This document shows, piece after piece, positions 1-64,000 of a DNA stretch of 64,000 nucleotides. The notes under the pieces are model-generated. The model made no database searches, had not been told where the DNA came from, and saw only the letters and a program-made list of their open reading frames with translations. The DNA lies in the NCBI RefSeq assembly GCF_040869045.1, contig NC_090321.1, positions 34,593,426 through 34,657,425 on the forward strand, read 5' to 3'. Made by a program: the position numbers and the translations under genes. The stretch is from Eurosta solidaginis. Taxonomy: Eukaryota; Arthropoda; Insecta; Diptera; Tephritidae. How positions within the stretch are numbered: position 1 is the first letter of the stretch; each line of letters begins with the position of its first letter.

Positions 1-136
1 TAATTGTCTGATCAACGCCCTAGATTGATGAGGAGTGTGATGACTAGTACCTAGGACCTACCTAATTATTTCTAGCTTTTAATATTATTATTATTTCATG
101 TAAGTATTGTTTTCAATAAAGCCGTTTAACTTAAAA
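1..136. other. AT-rich flank, possible tail of an older element
   Basis: There is no coding sequence. The stretch ends in AATAAAGCCGTTTAAC. A similar AATAAAACCGTTTAA occurs at about 4561-4576, next to the HINE fragment on the other side of the minisatellite. The two may be the same repeat end, or an older polyadenylation-signal-bearing tail into which the HINEs inserted. This is inference from a short match. Confidence 0.3.
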
Positions 137-1960
137 TTTTTTATACTCAGTTGAGCAGAGCTCACAGAGTATATTAACTTTGATTGGATAACGGTTGGTT
201 GTACAGGTATAAAGGCATCGAGATAGATATAGACTTCCATATATCAAAATCATCAGTAGCGAAAAAAAATTTGATTGAGCCATGTCCGTCCGTCCGTCCG
301 TCCGTTAACACGATAACTTGAGTAAATTTTGAGGTATCTTGATGATATTTTGTATGTAGGTTCCTGAGCACTCATCTCAGATCGCTGTTTAAAATGAACG
401 ATATCGGACCATAACCATGCCCACTTTTTCGATATCGAAAATTTCGAAAAATCGAAAAAGTGCGATAATTCATTACCAAAGACGGATGAAGCGATGAAAC
501 TTGGTAGGTGAGTTGAACTTATGACGCAGAATAGAAAATGAGTAAAATTTTGGACAATGGGCGTGGCACCGCCCACTTTTAAAATAAGGTAATTTAAAAA
601 TTTTGCAAGCTGTAATTTGGCAGTCGTTGAAGATATCATGATGCAATTTGGCAGGAGCGTTACTCTTATTACTATATGTATGCTTGTTAAAAATTAGCAA
701 AATCGGAGAACGACCACGCCCACTTTAAAAAAAAATTTTTTTTTTAAGTCAAATTTTAACAAAAAATGCAATACCTTTACAGTATATAAGTAAATTATGT
801 TAACATTCAACTCCAGTAATGATATGGCGTAACCAAATACAAAAATAACAGAAAATTTCAAAATGGGCGTGGCTGCCCCCCTTTTTCATTTAATTCGTCT
901 AAAATACTTTTAATGCCATAAGTCGAACAAAAATTTACCAATCCTTGTGAAATTTGGTAGGGGCATAGACTCTTTGACGATAACTGTTTTCTGTGAAAAG
1001 GTTGAAGCCACGCCCAGTTTTTATACACAGTTGTCCGCCTGTCCTTCCGCTTGGCCGTTAACATGATAACTTGAGCAAAAATCTATATATCTTTACTAAA
1101 CTCAGTTCACGTGCTTATCTGAACTCACTTTATATTGGTGTAAAAAATGGCCGAAATCGGACTATGACCACGCCCACTTTTTCGATATCGAAAATTACGA
1201 AAAAAAAAAAAAATGCCATAATTCTATACCAAATATGAAAAAATTTATGAAACATGGTAATTGGATTGGTTTATTGACGCGAAATATAACTTTAGAAACA
1301 ACCTTTGTAAAATGGGTGTGACACCTACCATATTAAGTAGAAGAAAATGAAAAAGTTCTGCAGGGCGAAATAAAAAATCCTTGAAATCTTGGCAGGAATA
1401 CTGTTCGTGGTATTACATAAATAAATAAATTAGCGGTACCCGACGGATGATGTTCTGGGTCACCCTGGTCCACATTTTGGTCGATATCTCGAAAACGCCT
1501 TCATATATACAACTAAGGGCCACTCCCTTTTAAAACCCTCATTAATACCTTTAATTTGATACCCATATCGTACAAACATATTCTAGAGTCACCCCTGGTC
1601 CACCTTTATTGCTATATCTCGAAAAGGCGACCACCTATAGAACTAAGGCCCACTCCCTTTTAAAAGGACTCACTAACACCTTTCATTTGATACCCATATT
1701 GTACAAACAAATTCTAGAGTCAACCCTGATCCACCTTTATGGCGATATCCCTAAATGGCGACCACCTATAGAACTATGGCGCACTCCCTCATAAAATACT
1801 CTTTAATGTCTTTCATTTGATACACATGTCATACAAACACATTCCAATGTTACCTTCGGATCATTTTCCAACATGTTTATTTTCCCTTATGTTTTCACCA
1901 TAGCTCTGAACTGAGTATATACTGTTCGTTTACACCCGAACTTAACCTTCCTTACTTGTT
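137..1960 (+). mobile_element. Helentron-like non-autonomous element (HINE), copy A
   Basis: This is a non-coding dispersed repeat, also found at 13451-15150 (inverted), 32742-34932 and 63285-64000. Its 5' end carries TATACTCAGTTGAG. A (GTCC)n microsatellite lies at about 284-306. Three ~130-bp internal units start near 1557, 1688 and 1818. The 5' motif recurs inverted and imperfectly near the 3' end, followed by a hairpin (imperfect in this copy) and the terminus CCTTCCTTACTTGTT. A 5' terminal repeat, a subterminal inverted copy, a GTCY tetranucleotide tract and a 3' hairpin are the hallmarks of dipteran DINE-1/HINE elements; the family assignment is inference from that architecture. Short ORFs inside it have no recognisable domain. 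Confidence 0.75.
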
Positions 1961-2159
1961 TTTAATTATTTTATTTTCAAGTTTTTAGTCTTTATTTAAT
2001 TGCTCATTATTTCTCATTCTATTTAGTTCATTTTGTGACTCATTATTTAAAGGACTTTCCTGACAATTTCTTACAATCTAAGTCCTCAATACATAATGCT
2101 TCCAAAGATTTTACTCGACTCTGCACTACGTATGCTTGTCCCTGTTCCAACTCCAAAAT

Positions 2160-4435
2160 ATTTTCATGTCATTTCTACCGGACTGTATGTAATATTTTTT
2201 CCAAATATGAGCCAAATCGGACATCATAGGTCGCTTTCTATTCAAGTATGTATTATGTTTTCCAAATTATGTCGACCAAATCGGACCACAAATACGATTT
2301 TTCTGAATATCTGTATCTCTGCGCCACCTAGCGGGGATTTTGTTTTACGTCGCTTTCTAATCTTGTATGTATTATGTGTTCCAAATATGAGCCAAATCGT
2401 ACTACAAATACGATTTTTGTGATAATGTCGATCCTTGCGCCACCTATGGACGGTTTTTCATATGTCGCTTTCTACTCCTGTATGTATTATGTGTTCCAAA
2501 TATGAGCCAAATCGGACCACAAGCACGATTTTTGTGAATATCTCAATCCTTGCGCCACCTAGCGGTGATTTTTTCATAGGTCGCTTTCTATTCTTGTATG
2601 TATTACGTGTTCCAAATGTGAGCCAAATCGGACCACAAACACGATTTTTGTAAATATCTCAATCCTTGCCCTACCTAGCGGCGATTTTTTCATAGGTCGC
2701 TTTCTAATCTTGTATGTATTATGTGTTTCAAATATGAGCCAAATCGGACCACAAATACGATTTTTGAGATTATCTCGATCCTTGCGCCAATTTTTTTCAT
2801 AGGTCGCTTTCTATTCTTCTATTTATAATGGGTTCCAAATATGAGCCAAATCTGACAACAAATAAGATTTTTGTGAATATCTCGATCCTTGCGCCACCTA
2901 GCGGCGATTTTTTCATAGGTCGCTTCCTATTAATGTATGTATTATGTGTTCCAAATATGAGCCAAATCGGACCACAAATAAGATTTTTGTGAATATCTCC
3001 ATCCTTGCGCCACTTATGGGCGATTTTTTCATATCTCGCTTTCTATTCATGTATGTATTATGTGTTCCAAATATGAGCCAAATCGGACCACAAATACGAT
3101 TTTTGTGAATATCTCGATCCTTGCGCTAGCTAGCGGCGATTTTTTCATAGGTCGCTTTCTAATCTTGAATGTATTATGTGTTTCAAATATGAGCCAAATC
3201 GGACCACAAATACGATTTTTGTGATTATCTCGATCCTTGCGCCACCTAGCGGCAAATTTTTTCATAGGTCGCTTTCTATTCTTCTATTTATTATGTGTTC
3301 GAAATATGAGCCAAATCGGACTACAAATACGATTTTTGTGATAATGTCGATCCCTGCGCCACTTATGGGCGATTTTTTCATATCTCGCTTTCTATTCATG
3401 TATGTATTATGTGTTCCAAATATGAGCCAAATCGGACCACAAATACGATTTTTGTGATTATCTCGATCCTTGTGCCACCTAGCAGCGATTTTTTTTCCAT
3501 AGGTCGCTTTCTATTCTTCTATTTATAATGGGTTCCAAATATGAGCCAAATCTGACAACAAATAAGATTTTTGTGAATATCTCGATCCTTGCGCCACCTA
3601 GCGGCGATTTTTTCATAGGTCGCTTCCTATTAATGTATGTATTATGTGTTCCAAATATGAGCCAAATCGCACCACAAATAAGATTTTTGTGAATATCTCC
3701 ATCCTTGCGCCACTTATGGGCGATTTTTTCATATCTCGCTTTCTATTCATGTATGTATTATGTGTTCCAAATATGAGCCAAATCGGACCACAAATACGAT
3801 TTTTGTGAATATCTCGATCCTTGCGCCACCTAGCAGCGATTTTTTTTCATAGGTCGCTTTCTATTCTTCTATTTATTATGTGTTCCAAATATGAGCCAAA
3901 TCTGACAACAAATAAGATTTTTGTGAATATCTCGATCCTTGCGCCACCTAGCGGCGATTTTTTTCATAGGTCGCTTCCTATTCATGTATGTATTATGTGT
4001 TCCAAATATGAGCCAAATCGGACCACAAATAAGATTTTTGTGAATATCTCGATCCTTGCGCCAGCTAGCGGCGATTTTTTCATAGGTCGCTTTCTAATCT
4101 TGAATGTATTATGTGTTTCAAATATGAGCCAAATCGGACCACAAATACGATTTTTGTGATTATCTCGATCCTTGCGCCACCTAGCGGCAATTTTTTTCAT
4201 AGGTCGCTTTCTATTCTTCTATTTATTATGTGTTCGAAATATGAGCCAAATCGGACTACAAATACGATTTTTGTGATAATGTCGATCCTTGCGCCACTTA
4301 TGGGCGATTTTTTCATATCTCGCTTTCTATTCATGTATGTATTATGTGTTCCAAATATGAGCCAAATCGGACTACAAATACGATTTTTGTGATAATGTCG
4401 ATCCTTGCGCCACCTAGGGGAGATTTTTTTCTTAT
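2160..4435. repeat. ~116-bp minisatellite, about 19 units
   Basis: A phrase around CCAAATATGAGCCAAATC recurs at about 2201, 2381, 2496, 2612, 2728, 2835, 2951, 3067, 3183, 3300, 3416, 3535, 3651, 3767, 3885, 4002, 4118, 4235 and 4351. Most spacings are 115-119 bp; one is 107 bp, and a divergent unit lies near 2261. Each unit also carries a version of CGCCACCTAGCGGCGAT and TCGCTTTCTATTC. Variants show a higher-order pattern: units at 2835-3067 recur at 3535-3767, and units at 3183-3416 recur at 4118-4351. The open frames across it are only the repeat translated. Confidence 0.95.
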
Positions 4436-4574
4436 TATTGCATTGTCATCGCGTTCTGAACTATATTCCAAGTTTCAAGCTTGTAGCTTATCGGGAAGTT
4501 ACTTAAATTTCAATTACAAAATTCGTGCTAGCCAGCCAACCAGCCTGTCAAGTCAACCTAAATAAAACCGTTTA

Positions 4575-5262
4575 AAAAGTTCGGGTGTAACCGTACATTA
4601 ATTTCCTCTTACAATAAAACTAGATAAGTGAAATATCATTGATTCAAAACTATTTTTTGCTAAGTTATAGCTTATTATTCTAGTCTACGACACCGTTAAA
4701 CTTGTTTTAAGTTGCCTTGGTCTTTAACCGATCCCGTTCCTTTTTACTAGAAATATTTCCTGCTATAGGGAAAATTTGTGTACCCAATTTTATTACGATG
4801 CGTTAATTTTTCTTCGAGTTATGGCTCCCGAAACATAGAAAATTCCTTATTTATAAAAGGAGCGGTGCCACGCCCATTTTTTTAAATTTGATATTTCTCT
4901 AATTCCTATTTGGTGTTATATATCCCCCTGGGAAATGAAATACCACTGATATAAAGCTCTTTGTTGCAAAGATATAGCTTATTAGATTCGTCCGCGACCC
5001 TTTTGGGCGTGGTCCTTAACCGCTTTCATTAATATTTCTTTAAATCATTCCTCATAGATGAAAATATCTTAATATTTACTCAAGTTATCGTGTTAACGGA
5101 CGGACGGACGTACGGACGCGCATGGCTCAATCAAAGTTTTTTTTGATACTGATGATTTTGATATATGGAAGTCTATATCTATCTCGATTCCTTTATACCT
5201 GTACAACCAACCGTTACCAATCAAAGTTAATATACTCTGTGTGCAAAGCACGCTGAATATAA
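4575..5262 (-). mobile_element. HINE fragment related to copy A, inverted
   Basis: The right part (about 5080-5262) is the reverse complement of the 5' part of copy A. It has a GGAC tetranucleotide run at 5098-5117, the phrase matching GTACAACCAACCGTTA, and a degenerate terminal motif. The left edge has AAGTTCGGGTGTAACCG, a decayed form of the family's 3' hairpin. The middle shares wording such as CACGCCCA but differs from the other copies, so this is a divergent subfamily. With copy A it forms inverted ends around the minisatellite. Confidence 0.6.
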
Positions 5263-7018
5263 AAAAACTCTCAGAAATTTTGGTTATAGAACTTCCTGTG
5301 TTTTGTTTTTATAGAACTGGAAAAACTATTTGTCCAGGCTACCCATTCAGTATACGGCCCAGCAGTTGCCTACGCTGCCTTATGCATATTACGCCCCTGC
5401 ATGCACGCACACTCCAACGAATGAATAACGAGCGCTAGCAAATATTGGGGGAGGCATATAAATTGATATACTCCCATGTAAAGGGTATTTGCCCTTAAGG
5501 TGTCCACAGTGATGTAAGTTTGTTTAAAAAGTTGCGGAAAAAAGTAGACCGGAAATGTTGGCCAGAACATAGCAAACAGTTCGCGTACAAGTTTGTGTGC
5601 ATACATAAATATTGACCTGAGCTGTTTGCACCTTGCCACCACTGTTGCCAGACTCGCTGAGCGCTATTGACGTCGTAGGACGCTTTTAGGCGTATAAATA
5701 ATCGATTTCTTAACGCTTTGAATGACTTGAGGCTACTTAGTATATATATATATATATATATATATAATGTGTGGAATATATACATATATTTATGTAAGCG
5801 CCTTTATGCGGTACGTGCGTCTCATGCTGCTGATCTCTTTTTGCGTTTTGTCATTTTGGTTTTTTGTTATTGTATTTTTTTGTTTTTTGTTTGATCCTCC
5901 AATTCTTTATCGGCTTGCGGCTGCTTCTTCTTTGACCCTCTCTTAACACCAATGTAGAACATTTTTGTCAATGAGTTTCGTTTCGTTCCATTTGAATGCA
6001 TTTCTTTGCATTACGTTTCATTGTTGCACCTTCCACACGCTGCAAGTCGGCAAGGTGGTAAGGCAAGCGAAGTTGCCGCAAAATGTTCAAAAAAAAAAAG
6101 CAGCTAACGTTTGTTGTGTCACTGGCAACGTGCCAACAAACAAAGGCAGCGGGTGGCCCATCAATGAATGCTTGAAGGCGGTTATCTTCAAGGACACCCT
6201 TATGCATGTTGGCTCTTATACCATAGCGTAGTGTATGTAATTACGCATGTATGCGCGTGTGGAAGTGCCATTGCAAATTCTCTATGCCACGTGACTTTTT
6301 GGAATTTCGGAAGTCAATGCGTATTTTTGAATGGAATTTGGTATTTGCACATCAAAGTTGTTATTTTATGTGGTTTTTAGCCACTGCTGTTCTTTTGTTT
6401 GGCGTTTATGTTCATATCTGTCGCGCTTTTGTTCAATGGCTGTGTTATTTTTGCATGTCCTTGTTGTCATACGTTTATTGTCGTTTTACTTTATTTATAT
6501 CGCATTCATACTTCTTTCTATAACCCCACCACATACCGTTTCTTTGTATTTCTTTGCAAATTAACTCTGTATTCGTCCTTCATTCAGGCTTCTGTTTCTA
6601 TAACGGAAATAAAGCGTTTTCTTATTTAGATTTTATTGCTTCCGGCTCACCTGCGCGGTGCTTCTTTAATGGCGGCATGCCAAATTGTTGCCTTTATCTT
6701 CTTATTTTTTAATGTTTTTCCAAATCACAGTTTTACATCCTGAAAGATTTGTCTCAAACCGCGCACGAGTCATGTGGTGAATGTCAAAATGTTACCCTCT
6801 GTATGAAAGGTTTGAATATACTAGAAAAAACCGTTCCGTTTAATCCTTTACAATAACTTAACGGAAAAATGTGTAAATTTACCATATGTTGTTTCAAACA
6901 AAATTTACACGACTTTGATTCCACTAGAAGGCACATTAGGGTTTCCTAGCTCTAGGGTTTCCTACCCCTAGCCCACCCCAAAATTATAGCGCTTTTGACT
7001 TGAGATATTGATTCAATA
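5263..7018. other. Intronic sequence without a recognised gene
   Basis: There is a (TA)n run at 5741-5766 and T-rich stretches near 5830-5890 and 6640-6720. Several short overlapping ORFs (60-96 codons) on both strands show low-complexity composition and no domain. I see no splice-flanked conserved exon and no mobile-element end. Confidence 0.5.
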
Positions 7019-7985
<967 letters not shown>

Positions 7986-8635
7986 TCTCATTGCCTCATA
8001 CGATTCTGAGTCACTCATCTTTGTTATACTACCACCTGACCGCCATGGTGGGGAAGAAAAACCCTCCGCCACAACCGTTCATGTGTAAGGTTACCGTTAC
8101 TTCGGGAGGATGATTCGGTATCTGGAGGCCTGCATAGCTGAATAAACTAGCTAGCTGCAAATTCAAAACGTTTCAATATTGTTGTGCTTATTTAAGCGTT
8201 TTCTTTGTTTTCCATATTGCAGAAACAGATTCAGGGCGGGTCTATATTTTAGGCGATATGTCCGAAGTGGATTGATATATCCAAAAGAAAGACTCCGCAT
8301 ATAGTAAAAATCTCAAATCTCGGTGCCGTTTTGGATGATATTCCCGATATCAGTTGAAATTAGATTGATCTATATTTTAGTACCTACACATTTCCGAAAC
8401 TGAGTAAAATATTGAAATGCTGGACCTAGCTGTCTTCTTATAGAAATATTTCCTATAGGGCTGTTCTTAATGGCGCCTTTCGTTTGATGTCGTTATAAAA
8501 ATAGTTTATAGGTCCAAAATGCTTGCGATATCTTCGAAATCTGTTAAGATGCCCAAGGCAAAGATTGGTTTGACAACCATAATGGGGGAACTGATTAAGT
8601 GCCTTACTTGGTGTAATTTGGGTGTTATCTCCAAA
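7986..8635. other. Probable Helitron interior / intronic sequence
   Basis: There are no coding features. The segment includes phrases such as GGCGATATGTCCGAAG and TAGTACCTACACATTTCC, in the style of other non-coding dipteran repeats. I could not find its boundary with the Helitron. Confidence 0.3.
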
Positions 8636-9065
8636 ACCGGTTGATAAATCGTAATTTTGAGTAATTAAGTTAGCTACATGTTATCGAAAAGCTATCGATA
8701 TGTTAATGGAAAGTTATTTATTATTTATATAAATGTTACCATATATTTATGGAAAAATTATCGATATGGTATCAGAAAGTTATAAATTCGTTATCAAAAA
8801 ACTATCGACTTGTTATCGGAGTGCTTTCATATTGTTATCGGTCTGTTATCGAAAAAATGGATTTGTTATCGATTTCTTATTGGAGTATTTCCAGTTTTTT
8901 GTTGGCATGCGTTATATATGTTTTTCGACGACTCATTGGTTTGCTATGAAACAGATATGTACCAATATAAGGAACCATTAACAAGCCGATAACAAACGAT
9001 AACAGCGATAACTCGACTATTAGAATTCACTATCGATAATAAGTCGATAATAAACCAACAACTTG
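8636..9065. repeat. CGATA/TATCG-rich degenerate tandem tract 1
   Basis: About 13 CGATA or TATCG pentamers occur, several as TATCGATA, within phrases such as TTATCGGAGTG and GTTATCGAAAA at roughly 20-25-bp intervals. The same composition recurs, more densely, at 27768-28880. In flies CGATA is the BEAF-32 recognition core and TATCGATA is the DREF element; that link is known biology, and function here is inference. Confidence 0.6.
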
Positions 9066-11935
9066 TAGATATCTGTTGTCGCAGAAAATAAGCCGCCATA
9101 GCTCTTTGCAAACACTTGGTAACCACATATTTGTTTCTGGTAAAGTTACCTCTGTTGTGGTTTAACTTCAACCACTGAGCGAGCTCTAGTTAACTAGAAA
9201 CCTTAGTTTTTTAAACACTTCAGGTGAAAGAAATATTCACATTGAAACAGAGAGTTGACATTTTTTCGAATGTATATGTTTTCGATGTGACTTGTGCTAT
9301 CCGTCACAAGTAAAATTGGTCTAAATGTCCCACCCGCCACTATGGAATACCCCATTTACAATTTGTGATATTTAAATCCTGCAGTTCTATATATGACAGT
9401 TTTTCATTTCATTAATGATATTTCTCCTTGAATTGCTCCTCTAACAGTCATTGCAAGAGTTAGGAAAGTATTTGCTTCACTTTTGTAAAACCACAATTAG
9501 TTACACTTTTTATGCGTCGATAACACGGTGACGATGCCAATGCATGCAGCCGCCATAGTCATACATTGCGTCAACCTATCACTCAACCATCGGCACAAGA
9601 TCTACGATTGCAATCGTATACCTAACCCCCTTTAACACCGCTCACTTATGCATCCCTTAAAGCGTTCATGCATTCAGGCATCGATGCGTGCAGCAGCAGT
9701 AGAAGAAGTTGAAAAATCAACTGGAAGCAAATATTCAGCCAACCGTTGGACAGAGCAAATGTGCATCAATGCCTATATTTCTACTATCATTTGTATGTAG
9801 ATTCTACGTTTGTATGTGTGCAGCTCTTCGAATACCATGTAACGTGTGTGATCATACCGATATTTTTGATCGTTTCAACGCATATCTACAGATGTGTGCA
9901 TTTGATCGTCATGCTGATTTGTAGTAGTAGTTGTTGTTGCTGTTGTTTTTGGCGCATCTTCTTTTTCTTGTTGTATGAGCCAGTTGGGCGCGTTATGGCG
10001 GTACAAAAGCGCCTCCAGGTGCACTTCACGCTTAATTAGAATATGATGCCGCAATACCATCACACATTCATGCATTCCGTATAGATGCTAACACTTACAT
10101 ATATCTGTATGTATGTATGTGTTATCTAATGTTTATGTGGCTTCAAAGATCGTATGGCGGTTAGTTTCATCTTTATTGGTTTTTGTTGCTAGCGTTTTCT
10201 TTTTTTATCTGTTGACTTGGCACATGTTCTTTTTTATTATTTTTACTAAGTGAAGGATTTTATTTTTTTCATTTATTTGTTGATCTTTGTCGTTTTTAAT
10301 TTATTTATTGATCTTTGGTTTTGCACATTTTTGTATGTTGGCCCATAAGGTGTTAAGGGCTTACAAACACTTTTGGCGCCCGTTTTGACATCTGTGATGA
10401 CTTTGAGGAATCCACGTACGTAGGTTCTTAGTTAAGCCAGCCGCCCAATAAAGACCTCACATAGATCCTTCACAGTATTACCAAAATTTGTTTGACAACC
10501 AAATGTAGAACCACAATTAAGTAGCAGGTTGGTTGGAGAGACTGGGCTCAACTAGGGCTCTGGCTAAAATTTTGATTCACTTTCTCAGGGAACCAATTAA
10601 TTAGACTGCTGTACCTTGCGGTTGTTTTACTCAAACCATTTGCTTAAATCAATATACCTACTGATGTTCCTACAATGTGCCCTTGAATTGGGAATCACAA
10701 AACTGCCAAAAGTTCGGGACCTGAGGTTAGGTTAAGTTAAAAGAGTGTGCATGAAAGCTTGCCTGACTTCCAGTCGAGGACATTTATGCCCATTGTTAAT
10801 GACCTCACTGAATGCGGGGTGACAGCACATTCGTCCAATCAGATTACTTCTTAGTAACCCTCAACCAACCACTTGCTTTTCTGATGCACGGCAGTAGGAG
10901 CGAAAGATCTAGCTTCCCAGCCTCTGCTAGAGTGTCGAAAAACAGTGAGCACAGAAAACTGAGTCGCCCTCTTTGCAGTCCAGAGCAGCGACAGAGAAAT
11001 AAAGGAATCCACTTCTCTTCCTTCTCATCCTGACAGCTTCTGCCGAGGGAGCTTGTGCGTCTGCGCCACTGGCAGAACAACGGTGCAATAACGCAATTAG
11101 CTGTGATGACACATTTAAGTCCTCACTGCAGGCTTGTTTAGCTTGAGAAGGAGGCTATTTCCTTTCCCGTCCAAACATGGTCATAAGGACTTTAAGAACT
11201 CGCAATGCGGTTGGTCCACAGCAAGTTCATCACCCTAATCTCAATTTGATCGATCTTCCTCAGGAGGTAACCCAGTAGTGCCCCTACTAAGCTATCTGCT
11301 TCGCTGATGTCCCTTTCAGACCTAATATTCGCTAGGTCTTGGCGCTTGCAGAGAAAATGGATTTCTTAGAACCTTCCTGTCAAAAGCTACTGCAACAGAC
11401 GTTGAAGTGGATACACATTTCCTCTGCGTATGGGCTAAACGGCCACTGTACTCCAATTGGCTGTGATTTAAAATATTTCTTTTGTAGGCCAATACATTTA
11501 ATTCTCGGTTCTATTCTGGTTGTAGTCAGGTGAAGTTTGTGTGGTGATTTCTAAGTGTTCCTAGAGTACTAATTCTCTTGAGATTGGTATGATTGACTAC
11601 GTTTTTGACAGCCTCTATGATCTCTAACTTTGTACTAACCTTTGCTATTTCAATAGCTTTAACACTGCCATCAATACTCCCGTGATCAAGTATCCATGTG
11701 GGTGTTATGGCCCCATGTTTGCTGCATCGTGTAACACCCTCTTGCAATTATCGACGACCTAAGGGGACGTAAATGATGATTCTTACACCTGTTTAACTCA
11801 CAGGCGTCTACATGACTCTACAACGAGAAATAACAAGATATTTAAATTCCTAGAAGCTCTTCTTGTAATATATTAGCTGAGTTTGTAAGACGGATGGTGT
11901 TTGTGAAGTAAAAAAAAAAAATTCTAGGGATTTAA
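9066..11935. other. Intronic sequence with decayed repeats, no gene
   Basis: 9066-10700 is AT-rich with T-runs and short TATG repeats near 10100. 10700-11760 is more GC-balanced and reads like eroded LINE sequence: it contains GAGGTTAGGTTAAG and several short ORFs (10812-11112, 11339-11533, 11526-11747) with no domain I can identify. Nothing here can be called a gene. Confidence 0.4.
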
Positions 11936-12219
11936 GGCCAAGCTTCTCTTCCAATTTGCGTCGGACTTCTTTTAATCTTTCCTACAAATTGGCGGGACGG
12001 GGCCTACTTGTTTCACGCCGACTCCGAACGGCATCTGCAAGGCAGATTAGTTTTCACTGAGAGCTTTTCATGGCAGAAATACACTCCGAGTGCTTGCTAA
12101 ACACTGCCAAGGGCCGACCCAGCTTAGTAAAATCTTCTTCTGTTGCTTTGCCCGGAGTGTGAACCCAGGATCTTCGGTGCGGTAGGCGGGGCACGCTACC
12201 ATCACAACATGGTGGTCGA
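11936..12219 (-). mobile_element. tRNA-derived SINE, copy 1
   Basis: This is the reverse complement of the SINE at 28283-28650. The right end holds the tRNA-like head (a version of GTGGTATGATGGTAGCGTG). The B-box region reads GTGTGAACCCAGGATC on the plus strand. The body shares CATGGCAGAAATACACTCCG and CTTCTCTTCCAATTTGCGTC. The left end follows an A-rich run at about 11912-11922. It has no coding capacity; a 170-codon ORF running through it (12054-12566) is an accident of two neighbouring SINEs. Confidence 0.85.
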
Positions 12220-12467
12220 AGTTTACATATTCCGAAAAGACACTTGTACCAACACCATTGTCCATTGCTTGTAGACGAGGAAGACGAGGCCTTGATGCTA
12301 CGAACGGAACGTACTCTTCCGTTTCTTCGTGCATCGCGCACGTTTTGCATATGCTGCCACTCACGAGACCTAGTTTTTAAGCATGTGACGCCAGAATCTG
12401 ATGATATTAGACATTTTGGAGAACCGTGCTTCGATCCACGTATTTCCTTAAAATAAAAGTTAAAAAG

Positions 12468-12685
12468 GGGCGATAACCTCCGAAGATATATAGGCCGAGT
12501 TGCTCTTCCAATTTGCGTCGTGCTCCTTGCAATTTTTTCTGAAAATGGGAGGGAAGGGACCTTCATATTTTATGCCGACTCAGAGCGGCGTTTCTAAATT
12601 TGTGATGTTGCTTTGCCTGGCGCTTTAACCCAGGACTCTCGGTATGGTAGGCGGAGCCCGCTCCCACCACACCTCTGCGGCCGCA
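12468..12685 (-). mobile_element. tRNA-derived SINE, copy 2, internally deleted
   Basis: Same family and orientation as copy 1, about 250 bp away. It keeps the tail phrase (GATAACCTCCGAAGA), the CTTCCAATTTGCGTCGTGCT body segment and the tRNA-like head. It lacks roughly 90 bp of the middle (the CATGGCAGAAATACACTC block). It may have been transposed separately or duplicated locally; there is no clear target duplication. Confidence 0.8.
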
Positions 12686-13450
12686 AGTTTGTACGACTGT
12701 AAGCATTTAACGCCTACTTATTTCTTCGAGTAGGCCTTGTGTCTTCCGTAACGTTGGAACCGTCGATATACACGTACATCGTGTAATCTGTTATTGTAGT
12801 TTCATGATCTCTTTCGAAGCTCAGGAACCTGCCATATAGCTACCATGCAGATGAAACCCGAATGTGTGAAATGAATTGTACGTACTTCTAGTATACTGAT
12901 TTAAAGCATGCAACTGGGTATATAATGATAAATTACAACCGTAATGGACCTGCCTTCCTTGTTGTTATGCTCTTTTCTTATTTTATTTAAATACCTACAT
13001 TTTTTTTTTTTGGCCACCAACATAACACTACAATTGATTGATTGCTTGCATTGATTGTGCAATGCATTTTTGATTAAAGAAATTTTAATGGAAAAAAGTA
13101 GCTACGACACAAACAAAAAACATTCCATACATAACAAAACAATTAGAAATCAATTTAAAAAGCTACACAACTGGACCACACCTGTGTGTTGTCCAAGACA
13201 AAAAGGCGACATGGCTGGCAGACAACATGCTGGAATAGCTCAGGCGCTCTTAGCTACCACGTGAAGCATTAAATGAATATGAACGCCTTCAATTACTCAT
13301 AGAAGTTCTCAGAAATAATCGTATACTCACAATTCATACAACAAATGTCAGTCCAACTGTCAACTAATTAATTAAATTTCAATTGAATTTATTAACTCGA
13401 ATTTGTGTTGAGCAAATGCCAACAACTACAAAAAAAAAACAAACAAAAAA
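12686..13450. other. Intronic sequence, nothing recognised
   Basis: AT-rich with poly-T near 13000 and A-rich runs at about 13428-13450, where the next HINE inserts. A 69-codon ORF at 13055-13264 has no domain or splice context. Confidence 0.45.
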
Positions 13451-15150
13451 AACAAGTAAGGAAGGTTAAGTTCGGGTGTAACCGAACATTATATACTCAG
13501 TTGAGAGCTATGGTGGAAACATAAGGGAAAATAACCATGTAGGAAAATGAACCGAGGGAAACCCTGGAAAGTGTTTGTATGGCATGGGTATCAAATGGAA
13601 GGCATTAAAGAGTCATTTATGAGGGAGTGGGCCTTAGTTTTATAGGTGGGCGCCGTTATGAAATATCGCCATAAAGGTGGACCAGTGGTGATTCTAGAAT
13701 GTGTTTGTACGATATTGGTATCAAATTAAAGGTATTAATGAGAGTTTTAAAAGGGAGTGGTGGTAGTGGTATATGTGAAGGCGTTTTCCAGATATCGACC
13801 AAAATGTGGACCAGGGTGACCCAGAACATCATCTGTTGTATACCGCTAATTTATTTATATATGTAATACCACGATCAGTATTCCTGCCATTATTCCAAGG
13901 GCTTTCGATTTCGCCCTGCAGAACTTTTTCATTTTCTTCTACTTAATATGGTAGGTGTCACAACCATTTTACAAAGTTTTTTCTAAAGTAATATTTTGCG
14001 TCAATAAACCATTCCAATTACCATTTTTCATCCCTTTTTTCGTATTTGGTATAGAATTATGGCATTTTTTTTCATTTTTCGTAATTTTCGATATCGAAAA
14101 AGTGGGCGTGGTCATAGTCGGATTTCGTTCATTTTTCATACCAAGATAAAGTGAGTTCAAGTAAGCACGTGAACTAAGTTCATTAAAGATATGTCGATTT
14201 TTGCTCAAGTTATTGTGTTAACGGCCATGCGGAAGGACAGACGGACGACTGTGTATAAAAACTGGGCGTGGCTTCAACCGATTTCGCCCCTTTTCATAGA
14301 AAACAGTTAACGTCACAAAATCTATGCCCCTACCAAATTTCAAAAGGATTGGTAAATTTTTGTTCGACTTGTGGCATTAAAAGTATCATAGACAAATTAA
14401 ATGAAAAAGGGCGGAGCCACGCCCATTTTCAAATTTTCTTTTATTTTTGTATTTTGTTACACCATATCATTACTGGAGTTGAATGTTGACATTATTTACT
14501 TATATACTGTAAAGATATAAAATTTTTTGTTAAAATTTAACTAAAAAATTTTTTTTTTAAAGTGGGCGTGGTCGTTCTCCGATTTTGCTAATTTTTATTA
14601 AGCATACATATAGTAATAGGAGTAACGTCCCTACCAAATTTCATCATGATATCTTCAACGACTGCCAAATTTCAGCTTGCAAAATTTTAAATTACCTTCT
14701 TTTAAAAGTAAGCGGTGCCACGCCCAATGTCCAAAATTTTACTAATTTTCTATTCTGCGTCAAAAGTTCAACTCACCTACCAAGTTTCATCGCTTTATCT
14801 GTCTTTGGTAATGAATTATTGCACTTTTTCGGTTTATCGAAATTTTCAATATCGAAAAAGTGGGCGTGGTTATAGTCCGATATCATTCATTTTAAATAGC
14901 GATCTGAGATGTGTGCTCAGGACCCCACATACCAAATTTCATCAAGATACCTCAAAATTTACTCAAGTTATCGTGTTAACGGACGGACGGACGGACGGAC
15001 GGACATGGCTCAATCAAATTTTTTTTCGATCCTGATGATTTTGATATATGGATGTCTATATCTATCTCGATTCCTTTATACCTGTACAACCAACCGTTAT
15101 CCAATCAAACTTAATATACTCTGTGAGCTCTGCTCAACTGAGTATAAAAA
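13451..15150 (-). mobile_element. HINE copy B, complete, inverted
   Basis: Full-length relative of copy A in the opposite orientation. The 3' terminus (plus-strand AACAAGTAAGGAAGG) is at 13451. It is followed by a perfect six-base stem, GTTCGG and CCGAAC around GTGTAA (13470-13487). The subterminal repeat TATACTCAGTTGAGAGC follows at 13492-13508. Two ~130-bp internal units lie near 13588 and 13718. The GGAC microsatellite is at 14980-15003, and the 5' terminal repeat at 15133-15150. It sits between A-rich sequences, consistent with insertion into oligo-A/T. Confidence 0.8.
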
Positions 15151-15789
15151 CACAAGAAACTGCAGCCTTAGCTCCAACAGAAATAACAAATAGAACACAA
15201 ACCTGAAAACCTACAAAAGCCTAAACATTTTACCTAAGCGCAACAACAAAAACCAACTACGAGGATGAAATGCAGACACTTCACGCCGCTAAAGTAAATG
15301 TTAGAAAAAGTGTCTAAAGCACAAACAAAGTACAAACGGAGCAAAAACATAAAAAACCGATTTGAAACCAGCTTGTCAGTAGCTACAAGATAAGCTGTCA
15401 TATATTACAACAAAAAAAACTAAAAGTTTGTATACCATCAACAGCAACAACAAACACTAAGTATACAAACTTTATAGGAACATTAAAAAAAAAGATGGTA
15501 ACAAAATGCGGTAACAACTACTGTATTTGCCACTGCTCATATGCCTGCCTGGCAGTAGCCGCAGTTAGAATGACAAAAACAATGTGATGTGAGTGAGAGT
15601 TTCAAAAGTTGGCTAAGTGTGGTTAGCATTATGGTATGTCACACTTCGCAGCACAGTGTTCTTTAAGTGTGAAATATGTACTTAAAATAATTTGTTTAGT
15701 CATTCTACAAATTTATCTAGCAAAATTAACAACCGTAGTCAGTTCGTGTGCATTCGTGAAGCGCGCTCCTTAAGTGGCCCTGCAAAAAA
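15151..15789. other. A-rich intronic sequence, nothing recognised
   Basis: Rich in CAACAA and AAAAAC runs (15150-15500), then unremarkable sequence. No ORF or element ends. Confidence 0.45.
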
Positions 15790-15980
15790 TGCGATTAGTC
15801 TATGATGAGTCTGGATTGAGTCGCAGAGGAGTATGCGTCTAATGCCAGTTTTGATCTCTTTGTATACGTTGAATTGTTCCCTTTTGTTTAAGCATATAAA
15901 GAGACTAATGGTACCCATTTATACGCGAATGGGAACGATAGGCCCAAACCCCTTTGTACCCATATGGGAACGAATCAAGA
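15790..15980 (+). repeat. Dispersed repeat, copy 1 of 2
   Basis: It shares ordered blocks with 57100-57300: GCGATTAGTCTATGATGAGT against GCGGTTAGTCTAAGATGAGT, then the common GCCAGTTTTGATCTCTTTGT. A further similarity is the presence of short GGTACC-containing phrases in both. It is non-coding and its ends are not defined. Confidence 0.55.
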
Positions 15981-16580
15981 CTAATCTATTTTTCCATCAA
16001 AAAGTGTTAAGTTTTCATATGGTACAAGGTTATGTACATTAGACTGAATCGATTTATTAACCGATATTGCGCCATCGATTTTTCGATAGGATTTGGGCTC
16101 AGGAAAAAAAATTCCACTACGCATACCCAAAAAAATAATTTTCAAGCCTGCGAAAAAAAAATGGCGAAAAGGTCAATTTTTCGACCAAAACACTCCTGAA
16201 AACCTTTTTTCAAAAATCTGTTATCACCAACGTTTTTCGAAATATCGATTCGCTATATTCAATAAGGAACACGAAAAAAGCAGGGAAATTTTTATTTTCC
16301 TTGCTATGGAGATAACTTCAGAACAAATTATGCTAGTTAAGCTCCTGTTAATCGCGCTACTTGTGAGTTCAATGTACTAAGTAAAAAAGTCTCTCTCGAT
16401 TTTTCGCTTCCAAAAGCCGATTTTTTGATAATTTTGAATTCCGCTTTTTAAGCTGTACATTTTAATTACAATTAAGCTGTATGTAATACTTTCTTAGATT
16501 TTATAGTCTATAAGGATTTTTGTCCAATGACTTATTAATAATAATAATAATATAATATTAAAATAAGTTGGGGTTTCCTT
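15981..16580. other. Intronic sequence without a recognised gene
   Basis: AT-rich, with AAAAAA-rich stretches and TTTTTCGATA near 16078. A 95-codon ORF (16093-16380) is lysine-rich and shows no domain. An ATA/AAT run lies near 16538-16560. Confidence 0.4.
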
Positions 16581-16585
16581 CCTGA

Positions 16586-17411
16586 ATGAAAGCTGTTGAT
16601 GAGTGCTTTAGTAAAGGGTAATTTTCATACCCCTGAGTGATTTGGGTCTCGAGATATATGCCAAAACGTGGACCCGTGAAGGCCTAGATAGTGTTTTTAT
16701 ATTATGTGTAGCAAAGTGAAGCTGCTGATGAGTGCCTAAGTACAGAGTAGTTTTCATACCTATTGGTGACTAGGGTCTCGAGATATAGGCCAAAACATGG
16801 ACCCGGATACCCCTAGAATGTGTGTGTATTATGGATATCAAATGAAAGCTGTTGCTGAGAGCTTTAAAGTAATTTTCATTGTGATATTCGCTTTAGTCGC
16901 ATCAACCTGGCAAAACTGATAAATATACCTACGAAGCCGAAATAAAGACATTGATTAATAACACCCACATACCTATTTACATACGTCCTATTCAATTTGC
17001 CTGAAATTTGGTATATAAATTTGCCTATATTAGTATTTACGATGCTTTTTTCTGTGAAGTAGACCAGAGACAGACTGGGACTGAGACTGAGACTGAGACT
17101 CGGAGTGGGACGGGGACTGAGACTCGGAATGGGAGTGGAACAAATACATACCACCCTCTGGGACTAGCAATAAGATATGAAGAAGAATGAGAAAAACTTG
17201 AGAGAAGATAAAAGAGAAAAGAGAGAAGGATACTGAGAAAGAGATAGAATGAGACGAAGATGCAGATAGATGAAGCGAAAAATATGGAGGGCGGAATGAA
17301 TACAAAGATTAGGAAAAAGTGTAGAGGGGCGAGGGCAGAGTTAGACGGAAAAAGCTTATTAAAGTTTATGCAGACATTTAGGGCAGAACAACGTTTGCCA
17401 GGTCTGCTAGT
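16586..17411 (+). mobile_element. Helitron 3' copy with short tandem units
   Basis: It ends with hairpin GGCAGA / TTTGCC (17382-17399) and CTAG at 17407-17410 followed by T, matching the 7019 element in the other orientation. Before it lie a GA-rich tract (17165-17340) and a short GACTGAGACT array (17064-17140). At 16586-16870 there are two to three ~130-bp units with phrases such as GGGTCTCGAGATATA and CCAAAACGTGGACCC. These resemble the 130-bp units of the HINEs. The 5' limit is not certain. Confidence 0.65.
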
Positions 17412-17559
17412 AATAATAAAAAAATAAAAATAGATTGGGCTACAACTGCATACTCAAAAAATTTACAAAATTCTGAATAAAAATGTGCGAAAAAAAAAAT
17501 AAAAAATTCGTAAAATTTAAATCGAACTTTCTAATTTTTTCAAAAATGTTTTTAAGATG

Positions 17560-18905
17560 ACTTGCATAGTTTTAGTTATTAAATTCATTGAGGTAAATGA
17601 TCGAAAATTAAAAATGGAGAGTCCCAATGAGCTCAACTTACGCCAAAGGACAAGCAGACATGACGAAATTGGCCAAATCACCGCGCTAAACGCCATCAAC
17701 ACACAAATAAATTGCGGACTGAACAAAGAACCCCACCATAAAACAGTATTCATAGCGCCAGACTTGTCACGAGCTGTTGATACAGTTAATCATAACACGA
17801 TACTGCAAAAGACTTGAAAGAGCCTATCCTTCCTACTACTATAAAATGGTGGACTGCAAATTATCTGAGTAGACGGCAGGCATATGTGCAGTTCAGCGAT
17901 GCAACATAAAAACCCGGACCAGATGACTTAGGGACGCCACAGGGTGGTGTCCTATCCAAACTTCTCTTAAATTTTTTATATATCAAACCTCCCTTCCCCA
18001 CAAAGAGATGTTACCATTGTGTACTACGCCGATGACTGCATGATAATGACAACAGATCCTGGTACATCCATTGATGAGCTATCTCCCTGGTCTTCCTCAG
18101 CTGCCTTATTTATTTACAACATGGACAAAGCAAATGCCGATTATACTGGATATCCACGTCGATGGCATTATGCGACCGACTGCTCTACACCTAAAAATAC
18201 TTGGTGTGATTTTCGATCAGGACCCATATTTTGACAACCATGCAGTCGCAATTGCAACTTAAGTTCAGAACTGTAACAAAATTCTCAAGTCCCTTGCGGG
18301 CAGCACTTTGGGCAAAGACAAAGAAATGCGCATAAGTAACCACTTATAAAGTAATCGACCGAACCGTTGTATGCTACGCATCTCCAGTATGTTCGCCGAT
18401 CTTAAGAGAAACACACTGGAGGATATTGCAGGTCTGTCGAAACTCCGCGCTCATAACTGCCATGGGATGTCTCGTTATTTACCCAGAACACCATCTACAC
18501 TGTAAGACCATCAACTGCCCGGTGAAAACCGTTCTCAGAGACAATTACCCTAAACAGTAGAAAGCAATTTCTCAGGGAAGACGCTCGTCACTCTGGCTCA
18601 ACTTCGATCTGTAGTAGGTTAAACTCTTTCTTAGCCAGAATAAACCCCGACATACCCAATGTATGTCCTGCTTGTCACGTGTCTTTACATGACACTATTC
18701 ATCTTTTCAATTTCAATATGGAGCCACCACCTCTAACAGCCCTATTTTTTTGGTCCAAGCTTATGAAACAGAAAACTTTCTCGAACTCTCGTTAAAGAAT
18801 ATTGATAACAATTTGTGAGTGAGCGCTCTTATTGGATGGGTCGAAGCACTGATACTACAACAACAACCAATAATAATAATAATAATACCCAACGGATTAA
18901 TACCC
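17560..18905 (+). pseudogene. CR1/jockey-like LINE, 3' part of ORF2, decayed
   Basis: Remnant of a non-LTR reverse transcriptase. One frame holds a palm-type DLSRAVDTVNHNTIL (about 17762-17806). After a frameshift come a PQGG-like turn (17938-17951) and a YYADDCMIM catalytic motif (18022-18048). Further downstream is a broken C-terminal region with NPDIPNVCPAC-like wording (about 18647-18679). Multiple stops and frameshifts separate these. The 3' end is marked by a CAACAA tract and an (AAT)n run near 18855-18888. The same family occurs at 51570-52995. The RT would have copied element RNA at nicked target DNA; this copy is dead. Confidence 0.8.
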
Positions 18906-19141
18906 TCCAAAGCCCGCCCGACTGGCGCGAGGTCATGCATCCGCATGAAGCACGGATTTGTTTTTGTTTTTGCCGAATTGGTGATAGGCGGAGGTTTGTT
19001 AAGCGTCGAGATCTAAAACTGCTCAGCTACAGAATAAAAATCATCAGCTGAGTACTATATATAACAGTTAGAAATTACATAACAGTTAGAAATTATACTT
19101 ATACATTGTTAAATTACAGAACATTTTTAGCTTATTCGATT

Positions 19142-19142
<1 letters not shown>

Positions 19143-19179
<37 letters not shown>

Positions 19180-20020
19180 GAGTTAAAATAGGGTAAGACA
19201 GTTTTCTTTATGGTAAAAAGTGAATCCGTTATATCGAATGAATTAGAATGAGTGTTGAAATCATGACACAAATACCGAAAAGGTTCATTCAATTCGAAGT
19301 TAGTTCTACACTGCCTCAAAAGAAGGGGTTTGTAATGTCTTGACACTCGTGATGGGACGTTAAAGTTTACTTCGTTTAAAAGAATTGGACTAGAAATCAA
19401 TCCATTCAGGAGCTTAGTAATAAATATAACGCCTAGCATTTCTCTACGACTTGCAAGAGTTGGAAGATTGATAAGCTTCAACCGACTAGTATAAGACGAA
19501 AGATTATACGCAGAGTCCCACTGAATATTCCTTAAAGAGAAAAGTAGAAATTGCTTTTGTATTGATTCAAGTCTATCTGCATGAACTTGATATTGTGGAT
19601 TCCAGACTATTGATCCGTAGTCTAGTATCGGTCTAGCTAAAGTGATGAAACGCGCTTTAGTTACATTATGATCACCAAATTCTTTAGACCACCGTTTCAC
19701 GTATGAAAGAACACCTCTAGCCTTATTGACAGTAGCATTAATATGAAGGTTAAAACTAAGTTTAGCATCTATCGTGACTGCCAAGTCCACAAAATAGTTT
19801 ACTGATGGAAGACAAAAATTATTAATTACGTAAGAGGCTGCTGGCAAAGATCTTCGAGAGAGGGACATGCATTTGCACTTATTAAGGTTCAGCGGGATTG
19901 AATTTATGGTGCACCAGGTAACTAGGTAGTTTAAATCCGGTTGAAGCAAGGGACGTTCTTCGATAGACGCATAAGACCTAAAAAGTTTTACATCATCAGC
20001 GTACATTAAGATTTTGGAAT
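19143..20020 (-). pseudogene. LINE ORF2, RT 3' part and C-terminus
   Basis: Minus-strand frame 20006 to 19176, about 276 residues. It opens with the RT catalytic motif YADDVKLF, continues through thumb-like sequence and ends in NS-stop. The stop codon runs straight into a poly-A tail (plus-strand T run, about 19143-19177), a typical LINE 3' end. It is out of frame with the upstream RT part by a shift near 20020, so the ORF is broken exactly at the active-site junction. No target duplication was found next to the tail. Confidence 0.88.
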
Positions 20021-20788
20021 ATTTTATATATCGTTAATAAAAAGCAAGAACAGAACTGGACCGAGGTGACTGCCTTGTGGGGTGCCAGAGGGAACATGGA
20101 TAACATTTGCAAGAGTATTTTTAAAAATGACTTTTTGCGTTCGACCGCAGAGATACGATGAGATCCACTGCGTGAGACCAAGTTGGAAGCCAAGTTGATA
20201 CAGCTGGTAGATAAGTAATGAGTGGGATACTTTGTCAAATGCTTTACTGAAATCAGTATAAATAACATCGGTGTGAAGATTTTTTCTAAATCCATTAGAA
20301 ACATGAGTTTTGAATTCAAGTAGATTTGTAATGGTAGATTTATCTTTACAGAATCTGTGTTGCGGTTCTGCAATTAAAGTAGAAATGGAAAATGCTAGCT
20401 CATTGGTAACGATAGCTTCAAACAACTTTGGGATGGCCGACAACTTTGCTATTCCTCGATAGTTTTCAACACACGACCTACTACCACTTTTGTGCAGGGG
20501 TATGAGAAAAGATTCCTTCCAAGCAGAAGGAAAAATTCCACGTTTTTTAAGAAAGCAGGTGGGAATTAAATCAAGACCGTACTTGTAAGATTCCTTCAAA
20601 GACGTTAAATATGAAAAAACTTCATGAGGATATATTGCTGGAATATTAACTGTGTTAAGTGAGTTAAGTCGAAATGGATATTCATTTGAAAAAGGATTAA
20701 ATTCAGCGGAATAGTTGGCCTTGAAAAATTGTGCGAAGAAGTTAGCAATATCTTGATCGTCGCTAGACAAATCATCCTGGTATTTTAA
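20021..20788 (-). pseudogene. LINE ORF2, RT fingers and palm
   Basis: Minus-strand frame from about 20770 to 20024. It carries RT signature blocks in order: SFLIPLHKSGSRSCVENYRG, an AEPQHRFCKDKSTITNLLEF block, DVIYTDFSKAFDKVSH with a catalytic Asp, and SGTPQGSHLGPVLFLLFIND. This is the CR1/jockey-like arrangement. Its upstream end is cut at 20785-20788 (TTAA) by the piggyBac insertion, and the reading continues beyond that element at 24207. Empty-site joining implies one missing base, so this LINE also carries a frameshift there. Confidence 0.9.
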
Positions 20789-23700
20789 CCCGAATCACCC
20801 TCAGATTGCCATATGGCAACGCGCAATAGTCTTCCAATGAAACGTTCACAAATTTCCAAAGAATGCACATACCGTTAACTTTTTTGCGCGTGGTGTGACG
20901 CAATTGATCGCGCTTTAAGCAGCATTCATTTCCTCATCAGTATAAATTACATAGATGACATGATATGAAACTTCTCGCTCTCTGAGAGCGCGTGAAAATG
21001 TGCATTTTTTATAACATTGACCATAGATGCCATCATCCTCAAAATCAAATTTGGGCATTTCGGAATAACTTTGGGGTATTTTACATGGTAAAGGTTTAAT
21101 TTATGATTTTCACTGAAAACTTACTCAAGATTGTCAAATGGGATATCAAAAAACTCGAATTTTTTCAGGATCACAAATACAAAAAAAAGCTTATTTTACC
21201 CGTTAAAAATTTTTCCGTGACAACACGTGAAATTTAATTTTTTGATAGCTAAGATAAAATGTACTTATCTCTTTTCGTGCGTTAATATAACAGCTCATTT
21301 AATTTTGTTATTTCTTGTACCTTTTTTACAAATTTTTGATCCGCTTATGTAGTTGAATACACTTGAAATGAAAAATAATGAAAACGCACAGATTTTCTTG
21401 GAATTTTTTTGCACGGTTTACGCAACTCTGATCTTCAAGACCCATTCTTGGAAACGAATGAAGTTTGTTTACAATCGAATGAACCAATGTTTACAATTGA
21501 ATGAACTTTAAGACCCATTCCTGGAAACGAATTGAGAGAGAATGAATGTTTCGTATCATGTCATCATTGATAAATTAGTTTGTGATAGTGAGCGCACTTC
21601 AAGATTGATAAAAAATTTCTATTGAAAAAAAAACGGGAGACAAAAAAGTAAGTAGATCTATAACATCTATAAAAAACGTGATTAAGCTATAAAATTTGTG
21701 GTTTTGTGTAGTGTTTGAAGCGCAAAACAACATCTAATTATTTGGTTATAAAAAAAATGTATTTCAATGTGTTTTTTCGTGTGTTTCCGTGGCTGTGTCC
21801 ATATGGCAACGCTAGGCAGGCTAGACCACTGGTTTAGATTTCAATGTTTTTGCTGCGTTTTATTGCTTTTGTTGTTAATTGGAGGTCTCCTAAAGGCCTA
21901 GATTGGTTTATTATGTATACGTACAATATTTTAGGCTTTTTTTATTCTAACCTTTTTGAATAAAACTTTCTTTGCAAGAAGCACTGGATTTTTTGGAAGA
22001 ATTGTTCTCGGATGAGGGGAACGAATTTCCAAAAAATATCCAGGCACTTTACATCGAGCCACCTGAGCAGGATGGCAACATAAGTGGTGAAGATGATGGT
22101 GACGTTGAAGGTGGAACTCCAGATAATGTTTTCCCAGCTCAACTAAAGACCGGATGTGAAATCGTGTTTGAAAGTGGCATGCGAATCAACACGTACGACT
22201 GCAGCCAAAGCGATATTGATGACTCTGCACCTGATGATAGCTTCAATGATTGCTTACCAAGCACTTCAAAGGAAATTCGTTGCGAGATCTCATCAAAACC
22301 TGAAATTTCACTTCCACCAAGTAACAAAGGCAGTGAATACACTTGGAAACCCAATAATTAATTGACAGTGCTTCCTATCTTTCCTGAACCGAATTTCAAA
22401 GACTGTCGAGAACTTGGACAACATGAAATATTTGAGAAGGTTTTTAGCGGTGACTTGCTTGAACATATATGCAAATGTTCGAATTTGTACGCTATGCACA
22501 ATCAGAAACGATACGAACCACTTACTGTAGGAGGTAATGAAGTTGTACTATCCATTACGATTAACACAAGTAACCAAAATTTTTTCAGAATTACGTGTGT
22601 TCATGAGAATTTTGATAGCAACTGCCTACGATTCTACCGGATCCTTTCGAGACATGTGGAGCTGCGAAGACGACCTTCAAAACACAATGGTCGTCAATGC
22701 TATGCGAAGAAACCGCTTCGAGGAAATTAATTACATGCTACACTTCGAGTCATCAGTATGCGAAGTGGCAGCAAGTTCCGGCAGATTCGATACTCTTTGG
22801 AAACTACGCCCATTGACTGACCATATAAAGACCAAAATGATTGAAAAATTTTATCCAGAACCAAATCTCTCATATGACGAAAGCATGATTGCATATTTTG
22901 GATGCCATGGATGTAAACAATTTATAAAAGGAAAGCCAATACTTTTGAGTACAAGGCTTGGTCTCTTTGCTCTCCTAGTGGATACATGATCAATTTTGAA
23001 ATATACCTAGGCAAAAATCCGAGGATGAATCCTAAATATGAAGGTAGATTTGACATTTGCGCAGCTCCACTTTTGTGTATGATTGAGGATTTTTCGGAAG
23101 AAGTGTAAAAACTTCCGTTCTCATTTTACTTTGACAATCTTTTTACTGGAATACCGTTGCTGATTTACTTGACAAATAAAAGCTACCAAGTTTCAGGCAC
23201 TATTCGCGAAAACCGAACACCAAAAAATTGTCCTATTCCACATAAAAAAAAATTGCGGAAATGCAAAAGAGGGTATTTCGAGGCCACGGAAATCAAAGAG
23301 GAAGGAATTCATCTGACAAAATGGGTGGATAACTCGGTGGTCTGCCTCGCTTCGACGTGCTTTGGCTCTGAACCACTATCCAAAGCATCTCGCTACAGTA
23401 GCAAATTGTGTAGAAAAATTCCTGTTCCACGTCCATGCGTTGTAACCCAGTACAACAAATTTATGATGGGTGTTGATCGATTTGACCAAAATATTTCAGG
23501 TCAACGCATCTCTTTTCGAGGAAAAAAACGGTGGCACTGCATTTTTACTTGGGTTATGGATGCGAGCATTCAGAACAGTTGGCTTCTTTATAGATCCTCT
23601 AATGAAAATGTGTCACTTAAAGACTTCAGGAGAGAAATATCCATTTACTACTGTAAGCACTACGGCGTCCAACCGAAAATTTTTCAAAAATGTTCAACTA

Positions 23701-24202
23701 AACGTACGGAATCCTTAGCGAACGCTCTACGCTATGACAGAACAGATCATCTTGTAATTCCAATCAAAAATAAGAGGCGATGTGCTGGAGACGTATGTAG
23801 GTCCATCGTGCGAACATCCTGCAAAAAATGCAATGTCGGACTTTGCTTGCCTTGCTTGGAATCATATCATACAAAAACTTGAAAACCCAAATTTTTACAA
23901 TATAAGTTTATATTTTTTTCAATGAAATGTTCTAAAATGAATTCACAATATTTTGTTTTTTCAAATACACGCCCACGAAAATAATTAATTTGAATTTTAA
24001 AGGGTTACGGAATGATTTATTACGTATATGTAAACCAGTGGTCTATCCTACCTGGCGTTGCCATATGGCAACAGGACATTTCAAGAACCCTGCGTCCAGG
24101 ACATAAAATCTAATGATGCATTTTTTTAGTTGGACCTAAAGGATACTGCAAAACAAAAATCTCTTCGAAATTCCACAAAAAATTTACATAGGGTGATTCG
24201 GG
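20789..24202 (+). mobile_element. piggyBac-superfamily transposon, full length, decayed
   Basis: The ends are a perfect 13-bp inverted repeat, CCCGAATCACCCT (20789-20801) and its complement (24190-24202). TTAA is duplicated at 20785-20788 and 24203-24206, the piggyBac target signature. The body is 3414 bp and contains a decayed transposase on the plus strand. Palindromic GTTGCCATATGGCAAC-type sequences lie near both ends. A second inverted pair of about 40 bp (21796-21838 and 24034-24072) brackets the coding block. It is inserted in ORF2 of a minus-strand LINE. Confidence 0.95.
21972..23882 (+). pseudogene. piggyBac transposase (DDE_Tnp_1_7), broken
   Basis: Frame 1 (21972-22361) is an acidic N-terminal region (GNISGEDDGDVEGGT) typical of the family. 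Frame 2 (22362 on) and frame 3 (22537-22989) together carry the conserved core, including MRRNRFEEINYMLHF and NLSYDESMIAYFGCHGCKQF with a catalytic Asp. A shift near 22960 leads to a frame with a TAA stop at 23106-23108, followed by FYFDNLF (second Asp) and GVDRFDQN (third Asp). A C-terminal Cys-rich segment (CKKCNVGLCLPCLESYH) ends at 23882; this zinc-binding tail normally binds the terminal repeats. At least three frameshifts and one stop make it non-functional. The sequence just before 21972 looks like a splice acceptor (TTTCTTTGCAAG), so a short upstream exon is possible. Confidence 0.9.
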
Positions 24203-24206
24203 TTAA

Positions 24207-25362
24207 AGCAGAGGGAAACCCTTTAACCCTACGTTTAGAGTTCACGAAATCATAGACGGCTTTCGTATTGCAAATTATTTTCCTTTTCATCTTACATATA
24301 CATATACGTATTATAGCACTTTTTGTTTAATTCAAACTATTTATGACGCAAAATAGAGTATTGCAAGTAATCGGAGTGAGCGCCTGATCTTTTGAATAAT
24401 TTGAAAAAGCGCGATTTTCTGTTTTTTAAAGACCTCAGCTCTTTAGTGAACCATATTTGGATTGGTTCGGTAGACACACGTTTTCGCTTAGGTACGTATT
24501 TTTTCCAAAATAACGTAAATGGTGGAATAAAAGTCAAAAACAGTTTTTGCAATATCTACAACGTATATGGGCCAAGCTACTGTAGATAAAGTTTGATTAA
24601 GCTTCTTAAAATTAGCCTTCGCAAAGTCAAATCTGAAACTAGAATCGTATTTAGTAGCAATGCTACTCGGAGAATTTCTTTCAAATTCGTATGCTATATA
24701 TGCAGGGAAGGATGGTAAGGGTCTTCAGGTACAGTAAGAGGTTCACCTCGGCTTAGAGTACATTTTGATGTATAGTCAACAAATACCAAATCAAGGGTTC
24801 TACCGAACATGTTAGGAATTATATTTATTTGTTTAAGGCACAGTTCAGTTATTTCAGCTAAAAATTCGTTGTTGAACAGTTTTGAAGAAATAGGTACAAT
24901 ATCATAATCAGATATGGTCCATAATATATGCGGGAGATTAAAGTCACCCAAGACGATCATCGAATTAATGGGCTTCAACATTGAATTAACAATTTTCAGC
25001 AGGGAGATATGATCCATATACACCGAAGGATCAAAAGAAGGTGGGATATAGCAGACTGCAATATAGACAAAACCCATTGCGAGCTTGTTTCTAATGCATT
25101 TGAATTCTGTAGAATCGGTAACGGGTAAATCAACCTCAGCTGAAGGTACAGAAGAATGTACCGCAAGCAAAACTCCACCACCAATTCTGTTCAAGCGGTC
25201 ATTTCTGTATATTTGGTAATCATGGCAAAGAATCTCTGAGTTAAATACATGAGGTTTTAGCCATGTTTCAGTTGAAGCTATAATGTTGTAATTGCAGTTA
25301 AACCATTTCAAATACAATTCTGTTAGTTTATTGTTTAGGCCTCTAACATTTTGATAAAACAC
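24207..25362 (-). pseudogene. LINE ORF2, endonuclease domain and linker
   Basis: Minus-strand frame from 25362 opens MFYQNVRGLNNK and carries apurinic-type endonuclease blocks: ASTETWLKP, a glycine-rich GGGVLLAV stretch, VCYIPP and VLGDFNLP. The frame breaks near 24690 and again near 24510. It then runs through the usual linker (WFTKELRSLKNRK, 24337-24552) and, after a further stop and shift, to about 24207, where the piggyBac element cuts in. The enzyme would nick target DNA for target-primed reverse transcription. It follows ORF1 by only about 20 bp. Confidence 0.9.
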
Positions 25363-25382
25363 ATTAAGGACCGATTTAGCAT

Positions 25383-26371
25383 TCAGTTTTTTGATGCAAT
25401 AATGTTATTGGGAAGTGTAGCGATATTTAGGGTATTATTGTTACGCTTACGCTCAAATTCCCTCACAAAAGCACCAGGCGGCCAAAAAGAATTATTTAGT
25501 ATAGTTTCAAAATGTTGTGCGGATACATCAATCCTAAAAGACGAAATATCTCTAGGATAGTTAAAATTGAATTTTCGAATTGTCACGTTATCAAATTTAA
25601 GTTTAGCGATGATGTACGGCTTTAGGTCCTCTTCTGTAGTGTCTTTATCAAATCTTGACACAAAAATTGATTTTTTAATAGGGACAACAATAAGATAACT
25701 AGTCGGCGGTTCGGATTCCGCATGAGGGTTTTGGGGATTCTGATTACTTTTTATAGAAGATTTTTTAGGTTTTGTTAATGAAATCTTTGATGAAGATGGC
25801 TGAGCCGTTAAGGGACTTGGGGATGCCAGATTTATTAATTCGATAGTTGGCGGTGAACCAACTATGGGTGCAGGAACTTCTGCAATGGCACCAAGTGTCG
25901 GGGCACTAGAGGAAGCACTGTTAGGATGACGGTGTCTATGTGGATTGTTAACGTTAGTTAAGTCATTCAGATATTTGAATGACTTAAATAAGTTTTTATA
26001 CTGGATGAATTTCTTGGACAGTGCGTCAATTTCTCTACCTATTTCAGAGAACCCAACGCGAGCCTGTTTGAATGCTTTGTAAAGATCAATCTCAGTTGGT
26101 CTACATTTCAAACAGGCCCAACGAACTCCCTTATCACTATCGTTGAGTGCGTCAACCACTGTTACAAACCGGCACACTTCATATGGGCGAGCCCATCGCC
26201 ATACCAAATCGGCTCTAATTTTTGCACCTTCTTATCATTAATGAGACCACAGTGCAGTCGCGTTATCCCTTTAAACAAATCAAATGTCCAACAAAATAAA
26301 CGTTCATATTTACACATCCAAATCCGCATAGTTGAGTCGCGTTCAAGTGGAAAGAAATAAATCCAAATCAT
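25383..26371 (-). pseudogene. LINE ORF1 with PHD-like finger, broken
   Basis: Two minus-strand frames overlap around 26162-26207. The upstream one has a CGL...HMKCAGL pattern and the downstream one continues ...GVRWACLKC, together spelling a PHD-type zinc finger split by a frameshift. The remaining 274-codon frame (26207-25383) has a coiled segment, a Ser/Pro-rich middle, and a C-terminal block FVSRFDKDTTEEDLKPYI that resembles an RRM-like nucleic-acid-binding fold. PHD plus RNA-binding ORF1 proteins are known in CR1-group LINEs. It would bind element RNA. The true start is unclear. Confidence 0.75.
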
Positions 26372-27394
26372 ATCATTTTAATAAGCAAAATTCAATAAAA
26401 GCAAAGACAAGAGCTCAGCGCGCGTAGCCACAAAAACATAAGAAAAACTTTTAGAGAAGAAACAAGAAAACAAATCAAGAAAGTTTTGTCTCGTAGTGGC
26501 TCTAAACATTTGGTGCTTCCACATATTTCTCTTTCATTTTGTATTCTATAGCAGGCCAACGAAGCATGGTTTCTGATAGCCTAGTCTATGAAATATCTTG
26601 CATTGAGCTGCCAGTTGTGCCACCTAAGTTTTCAAATAAAAAGCGTTGTATTTAACAAAAATAAATATACACAATCACATTAATCACTTGTAGAGCAATG
26701 CTAACAAACATAACGACATTTATTTAGATGTACATATGTCATATGGAACAAATGCGGTTTTCATTTCTATGAATAAATGCCCCTGGTGGCAACGCGCATG
26801 CGCACACGCCACTCAATTTAGATTAGAAATTATCAGCTGACATGTGCGATGCAGACCAACGGCACACTCTACACTTTTGTTTTTTATTTTTATTTTTTTT
26901 TTGCTTATTCGAACACCTCTGCTTTATACCACAACTCTTCCGTCCCCCTCGACTAATCATTTACCTACCGGCTTGTGCAGGCGTTCAACTTCATATGTTC
27001 AACTTTGCGTTAGTCACAAGGAGCTTCGGGTTTTAAAGCTCTCCATAGTTCATTGCTGTTTTTGTGGTTTATGATAAAATTCTTAATAAGAACAGACAGC
27101 TCGAGATGGCAGTAAATTTATACGTAGGTACCTACTAAAGTATTTGAGCATAGATTTGTGACCGGTATTTTGCCTGTGATATAGTCATGCGTCAGTTGTC
27201 ATTAGAATGATGATGAGTAAAAATATTTGAAATTAGAGACGAAATTCTTTGGAAAACCCAAAAATGTCAATTTCAGAAGCACTAGCTCGAACAAGGAATT
27301 TTGAGATAGGTTCACTAAATCGAAAATTTTATTTGTTTCTAATTTGATTTAAAAGGGATGTGCGTATTTTTCTCGTGCCCTAAGCTTAAGGCGA
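26372..27394. other. Possible LINE 5' UTR, then unrecognised intronic sequence
   Basis: 26372-26560 may be the 5' untranslated region of the minus-strand LINE, but no target duplication confirms its end. Beyond that the sequence is AT-rich, with short ORFs at 26842-27074 that lack any domain. Confidence 0.35.
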
Positions 27395-27705
27395 GCGCCG
27401 TGATATGCTGATAGCGTGCTCGCCTACAAGAAGTAATGTTCTGGGTTCAATACCGGGGAATAGCAACATCAAAATAGTTAGAAAAACGTTCTTCTAAGCG
27501 TGATCACCCTCGGCAGTGGATTGGCAAACCCTCAGAGTGCATTTCTGCAATGAAAAACTTCTCAGGGAAAATGCATCTGAGTTGTCGTTCAGAATGAAAC
27601 ATGGGATCTTCATTTATTTGTAGGAGAAATTAAAAGTTGCACAATACAAATCGGAAGAGAAGCTCGGCCCAAATATTATCGAAAGTTTAACGCCCAAAGC
27701 ATTTT
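27395..27705 (+). mobile_element. tRNA-derived SINE, copy 3
   Basis: The tRNA-like head has an A-box region (TGATATGCTGATAGCGTGC) and a B box GGGTTCAATACCGG that fits the Pol III consensus. The body shares the GCATTTCTGCAATGAAAA and GAAGAGAAGCTCGGCC segments with copy 4. It is older than copy 4 by divergence, and no target duplication was found. Confidence 0.85.
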
Positions 27706-27767
27706 TTATAAGCTACATGGTCTAAAAAAATTAGATACAGTTTTAGTGGAGTTCTAGATTAGCTTCT

Positions 27768-28880
27768 AAATGGTACCAACCGATACCGACAAGTTATTGA
27801 TTTATTATCGGCTAATTACTGATAGCGAATTAATATCGTCGAGTTATCGGTTTGTTATTGGCTTAATATCGCGGAGCTATCGGCTTTTTATTGGTTTCTT
27901 ATCGACTTTCGATAACAACCCGATAAATATCGATAATAAATCGACAACTTTCTGATGGCAAATCGATAGCTTTTTGAAATTAAATCGATAGAAAATCGAT
28001 AACTTTTCGGACATATTGCCTATTTTCCAAAGCATTTTTGAAATTGGATCGATAAATTTTCAATAGCATGTCTATAAATTTTCGATGGCAAATCGATACA
28101 TTTTCGATAAAAAATCGATATATTTTTGATGACACAACGATTGGATTTTTGAAATCAAATCGACAACATTTTCGCTAAATAATCGATAGCTTTTTTTACC
28201 ATATCAATAACTTTTCGATAGCAAATGGGTAACATTTCGATACCAAGTAGACAACTTTTCGATAAGTTTTTAAATTAAATCTGGCGACCACCGTGGTATG
28301 ATGGTAGCGTGCTACGCCTACCACACCGCATTCCCTGGGTTCACATCCCGGGCAAAGCAAAATCAAAATTTTAGAAATAAGTTTTTTCAATTAGATGAAA
28401 ATTTTTCTTAGCGTGGTCGCCTCTCGACAGTGTTTGGCAAGCACTCCGAGTGTATTTCTGCCATGAAAAGCTCTCAGTGAAAACTCATCTGCCTTGCAGA
28501 TGCCGTTCGGAGTCGGCATAAAATCATGTAGGTCCCGTCCGGCCATTTTGTAGGGAAAAATCAAGAGGAGAACGACGCAAATTGGAAGAGAAGCTCGGCC
28601 TAAAATCTCTTCGGAGGTTATCGCGCCATACATTTATTTATTTATTTATTTTTTTAAATTAAATCTATAAGTTTTCAATAACATATCGATAAAATTTCGA
28701 TGGAAAATCAATAAATTTTCGATAAAAATTGATAACTTCTTTATAAAATACCGACAGTTTATCGATTAATAAATAATCCGTTTTTCATAATAAATCGATA
28801 ATTTTTCAAGAAAAAAAATAAATAACTCGACGATAAAAAATCGTCAACTCATAGATAATATTTGTTATCGATAGAATATT
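27768..28880. repeat. CGATA-rich degenerate tandem tract 2
   Basis: About 25 CGATA or TATCG pentamers occur in a loose ~20-25-bp repeat of the type AAATCGATAACTTTTCGATA. The tract is interrupted by SINE copy 4 (28267-28666), on both sides of which the same repeat continues. It resembles the 8636-9065 tract. In flies BEAF-32 and DREF bind these motifs; use as a boundary element here is inference. Confidence 0.75.
28283..28650 (+). mobile_element. tRNA-derived SINE, copy 4, with target duplication
   Basis: Flanked by a perfect 16-bp duplication, TTTTTAAATTAAATCT, at 28267-28282 and 28651-28666. The A box TGGTATGATGG starts at 28294 and the B box GGTTCACATCC at 28338, 44 bp apart as in a tRNA. 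The tail is (TTTA)n at 28631-28650. Intact ends and duplication make it the youngest SINE here. Insertion into the AT-rich CGATA tract is consistent with LINE-machinery integration. Confidence 0.95.
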
Positions 28881-29119
28881 TTGCTACATGTGACTATACT
28901 TACGGCTATATTCTGTATTCCATACGCTGTATGACCACCACTGTATTATTTTCGGAAGAAAATCGGAGAATATACTATTAAGGCACGTACTTACTTCAGA
29001 TCGACCTGGACGATGGTGTGCACTCAAAATCCATTTGAACATGCGAAAAGGGCGAGCTTCCTTCTCAAACCAAACAAATGTGTACTGAAAGTACTTACGA
29101 ATGTCATCACAGCTTACTG
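28881..29119. other. Short intronic spacer, nothing recognised
   Basis: AT-rich sequence with no ORF domain or repeat end that I can identify. Confidence 0.4.
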
Positions 29120-29315
29120 CGCTATAAAACTAAATTGTCAACCTCATCCGCCCTTGGCGAATCTATTTTATTTCGCAGGCGAGACTTTAGCAACTCCGAT
29201 TTCCTCAGGGAAGAAGATTATACTTTCCGAAACATAACGGATCAGTATTCAACAAATGATAATCAACATCGATAAATTTCCACAAAACCTTCGGAGAATC
29301 TAATTATCGCTACAA
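29120..29315 (+). repeat. Decayed copy of the 48100-48412 repeat
   Basis: Ordered matches: TTGTCAACCTCATCCGCCCT against TTGTCAACCTCACCTATCCG, GGCGAATCTATTTTATT against GGCGAATCCTGTTTCACT, and CCTTCGGAGAATCTAATTAT against CCTTCGGGGAGCAACCTTAT. It lacks the central part. Confidence 0.65.
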
Positions 29316-29559
29316 GAAGTAGAGAACTTTGTAGGAGAAAGTGGAAAGGACTTCTTCCTTTTGCGCAGACCTACAGGAAAGATTAAACAAAATTTCTAGG
29401 CCTAGAGTTTTTTTACAGTCTGGTGGAGTTAAAGAGAAGGTGGATATACCGCTCTTATTTAAGTTGTTATAAAATTATACTAATAGGAAGTATCTTACTC
29501 GACTCCGTGAAGGCATTTATAATGTACGAAAGTGTTTCTAAGTGGACGTGTAAATGTAA

Positions 29560-30030
29560 GACGCAAGTTTAAGTGTGTTGATCACTGCACAAGCTCCTGC
29601 ATAAATGGGTCTTGAGTCAGCTCAGCAAGCGTTCTTTCATTTGCAGGCTAGCAAGATCCTTCTTGTCGGAAGTGGATGGTAGTAGGTCTGCCGTATTAAT
29701 TGGGTTATTAAGGCTTAGCTATCAATGGTCATTGAGGTTTTGACAGGGCACTGTCCAATGAGCATCCATGTGGTTCGTCTCAACATACTAGAAACCTTAT
29801 CCTGCTGCAGCTGTATGGAGGATGATGAAGTGGAATCATCGAGTTACTTTATGTTTGATTGCTCAGTTTTTCCCAGAACTCGGCGAAAATATTACAGTCG
29901 TGACTAACTGGGATCTGCGGAGGATTTATCAAAAGTTTCGATCGGTCTCATTACAAAGCAATATGGTTGCTACCCAACGATTCTATAAGTTGCTATAGCT
30001 ACATTCCCGTTATTTTATATGGTATCACTA
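29560..30030 (+). pseudogene. R1/Loa-like LINE tail (RNase H end and Cys motif), decayed
   Basis: A frame at 29725-29907 holds LTGHCPMSIHVVRL, then a Cys cluster (CCSCMEDDEVESSSYF and MFDCSVFPRTRRKYY). Together they match the C-terminal H..C..C zinc-knuckle region that ends ORF2 of R1/Loa-type LINEs after the RNase H domain. Flanking frames are full of stops. The LINE is interrupted at 30029-30030 by a TA-target TIR element and seems to continue briefly at 30998. Confidence 0.7.
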
Positions 30031-30995
30031 CACTCAGAGAAAAAATCGTTCTAAAACGAACGAAACAAGTTCAAAATTAAGAACATTCGTTGACAAAAGT
30101 CTGTTAAGTACGTTTTTTCTTAACTTGTGACCGATGGGATTGTTTTAAGAACAGTTTTTCCAAGCACACCGTTCGTATTTTATGATCACTTTGGTATTGA
30201 TGTGTGAACCTTCTGTGCTCATTTCAAGCACTACTTGGGCTTGATTTAGGATTTTTCGTTCTCACGCTTCGAGAACGATTTGGGGCCGATTTAACATTTT
30301 TCGGTCTCAATTTAAGAACGGTTCGGTGGGAGGGAAAGTATTTTTTTAAATATATTTATTTAATTTTTATTAATAATAATATTTTTGTCATAAATAAAGA
30401 ATATTTACAACAAAAAAATTGTTATTAAAATTCAAAAGTTTAAGAAAAAATGCATAATAAGCATTTTTTCATACATTTCTCTTTTTGAGAAATTATTCTT
30501 ATTTAAAGATGTAATCTGCATATATACTCAAAACATTTCATAACAAGTTTGAGAATTACCTGTGGATATGTGAATGGAACTGAACGAAAAATAAGAGTTA
30601 AAAAAATAGAACAAAAAAAATTGTATTAAAAAATTCAGAGTTTGGTGGTGATCGAACTCGCGCAACACGATCGCAAGCGCAACATCATAGCCGCTGGGCC
30701 ACTACAACTGCTTTATAGCTGCTGCCAAATGGTGTATTTAACATTATAGTGCACACGAATTGTACCGTTTTTTTTTTCTTGGGCTTGATTTAAGAACATC
30801 GTTCTCATTAATAGAACATTTGTTCATATTTTAAGACCGGCCGTTCGTTTTTCAAGAAAATGGTGTCAGTTCAAGAACAAGGATGTTGTTTTAAGAACAG
30901 GTCGTTCGTTTTTCAAGAACAAAAAAGTAAGAACATGAAAAGCTTGAGTTGAGTCCGCTGGTGCTGGATTTTAGAACGGCGTTTTTCTCTGAGTG
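30031..30995 (+). mobile_element. TA-target TIR element CACTCAGAG, copy 1
   Basis: A 965-bp non-coding element with inverted ends CACTCAGAGAAAAA and duplicated TA (30029-30030, 30996-30997). It carries repeated TTAAGAAC-type octamers. On the minus strand a tRNA-like module at about 30645-30715 has A box TGGCCCAGCGG and B-box core GTTCGATCAC. It inserts into decayed LINE sequence. Other copies lie at 48534, 51851 and 54206. TIR and TA suggest a Tc1/mariner-type or related mobiliser; no transposase is present. Confidence 0.9.
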
Positions 30996-30997
30996 TA

Positions 30998-31110
30998 CGG
31001 GCCCTTATGTTGTCCAAGTGAGCTTCCCCTACCAGGGCAGCTAACATCTAATCTAGCCTAGCCTAAGTGGACATGTGTGAAGTCCGCACGTCCTCTCAAC
31101 CTTACAAAGC
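30998..31110 (+). pseudogene. R1/Loa-like LINE 3' remnant after the TIR insertion
   Basis: CCAGTGAGC-style tail wording and CCTAGCCTAAG lead into AAGTCCGCACGTCCTCTCAA. This resembles GAGGTCCGCACGAACCAGCC at the end of the other R1/Loa-like fragment (38247-38266). It supports continuity across the TIR element. Confidence 0.5.
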
Positions 31111-32741
31111 CTGGATAGATGTGATACAATGTGCTCATATTCAAGTTCTTCCAGTAGGCCCGAATGCTGAAAATTACAAAGAAATACATCACACTGCGTC
31201 TAGTAAACGAGTTTGGGTCATGACATGCGGCATGAAATTTCTTAAACAAAGCTGTGTTATTTCTTTAAATTCCTTTAGATTATTTTCATTATCATATTTC
31301 TCATATTAGCCGATAGCATTCATATGCGAAATATTCATATTTTTCAAAGATAATTTATTCCTTAAACAACTCAATTGTTCCACCCGAATCACACCCAACT
31401 TCCCAGCCCACAAAAAAAAATTATCACAAAAAGACTGCAAGTAAGATCAAAACCAATGCAACTGCAAAGCAAAAGCAGCATCCAAACACGTAAAGCCGTA
31501 GCAGCACATGATGTCGAGAAGCGGCCTTAAATCCGCGCTTGAACGTGATTTGTGCGCACGCGCGCACCTGTGGCCCAGGTACTATATGTATGATGCATGC
31601 TGGGCCGTTGGCAGTTCAGTCTAAACGTCAACATTAAGCGCGTGTTTGACATGTCTGCGTTTGTGCAGTGGTGCAGCGCATTCAACCAAGCGCTAAATCG
31701 GCAAGTAGTCAGATATGTATGTTTGTACTTATGTGCTTATAGCGATTATGCATTTCGATTTCTTTTTCAAAGATTTTGCCTGTTTGATGTTTACTTTCAT
31801 TTTGTTATTATTTCTTGTTTTCTTGGTTGCAGCATTCTGTTAAATATTTGTATGTGTCTACATTTTTTAATTGGATTAATCCATCCATCAAAATTATGTA
31901 CATTCAAAAGGGACTGCATTAGTGTCACTTTTTTTTTAAAGAGGTGTACGTAAAACTTCAAAATAATTTAATTGTAATAATAATAAAAATTTCGAGGTTC
32001 TTCTGCAAGCCGGCCAGAACATGCGGCGCGATTTTATCAAGGGTCTAGCGAAATTTTCTCTTTTAATACTTTGGGCCTTACAGGAAGCGCTTTTTAAGAA
32101 TGGGCCCAACTGGTGTTGCCTAAATAGGCATCGTGAAGATTTTTCTAGGCTGGTTATGAAAATAAAAAGCAGTCTGTATGATGCAACGCTCCAAGTTATT
32201 ATTATTATCGGTGCTTTAATAAAAAATGTATAAAATAGCTCCCGATTAGATTGAAAAAAGAATCTTCTATTAAAACAGTGTTGCAATAGTTTGACAGCGA
32301 AGAGTAGAAAAGAGCTCGTTGTCTGTTAAACTAATTAAAAATGTTTACTTCACAACTAAAAGCGCGTTTAAATCAAACTGATTAGTGATTCCTCAGCTTG
32401 CACTGCTTTTATACTTTCAGTTTTCTCGTTCACCCATTTCTCCTAAGGCCTAGTTATTTGGCGAACAGTTGTATCTCATGCTTGGTTACCAGCTATATAC
32501 ATGCATATTTGTAGTTGCCTTCCTACTACCCATATGCGTGTGCATGTGTGAGTAACTACTTCTTCCCTTAGCTGATGACCACATATGTGTATGTGAGATA
32601 TCTCTTCACTTCGAGCTACTGGTTATGTGTGTGGAATATTCTTCGTTCCTTGTATATAAGTGTCGCTGCTTGCTGTTTTTGTTGTTGTGATTATTTACTA
32701 ACAGCATATTGATGTCAACATTCACCATAATATATACTGCT
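31111..32741. other. Intronic sequence without a recognised gene
   Basis: AT-rich. ORFs at 31597-31953 (118 codons) and 31936-32286 (116 codons, minus) show mixed hydrophobic composition without domain, codon conservation or splice context. A CGCACGCGCGCAC run lies near 31554. Confidence 0.45.
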
Positions 32742-34932
32742 TTTTTATACTCAGTTGAGCAGAGCTCACAGAGTATATTAAGTTTGATTGGATAACGGTT
32801 GGTTGTACATATATAAAGGAATCGAGATAGATATAGACTTCCATATATCAAAATGATCAGGATCGAAAAAAAATTTGATTGAGCCAAGTCCGTCCGTCCG
32901 TCCGCCCGTTAACACGATAACTTGAGTAAATTTTGAGGTATCTTGATGAAATTTGGCATGTAGGTTCCTGAGCACTCATCTCAGATCGCTATTTAAAATG
33001 AACGATATCGGGCTCGAATATTCGAAAATTTCACTCGAAAATTTCGAAAAACCGAAAAAGTGCGATAATTCATTACAAAAGACAGCTAAAGCGACGAAAC
33101 TTGGTAGATGAGTTGAACTTATGACGCAGAATAGAAAATTAATAAAATGTTGGACAATGGGCGTGGCACCGCCCACTTTTAAAAGAAGGTAATTTAAAAC
33201 TTTTGCAAGCTGAAATTTGGCAGTCGTTGAAGATATCATGATGAAATTTGGCAGGAACGTTACTCCTGTTACTATGTGTACGCTTAATAAAAATTAGCAA
33301 AATCGGAGAAGGACCACGCCCACTTTTAAAAAAAAATTTTTTTAAAGTAAAATTTTAACAAAAAATTTTATATCTTTACAGTATATAAGTAAATTATGTC
33401 AACATTCAACTCCAGTAATGATATGGTGCAACAAAATACAAAAATAAAAGAAAATTTCAAAATGGGCGTGGCTCCGCCCTTTTTCATTTAATTTGTCTAG
33501 GATACCTTTAACGCCATAAGTCGAACAAAAATTAACCGATCCTTTTAAAATTTGGTAGGGGCATAGATTTTATGACGTTAACTGTTTTCTGTGAAAATGG
33601 GCGAAATCGGTTGATGCCACGCGCAGTTTTTATACACAGTCGTCCGTCTGTCCTTCCGCTCGGCCTATAACACGATAACTTGAGCAAAAATCGATATACC
33701 TTTACTAAACTCAGTTCACGTACTTATCTGAACTCACTTTATCTTGGTATAAAAAATGGCCGAAATTCGACCATAACCACGCCCACTTTATCGATATCGA
33801 AAATTTCGAAAAATGAAAAAAATGCCATAATTCTATACCTAATACGAAAAAAGGGATGAAACATGATAATGTAAGTGGATTGTTTTATTGACGTGAAGAT
33901 AACTTTAGAAAAAACTTTATAAAATGGTTGTGACACCTACCATATTAAGTAGAAGAAAATGAAAAAGTTCTGCAGGGCGAAATAAAAAACCCTTAAAATC
34001 TTGGCAGGTATTACATATATAAATAAATTAGCGGTATCCAACAGATGATGTTCTGGGTCACCCTGGTCCACATTTTGGTCGATATCTGGAAAGCGCCTTC
34101 ACACCACTCCCTTTTAAAACTCTCATTAATACCTTTACTTTGATACCCATATCGTACAAACTCATTCTAGAGTCACCCCTGGTCCGCCTTTATGGCGATA
34201 TCTCGAAAAGGCGTCCACCTATAGAACTAAGCCCCACGCCCTTTTAAAATACTCATTAACTCCTTTCGTTTGATACCCATATTGCACAAACGAATTCTAG
34301 AGTCACCCCTGGTCCACCTTTATGGCGATATCCCGAAACGGCGTCCACCTATGGAACTAAGGATTACTCCGTTTTAAAATACTCATTAACGCCTTTATTT
34401 TGATACCCATATTGTACAAACAAATTCTAGGGTCACCCCTCGTCCACCTTTGTGGCGATATCTCGAAACGGCGTCCACCTATGGAACTAAGGATTACTCC
34501 CTTTTAAAATCCTCATTAACACCTTTCTTTTGATACCCATATTGTACAAACAAATTCTAGGGTCACCCCTCGTCCACCTTTGTGGCGATATCCCGAAAAT
34601 ACGACCACCTATACAACAACCACCACTCCCTTTTAGAACCCTCATTAATACCTTTAATTTGATACCCATATTGTACAAACAAATTCTAGAGTCACCCCTG
34701 GTCCACCTTTACGGCGATATCTCGAAACGGTGTCCACCTATGGAACTAAGGCCCACGCCCTTTTAAAATACTCTTTAATGCCTTTCATTTGATACACATG
34801 TCATACAAACACATTCCAGGGTTTCCCTCGGTTCATTTTCCTACATGGTTATTTTCCCTTATTTTTTTACCATAGCTCTCAACTGAGTATGTAATGTTCG
34901 GTTACACCTGAACTTAACCTTCCTTACTTGTT
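32742..34932 (+). mobile_element. HINE copy C, complete, next to the Pax exon
   Basis: 5' TATACTCAGTTGAGCAGAGC, a CCGT tetranucleotide tract at about 32889-32909, and a body of CACGCCCACTTT-type blocks. Six ~130-bp units have TGATACC-type starts near 34141, 34271, 34401, 34531, 34660 and 34790. The subterminal inverted repeat is CTCTCAACTGAGTAT. It ends CTTCCTTACTTGTT at 34932, only 96 bp before the exon acceptor. It is longer than copies A and B mainly because of more 130-bp units. Confidence 0.85.
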
Positions 34933-35028
34933 TAAACATGTAGTTTGGTATTTGTAAAAAGCCTCTTTACAACTTATTTGAGCTAAGCATTTTCATAATA
35001 TTAGAATATTTTTTTTCTTTTTTTACAG
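34933..35028 (+). promoter_or_regulatory. Splice acceptor region of the Pax exon
   Basis: The only non-repeat sequence between HINE copy C and the exon. It holds a strong poly-T tract (about 35009-35024) and the acceptor ACAG (35025-35028). A branch-point candidate GAGCTAAGC lies near 34980-34988. Its shortness means the whole acceptor signal has to fit in 96 bp. Confidence 0.75.
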
Positions 35029-35140
35029 GAAGGCTTCACCGATCCACCATCAACATCGTCCATCAGTCGTCTGTTGCGAGGTAATGATCGTACCAGTGAA
35101 GATGGACGAAAGGATTATAGTATACACGGCTTGTTAGGTG
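35029..35140 (+). CDS. gsb-n: Internal exon of a gooseberry-type Pax gene (paired-domain end and octapeptide)
   Basis: This is the only host coding sequence I can defend. A polypyrimidine tract and ACAG precede 35029, and GTAAGT follows 35140. The 112 bp read as 37 codons plus one base (phase 0 to phase 1) with no stop. The protein has [15 protein letters not shown], the C-terminal recognition helix region of the paired (RED) subdomain. It then has an acidic/basic linker and YSIHGLLG, matching the Pax octapeptide that recruits Groucho. Known family: gooseberry, gooseberry-neuro and paired are transcription factors of fly segmentation and CNS patterning. The [14 protein letters not shown] form fits gooseberry-neuro best; gooseberry is the alternative. 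The rest of the paired domain and the homeodomain were not found here, so both flanking introns must be very large. Confidence 0.86.
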
Positions 35141-35380
35141 GTAAGTCATAAGTAGCTGAGTTGGGCATGTCTACTAAATAGAAGAAAGAGAGAAAAAGTT
35201 GAAATAATTTAACGAAAAATTAGCATAAAAACATGAAAAAAACTTAAAATAAGACTAAAAATTTAATAGGAAATATAAAGAAAGAAATGAAATTAAAGCG
35301 GCGGCTCAAACATTGAGTCAATTATACAAACTCGACAAACAAATTTTATTATAGAATTCTCAACGACATGTCCAACCAAA
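35141..35380 (+). other. Start of the downstream intron
   Basis: Begins with the consensus donor GTAAGT at 35141-35146. It is A-rich and has no further coding feature before the HINE family 2 element. Confidence 0.6.
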
Positions 35381-36134
35381 AACAAGTAAGGACGGGACTG
35401 TCTTCATACCTTTCATGAATGGGGCAGAACAATAATCTTATCCCGTTCGTAACCTCCAAATAATCGGATGTATAAGATAAGAAATATATAGTGAACACAT
35501 GTAAATACCTAAACGATTTTTAAGATAAATATAAAATAAAAAATGATAAAAAACACCCTTATCTGAACGATCGGCTGTATGGGGTATATATTGTATAGCT
35601 CCGATCGAAATGATTCTTTCAGGAAATCGTCTATGATATATTAAAATATCTATCACCAAGTTTAACGTTTTTATATTAGAAATTAAGGGAGAAATTGCCA
35701 AAAATCTTTCTAGCTGAACGATCGGTTGTATGGGATATAACTATATATAGATCCGATCAAAGTTTTTTTTTCATGATATCTTTTACAATATATTAGAATA
35801 TATATCACCGAGTTTCACGTTTATACTTTCTAAATTGCGGCAGGAATGACCAAAATTGTCTTATCTGAACGATCGGTTGTATGGGAGATATATGTTATAG
35901 TGGTCTGATATAATACAAAAATACATCCTTCATTGAGATCTCTCAAAATTTGATAGACTAGTTTGCGTTCAAACAGACAGGCGGACGGAACGACAGACGG
36001 ACATGGCTATATCAACTCAGTTCGTTACCCTGATCAATTCGGTATACTTAATGGTGAGTCTATCTTCTATATTTCTCAACGTTAAAACATCGGACTAAAG
36101 TTAATATACCATTTCATGTTCATGAAAGGTATAA
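35381..36134 (-). mobile_element. HINE-like element, family 2
   Basis: A different body from copies A-D but the same plan. The 3' terminus is plus-strand AACAAGTAAGGACGG at 35381. A subterminal repeat ATACCTTTCATGAA (about 35406) is matched inverted at the 5' end (36119-36132). A tract of GGACGGA-type tetranucleotides lies near 35991-36004. Two or three internal units share GAACGATCGGTTGTATGGG (35718, 35869, and a variant near 35565). Non-coding. Confidence 0.7.
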
Positions 36135-37180
36135 TTAGAGAGTATTATGTAATCAAAACTGAATTTATATTTTAAAACATTTAAATCAGTCAATATCAAG
36201 GGCATCAAAAAAAATTAGCTCAAAAGAAATACCGCAACATTAGTTAGTCACTCCATCGGACATCCAGACTAACTGGCCACTAAAACGTAATTAAAATGAA
36301 TTCAATAAGTGAGTCAGTGCTTCCTAAAAAAACCTAAAACTACGTCACTTGCTACTCTAATTTTTGACTGCTCCCCTTTTTGCTGCTACGCGCGATCGGT
36401 TTTCCCTTTTTGTTTTTTACCTTTTTATACCGCATGGCGCAGGTTGAAAAGACTACCCACCGAAAATCACTGATCATTTATTTGATAATTTTAAAGTCAT
36501 CATCAAATCATTTGTTCCTATCAAAGCACACAAACTGTATTATTTGGCGGTATTCTCACTTTGATCGTATTGCTAGCTCGATCATTCTAGCATCGACTCA
36601 ATTGATCTTAGAGCACAATTTTGAGTTTTGGAAGATGCAAGAGCTTACAACTCTTGCTAGGTAATTGTAGATTAAAGTTACTTACAAATATAAATATGTA
36701 TAACAAAAGATCGTCACTATGATAACGATCTTGATATTAAGCTTATTGGAGGCGACAGCATAATGATGGGAAAGGGAAGCGGAAGATTTTTACGCGAATG
36801 CATTAGCTGAAAGCCGATTTAAAGAAGTGGAGAAAATGTTTTGGTATTTAATGATGACACCTGAAAATCAAAAATCATTTCTAGTGATCAGAAGCAGATG
36901 TTCTGCAGTGAGTTTATTCCATATTTGGTTTTCTTCTTGCATGAAAGGGTGTTTCGTTTGCTGCAACTAATTGAAGGGTGAATATGTTTTGTACTTTCTA
37001 AGCTCAAGAAGCGCTGCCGTGGAGAGCGGTTTCCCCATATTTTATCTGCAAAAGTAGTGGAGAGTGAACGAGCTCTTTGATCGAATGCATTAGAATCCAA
37101 AACGAGAAATAGGGTGGAGAAGGATACGTAGCATAGGGAACAATAGAGCTCTCTCGCAATACCATGCAGTACTGAGAATT
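36135..37180. other. Intronic sequence without a recognised gene
   Basis: AT-rich. ORF 36380-36664 has no domain or splice context. The 182-codon minus-strand ORF at 36888-37436 overlaps LINE-like plus-strand sequence and has no recognisable motif, so I do not call it. Confidence 0.4.
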
Positions 37181-38285
37181 GTCCATCTGTTGCGAGCAGT
37201 GGTCGACACAACATACCTCGATAGTGAGCGCTTGGAGTAGGTCCAAGGCATTTCAAGAGGTTTGCTTCGAGAAAGACTGGGTATTGCAACCGGTACGAGA
37301 AGGAAGTAGCGGCAGAATGAAGAGGAAGCGTACTGCTGAAGGCGACAAGCCTGCTTTGAAATCCCAGGACCAAGAGGCAGGACAGCCGCATAGACAAGAC
37401 AAATAGGTGCAAGGCTGTAAGACGGATGGACCCCAATAGCGAGGAAGCAACAACCTCCCTAGCTGTTAGTTAGGGAGCGAATGCGAAAAGTAGCGACTTG
37501 CCAACAACCGATGTTAAAGTAAAAGATAAGATAAAGGAAGGTAACGCTAAGACTCCAGCTTTCTAGGAGGGCTCAAATTACACCGATAAATTTTTAGTGG
37601 TATTGCATTTTAGTCTAAAAATGTGTTCGAGTGTAAGCAATCTCTAGAAAGAATCGGGATAGGGAGAAATATAAATTTATATTGGGTCCCTGGGCAAATC
37701 GGAAAAGATGGAAATAAAAAGCGGAAAAGCAAGCTAAATAGTGCACCCCGTTGGAAGCTTGTACTGTAGACGTACCAATCCGATTGGGCCTGATTAAAAG
37801 AAGACGTAAGCTGCACATGATCGCATAATGCAAAGTGTTGAAAGTCATGTGCAGATATTACCACTTTAGATTAACAAAGTTACTTTTATCATTGAAAATA
37901 CGGGACAGTAGGCTCATAATGGGTAAAACGACTGGGCACTACCTTCTGGCGTCACATGCTTTTAAACTAGGCTTGTAAGTGATAGCAGATGTAAGAAGTG
38001 CAGGTTGGGGGATGAAATTATATAGCATGTTTTGTGCTCGTGCCTTGCGCCTGCAAAGGGTAAAACTCCAGCTTTAGAAGTAACAAAGCTTTCAGATCGA
38101 GAAGTAGCAAGTAGGATAGGTCTTAGAAAACTGGTAGTGTTTGCCAAGAGGACAGAGTTATTTTATAACATATGTCCTGCCTTTCTGTTCCAGTTGATCG
38201 TTGAGCAAACTTCTGTTAACGCTATGGACTCATTCGGTCTATGTGAGGTCCGCACGAACCAGCCAGTTCAACCTTACCTAACTTT
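37180..38285 (+). pseudogene. R1/Loa-like LINE, internally deleted
   Basis: 37250-37500 has basic ORF1-like wording (RMKRKRTAEGDKPALKSQD, then a stop). At about 37675 an RNase H C-terminal motif appears, NLYWVPGQIGKDGN. At about 38000-38050 there is a C..C...H..C zinc-knuckle pattern (CRLGDEII, stop, HVLCSC). Between ORF1-like and RNase H parts the endonuclease and RT are missing, so most of ORF2 is deleted. It ends with GTCCGCACGAACCAGCC, as in the fragment near 31080. Nothing here is functional. Confidence 0.7.
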
Positions 38286-38928
38286 GGAATGTTTTTTATA
38301 GCTAAAATGCTTAGTGGACCATCAAATCATTTACCTGCCACCTTTCCACCTTTTTAGTCAACAGACATTCTTGTCGTCTCATTACCTATTGAGAGCCCTA
38401 TATATGTACTATGTTATACACCCAAGAGAAACCTTGTTATCGGGTTTGTAAACAAATTTATCAAAACACGAAAATTTTAAAGTTCTATTGCATTTCGAAT
38501 CACCCTTTACCTACCTGTCTACTAATCAGGGCCGTAGCTACCAAAGGGGCAACCGGGGTAATGCCCCTCGGCCACCAGCATACAAGGGCCCCGGTCGAGT
38601 AAAAGAAATAATTAAATTAAAACCTTCGATTTCTGTTCAATTAAATATTGTTATCTAAAATTACGTAGAAAAATTTGTACGGACGAAAAACAGCATTTTA
38701 CTAAAATTAGTACAGATTCTTCAAATTTGTTGCAAAGAGAAAATGTATTAATTAATTTCCAGTCGATGAGTTGACATTTTTTTCAAAGCTCACGCCAACA
38801 CTGGTCGGTACTCGCATCAAGCTTGCGCGTGTGCATAATGGCACAGCAAAACAACAGACTGCCAGTTTAGTTCAAAGCTTTGTCAGTTTTGTTTACATAG
38901 TGATTCAGTTTGTGTCTAAAAGCAGATT

Positions 38929-39329
38929 CATTGGTGCCGTTTGTCGTATCGCTGTAGTCGTATCCCTAACGCAACCCTATACGATACATTGTTATCGATT
39001 ATTGGTGCGGTAACCTAAAAATCGTGAAAATTTCATAAAAATGAAGAAAACGCAAAAAATTTCAAACATGTTCCACAAAAAATAAGTCTCTTAGTCATAA
39101 TGTATCCAAAACAATGAATAAAATCTACAAAAAGTTATTAAATTCATCAACTCAAATATTTTTAGGTTATGGATATGGCGAGAAACCAAAGACAAATTGG
39201 TTGGCTACGATACGGTTACGAACTTAGCATTACGATATGGCACCAATAATCGATTACATTGATTCCCATAAGGTTGGTCGAATCAGCTGTTATAAGGTTA
39301 CCGATACGGTTACAGATAACACACCAATG
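38929..39329. mobile_element. Nested inverted-repeat element inside the hAT
   Basis: The ends are CATTGGTG and CACCAATG. Internal inverted 17-mers, TTATCGATTATTGGTGC and its near complement, lie at about 38990 and 39240. GGTTAC/GTAACC blocks are scattered through it. It looks like a MITE; no clear target duplication. Confidence 0.45.
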
Positions 39330-39362
39330 TCTGCAGCTTAATAGTGTGGTAGATTAATCAAA

Positions 39363-40111
39363 ATGAAACGTGCTTACCCGGGTGGTGTCGAAAAAAGAGG
39401 GGACAAAAAAAAAAGGAAAACGAAGAATCGGTCAAAATCAACCTACAAATTACTTCGTGGTTGACAAAAATTGAAAAAATTGGCACGGAAAATCAAGGTT
39501 TGTATATTAGCATCAGACATATGCGATTTATGGAAAATAGAAAAGTTTTCCAACAAAAGATCACGCAGGGTCAAGATTCATTTCGATGAACTATGTCAGG
39601 ATGAAAGATTCAATGATTCAGAGCAATGCTTCCGAGTGACTATTTTCTATCCCATGATTGATACTATATCATCCCAACACGAAAATAGATTCGACGGAGT
39701 GAAACAAGTTCTGGGTGATTATCAAGTCTTGCAGCCACAGTTCCTAGCAAATGCTTCGATAAAGAGCTTGGAACAAAAAGCTGACGAGTTTTCCATACAA
39801 TTTTCTGAGGATGTATCGGCATCATTTTCCTCTCCATTACTGTCTGTCAGGTCTACATGTCAGAAAGAACTTGCCCCTATGAAAGATGTGAAGGTGTTGG
39901 ATCATTTTTTTATTATTCAAAATTCATCTTTGTCTTCGAGCTACGCAGATGTTTGAAATTGATTAAAAACTACCTGCGAAGGACGATGGCACAAGAAAGG
40001 TTAAGTAATTTGGCGCTATTGTCCATCGAAAATCAAAGAGCACGCAGAGTGGATTATAATGTGGTGACAGACAAATTTGCTGCTGTGAAATCGAGAAAAA
40101 AACTTTTATAG
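39363..40111 (+). pseudogene. hAT transposase remnant (ZMYM1-like group)
   Basis: An N-terminal fragment at 39363-39464 starts MKRAYPGGVEKR and stops after 33 residues. A second frame (39471-39956) carries the mid-region with RFDGVKQVLGDYQVLQPQFL and a run to SSSYADV-stop. A third frame (39857-40111) supplies part of the C-terminal dimerisation domain, LKLIKNYLRRTMAQERL, followed by ENQRARRVDYNVV. The catalytic middle and the segment just before the dimerisation helix are missing. Wording is closest to the ZMYM1-like hAT transposases found in many animals. Not functional. Confidence 0.85.
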
Positions 40112-40299
40112 TTCATCTAAAACGTCGTAGAAAAACTAATGATATTGTAATAAAACTAGTAAGACTGATGTTTCCCAAAGCTAAGTTTAAGTGGGACTGT
40201 AATATGAATATGTTCAAACTTTATTATAGTAAAAATCTCTGTATGGTATTGCATTGAAAAAATATTAATAAGAAATTGCTTGGCGCGTTATCCTTCCAC

Positions 40300-40398
40300 C
40301 CATATCGAGCGTCTTTTTAAATTTGCGTCGTGCTCCTTTTAGTTTATCCTACAAACAGATGAATTTTTACTGAGAAGCTTTTCATGGCAGAAGCACAT
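40300..40398 (-). mobile_element. Truncated tRNA-derived SINE, copy 5
   Basis: It keeps only the body part: AAATTTGCGTCGTGCTCCTT and GAAGCTTTTCATGGCAGAAG. Head and tail are absent. It sits within the hAT element near its right end. Confidence 0.75.
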
Positions 40399-40479
40399 GG
40401 ATAAAATTTCGATAAAGGGGCCCCAATTATTCTTCTGACCCGAGGCCCCTGCGACTCACGCTACGGCCCTGCTACTAAT

Positions 40480-42510
40480 GTTTGTAATACACATATACGA
40501 GTAGTTGATGAGTCGTGTGAACCGAGCGCTCAATATTGATCAACATCAAAGTATGCGGACTAACCAGTAAATATGCAAAGTCATACGATCAACAATACAA
40601 TAAAAAGTGAACACATACAGTGATTCGCAAGTGACGTGGGACAGTCAATTTTGAAACAATTTTCGTTTATTTTCATAATAATTGACTTTATTCTTTAGAG
40701 ATAAAAAATAATATTGAAATAAAAATGTTAAACATTATTTTCTTACTCCAGAAAGCGTATTTTGACGACTTAAGAATTCAGTAAAACTTTTACACGAAAA
40801 TTTTACACTTTAATTGAAGAAAACCAGTTTTAAAATAAACACATTTTTGCTTTAAATCAAATAAATGAAAGTAGTTCATAAAAACCTTTCTTTCTTTAGA
40901 AATTTTTCACCATCTATAATAAAGTTAGCTTTTATCTGCAAGACAGCAATCCTTCCGTTAGTTTCATTTGACATTTTCGATTTCACCAACACAGGGTGAA
41001 CTACTTGCATTAAAATCGATAATTGTGAATATTTTGTAGAAATTATGGCAAAAATATCTTTACGAATTTTGGAAAGTTCTCAATAATTCTGCAACTGTTG
41101 TTATCATTCGCATCCTAAACTTCCAAATAAATAAACTCAAATATTCTGTATATAAAATGCTTTTTATATACAGCACTACTATGGATGGAGAACTTCACAA
41201 TTTATTCGCGTACTTCACTTATAACGTGTTAAATTCAAAGCAGGTTAATATTGCGTAAGCCTTTGCGTTGCACTAAATTGACCGTCAATGCTTCAGTTAG
41301 CACGGAAAACCGAGAATTTGGATAGCATAATGTTTAATTGAATTGACAAACCCACGTTGACTTAGATCCACTATTTCTTTTAGTGATAACTTTTATTCGT
41401 CTTTCACCACTTTCTTAAAACGTTCTGAGAAGATAGTTAGTTTAGGTCTTTTCAGATATTTGTCAATTAAAGTACCCGGAAATGGGGTAGGGGTAAATTT
41501 TGCGGGATACAAACTTAGGAAGCGATAGCAAAGATTGATTTTAAAGATCGTTTGTAGATTTACCGTTTTTGAATAGAGTATTCGTGTATAAAGATTTTAA
41601 ATGATTTCTTCTTAACTTCATATTGAGCTTGGGGCTTAAAACCTTATTATTTTATACTATTTTTTTCAAATTTTTTGGTACTTTTGATAATATGGAAATA
41701 TATTTTAATAAGAGGTTAAATTTCCTAAAATAGGAAGGAGGGTACCTGTTGCATCTAGAAGGTTATAATCAGCATTTCTGAAGTTTAAGGAGAGACTACA
41801 CAACTTAAGGTATAAAAAGTGAGGAACTGAGATGGTTCAGGTTTGATGCGAATCTCAAAAATGCTGTTATAACTTTTTTCACCTAAACGCGTTTCCGCCA
41901 TACAGTACCTTTTGGTATTACTAGAATTTAAAGCATTTTTTAAAACATTTTTTACAAATCGATTGCTGAGTGGAATGCGTTACGAAAACACACTACCTTA
42001 GAAAACTTTTGAAGAGAGCCATGTTTCAGAATTTGTTTGAAGTACGCCCTTTTTAGCATTTTATGCAAAAACGTCCTATTTAAGAGTTTGTTTCGGAAAA
42101 TCGTTCCCTGACCAGAAATCTAATACATTTGACGTTAGATGAGGTGTTTATGAAAAAAGTTCTGAGATAGAGCGTTTTCTAACCAAATTCTGAGATAGGG
42201 CATTTTTGAAGAAAAAATCCTGAAATATGCTGATTTTTGCAAATATACTCCCAACCGAGAAAGGATGATATTTCAGTCAGCTTTCGATATATGAATTGTT
42301 ACATAAACTTGTTAATCTTACACAGATCTCAAAGTTGTGCACGAATTGAAAATGCTTTTTTTCAATAATCGTTTACACATCAATTGCTGAGTGAAGACCA
42401 CACTATCTTGGCGGCCTTTGCGAAAACGCCTTACCTCAGAAAAACGTGTTATTTCAGAATTTCGTTGAAGAACGCTTTATTTGAACTAATGCAATTAATT
42501 TTGACGTTAA
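40480..42510. other. Intronic sequence with a loose short repeat, no gene
   Basis: 40480-41850 is AT-rich without features. About 41930-42490 has recurring short phrases such as TTCTGAGATAGAGCGTTTT and GAAAAC..CCTTA at 30-45-bp spacing, a very eroded tandem repeat. A related phrase occurs at 61074-61092 (TTTCTGAGATAGAACGTTT). Confidence 0.4.
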
Positions 42511-42798
42511 TGCCCCGATTCTAGTCTGGTAACAATATTCTTCACCACGGTAACGAAATCGTGTAGCAACTTTTACACCATTTTGGTATTCTACCCGCGA
42601 AAGTAGCCGGATAATTTTTTACCCACAAAAGTAGGTGGTTACATCGAAATAACCACACAACTGCTGTTGTTTAGAAAAGGGCAAAACTAAAAATAAAGAA
42701 TTGTAAGCGCAAATAAGTAAAGATAATAGTAAAAAAGTGTTGCCTCTTGCTATACATATTTGTTTACATTATGTACTTTCACTGAATAAATTACAATA

Positions 42799-43219
42799 GG
42801 GGGACTCATGATAGCATATAAACTTATAAGGTGTAAAATTATATCCATTTACACACGCTGTTATATGAACGCACCTAGTAATACTCTTGATAAACTTGAT
42901 TGTTTATCAGCTGTATTATTGCCGAACAACATTTTTTGATTGTTATACAAATTAAAAAATGCCAAGACTAAGTGAAAAATCAAAACTAAAACGCCTTTAC
43001 TTGCTGATGTTGGAGATTTTTGATGAAAATGCCTGCTGTAATGTCTGCAAGGTTGCATTCCTTTGAGTTTACCGCGTTTACACAATGAAATGTGCGCGTA
43101 AATTTATACAAATTGTGTAAATGATTTTTCATACAAAATTTGACAGCTCGTGCGTAAACTAGATAAATTTATACGTTTACACACTTTATAAGGCATTTAT
43201 ACGGTTACATGAGTCCCCC
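42799..43219. mobile_element. MITE with GGGGGACTCATG ends
   Basis: 421 bp. Ends are GGGGGACTCATG and CATGAGTCCCCC, flanked by TA (42797-42798, 43220-43221). Subterminal GTGTAAA and TTTACAC blocks are also inverted. It carries a 35-codon ORF (42959-43066). It is nested in the Harbinger-like element. Confidence 0.8.
42959..43066 (+). pseudogene. Small ORF in the MITE, possible transposase N-terminus remnant
   Basis: Reads MPRLSEKSKLKRLYLL, then an acidic helix and a CC..C cluster, and stops after 35 residues. A clean ATG and basic N-terminus in an otherwise non-coding MITE suggest the remains of the parent element's gene. I cannot name the family with certainty. Confidence 0.35.
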
Positions 43220-44649
43220 TAATATACCTATGTAGAAAGCTAACATGCATAATATGCATATACACATCGTCCCGTTTATTCGTTAACCTCGTATCTACAA
43301 GTGAGACATTTTCGGTAAAGCGAACACGGTTGCCACACCATGTTTTCATTTGGAACCAAAATTCATCGAAAAAAGGTCCAAATTTTTGTTTCATTTTATT
43401 AGTATAAAATACAAAATTTCAGGATGTTTCCATATAAAATTTTACTAAAGGTAGTGAAGACTTTCCTTTAATTCAAGCTGAACAAACAAATATATGTGCA
43501 TGCAATCAAAAATGGTACTATATTTTGACATAGGATAAGTCTATGTCTTTCACCAACCAAACGTTGTGAACCTAGTTTTGGTCACAATCTTCGTTCTCGC
43601 ATTATGTTGTTGATTGTAGTTAAAATGTACAGTGCAGTTAGGTTTTAGTAAGAAACGGTAAACGGTTCAAAATTTGCGTTCTGGTGTTGCCGAGCTATGT
43701 ATGTGGAAAACTCAGTAAATCATAAATGAAACTAGGCAATTTTGTTAGTGCTATTTTTATAGATGCTTACTTTTTCCCTTAACGTTTAAACTTCATATCA
43801 GAGCCTAGATTCAGTAAGTGTGAGTTTTGATCCCAGGCCTCAGGGAATAATTTTATACAAAACATTGCTTCTGAAATCAAATCTCTTCCTTCTGTATTCG
43901 AGTTAAAATATTTGTTATGCCAATATACTTAGTTTTCAATTACCTAGTCCTGGAATTCCTTTAACTCATTGAGCTCGATGAGAAAGATTTAAATATCTAC
44001 GTGCCAATGTAATGCGTAGAATTTCTTTTTATAAGATTTCTGCTCACGGCAGAGTGCTCGCTATAAGCTATGTTGGGCGATCGATTGTATAACCGATCGA
44101 AATATCTAGCCGTTATTAATTTTATTATAAAACAAGAGCTTTTTTGATTAGTCGGTTATTTCATCAGCAATTAACGACAATGTGTTTGCCAATACTTCTT
44201 TTTAATGCCTGGCATAAATTATATCTTAGGTGAAATGCTATTGTTCTGGTACATTTTATTGACTGAGCAATTTTTTATGGTGAGAGTTCCATTGAAGTAA
44301 ATTCTAACGAAAGTGTGGCGAATTTTTGGGTAATATTGTGAATTTTTACCTGAGTGAAAAGAAAGAAAAGTACCAATCGTGGCTACTGCCTAAAAAGGAC
44401 CAAAATTGAAGAAAGGGACCAGCAGACCAAATGGGGTTGGAGGGACCATTTTTGGTCCAAATGGACCAAAGTGGCAACAGTTAAAGCGAAGAAAACTTCC
44501 TTTCGAATTTCTCCATAGACACTGGAGATTTCTTTGGTGATGACAGCGTTTCCACTTTGGCCAGAATCGCGGATAAAAGAACTGGTAACGATATTCGGTC
44601 ACATAATGTTCTGTGTACTATTTTACCGGTAACGCTCAGAATCGGGGCG

Positions 44650-45649
44650 TAATTGGGGCGTATTTAAAAAAAAAATATCGGAAATGGTACGTTCTTGCGA
44701 AAATATTCTACTTAGCAGTTGGAATGTAATGCTAATTTTAGAGTTTTAACAAATACAAATGAAAAAACAATTGTTTAAATCTAAACTTCTCTAAAAAACC
44801 AAATTATTAAAATTTTCATAAAGTATGCATGTCCCTTTTTTTCTATATATAACTGTATGTGTTTTCTTTTACGTATATTATCTAAATTAGATATGTCATT
44901 GGGGGAATTTAAAAAATAACAACGTTTAGACAAGAGTTTAGAGGCAGCTTCAGTGAAGCAAACTTGTTTTGAGTAGAAAATTGTGTTTGAAATTGAAAAT
45001 GAGGCTATTTAAATAATTTGTTGAAAAATTATACGAATAAACGTTGGCAATAAAATTAATTGCTTAAGAAATAAGACAATAAAAATTCAAATGCAGTAGC
45101 TGTTAGAAACACAAAAAAAAAAAGCAAAAAAAAAACGGTACTGTTTGTTACGCTTTTGACTGTAGAGCAAACGGCATAATCTTTGATCTTACACACAAAA
45201 ACACGCCTTCAGTACAATATCAAAGAACAAAATTTACACAACACACCCTATTGTAAGCGAAATTTGTTTTTTTTTTTTCTAAATTACTATTTTTGCTTTT
45301 ACAAATCAAAGCGAACCGCAGCGCCTATAAACAAATAAACAAGTGAATTTTGTTTCCTTTATGCGCAGTGCAAAATATGAGCAACAACAAAACGCATATA
45401 AAATAATGAAAAGGTGTCACAAAGTAGGCTCAAATAGTTAAAAGCGAAACACCTGTGGAACAACGCTAGAAATTGAGTGAGCCCATAAATAGGCATTTAA
45501 GCCGACAAACACTCCCTTGTTATTGTCAAAGAAAGTTGACTTCAGGGTCAGTATTGTTTTATTTATTTATAGGTATTTTTCTATTGATTTATACTTTTAC
45601 AATTTGTTCTCATAACAAAATAGGATAATGCGATTTCGTTTGCAGTCCC
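44650..45649. other. Intronic sequence without a recognised gene
   Basis: AT-rich, with A-runs near 45110-45136 and T-runs near 45268-45279. No ORF or element end. Confidence 0.45.
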
Positions 45650-45651
45650 TA

Positions 45652-46948
45652 CCCAGTAGAAAAGGGGATCATACTATGAGCGTTTATGGATCGCTAAACA
45701 GGGAGCGTGGTAGTGCTCGCGCACTGTCCAAGACGTCAAACAAAACATGCTCCCTTTTAACATTGCATGTCCTAGGAGGGCGAGCGCTCTGTAAACGGTT
45801 GAAAAACGTGGAAACAGAGCGCTCTCTAAATGATCCATAAATACAAAAAAGGAGCCTTCTCCAAATGATAATAAGAAAATAAAATCAGAACGCTCTCCAA
45901 ATGATCAAAAACAACAAAAAAGGAGTGCTCCCTATAGCATCAAAATGTACAAAACAAGAGCGAGACAGAAAAATAATTCCTTAAAAATAATAAAAGAAGA
46001 GGAATTGAGCATTTTTTGTTTTTTTTATTTACTTTAAGTTTTCAATTAGTAAATTTTTAATTTAAAGTTTTCAATTTATAAGTCCAGTAAAATTTCAGTT
46101 TTGCTTCTCTAAAGGCATCCTTAAATTGATCCTCAAACTCGGAATAGTTTTGATAATTGTCTTTGACGGCTTCTGCAATGCAAAATAACAGCCATAAAGA
46201 GAAATTCAAATATATTCAAAAAACTTACCAAACAAATGATAGCTAAATATCTTGTAGTCCCTATATGCGATTTTACTTTGGCCCTCGGTCCAGTTCACGC
46301 TTAAAATAAAGCGTTCGTCGAAAATTTCACACTAGATTTCTTTCAAATTTCGGTTTGCAAATTTTGATTTAAAAAAACTAATCTGCAATAAATAAAAAAG
46401 TATGCATTAAAATGGAGATTGAACATAATGATCAAAATAATTTTTACCACAGCTTCTTCCTCAGTTTTGGCAATTTTATTCGCCTGTTGCATTTCCGCTA
46501 CTGAATTAATTGGCAAAACATCAAGGGAAAACGGGGGGCGTCAACTTTTTTAAAATTTCCTCCAATATTTTTTTGTAATTTTATTTTATTTTATATTATA
46601 TTTCACTTGTTTACCTTTTTAGAAACATTTAAATTAGACCACGTAACACTTTCACTGACTATAAGAATGACAAATTCTTTTATCTTGAGAAAATCAAAAA
46701 CAGTTATTTTAAAAAAACCGTTATTTTCGATGGATTTATCATATTTGACGCAAATATCCCACTTTGCTCCAAAAAAAATAGAAAGGGAACACATATAACG
46801 GTTTAAAAAGCAATTATGGCATTCTGCTCCCAGAAATATGATAGGAGATCACACGCTAATGTGCTGCTCTATAGTTGATCCCCTGTTGCTTAAAAAAATC
46901 GCTCTATTCCTGTTCATCAAAGGAGCGCTCGAGATATTTTCTACTGGG
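45652..46948. mobile_element. TA-target TIR element with CCCAGTAGAAAA ends
   Basis: 1297 bp with perfect 12-bp inverted ends CCCAGTAGAAAA, flanked by TA (45650-45651, 46949-46950). Non-coding. It contains several palindromic GAGCGCTC-type motifs (45783-45790, 45820-45829, 46924-46930) and near-repeats GGAGTGCTCC and GAACGCTCTCC spaced 40-60 bp. A 70-codon ORF at 45628-45840 starts outside the element and is not credible. Confidence 0.85.
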
Positions 46949-46950
46949 TA

Positions 46951-48099
46951 TGTAACAATAGCGTGACAAAACTATGTGTGTAGTTGGGAAAATGAGCAAA
47001 ATATTTGAAAAAGTTGCAATTGAATGGAAACACAGAGACATATTTTGGCCTTGTTTATGAACTCACATCAATGATTTTTTAAATTTATTTATTTGTTTAT
47101 TGTAATTGTAGTTTGTTTGGCTTGGCATGACATTTACGTCAAAATGCGTATAAATGATGCGTAGTTGTACTTGCTTACATACATACATATGTATGTATGT
47201 TGTATGTCCTTGCATTGTTTCTGTAGTCAAGTGTTTCTATCTTAAATATTTTGATGGATGAGTATTTATTACCCTTGTCAAAATAAATATTCAGTAGATT
47301 AAATGCAATATACAGCAAATAGCGAATTTAGTTATGATCTCAGTTTGACAATGAAGTCGGTAGCTTTTTGATGTTGGACCCAAAACCGCAAACATCCTTG
47401 CAGTTCGGTACTTTTGAAGTTTTAGGCCATTTTCACCATCTTCAGTAAGTTTTTTTATATATAAGTTATCGAGATTCTCCGCTTACGGAAATTTTATAAT
47501 TCTATCAATTTATAATTCTATCAGAAGCTATGTAGATTTTTTGGCCAAACCCTACATTCATATGGCCAAATAAGTTTCTTTAAAAAGTGGGGACTCGAAA
47601 TCGGACTTAGAGCTATGGTGTCTTCAACAATTGTTCTTGGAATCATCTGTAGATTACGTTTTTGCTATACTCCTGATGGAAAAAAAATTTGGCCCCCTTT
47701 ATGTATATGGGGTATTCCATCCCATTTCGACCAATTTTGTACCCGACCCCTTTAGAATTGGCTGAAAGTTTTTCTTCTTTTTCTAGCTTACGAAAGACAT
47801 TTTTCAGAAGTTTTTAAAATTTTTTCATCCAACTCAAAAAAAGTTATGAGTTTTTAAAAAAACACCGTTTTTGTTTTCAAAATGCTATAACTTTTTCAAA
47901 AACTGACCGTTTGGGATCTTTTTTTTTTAATATGTTTTTAAATGTACTTTTCGGAAAAAATTCAAAAAAGTTTTTAAAGTTTTCAGTTTTTCGAGATTTT
48001 TCGAATTTCGCCTTTTTTTCTTTTTTTTTCTCAAAAACTCTCATAAAAAACTTCAATCAATTCTGCAATCATCCCCACTAATCCCGGAGAATTTCAGGT
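46951..48099. other. Intronic sequence, partly low-complexity
   Basis: An inverted ATACATAC/GTATGTAT microsatellite lies near 47178-47202. 47700-48060 is T- and A-rich with GTATTCCATCCCATTTCGAC and repeated TTTTTCAAAAA-like phrases, in the style of a dispersed insect repeat. No gene. Confidence 0.4.
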
Positions 48100-48412
48100 T
48101 GCCAGCGCAATATATAGCTTCTCCAAACCCATTTGTCAACCTCACCTATCCGCGGCGAATCCTGTTTCACTAACAGACGAGGCTCTGGCGACCCCAAGCT
48201 CCTCATGGAACTTGGGGGTGGGGAGGGAGGGAATGGCCTGAAGGTTTAATGTGGCCACATAAATCGTTCCCGAGATGGTCAGGCTAGCACCTTAATGGTG
48301 CTGTGTTACCGGAGCGTACCGGATCTGTATCCGGCAAAGGACCATCACATCGACAACACTCCCCAAAGCCTTCGGGGAGCAACCTTATCGCTACAACAAC
48401 AACAACAACAAC
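48100..48412 (+). mobile_element. 3' end of a non-LTR element or SINE with (CAA)n tail
   Basis: A well-preserved block with GTCAACCTCACC, GGCGAATCCTGTTTCAC, ACTCCCCAAAGCCTTCGGGG and a terminal (CAA)n run at about 48395-48412. A decayed copy lies at 29120-29315. It has no ORF, and the (CAA)n end suggests retrotransposition. Confidence 0.6.
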
Positions 48413-48533
48413 CATGATGGGTATGCTGACTAGTATGACATCTGGTACGATGTTGCTGTATATAATGACTAGTTTGTCAATTAGTATGATGCTGATTCAG
48501 TGACTCAAAATTGGTATTTCGTACACTCAGAGA

Positions 48534-49500
48534 AAAACGCCGTTCTAAAATCCAGTACTACCGTACTCAATTCAAGCTTTTCATGTTCTTACTTTTTTGT
48601 TCTTGAAAAACGAACGACCTGTTCTCAAAACAACAACCGTATTCTTGAACTGACAACCATTTTCTTGAAAAGAGAACGGCTGGTCTTAAAATATGAACAA
48701 ATGTTCTATTAATGAGAACAATGTTCTTAAATTAAGAACAATGTTCTTAAATTAAGTACAATAAAAAAGAAACGGTAAAATTCGTGTGTACTACAATGTT
48801 AAATACAACATTTGGCGCAAGCTATCAAGCAGTTGTAGTGGCCCAGCGGCTATGATGTTGCGATTGCGATCGTGTGGCGCGAGTTCGATCACCGTCAAAC
48901 TCTAAAATTTTTTAAAACAATTTTTTTATATTCTTTTTTTTTAACTCTTATTTTTCGTTGAGTTCCATTCACATATGCACAGGTAATTCTCAATCTTTTT
49001 ATGCAGTGTTTTAAATATATATTCAGATTGCATCATCAAATAACAAGGATTTCTCAATAAGAGAAATATATGAAAAAATGCACATTATGCGTTTTTTCAA
49101 ACCTTTTGGAATTTTGATAATATTTTTTTTTGTTATGAATATTTTTTATTAATGACAAAAAAATCATTAATTAATAACAAAAATAAATAAATGGTACCTT
49201 CCCACTCCCACCAATGATCAAGCACAAACCGTTCTTGAATTGATACCGAAAAATGTTAAATCGACCACAAATCGTTCTCGAAGCATGAGAACGAAAAATC
49301 TTAAATCAAGCCCAAGTAGTGCTTGAAATGAGCACAGAAGGTTCACACATCAATACCAAAGTGGTCATAAAATACGAACGGTGTGCTTGGAAAAACTGTT
49401 CTTAAAACAAGCCCATCGGTCACGAGTTAAGAAAAACCGTACTTAACAGACTTTTGTCAACGAATGTTCTTAATTTTGAACTTGTTTCGTTCGTTTTAAA
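48534..49500 (-). mobile_element. CACTCAGAG element, copy 2, one end lost
   Basis: Left end CACTCAGAGAAAAACG with TA before it (48532-48533). The right end stops at TTCGTTTTAAAA near 49500, without its terminal repeat. The tRNA-like module is on the plus strand: A box TGGCCCAGCGGC at 48839-48850 and B-box-like AGTTCGATCAC at 48882-48892. Confidence 0.85.
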
Positions 49501-50515
49501 AATACCAGTTGCTAATATGGAAAAATTACAGTACTCATAGTAGTTGGGATTTTTGGCAAACTAGTATTCTTCTTGTATACAACTAGTTGGTTTGACTGCA
49601 GGGTTGGCGCGGAAATAATTTTCCTTATAAAACCGGAGACAGTGTGTATACAAATTCTGTAAAAACCTTCAATCAACCTAAATATATTAAATTGAGTGTT
49701 TAAATGAATTTTCAATATCTTTCTTACACTTAGGCCCGGTTTTTCAGTGCGTATTTAAACTACGCTTAAACTTGGCTGGAACTTAACCTTGCCTTTTTGA
49801 TGTTTAGGCTAGATTTTTCAGTGCACATTTTTTTTTAGAAAATCTAGGTACCGAATGTTGAAATTTTCTATGTACGGTCCTGTGTAAAAAAAGGAAAAAC
49901 CGTCTGCCAACGACATGATCGGGAGCAAAAGCAATATATTTTCCAAACTCCCAGCTGCCCCAGCAATAAATATTTAATCATTACCGACCTAATAAACCAG
50001 ATGGCTCCCATCAAAAATGGCTGCGTGCCACTAAAATGTTTTTATGTTTTACCATTTTACTTGCACCAAAAATTTTTCTTTAGCTTCTTTTGAACAACAA
50101 TAAACAGTTGTAAAAGTTTTAACAACAACAAAACAAAAACAATGTCAACAATAATGACAAAAATAATTACAAAAGGACTTTACGAACAAAATGTACCAAA
50201 CAAGTGGTCACTGTCACTGGCGAATTAACAAAAATGCCAGCGCGTAGCAGCCCACAGATGACAGTCGACAGCCGACCATAAACAGCAAAGACTAACCAAC
50301 AACAAAAACAAGTGGAAGCAACAGCCAACTTTATCCGCTTGCCAAACTTGTTGTGATTTGAGTGGAGCGGAGGAGAATGCTGACGAGTGACGAGTTGGAA
50401 GGTTGATTCGCTGGTGGACTGAAGTGTAAGTCAGCGGGAAGCAGATGACAGTCGGCTACACTAAGAAGCGTCCAGCGGATTGACAATGCAAACCAAGTAG
50501 AATATTAAAAGGTGA
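49501..50515. other. Intronic sequence without a recognised gene
   Basis: AT-rich and CAACAA-rich (50090-50160). No supported ORF. Confidence 0.45.
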
Positions 50516-50800
50516 CCAGATTAAATAATAAATGAGTGAGAAGGTTGAAAGAAAATGGCCGGAAGAAGTATAAAGAGATAGAAGACGAGATGAGGCAGGG
50601 GAGAAGGAATAGTATGGGAAAAATAGAGGCGATAGTTTAAGAAGTCCTTTCCACACAGTAAGTTTAGGAGAAACAGAAAAGGCGAAAGGGAGAGAAAAAG
50701 AGGAAAAAGGGGAAAGGAGAGGGAAAGAGAGTTAAGGAAAATAAGGGAAAATAGAAGAAAAAGAAGAAGAAAAGTGAGAGTAAGGACAAGAGTCATGCTA
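50516..50800. repeat. GA-rich purine tract
   Basis: Nearly uninterrupted AGGGAGA/GAAAAAG purines on the plus strand. The minus-strand leucine/serine-rich frames (50456-50656, 50521-50796) are composition artefacts. It resembles the GA-rich part of the Helitron at 17165-17340, but no Helitron end is nearby. Confidence 0.7.
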
Positions 50801-51309
50801 AAGGAAAAAGAAAATGCAGATTGGATTAATTCGGAAATATGAGACTACTTTTGAATACAACCGAAAAATTTGTTGTAGTAGTATCTGTGCATAAGGCATA
50901 TGATCAAAGAAAGCTTGAGGATAAAATCTACGCTTGCAGTTCTTTCCTTGCTTACTTTTGTTTAGTCTCATTCGCTGCGCTCGCACGACATGTAGATTGA
51001 CCGAAGCTCTGAAGGGTTTTACAGTATTATATTAAACAAAAACGAAGCCAGAGCCGACTCTACGAATATAAAAGCGATATGTTTTTTGAGAGCTTGTTGG
51101 ATATCAATGGGTTGCCGACGCGAAGTACTCAAACCCACGCTAAGAAAAAGCTTTTATTCAAGCGAATTACTGGTAAATTCTGTTGATTTTACAAAAACAA
51201 ATATTTTATTATGCTTAAGCCATGGATCTGTCAACTTAACAAGTTTTAATTTCGCTCTAAGAATACCAATGAAAACTGTTAATATAACAGAATTCTGTCA
51301 ACACCGGAA
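50801..51309. other. Intronic sequence, nothing recognised
   Basis: AT-rich. An 86-codon ORF at 51086-51346 has no domain. Confidence 0.4.
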
Positions 51310-51500
51310 AAACGGCGAAGGCATTAGATTGGTTGAGAATCTGTAATTTTTACAGATAATTGTTAGTTTGAGACCAATTCTTTCTTTTCTGTAGAAATGA
51401 TTTAACAAATATGTTCTATTGACAAAAAAATCGGTTGAATCAGCATACTTAATGCGATAAATTATACCGAACATCTGTTAATTCAAGAACAAAAAAGGCG
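51310..51500 (+). repeat. Dispersed repeat, copy 1 of 2
   Basis: Matches 61475-61655 in the same orientation: TCTGTTAATTCAAGAA is shared, together with the preceding GATAAATTATACCGAACA against AATAAATTTTACCGAGTA and TTGACAAAAAA. No ends or coding content are visible. Confidence 0.6.
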
Positions 51501-51569
51501 TTTTGTTTCATTTTTTTAGTTTCATTTATTTCGTTGAAGAATATTTAATAATCCTCACATCTCTTGTCA

Positions 51570-51848
51570 ATAACACTTGGGGCAAAGAAAGAGAAACTTT
51601 CATAACCACTTATAGAGTAATTGGTCGACCGCTTGTATGCTACACGTCAAGTTGTCGGACTACTATGCCAGAGATTGCCCGGTGGATGCCGTTCTTAAAT
51701 CCAAATACCCGGAACTCGCAGTTGAGAAAAGCAACCTCCACAGGGAGACGCGCGTCACTTTATCTCAAATTCGATCTGAATAATGTAATAGATTAAACTC
51801 TTACTTATGCAGAATCAACCCCGACATACCCAATTTATGTCCTACTTG
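51570..51848 (+). pseudogene. CR1/jockey-like LINE, 3' fragment, part 1
   Basis: Homologous to 18280-18680: a frame with NTWGKERETF..TTYRVIGRP, then ARRASLYLKFDL-like wording and NPDIPNLCPTC-like wording at about 51808-51848. The LINE is cut at 51849-51850 by the CACTCAGAG element and resumes at 52876. Confidence 0.8.
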
Positions 51849-51850
51849 TA

Positions 51851-52873
51851 CACTCAGAGAAAAAGGCCGTTCTAAATTCCAGCACCACCGGACTCAATTC
51901 AAGCTTTTCATGTTGTTACTTTTTTGTTCTTGAAAAACGAATGACCTGTTCTCAAAACAACAACCTTGTTCTTGAACTGACAAACCATGTTCTTGAAATG
52001 AGAATGGCTGGTCTTAAAATATGAACAAATGTTCTATTATTGAGAACAATATTCATAAAGTAAGAACAATATTCTTAAATTAAGTTCAAGAAAAAAGAAA
52101 CGGTATAATTCGTGTGCACTAAATTGTTAAATACAACATTTGGCATCAGCTACCTAGCAGTTGTAGTGGCCCAGGGGCTACGATGTTGCGGTTGGGATCG
52201 TGTGGCGCGAGTTCGATCACCGTCAAACTCTGAAGTTTTTTAAAACAATTTTTTTATATTCTATTTTTTTAAATCTTATTTTTCGTTCAGTTCAACTCAT
52301 ATATGCACAGCTAATTCTCAAACTTGTTATGAAATGTTTTAAGTATATATTCAAATTGCATCAATAAAAAGAAAAATTTCTCAATAAGAGAAAGAAATGA
52401 AAAAATGCATGTTATGCGTTTTTTCATATTTTAGTCTTTAATAATGACTTTTTTGTTGTTAATGTTTTTTATTAATTACAAAAAAATTATTATTAATAAA
52501 AATAAATAATTAAATGGGTACTAATTGGGAAAATCACTTTCCCAAACCACCCCCCTCCCGTCCACCAAAGATCAAGAACAAACCTTTCTTGAATTGAGAC
52601 CGACAAATGTTAAATCGACCACAAATCGTTCTCGAAGCGTGAGAACGAAAATTCTTAAATCAAGCCCAAGTAGTGCTTGAAATGAGCACTGAAGGTTCAC
52701 ACATCAATACCAAAGTGGTCGTAAAATACGAACGGTGTGCTTGGAAAAACTGTTCTTAAAACAAGCCCATCGGTCACGAGTCAAGAAGAAACGTACTTAA
52801 CAGACTTTTGTCAACGAATGTTCTTAATTTTGAACTTGTTTCGTTCGTTTTAGAACTATTTTTTCTCTGAGTG
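51851..52873 (-). mobile_element. CACTCAGAG element, copy 3, complete
   Basis: 1023 bp with both inverted ends and TA duplicated (51849-51850, 52874-52875). The tRNA-like module has A-box-like TGGCCCAGGGG at 52167 and B-box-like AGTTCGATCAC at 52210, 43 bp apart. The pre-insertion sequence can be read from the LINE paralogue near 18670. Confidence 0.92.
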
Positions 52874-52875
52874 TA

Positions 52876-52995
52876 ACGTGTCCCATTATCTCTGTGGTCC
52901 AACCTTGATAAAACAGCAAATTTCTTCGGACTGACGTTAGGCTATAATGATGACAATTTGTGAGTGGTCGCACCTATTGAATGGGGCGAAGCACT
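52876..52995 (+). pseudogene. CR1/jockey-like LINE, 3' fragment, part 2
   Basis: Continues part 1: ACGTGTCCCATTATC, then GATGACAATTTGTGAGTGG and GGGGCGAAGCACTGCTATAA, ending in CAACGACAAC. These match 18668-18862. It forms the LINE 3' end. Confidence 0.8.
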
Positions 52996-54203
52996 GCTAT
53001 AACAACGACAACATGAACGAATTAAGAGTGTTTGAACCCTTCTATGGAAGCAGAGGAAGGCGGCGGTCGCTCTCAATTGGAACAAATAGATGAAAACCAT
53101 TAGATATCTCTTAGAATGTCGTGTAGCTTTCAGGTGTTGGATCGGCAAAATCGTTTGTATTATTAAACAGCGAAAAAGAATGTAAACAAATTAGCCTCGA
53201 ACTCCTTTTAAACTAAATTTGAAAACTTAAATCATAATGAAAAAAGTTTTATTTTCTTTAAAGAAATCTGGTCACCTCAATTTCAATGTAAGGCAGTTTT
53301 AATAATTTTTTGGACACCATGAACAACAGACAAAATGCGTTCAAGATCAAAAAGCGCCGCCACGTGATTTAAAAGTCCAAATCACAATCAAAATCAAAAA
53401 ATCAAATGAAATTATATGAGAAATAAAATGAAATGAAAAGACAAAATCAAAAAAAGCATAAAATAAAAATAAAAACGATATTAATGAAGTAAATGCTATG
53501 GTTGGGAAATTTTGAAGGGCTCAACTTACAGAGACAACAGAGGTTAAGTGGTAAATGAAGGCAAGAGAATTGAAGGGCATGCATGAGGAGACATTGGCAC
53601 CACGAGGAGGCGGCAGCAGACGGTGGCAATACCAAGCTTCGTTTCAACATATTTAGTATTGGACCGTTTATGGGAGTGTAGTGTAGAGTCAAATGATAAA
53701 TAAAATAGTAGGGAATGATTTGAAATGTAATAAACGTTGATTATGATGCTGATGACGCTTATTATTCGCTTTGGCATTATAATGACACCAAATACTTATG
53801 TAGCGTGGAGTTTGCTGGTGATGGCCAGTAAGAGAATATGAAGCTAACAACCAAACAATAACAAAAGCAAAGTAGAGAAAAACAACAATAAAAATAATGA
53901 TGTTACTTATCACAAGCAACAGTTGCTATAAAATGCATCACACGCTACGAAATGAAATGACAGACTGGGAGGCGCACACCAATACAGATAAACTGAAATA
54001 CAGGAGCGCGAGTTCAAGCACTTTGGATGCGATAGTGCACAGTGGTGAAGATTTCAAGTTTTTTTGGAAAAAAATTTATAAATCTTGGTGCAGGGTCAGT
54101 TTCATTAGCGTTATTAGCCAAAGGGGAAATAGGCGTGATCAGTTTATTTTGCAGTTTACCAGTTATGGGTTCCTTATTGACCGCCCGGTTTAGCCCAAGG
54201 TAA
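52996..54203. other. Intronic sequence without a recognised gene
   Basis: AAATCAAAA-rich stretch at 53370-53470. ORFs at 53447-53919 and 53897-54193 lack domains and conserved composition. Confidence 0.45.
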
Positions 54204-54205
54204 TA

Positions 54206-55182
54206 CACTCAGAAAAAAAATCGTTCTAAAACGAACGAAACAAGTTCAAAATTAAGAACATTCGTTGACAAAAGTCTGTTAAGTACGTTTTTTCTTAACT
54301 TGTGACCGATGGGCTTGTTTTAAGAACAGTTTTTCCAAGCACACCGTTCGTATTTTATGACCACTTTGGTATTGATGTGTGAACCTTCTGTGCTCATTTC
54401 AAGCACTACTTGGGCTTGATTTAGGATTTTTCGTTCTCACGCTTCGAGAACGATTTGGGGCCGATTTAACATTTTTCGGTCTCAATTTAAGAATGGTTCG
54501 TACTTGATCTTTGGTGGGAGGGAAAGTATTTTTTTAAATATATTTATTTAATTTTTATTAATAATAATATTTTTGTCATAAATAAAGAATATTTACAACA
54601 AAAAAATTGTTATTAAAATTCAAAAGTTTAAGAAAAAATGCATAATAAGCATTTTTTCATACATTTCTCTTTTTGAGAAATTATTCTTATTTAGAGATGT
54701 AATCTGCATATATACTTAAAACATTTCATAACAAGTTTGAGAATTACCTGTGGATATGTGAATGGAACTGAACGAAAAATAAGAGTTAAAAAAATAGAGC
54801 AAAAAAAATTGTATTAAAAAATTCAGAGTTTGGTGGTGATCGAACTCGCGCAACACGATCGCAAGCGCAACATCATAGCCGCTGGGCCACTACAACTGCT
54901 TTATAGCTGCTGCCAAATGGTGTATTTAACATTATAGTGCACACGAATTGTACCGTTTTTTTTTCTTGGGCTTGATTTAAGAACATCGTTCTCATTAATA
55001 GAACATTTGTTCATATTTTAAGACCGGCCGTTCGTTTTTCAAGAAAATGGTGTCAGTTCAAGAACAAGGTTGTTGTTTTAAGAACAGGTCGTTCGTTTTT
55101 CAAGAACAAAAAAGTAAGAACATGAAAAGCTTGAATTGAGTCCGGTGGTGCTGGATTTTAGAACGGCGTTTTTCTCTGAGTG
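54206..55182 (+). mobile_element. CACTCAGAG element, copy 4, complete
   Basis: 977 bp with TA at 54204-54205 and 55183-55184. It is nearly identical to copy 1 over long stretches, including the tRNA-like module (about 54830-54905, minus strand). It retains an 18-bp stretch (around GTACTTGATCTTTG) missing from copy 1. Confidence 0.92.
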
Positions 55183-55184
55183 TA

Positions 55185-55735
55185 GAACATTTGGAAGAAG
55201 TGTATTCTTCTGTCCATGTTCTCCTAATTGTTTATTGTAAGCAAAACTCAGACTGCATACTCATGGAGATATATCGAATTGTTTTGGCCCTCTCTTCAAT
55301 CCACTTAATATCATACCGTCAAATATGAATACTTAACAGTAAATTTTTATGTGTCAAAGACTCCATGTGCTAGCATATCTCTTTCAATGGTCTCATACCT
55401 GAACGATGCAAGCAGAGTTGCCATTTAACCAAGTCGCAGTTCGATTCATTAGGCGGCAATAAAACTTCCTCAACTTGCTGCTTGGACTTCGAGAATGTTG
55501 ATTGGCATGGTAAAATAATTAGAAAATAAAGAGGCGTTGCAACTCCCATACGATCAAAATTTTAACTGTCATATTTTTTTCGAATCAATTCGTAACACCC
55601 CCAAATTGGTTATCTGATTTGATTGAAAGTCTACCAGGAAGTTGATCGGAAACCCTCGGCGGGGTGCGCGAAGCACGCTACCACTACAACCACACCAAAG
55701 CCGCCACCATACGCTAAAAGTAACTTCAGCCTGCA
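55185..55735. other. Intronic sequence, nothing recognised
   Basis: No ORF or element end that I can support. Confidence 0.4.
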
Positions 55736-55975
55736 AGAAAAGAGTTCACGAGAAGAACGAGTCTGTTCCGGTGCCAGGACCAATTCTCGTTAGACAATAT
55801 GACCTTCAAGTCTGTTTCTATAGTGATAAATACCTTAAAGGCTGTAATCAAAATTCGATAAAATAGACCAAAAGAAGAACTAGCCTGTTGAGGCGCCAGG
55901 CTCACATTATAAAAAATGCTTCGACAATATGAACTTAAAGTCCGTTTCTATAGTGATAAATACTCTAACCCTTTG
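55736..55975 (+). repeat. ~125-bp tandem repeat, locus 1
   Basis: About two units with GAAGAAC, GGCGCCAGG or GGTGCCAGG, GACAATATGA and TTTCTATAGTGATAAATAC in order. The same units occur at 60260-60650. Confidence 0.7.
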
Positions 55976-56260
55976 AAAGTAGGCCAGCGATGCGCCTGCG
56001 AAAAATCGTACTTATGATTCGATGGGTAGAGGTTGTCTGGAAGGCGAAGGAGAAAATGTAAATAGTGGTGGACGGGGGCAGAAAAAGGTAGAAGTAGAAG
56101 CACAGGAAAGAGGAGAGAAATGAATGCAGAGGGAAGAAGGGAACAGGTTTTGGGAAAGGCAGAGGATAGATAGAGGTAAGAGTGGTAGAGGAGAGGGAGA
56201 GGTAGAGGATAGGAAGTGAACTCTGGAGAAGGAGGTTGAGTTAGAGAGGTATTAAAATAC
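55976..56260. repeat. GA-rich purine tract
   Basis: GGAGAGGGAGAGGTAGAGG-like purine sequence at 56040-56240. The minus-strand ORF 55948-56364 is its CT-rich complement and is not a gene. Confidence 0.65.
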
Positions 56261-57095
56261 AAGTAGTAAAGAAGTATTAATAATGAGCCATAATAAAATA
56301 AGACACATTTTTTCAAATAAATACTTATTTCTGAAATTGGGCTCTCGCGAATTTTGAGAAACAATGTGATCTATGACTGTGACATCTTAGCCTAATTTAT
56401 TTTGATTGTTTTATCACTATATTTTCGAGACTGTGAATGAACAGTAAAACAGTTTCCAAATATGGCTTTGTAGAATGTTCTCTATGCTTCTAAATTCACA
56501 GGCCGTGTCACGGCAGAACAATAAGCTGTAACATTATGAATCAATGACTTTAATGATTATTCCTCTGATCAGAATTGTGATCGTGTGTCTGATTGTTAGC
56601 GCAGATGCCGACCAGGTTGGTCAGTCACGATGGTTTCTTGGAAGCTGCGACTTCATGTGATCTTTTACTGGCGGCGGCCTTCTATCAGCAGAACAAATTA
56701 CAATTTATTTGCTTATACTTCAATGACAAATGCATGTTATTACCGTGCGAAACGTCATTCAAATATTGTATCCGTGCTTTACGTCCTAAAGGGGGCTATA
56801 TCCCGTAGTTTACTGGAAAAATAATTTATTTGTATGATCTTAAACACTTTTGACGAAATATTTTATTTTTTACCACATATTTTTTCAAAAGCACCCACTA
56901 TGCAATGCTATAGCTTGGTAGTGCTGTGCAAAATTACTGATACTGGTTGGTAGTATTAGCTATGATTAGGCCATAATGTGCAATTTGATTTGGAAAAATG
57001 ATGCATTTATTGCCGCAACAGAAGAGCGCGCGTACGTGCTTAAATGTAGAGGTGCAGATGCATGAGTGTGTGTGTATTTTTTGTATTTAATCTCC
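56261..57095. other. Intronic sequence without a recognised gene
   Basis: Overlapping 64- and 71-codon ORFs at 56593-56824 have no domain. TGTGTGTG run near 57067. Confidence 0.4.
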
Positions 57096-57099
57096 AAAA

Positions 57100-57300
57100 C
57101 ATGCGGTTAGTCTAAGATGAGTCCAGAACGAGTCGCAAAGGAATATGCGACTATAGCCAGTTTTGATCTCTTTGTATGAGTTGGAGTGATGCCTTTGGCT
57201 TGAGCATGTCCTATGGAGAGACCAATTGTACCTGTTTATGCCTGAATGGGTTGTGTTGGGCGGGTACGCTTTATATTCCTATGGGTACCGTCGGTCAGAT
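57100..57300 (+). repeat. Dispersed repeat, copy 2 of 2
   Basis: Counterpart of 15790-15980, sharing GCCAGTTTTGATCTCTTTGT and the GTTAGTCTA.GATGAGTC block. Confidence 0.55.
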
Positions 57301-57659
57301 CTTTTTCTGCTCTCCTTTATATCCTTACGGATACTGTTCGACACGTCCTCCATGTAACCCAGCGGGCAATGTCGAAAAGATCTAAGTACTTTTTTCGTAC
57401 ATTCGCACAAGTCCCTTTCTACCCGTTTGAGAATTCTTACCGTTTGTATATATTTTTTTTAAATTCGAATACAATATATTTGGAAAAAATAAATATATTT
57501 GGAAAAAAATAAATATATTTGGTTTAGTATTTAAGATCGATATAGGGTTCCGCATTTTTTTTAATATGCCACTAAATTTTTACTACCTTTATATTAAGTC
57601 CCTTTCATGTTTGTCCCCTCATTTCCATAGGAATTTTTGACACACGGAAAAGTCTTTTT
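57301..57659. other. Intronic sequence, short local repeat
   Basis: Three tandem copies of AAATATATTTGG-type sequence at 57474-57522. No gene. Confidence 0.5.
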
Positions 57660-58285
57660 TGGTAAATTCCCGTTGAGCTAGACACTTGATACTCAGAACA
57701 TAGTTCAGATTAGATCGGAAATTACAATGCGGGTCAAGATATACAGAAAATTAATTTTAAATTGGAAATTTTGCGATCGACTTTTAACTAACTTCTCGGT
57801 GATCCAGAGACTTGAAACTTAGCACATAGTTTGCGAGTCGATGGGTGGTAGACGAATCGAGATAAACGAAAATCCCTGAAAAAAGAGGGGAATCTTGCGA
57901 TCGATTTATAAGTAACTTCCCGGTGAGCTAGAGACTTGAAACTTGGCCGTGGGTCAGAAGCCGGTGCCAATGCAACATTTGAGCAAAAAAATTCGCTAGG
58001 CAAGGTGGATCGAGATAGTAAGAAAATAAATTTTAATTTGGGAATCTTTCAATCCATTTTTAACTAACTTTCCAGTTACCTAGAGACTTAAAACTTGGCA
58101 CTTAGTTAGAGGCCTGGTGAGAATACAACTTACAGAAAACAAAGTTCCGCTAGGTGGCGCGCTAGTCAAGATAACTGCAAATCCTTTAAAAACGGGGGGA
58201 ATCTTGCGATCGATTTTCGAGTAACTTCCCGATGAGCTAGAGACTTGAAACCTGAAATATAGTTTAAAAGGAGCAGGTATACGCA
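57660..58285. repeat. Degenerate 110-140-bp tandem array, about five units
   Basis: Recurrent GAGCTAGAGACTTGAAAC (near 57675, 57805, 57918, 58080, 58237) and CTTGCGATCGATTTT. One unit contains CCGCTAGGTGGCGC followed by TCAAGATA, which echoes the reverse complement of CGCCACCTAGCGG in the 2.2-4.4 kb array. Confidence 0.8.
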
Positions 58286-59253
58286 AAGCCCAATATACAA
58301 CCTTTACAATCTGAGAAATAAGACGTTATCTCAAACAAAAGTTCCTAGCTTTCGCACCACACTTTTTCGTAACTTCTAAACCATCGTATCATGTAATCTG
58401 TATAGCAAACTACCTGCTCAAATACAACTCATTAGAGGGCTACCAGCGTTTCTAAGGGAAGTGAAGCAGTTGCTACTTGGTTTCAATGATGAGGGCATTG
58501 AAATTCTTTTGAGACCTTTAATATAAGTACCTGTGTCCATTAGCATCGAGGTTTTTTTTCTTTTTCCATTTCATGAAAGTACCTTGATATCTGTAATTTC
58601 GATTTTTTTGTTTTAATATACATGCATATAATAGTTATACTTTTTATTTATAAATATTTATATATTTTCAATTGTAAGCAATTATTATTATGCGCCCACA
58701 AGCATTTATAATACTAAACGAATGAAATGGCATTTCCTCTGCTCTTTGAATGAGCTTCGAATGTCATTATCTATTTTCTTATTTGTATTTTTATTTCATA
58801 TACTAATACTTTAAAAACTGTACATATTTACGAGAAAATAAAGATTATACAATACAATATACAATATATATACTCGGTGACAGTGCAATGTTTGCTCAAA
58901 AAATTTGAGCTACGTAACGCACAAGACGAACTATTTAGAAGACTAGGATATACCTTCATGGCTAGCCTCCTGAGTGTAGCAGGCATTGTAGAATTCCACC
59001 TCGTTGAAGGCCCAACTCAATGCACGTCCTTGCATACTTTTAGGCGTACGCGACTTTCACCACGATTCTATTAGACTTTCAGGTGTATGCGAATTTCACC
59101 ACGATTTTCAGCTGAGCAAATTAAGTAGCTGACAAACGAGGTGGAATTCTCTTGTTATGATGTAAGGTGGAATTTTGTTGTTTTCGCCAGTGTTGTCAGC
59201 GAAAATTCCACTAATTCTCTTAAATATTGGGAATCAACTATGAGCATTCGCTA
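58286..59253. other. AT-rich intronic sequence without a recognised gene
   Basis: 58540-58870 is strongly AT-rich. A phrase CGACTTTCACCACGATT near 59049 recurs in similar form at 59091, a small local duplication. Confidence 0.45.
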
Positions 59254-59255
59254 TA

Positions 59256-59509
59256 ATACAGACACAGTCTTGTTGAGTTTTGACTAAAAAACTTTAACAA
59301 TAGCTCTTGTAAAAGAATTTTGGGATTTAAAATTATAAAGGTAGAGCGCGTGCTTAAATTTTAAATAATCAATTAATTAATCCCAAGTACATGGTTTGCT
59401 TTAAATTGAAAGATTGCGCTCCACCTTTATACTTTTAAATCCCAAAATTCTTTTACAAGAGCTATTGTTAAAGTTTTTTAGTCAAAATTCAACAAGACTA
59501 TATCTGTAT
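59256..59509. mobile_element. Foldback MITE with ~85-95-bp arms
   Basis: 254 bp flanked by TA (59254-59255, 59510-59511). Left arm runs from ATACAGACACAGTC to about 59350. The right arm (about 59423 on) is its near-perfect complement, including CTTTAACAATAGCTCTTGTA inverted. The loop is about 70 bp. Non-coding; transcripts would fold into a long hairpin. Confidence 0.92.
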
Positions 59510-59511
59510 TA

Positions 59512-60259
59512 AAGGAAAAATTGCCTTCTATTTTTTTTATCATCTTTTTGTTTATATTACACCCATCTCGTTTTTATAGTTTCTTAAAAGTGGCTACATT
59601 AATTTCAAATGATTTTCAAATTATTGGTTCCAACTGCACCCAAAACGAACTAGTGGGGATCAGTTATGCCGCAATATAGGCAATTGCGATCCCTCCCAAA
59701 ATTAAGTCTCTTAAGGGATTATTCTAACGATTTCTTGCAGGGTTGGTAACATTATATATATTGTTGCTTATATTTTGAACTATTTTATTTCATATTACTA
59801 TTCTGTGTTTCTCCTGTATTTTTGGTCATTTGAATTATTATTGGATATCTTCTATTAAAGTTAATACTTAATGGGTGAGGCGCTTATTTAAGCGCCCATA
59901 AAAATTAATGCCTAAAATTGTTTGCTTTTGTTTGTGTATTGGTTATAATTTTCAATGCCATTGAACTAATATGGCGACAAATTGTAAACCGTAAAAAATA
60001 AATTGGTAATTTTAGAATTGATGTTTCTATTTTTATTGCCTTTATGGGTGTGCAAATAAATTATGTTTAGCCTAGATGGTGACAAAATGGGATAAGGTGC
60101 TCATAAAATACTATTTTAATATACATTTCGCTATATTGGTATTTTCCAATTAGGCAAATGAGGTTTGGTTTATATCCGTGGCGTGAGAGTTTGTTCTCTG
60201 TGATATAGAAATTAAGGTTGCCTTACAAATATTTCACAAAAACGGGCCCACCTAGACAG
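59512..60259. other. Intronic sequence, nothing recognised
   Basis: AT-rich. No supported ORF or repeat end. Confidence 0.45.
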
Positions 60260-60650
60260 AGGCTATTATAGGAAATTAAAAGAGACATCAGCCTTCAATA
60301 AATGACCGTGCTTGAGCGCCAGGAAATCATAAAGATGCTTAGGTATTATAACCGAAAAGTGCGTTTGTATAGCGATAAATATCTTAACATGGAAAAAAGT
60401 ACATTTCTATAGCAATAAATAATCTAAAAAGTGGCATTACACTTCCATAAAATGGACTAAGAGAAGAGCAACCCTTCTCGGGCGCCAGGATTAAATAACT
60501 TTGGTTTTATTAGGAAATATGTCGTAAAAGTCTGTATATATCTTGATAAATATCCTTAAAAGTGACATCAGCGTTAAGTAAAAGACTGAGAGAAGAACAA
60601 TTCTGCTCAGGCGCCAGGATCACGTAACATAAAAATTCTTAGACAAATTC
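60260..60650 (+). repeat. ~125-bp tandem repeat, locus 2
   Basis: About three units with GCGCCAGG at 60319, 60461 and 60611, plus GATAAATATC and AGTGACATCAGC blocks. Homologous to 55736-55975. Confidence 0.7.
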
Positions 60651-61474
60651 TTAGGCAACGTTACAGTACTCTTAAAGGCATTCGAATAATCAGGGATCCA
60701 TTAGAAATATTTTTTTGCCAAGTTCTCACTGCGAAAGTTTAAAACCTATTTAAAACGAATATCATTTGCAGGTAGCGAAGAACTTGAAATGAATTCAGTG
60801 GCGAACAACATGTTCAATAGAAAAAATAAAGAGAAGATGTAGCTTCATGGCAAGTTATCGCACACTTAGTTAAAAGACCAAATCAAAATAGCCACACATA
60901 TTATCATTAACTGGTGTTTAATCGCATCCCGTAAATCCAGCTAAACCCATTTCGCAATATCTGACGCCGATTGGGAGCAGCATGGGACATAAAGTCTTCC
61001 TTCAGCTGCTCCTCGAGCTTAGTGGATGTCTTCCCCTAGTCTTATTCTAAATAGGGATCTTACTAGGAAAGCTTTCTGAGATAGAACGTTTTTCACTTTG
61101 CAATTGAAGTAAGACAATTTAACGGTAAGTTTTACCGATAACTTAATGTGTAAGGTTTCAAGATCTCTCCAGGAACTTTGGAACTTTTATGGAACATGTT
61201 TCAAGTCAATGTTTTTGATCAACAAATTGGGATCTAAAGATGTTGTGAGAGAAACTCAGAGAAAAAGATACAATGAAGGAAAGAAACTGACGAAATCGAC
61301 CGAATTATGTGCCAGTTTAATCCAAATTGTTGTCAATTAGTATTCATCGCAAGTAGCTGTTGTTTCAACAGTCAAAACAGCAAAAAAGCATCACTGTTAA
61401 AGTAACAAATTTCTGTGGCACCGTGGTCATAAGAACCAATAAACAAAAGACCTTTGAAATAAGTTCTTTTAACA
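60651..61474. other. Intronic sequence, nothing recognised
   Basis: Contains TTTCTGAGATAGAACGTTT at about 61074, related to the loose repeat at 41.9-42.5 kb. No gene. Confidence 0.4.
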
Positions 61475-61655
61475 GTAAAATCATTAAGATTGATTGAGAA
61501 ATTGTAATTTTAACAGAATATGTTAATCTTAGTACCAACAGTTTTGCTTCTGTTGAAATTGCTAACGAAATTTGTTCTCTTGACAAAAAACCCGACCAAA
61601 TTAAGCACAATGTAATAAATTTTACCGAGTATCTGTTAATTCAAGAAAAACAAAC
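61475..61655 (+). repeat. Dispersed repeat, copy 2 of 2
   Basis: Counterpart of 51310-51500. The minus-strand ORF 61365-61610 across it has no domain. Confidence 0.6.
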
Positions 61656-63284
61656 CCGATTTTTTGATTTTGCTACCGTTATTTCTTTTGGTGTACGATT
61701 ATGAACTTTAGTTGAAGAACGCCTAACCCAAGACAATGATTTATAATGGCCCTTTAATAAAATTTAGTATTTAGACAGTACATTCAAGAATCCAAGTGAA
61801 GCTAATTCGTTGCTGGTAGCTTTCGTTTCACAAACCACCTGAGATTCGATGTTTTTCAGAGTTATGAATTATTGAACTAAATTCAAAGCCTTGATATTCT
61901 TGACCAACATTTTGAGAGACATGAGTTTTGATTTGAGTTCTGGAACAAATCATTCTTTTACTTAGTTGTAACATAGCCTGCTAAACATCTACATATATGA
62001 TACATTAATATTTGTTGAAGTATTCGCTTTGACTAGATGAGATTGGCAATTTGGCTGGGAAGCTGTGAAGGCATGAAGCATTGTATTACCCCTTGAACTC
62101 CCATATATATACCGTTCTTCGTATAAACTATAAAATATCATGCCTGGACCTCGTACTGAGAAATTTCCATTTTTGGAACAAAAGATATTAAGTCTGTCAA
62201 CTTAGATGTTAAGTTAGGCACTTTTTAAGAAAGCCTATATTTTCAGGGAGCCTATCATAATCACTGCGGCGTAATTTTTATTGCAAAGAAACATTTAAAA
62301 TTTAAAAATTGTATCTAACTTTAATAAAACTCAGCTCAAACTCAAATCGATTTTTTTTCTTTTTATTTCATTTATTCGTTAACTCTTTGTTTCGCCAAGC
62401 TGTCTAGCTCGCCACCATATTTTTTCAATCCAAAGATGTCTGTAGCCTGTCAGCTGTAGGTCACGACCTGTATAAAAGAAGTAAGAAGAAAAAATTTAAA
62501 TAAAATTATGTTAAAAATACTTACCTACGTACATACCACCGCCAAAACATACAAAGAATCTTAACCCAAATCTGTGAAATTGACTGACACCTTTAAATTC
62601 CTAAACTATTTATTTTGTCTGTTTATGTTGTTGTTATTATTATTATTTTTTAAAGCAGTGTCAGTAGCCAAAAAATCAATCCATCTTTCAATTTCGATTT
62701 CAGTAGTGTATTTTTATAACTTATGTTAGATCTCAAAATCTGTAAATGTCAAATCGATGTGGGGGCAACTTGAATTGTCATCAATCAACGTAATCTCGCC
62801 GTCAGTTAAGTAGTTACGTATTCATGTTGTTAGCTGTCTAATTGTGGCCGGACGTCGTATTTTTGAATGTAACGTAGGACAAAAAATGAGCAAAATTTGA
62901 ACTGATGCGCTTAATAGTTTAGTTGTAGGTTACATTGCGAGTACTGGATTTTATTCATTGCGATGGCTATTTATGGAATATAAGCCAAGGATCTCTAGCT
63001 GAGAACTGTATTAGGAAATTCTAAGTAAATTAATTTACAAAGGCGAACACGAAAATAGCAAAGGTAATTTACATCTAATTAATAAAGTTCAAAGGGAATT
63101 CAGTACAAGGTGGTGTTATCCCATCAGCTGGTTGCTTATTCTTGAAATTGCCATACAATGTTTTTGTACAACAATACGTCAGTTAAAGAAATCAATGCAA
63201 ATTTTCTTCTCACTTGCACGGCGAATTAGGTAAAATTCGCTTTGCCATCACTTTGCATAGATTCGCCTTGATTTAGCTCATTAA
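61656..63284. other. Intronic sequence without a recognised gene
   Basis: AT-rich with a (TTA)n run near 62631-62648. No supported ORF, splice-flanked exon or repeat end. Confidence 0.45.
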
Positions 63285-64000
63285 TTTTTATACTCAGTTG
63301 AGCAGAGCTCACAGAGTACAGAGTATATTAAGTTTGATTGGATAGCGGTTGGTTGTACATATATAAAGGAATCGAGATAGATATAGACTTCCATATATCA
63401 AAATAATCAGGATCGAAAAAAAATTTGATTGAGCCATGTCCGTCCGTCCGTCCGTCCGTCCGTCCGTCCGCCCGTTAACACGATAACTTGAGTAAGTTTT
63501 GAGGTATTTTGATGAAATTTGGTATGTCGGTTCCTGAGAACTCATCTCAGATTGCTATTTAAAATGAACGATATCGGACTATAACCACGCCCACTTTTCT
63601 GATATCGAAAATTTCGAAAAACCGAAAAAGTGCGATAATTCATTACCAAAGACAGCTAAAGCGACGAAACTTGGTAGGTGAGTTGAACTTATGACGCAAA
63701 ATAGAAAATTAGTAAAATTTTGGACAACGGGCGTGGCACCGCCCACTTTTAAAAGAAGGTAATTTAAAATTTTGCAAGCTGTAATTTGGCAGTCGTTGAA
63801 GATATCATGACGAAATTTGGCAGAAACGTTACTCCTATTACTATATGTACGCTTAATAAAAATTAGCAAAATCGGAGAAGGTCCACGCCCACTTTTAAAA
63901 AAAAATTTTTTTTTAAATAAAATTTTAACAAAAAATTTAATATCTTTACAGTAAATAAGTAAATTATGTCAACATTCAACTCCAGTAATGATATGGTGCA
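63285..64000 (+). mobile_element. HINE copy D, cut by the window end
   Basis: 5' TATACTCAGTTGAGCAGAGC, then GTACAACCAACC-complement wording and a longer CCGT microsatellite at 63439-63472. The body is nearly identical to copy C. The 3' half lies beyond the window. Confidence 0.9.

Follow-up and report, generated by a model that had tools for sequence, protein, structure and literature searches.

A short exon standing alone in 64,000 nucleotides of repeat-laden Eurosta solidaginis DNA (this whole stretch is referred to here as the window) raises the question of whether it is a working part of a gene, to which gene it belongs, and whether it might be spliced in more than one way. The exon is real and no chance open reading frame. 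On the plus strand, an ACAG acceptor leads into 37 open codons plus one base, followed by a GTAAGT donor, as the preliminary description of this DNA had noticed and as both the sequence and its translation confirm, and a pyrimidine tract precedes the acceptor; the edges read ...TTTTTTTACAG/GAAGGC...TTAGGTG/GTAAGT (slashes mark splice sites), and the translation of 35029-35139 is stop-free, with base 35140 left over (Table 1). A tblastn search of the window with Eurosta Gsb-n (P0009, which represents a cluster of 15 sequences) matched the exon at E 2.5e-19. When all six frames of the window were scanned without gaps, the exon matched at 38 of 38 residues and the runner-up 38-residue stretch at 11 of 38; since residue 38 spans the splice junction, the fair count for the exon is identity at 37 of 37 encoded residues. 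Out of 3417 GT sites on the plus strand of the window, seven, counting the main donor itself, reach its score on a rough scale built on rounded base frequencies. Used alone as a query, the 37-residue exon had no match in Pfam or PDB, a usual outcome for a query of this length, and a scan of viral contigs with Eurosta Gsb-n found no relative.

The protein relatives place the exon in gooseberry-neuro (gsb-n). They were collected with a D. melanogaster Gsb-n query, which database entry P0002 matched at 99%; 6419 relatives were found among 7945 scored candidates, and the best 120 clusters were taken, 60 of which are covered by the per-protein exon match counts. The exon agrees at 35 of 38 positions with each of the Musca, Haematobia and Lucilia proteins and at 32 of 38 with D. 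melanogaster Gsb-n, compared to 24 of 38 for a Zootermopsis 'gooseberry-like' protein and 19 to 21 of 38 for six Anopheles Gsb proteins. Its paired-domain end is of the fly Gsb-n type, and its octapeptide, YSIHGLLG, is the Gsb-n-type octapeptide of P0009. Passages of a mosquito study describe the octapeptide as telling Gsb from Gsb-n, Prd as having none, and gsb-n as sitting beside or near gsb in synteny (PMC7528073). Two other identities were considered and set aside: gooseberry (gsb), by the low Anopheles Gsb counts against 38 of 38 for Eurosta Gsb-n, and paired (prd), which is without an octapeptide while the exon has one. A D. melanogaster Gsb sequence matched nothing in the window other than the gsb-n exon, and that weakly (E 0.001). 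From the exon matches and the octapeptide type together, the exon is therefore gsb-n; the 'gooseberry-type Pax' of the preliminary description holds for the Pax group and can be narrowed to gsb-n rather than gsb.

The boundaries of the exon recur in protein models of other flies. Upstream the boundary is K/EGF, and it fits Eupeodes isoform X2, where SKPK is joined to EGIS, and the Anopheles model P0064, where KLIK is followed by an insert and then by EGV. Downstream the boundary falls inside the Gly codon before RDSD and fits two Drosophila models, P0018 (other sequence, LLMG, then RDSD) and P0025, which starts MSRDSD. Several of these models are worth describing on their own account. P0018 (D. 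pseudoobscura) and P0025 (D. busckii isoform X2) are Gsb-n models without a paired domain that run in frame right after the exon; to judge from their sequences, they could derive from a further promoter within the downstream intron, whose product would have the homeodomain only. P0021, the Eupeodes corollae isoform X2, is another gsb-n isoform in which the preceding paired-domain segment is skipped, and such a skip would alter DNA binding. In P0064, the isoform X1 of Anopheles maculipalpis, the insert interrupts the paired domain where the gsb-n exon has its acceptor boundary.

The exon contains a second candidate donor, after position 35080. It lies 60 bases before the main donor in the same phase, so that a short form spliced from it would stay in frame. 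Its score is 2.51 compared to 6.11 for the main donor, which ranks it second among the 12 GT sites in the exon and its edge, and it has no G at +5; an equal or higher score is reached at 94 of the window's 3417 plus-strand GT sites, so the presence of the site alone is weak evidence. Its U1 pairing energy is -6.7, that of the main donor -9.1, and two neighbouring GT sites, whose windows overlap the main donor, have -9.1 and -7.4. The weight of the argument for this donor rests on a coincidence with P0014, a Bactrocera oleae gsb-n 'isoform X2', and not on the site alone. Compared to P0009, exactly 20 residues are absent from P0014, with RLLRG joined to RDSD, and the protein is otherwise full-length Gsb-n with paired domain and homeodomain kept. 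Neither the internal in-phase donor nor the octapeptide-less B. oleae isoform figured in the preliminary description. In a separate observation, the unnamed protein P0019 scored above P0014 in the search in which P0014 was the query's own entry.

Let us consider, then, that the internal GTAATG is nothing other than ordinary Gly-Asn codons, unused as a donor here, and that the B. oleae X2 model reflects a modelling error or some other cause. The lower strength of the internal site compared to the main donor is in keeping with this, as is the filled octapeptide slot in 152 of 153 scorable relatives, a count to be read with the clustering of the relatives at 90% identity in mind, which can hide further isoforms either way. 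P0014 is the one clean octapeptide deletion among these 153. The scorable relatives come from a set of 159, the remaining six being P0018, P0019, P0025, P0075, P0091 and P0129. In two of these six, P0019 and P0091, inspection by eye reveals an octapeptide; P0076, flagged by the filter as octapeptide-less, carries a variant octapeptide in its sequence. What such an account leaves to chance is that the 20-residue gap of X2 corresponds to the 60 bases between the two donors in length, place and phase. We consider the chances of an unused site to be about even. Use of the internal donor in tephritids, which the coincidence with X2 suggests, is a possibility that we hold at somewhat under an even chance, and equally tentative is the fuller proposal that tephritid gsb-n has an alternative 5' splice site in its paired-domain/octapeptide exon that yields a full-length protein without the Groucho-binding octapeptide. 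The exon may thus be a splice switch for that motif. The octapeptide is described as binding Groucho-family corepressors, and its deletion is reported to enhance the activator potential of PAX3 in myoblasts (PMC4488758, PMC12574859; the PAX3 result in PMC12574859). No description of a gsb-n isoform without the octapeptide was found in the available portions of a literature consisting mostly of sources other than subscription journals, including PMC7528073, PMC12574859, PMC10931086, PMC5333810, PMC2268679, PMC4488758, PMC9632033, PMC4469688, PMC10253641, PMC11260152 and PMC5852603.

Turning to the surroundings of the exon, tblastn with Eurosta, Bactrocera, Lucilia and Drosophila Gsb-n found no gsb-n exon elsewhere in the window among the matches listed; the other matches of these four queries are low-complexity or chance ones, the best (E 0.006) lying in the hexanucleotide array. 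If the scaffold is sound, it follows that the flanking introns measure at least 35,028 bp upstream and at least 28,860 bp downstream, and on that condition the previously suggested intron lengths, above 35 kb and above 28 kb, stand. As for other host genes, 263 stop-to-stop open reading frames of at least 60 aa were collected; leaving aside 38 that belong to two tandem arrays, 225 remained, and the longest 150 of these were scanned against Pfam (E 0.001 or better). Five of the 150 were named, in four families (transposase, reverse transcriptase and endonuclease). Rfam and ARAGORN, neither of which is made for protein exons, gave no matches in the window. Within the limits of these scans, the exon does appear to be the only host gene sequence here, as had been claimed; the Pfam scan is blind to an exon as short as that of gsb-n, and further short exons may have escaped it.

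The preliminary description took the Drosophila gene to be compact, and it was against this background that a large, transposon-driven gene size had been suggested for the present locus. Tephritid genome sizes given in six genome-note abstracts range from 595 to 986 Mb, and an available portion of a further report puts the Eurosta metagenome assembly at ~1.44 Gbp (PMC10253641). With genomes of these sizes, introns of such length are unsurprising. Some tephritid genomes are smaller. The part of the suggestion that concerns repeats is upheld, and a large gene size would be ordinary here.

The repeats include a piggyBac-type transposon, a non-LTR element, two families of dispersed elements and tandem arrays, in agreement with the transposon content that had been suggested. 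Comparison of the window with itself shows at least 17,379 of its 64,000 bases to be repeated, a figure that counts the tandem arrays; 12,893 bases recur at a distance of more than 2.5 kb. The ends of the piggyBac-type element were set by an inverted-repeat search, the TTAA/inverted-end search having given chance pairs only. The same 10-bp word stands at 19130 and at 26903 and may be a target-site duplication of the surrounding non-LTR element, whose outer limit is tentative, as the duplication is only a candidate; its ORF1 has one relative, at 47% identity. Element B has one copy upstream of the exon and three downstream, and the identity of the two tabulated copies points to fairly recent insertion. 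A 163-aa open frame at 39465-39953, with no Pfam match, may be a hAT-type transposase fragment. The nearest recognised repeat to the exon is the element A copy ending at 34933. Element A has inverted repeats near its ends (ATACTCAGTTGAGC / GCTCTCAACTGAGTAT) with a variable 130-bp array inside, and TTCCTTACTTG stands at one end in three copies. A CAAGTAAGGAC word at 35383 resembles an element A end; there are five such matches in the window compared to 1.87 expected, which is weak, and therefore no element is named there.

Table 1. Exon forms, acceptor region and repeats located in the window.
Feature	Position	Strand	Remarks
gsb-n exon, long form: paired-domain end and octapeptide YSIHGLLG	35029..35140	+	phase 0 in, phase 1 out
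Possible short form of exon (EGF...RLLR plus one base)	35029..35080	+	internal donor GAG/GTAATG; phase 1; 60 bases (20 codons) shorter; without octapeptide
Acceptor region: 95 bp from dispersed-repeat end to exon	34934..35028	+	pyrimidine tract and ACAG
Satellite-like array	2224-4429		116-bp unit, 19 copies, 87% matches
Hexanucleotide array (TCCCAG)n	7262-7987		~121 copies; long repetitive ORFs on both strands
Non-LTR retrotransposon	19143..26902	-	endonuclease and reverse transcriptase frames; A tail = T run 19143-19177
piggyBac-type DNA transposon, within non-LTR element	20785..24206	+	Pfam DDE_Tnp_1_7 on two frames; TTAA at both ends; 13-bp matching inverted ends
MITE-like element B, upstream intron	30029..30999	+	ends TACACTCAGAG...CTCTGAGTGTA
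MITE-like element B, downstream intron	54204..55184	+	97.6% identity over 982 aligned columns to copy at 30029
Dispersed element A copy, ~2.2 kb	32741..34933	+	130-bp tandem array inside; ends 95 bp before exon
Element A copies sharing both ends	125-1963, 13448-15153, 32741-34933
Element A copy cut by window end	63272-64000
152-bp tandem repeat, downstream intron	35558..35890		2.2 copies

One might ask, given dense repeats all around and no second gsb-n exon in 64 kb among the matches listed, whether the exon is a stray duplicate or fragment lying in non-genic DNA while the working gene is elsewhere. A free copy would lose its coding match and splice sites unless it were very young, whereas this one keeps 37 of 37 residues of Eurosta Gsb-n and has both splice sites intact; moreover, the nearest recognised repeat also occurs at other places in the window with no copy of the exon. 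We regard a stray copy as very unlikely. Still less probable is an assembly join error that left the exon real and the intron lengths false, for although wrong joins do arise in DNA rich in repeats, several kb of the upstream side are spanned by the nested insertion, which has both of its ends, and by a candidate target-site duplication, and tephritid genome sizes make such introns plausible. With high confidence, then, we take the exon to belong to a working gsb-n gene, one that is presumably intact and transcribed here.

The most probable account of these observations is as follows. The exon is, in all likelihood, an internal coding exon of a working plus-strand gsb-n gene in a tephritid-like fly, whose flanking introns came to exceed 35 kb and 28 kb through the build-up of transposons and tandem repeats, with the ~95 bp of acceptor sequence remaining free of recognised repeats. 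Splicing from the strong donor after 35140 would give the long form, a normal Gsb-n with its octapeptide, and splicing from the weaker donor after 35080 would give an in-frame Gsb-n with paired domain and homeodomain and without the octapeptide. Such a short form would lose the motif by which Pax proteins bind Groucho/TLE corepressors. If the internal donor is used, a single fly gene would offer a natural switch, open to testing, that turns the Pax octapeptide on or off; two proteins would come from that gene, one repressing and Gsb-like, the other Prd-like and free of the octapeptide, and the switch would persist although giant introns full of repeats isolate the exon. We may speculate further that relatives lacking the octapeptide, such as paired, could originate by way of splicing before the motif was lost from the gene.

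Lastly, we compare this exon with the systems already known. Within the Pax3/7 group of Diptera, gsb-n genes are alike in sequence, octapeptide type and, to the extent visible in protein models, exon boundaries; what sets the gsb-n of the window apart is its introns, upwards of 35 kb and 28 kb, lengths known here for the window only, together with the possible second donor. The paralogue gsb likewise has a paired domain, an octapeptide and a homeodomain, and the exon matches it at far fewer positions. The B. oleae isoform X2 has its 20-residue gap at the same place as the stretch between the two donors of the window exon, in a different species, and it is known here from its database name and protein alone. 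Exon 4 of vertebrate PAX7 is probably homologous to the gsb-n exon: in leopard gecko PAX7 it comprises residues 151-195 and takes in the paired-domain end and the octapeptide, with the paired domain at 34-163 and the octapeptide at 186-193, and its loss is in frame (PMC11260152). The gecko mutation either loses the whole of exon 4 or changes two residues at the exon start. Unlike the loss of PAX7 exon 4, use of the second donor in the gsb-n of the window would drop the octapeptide half alone and leave the paired domain whole.
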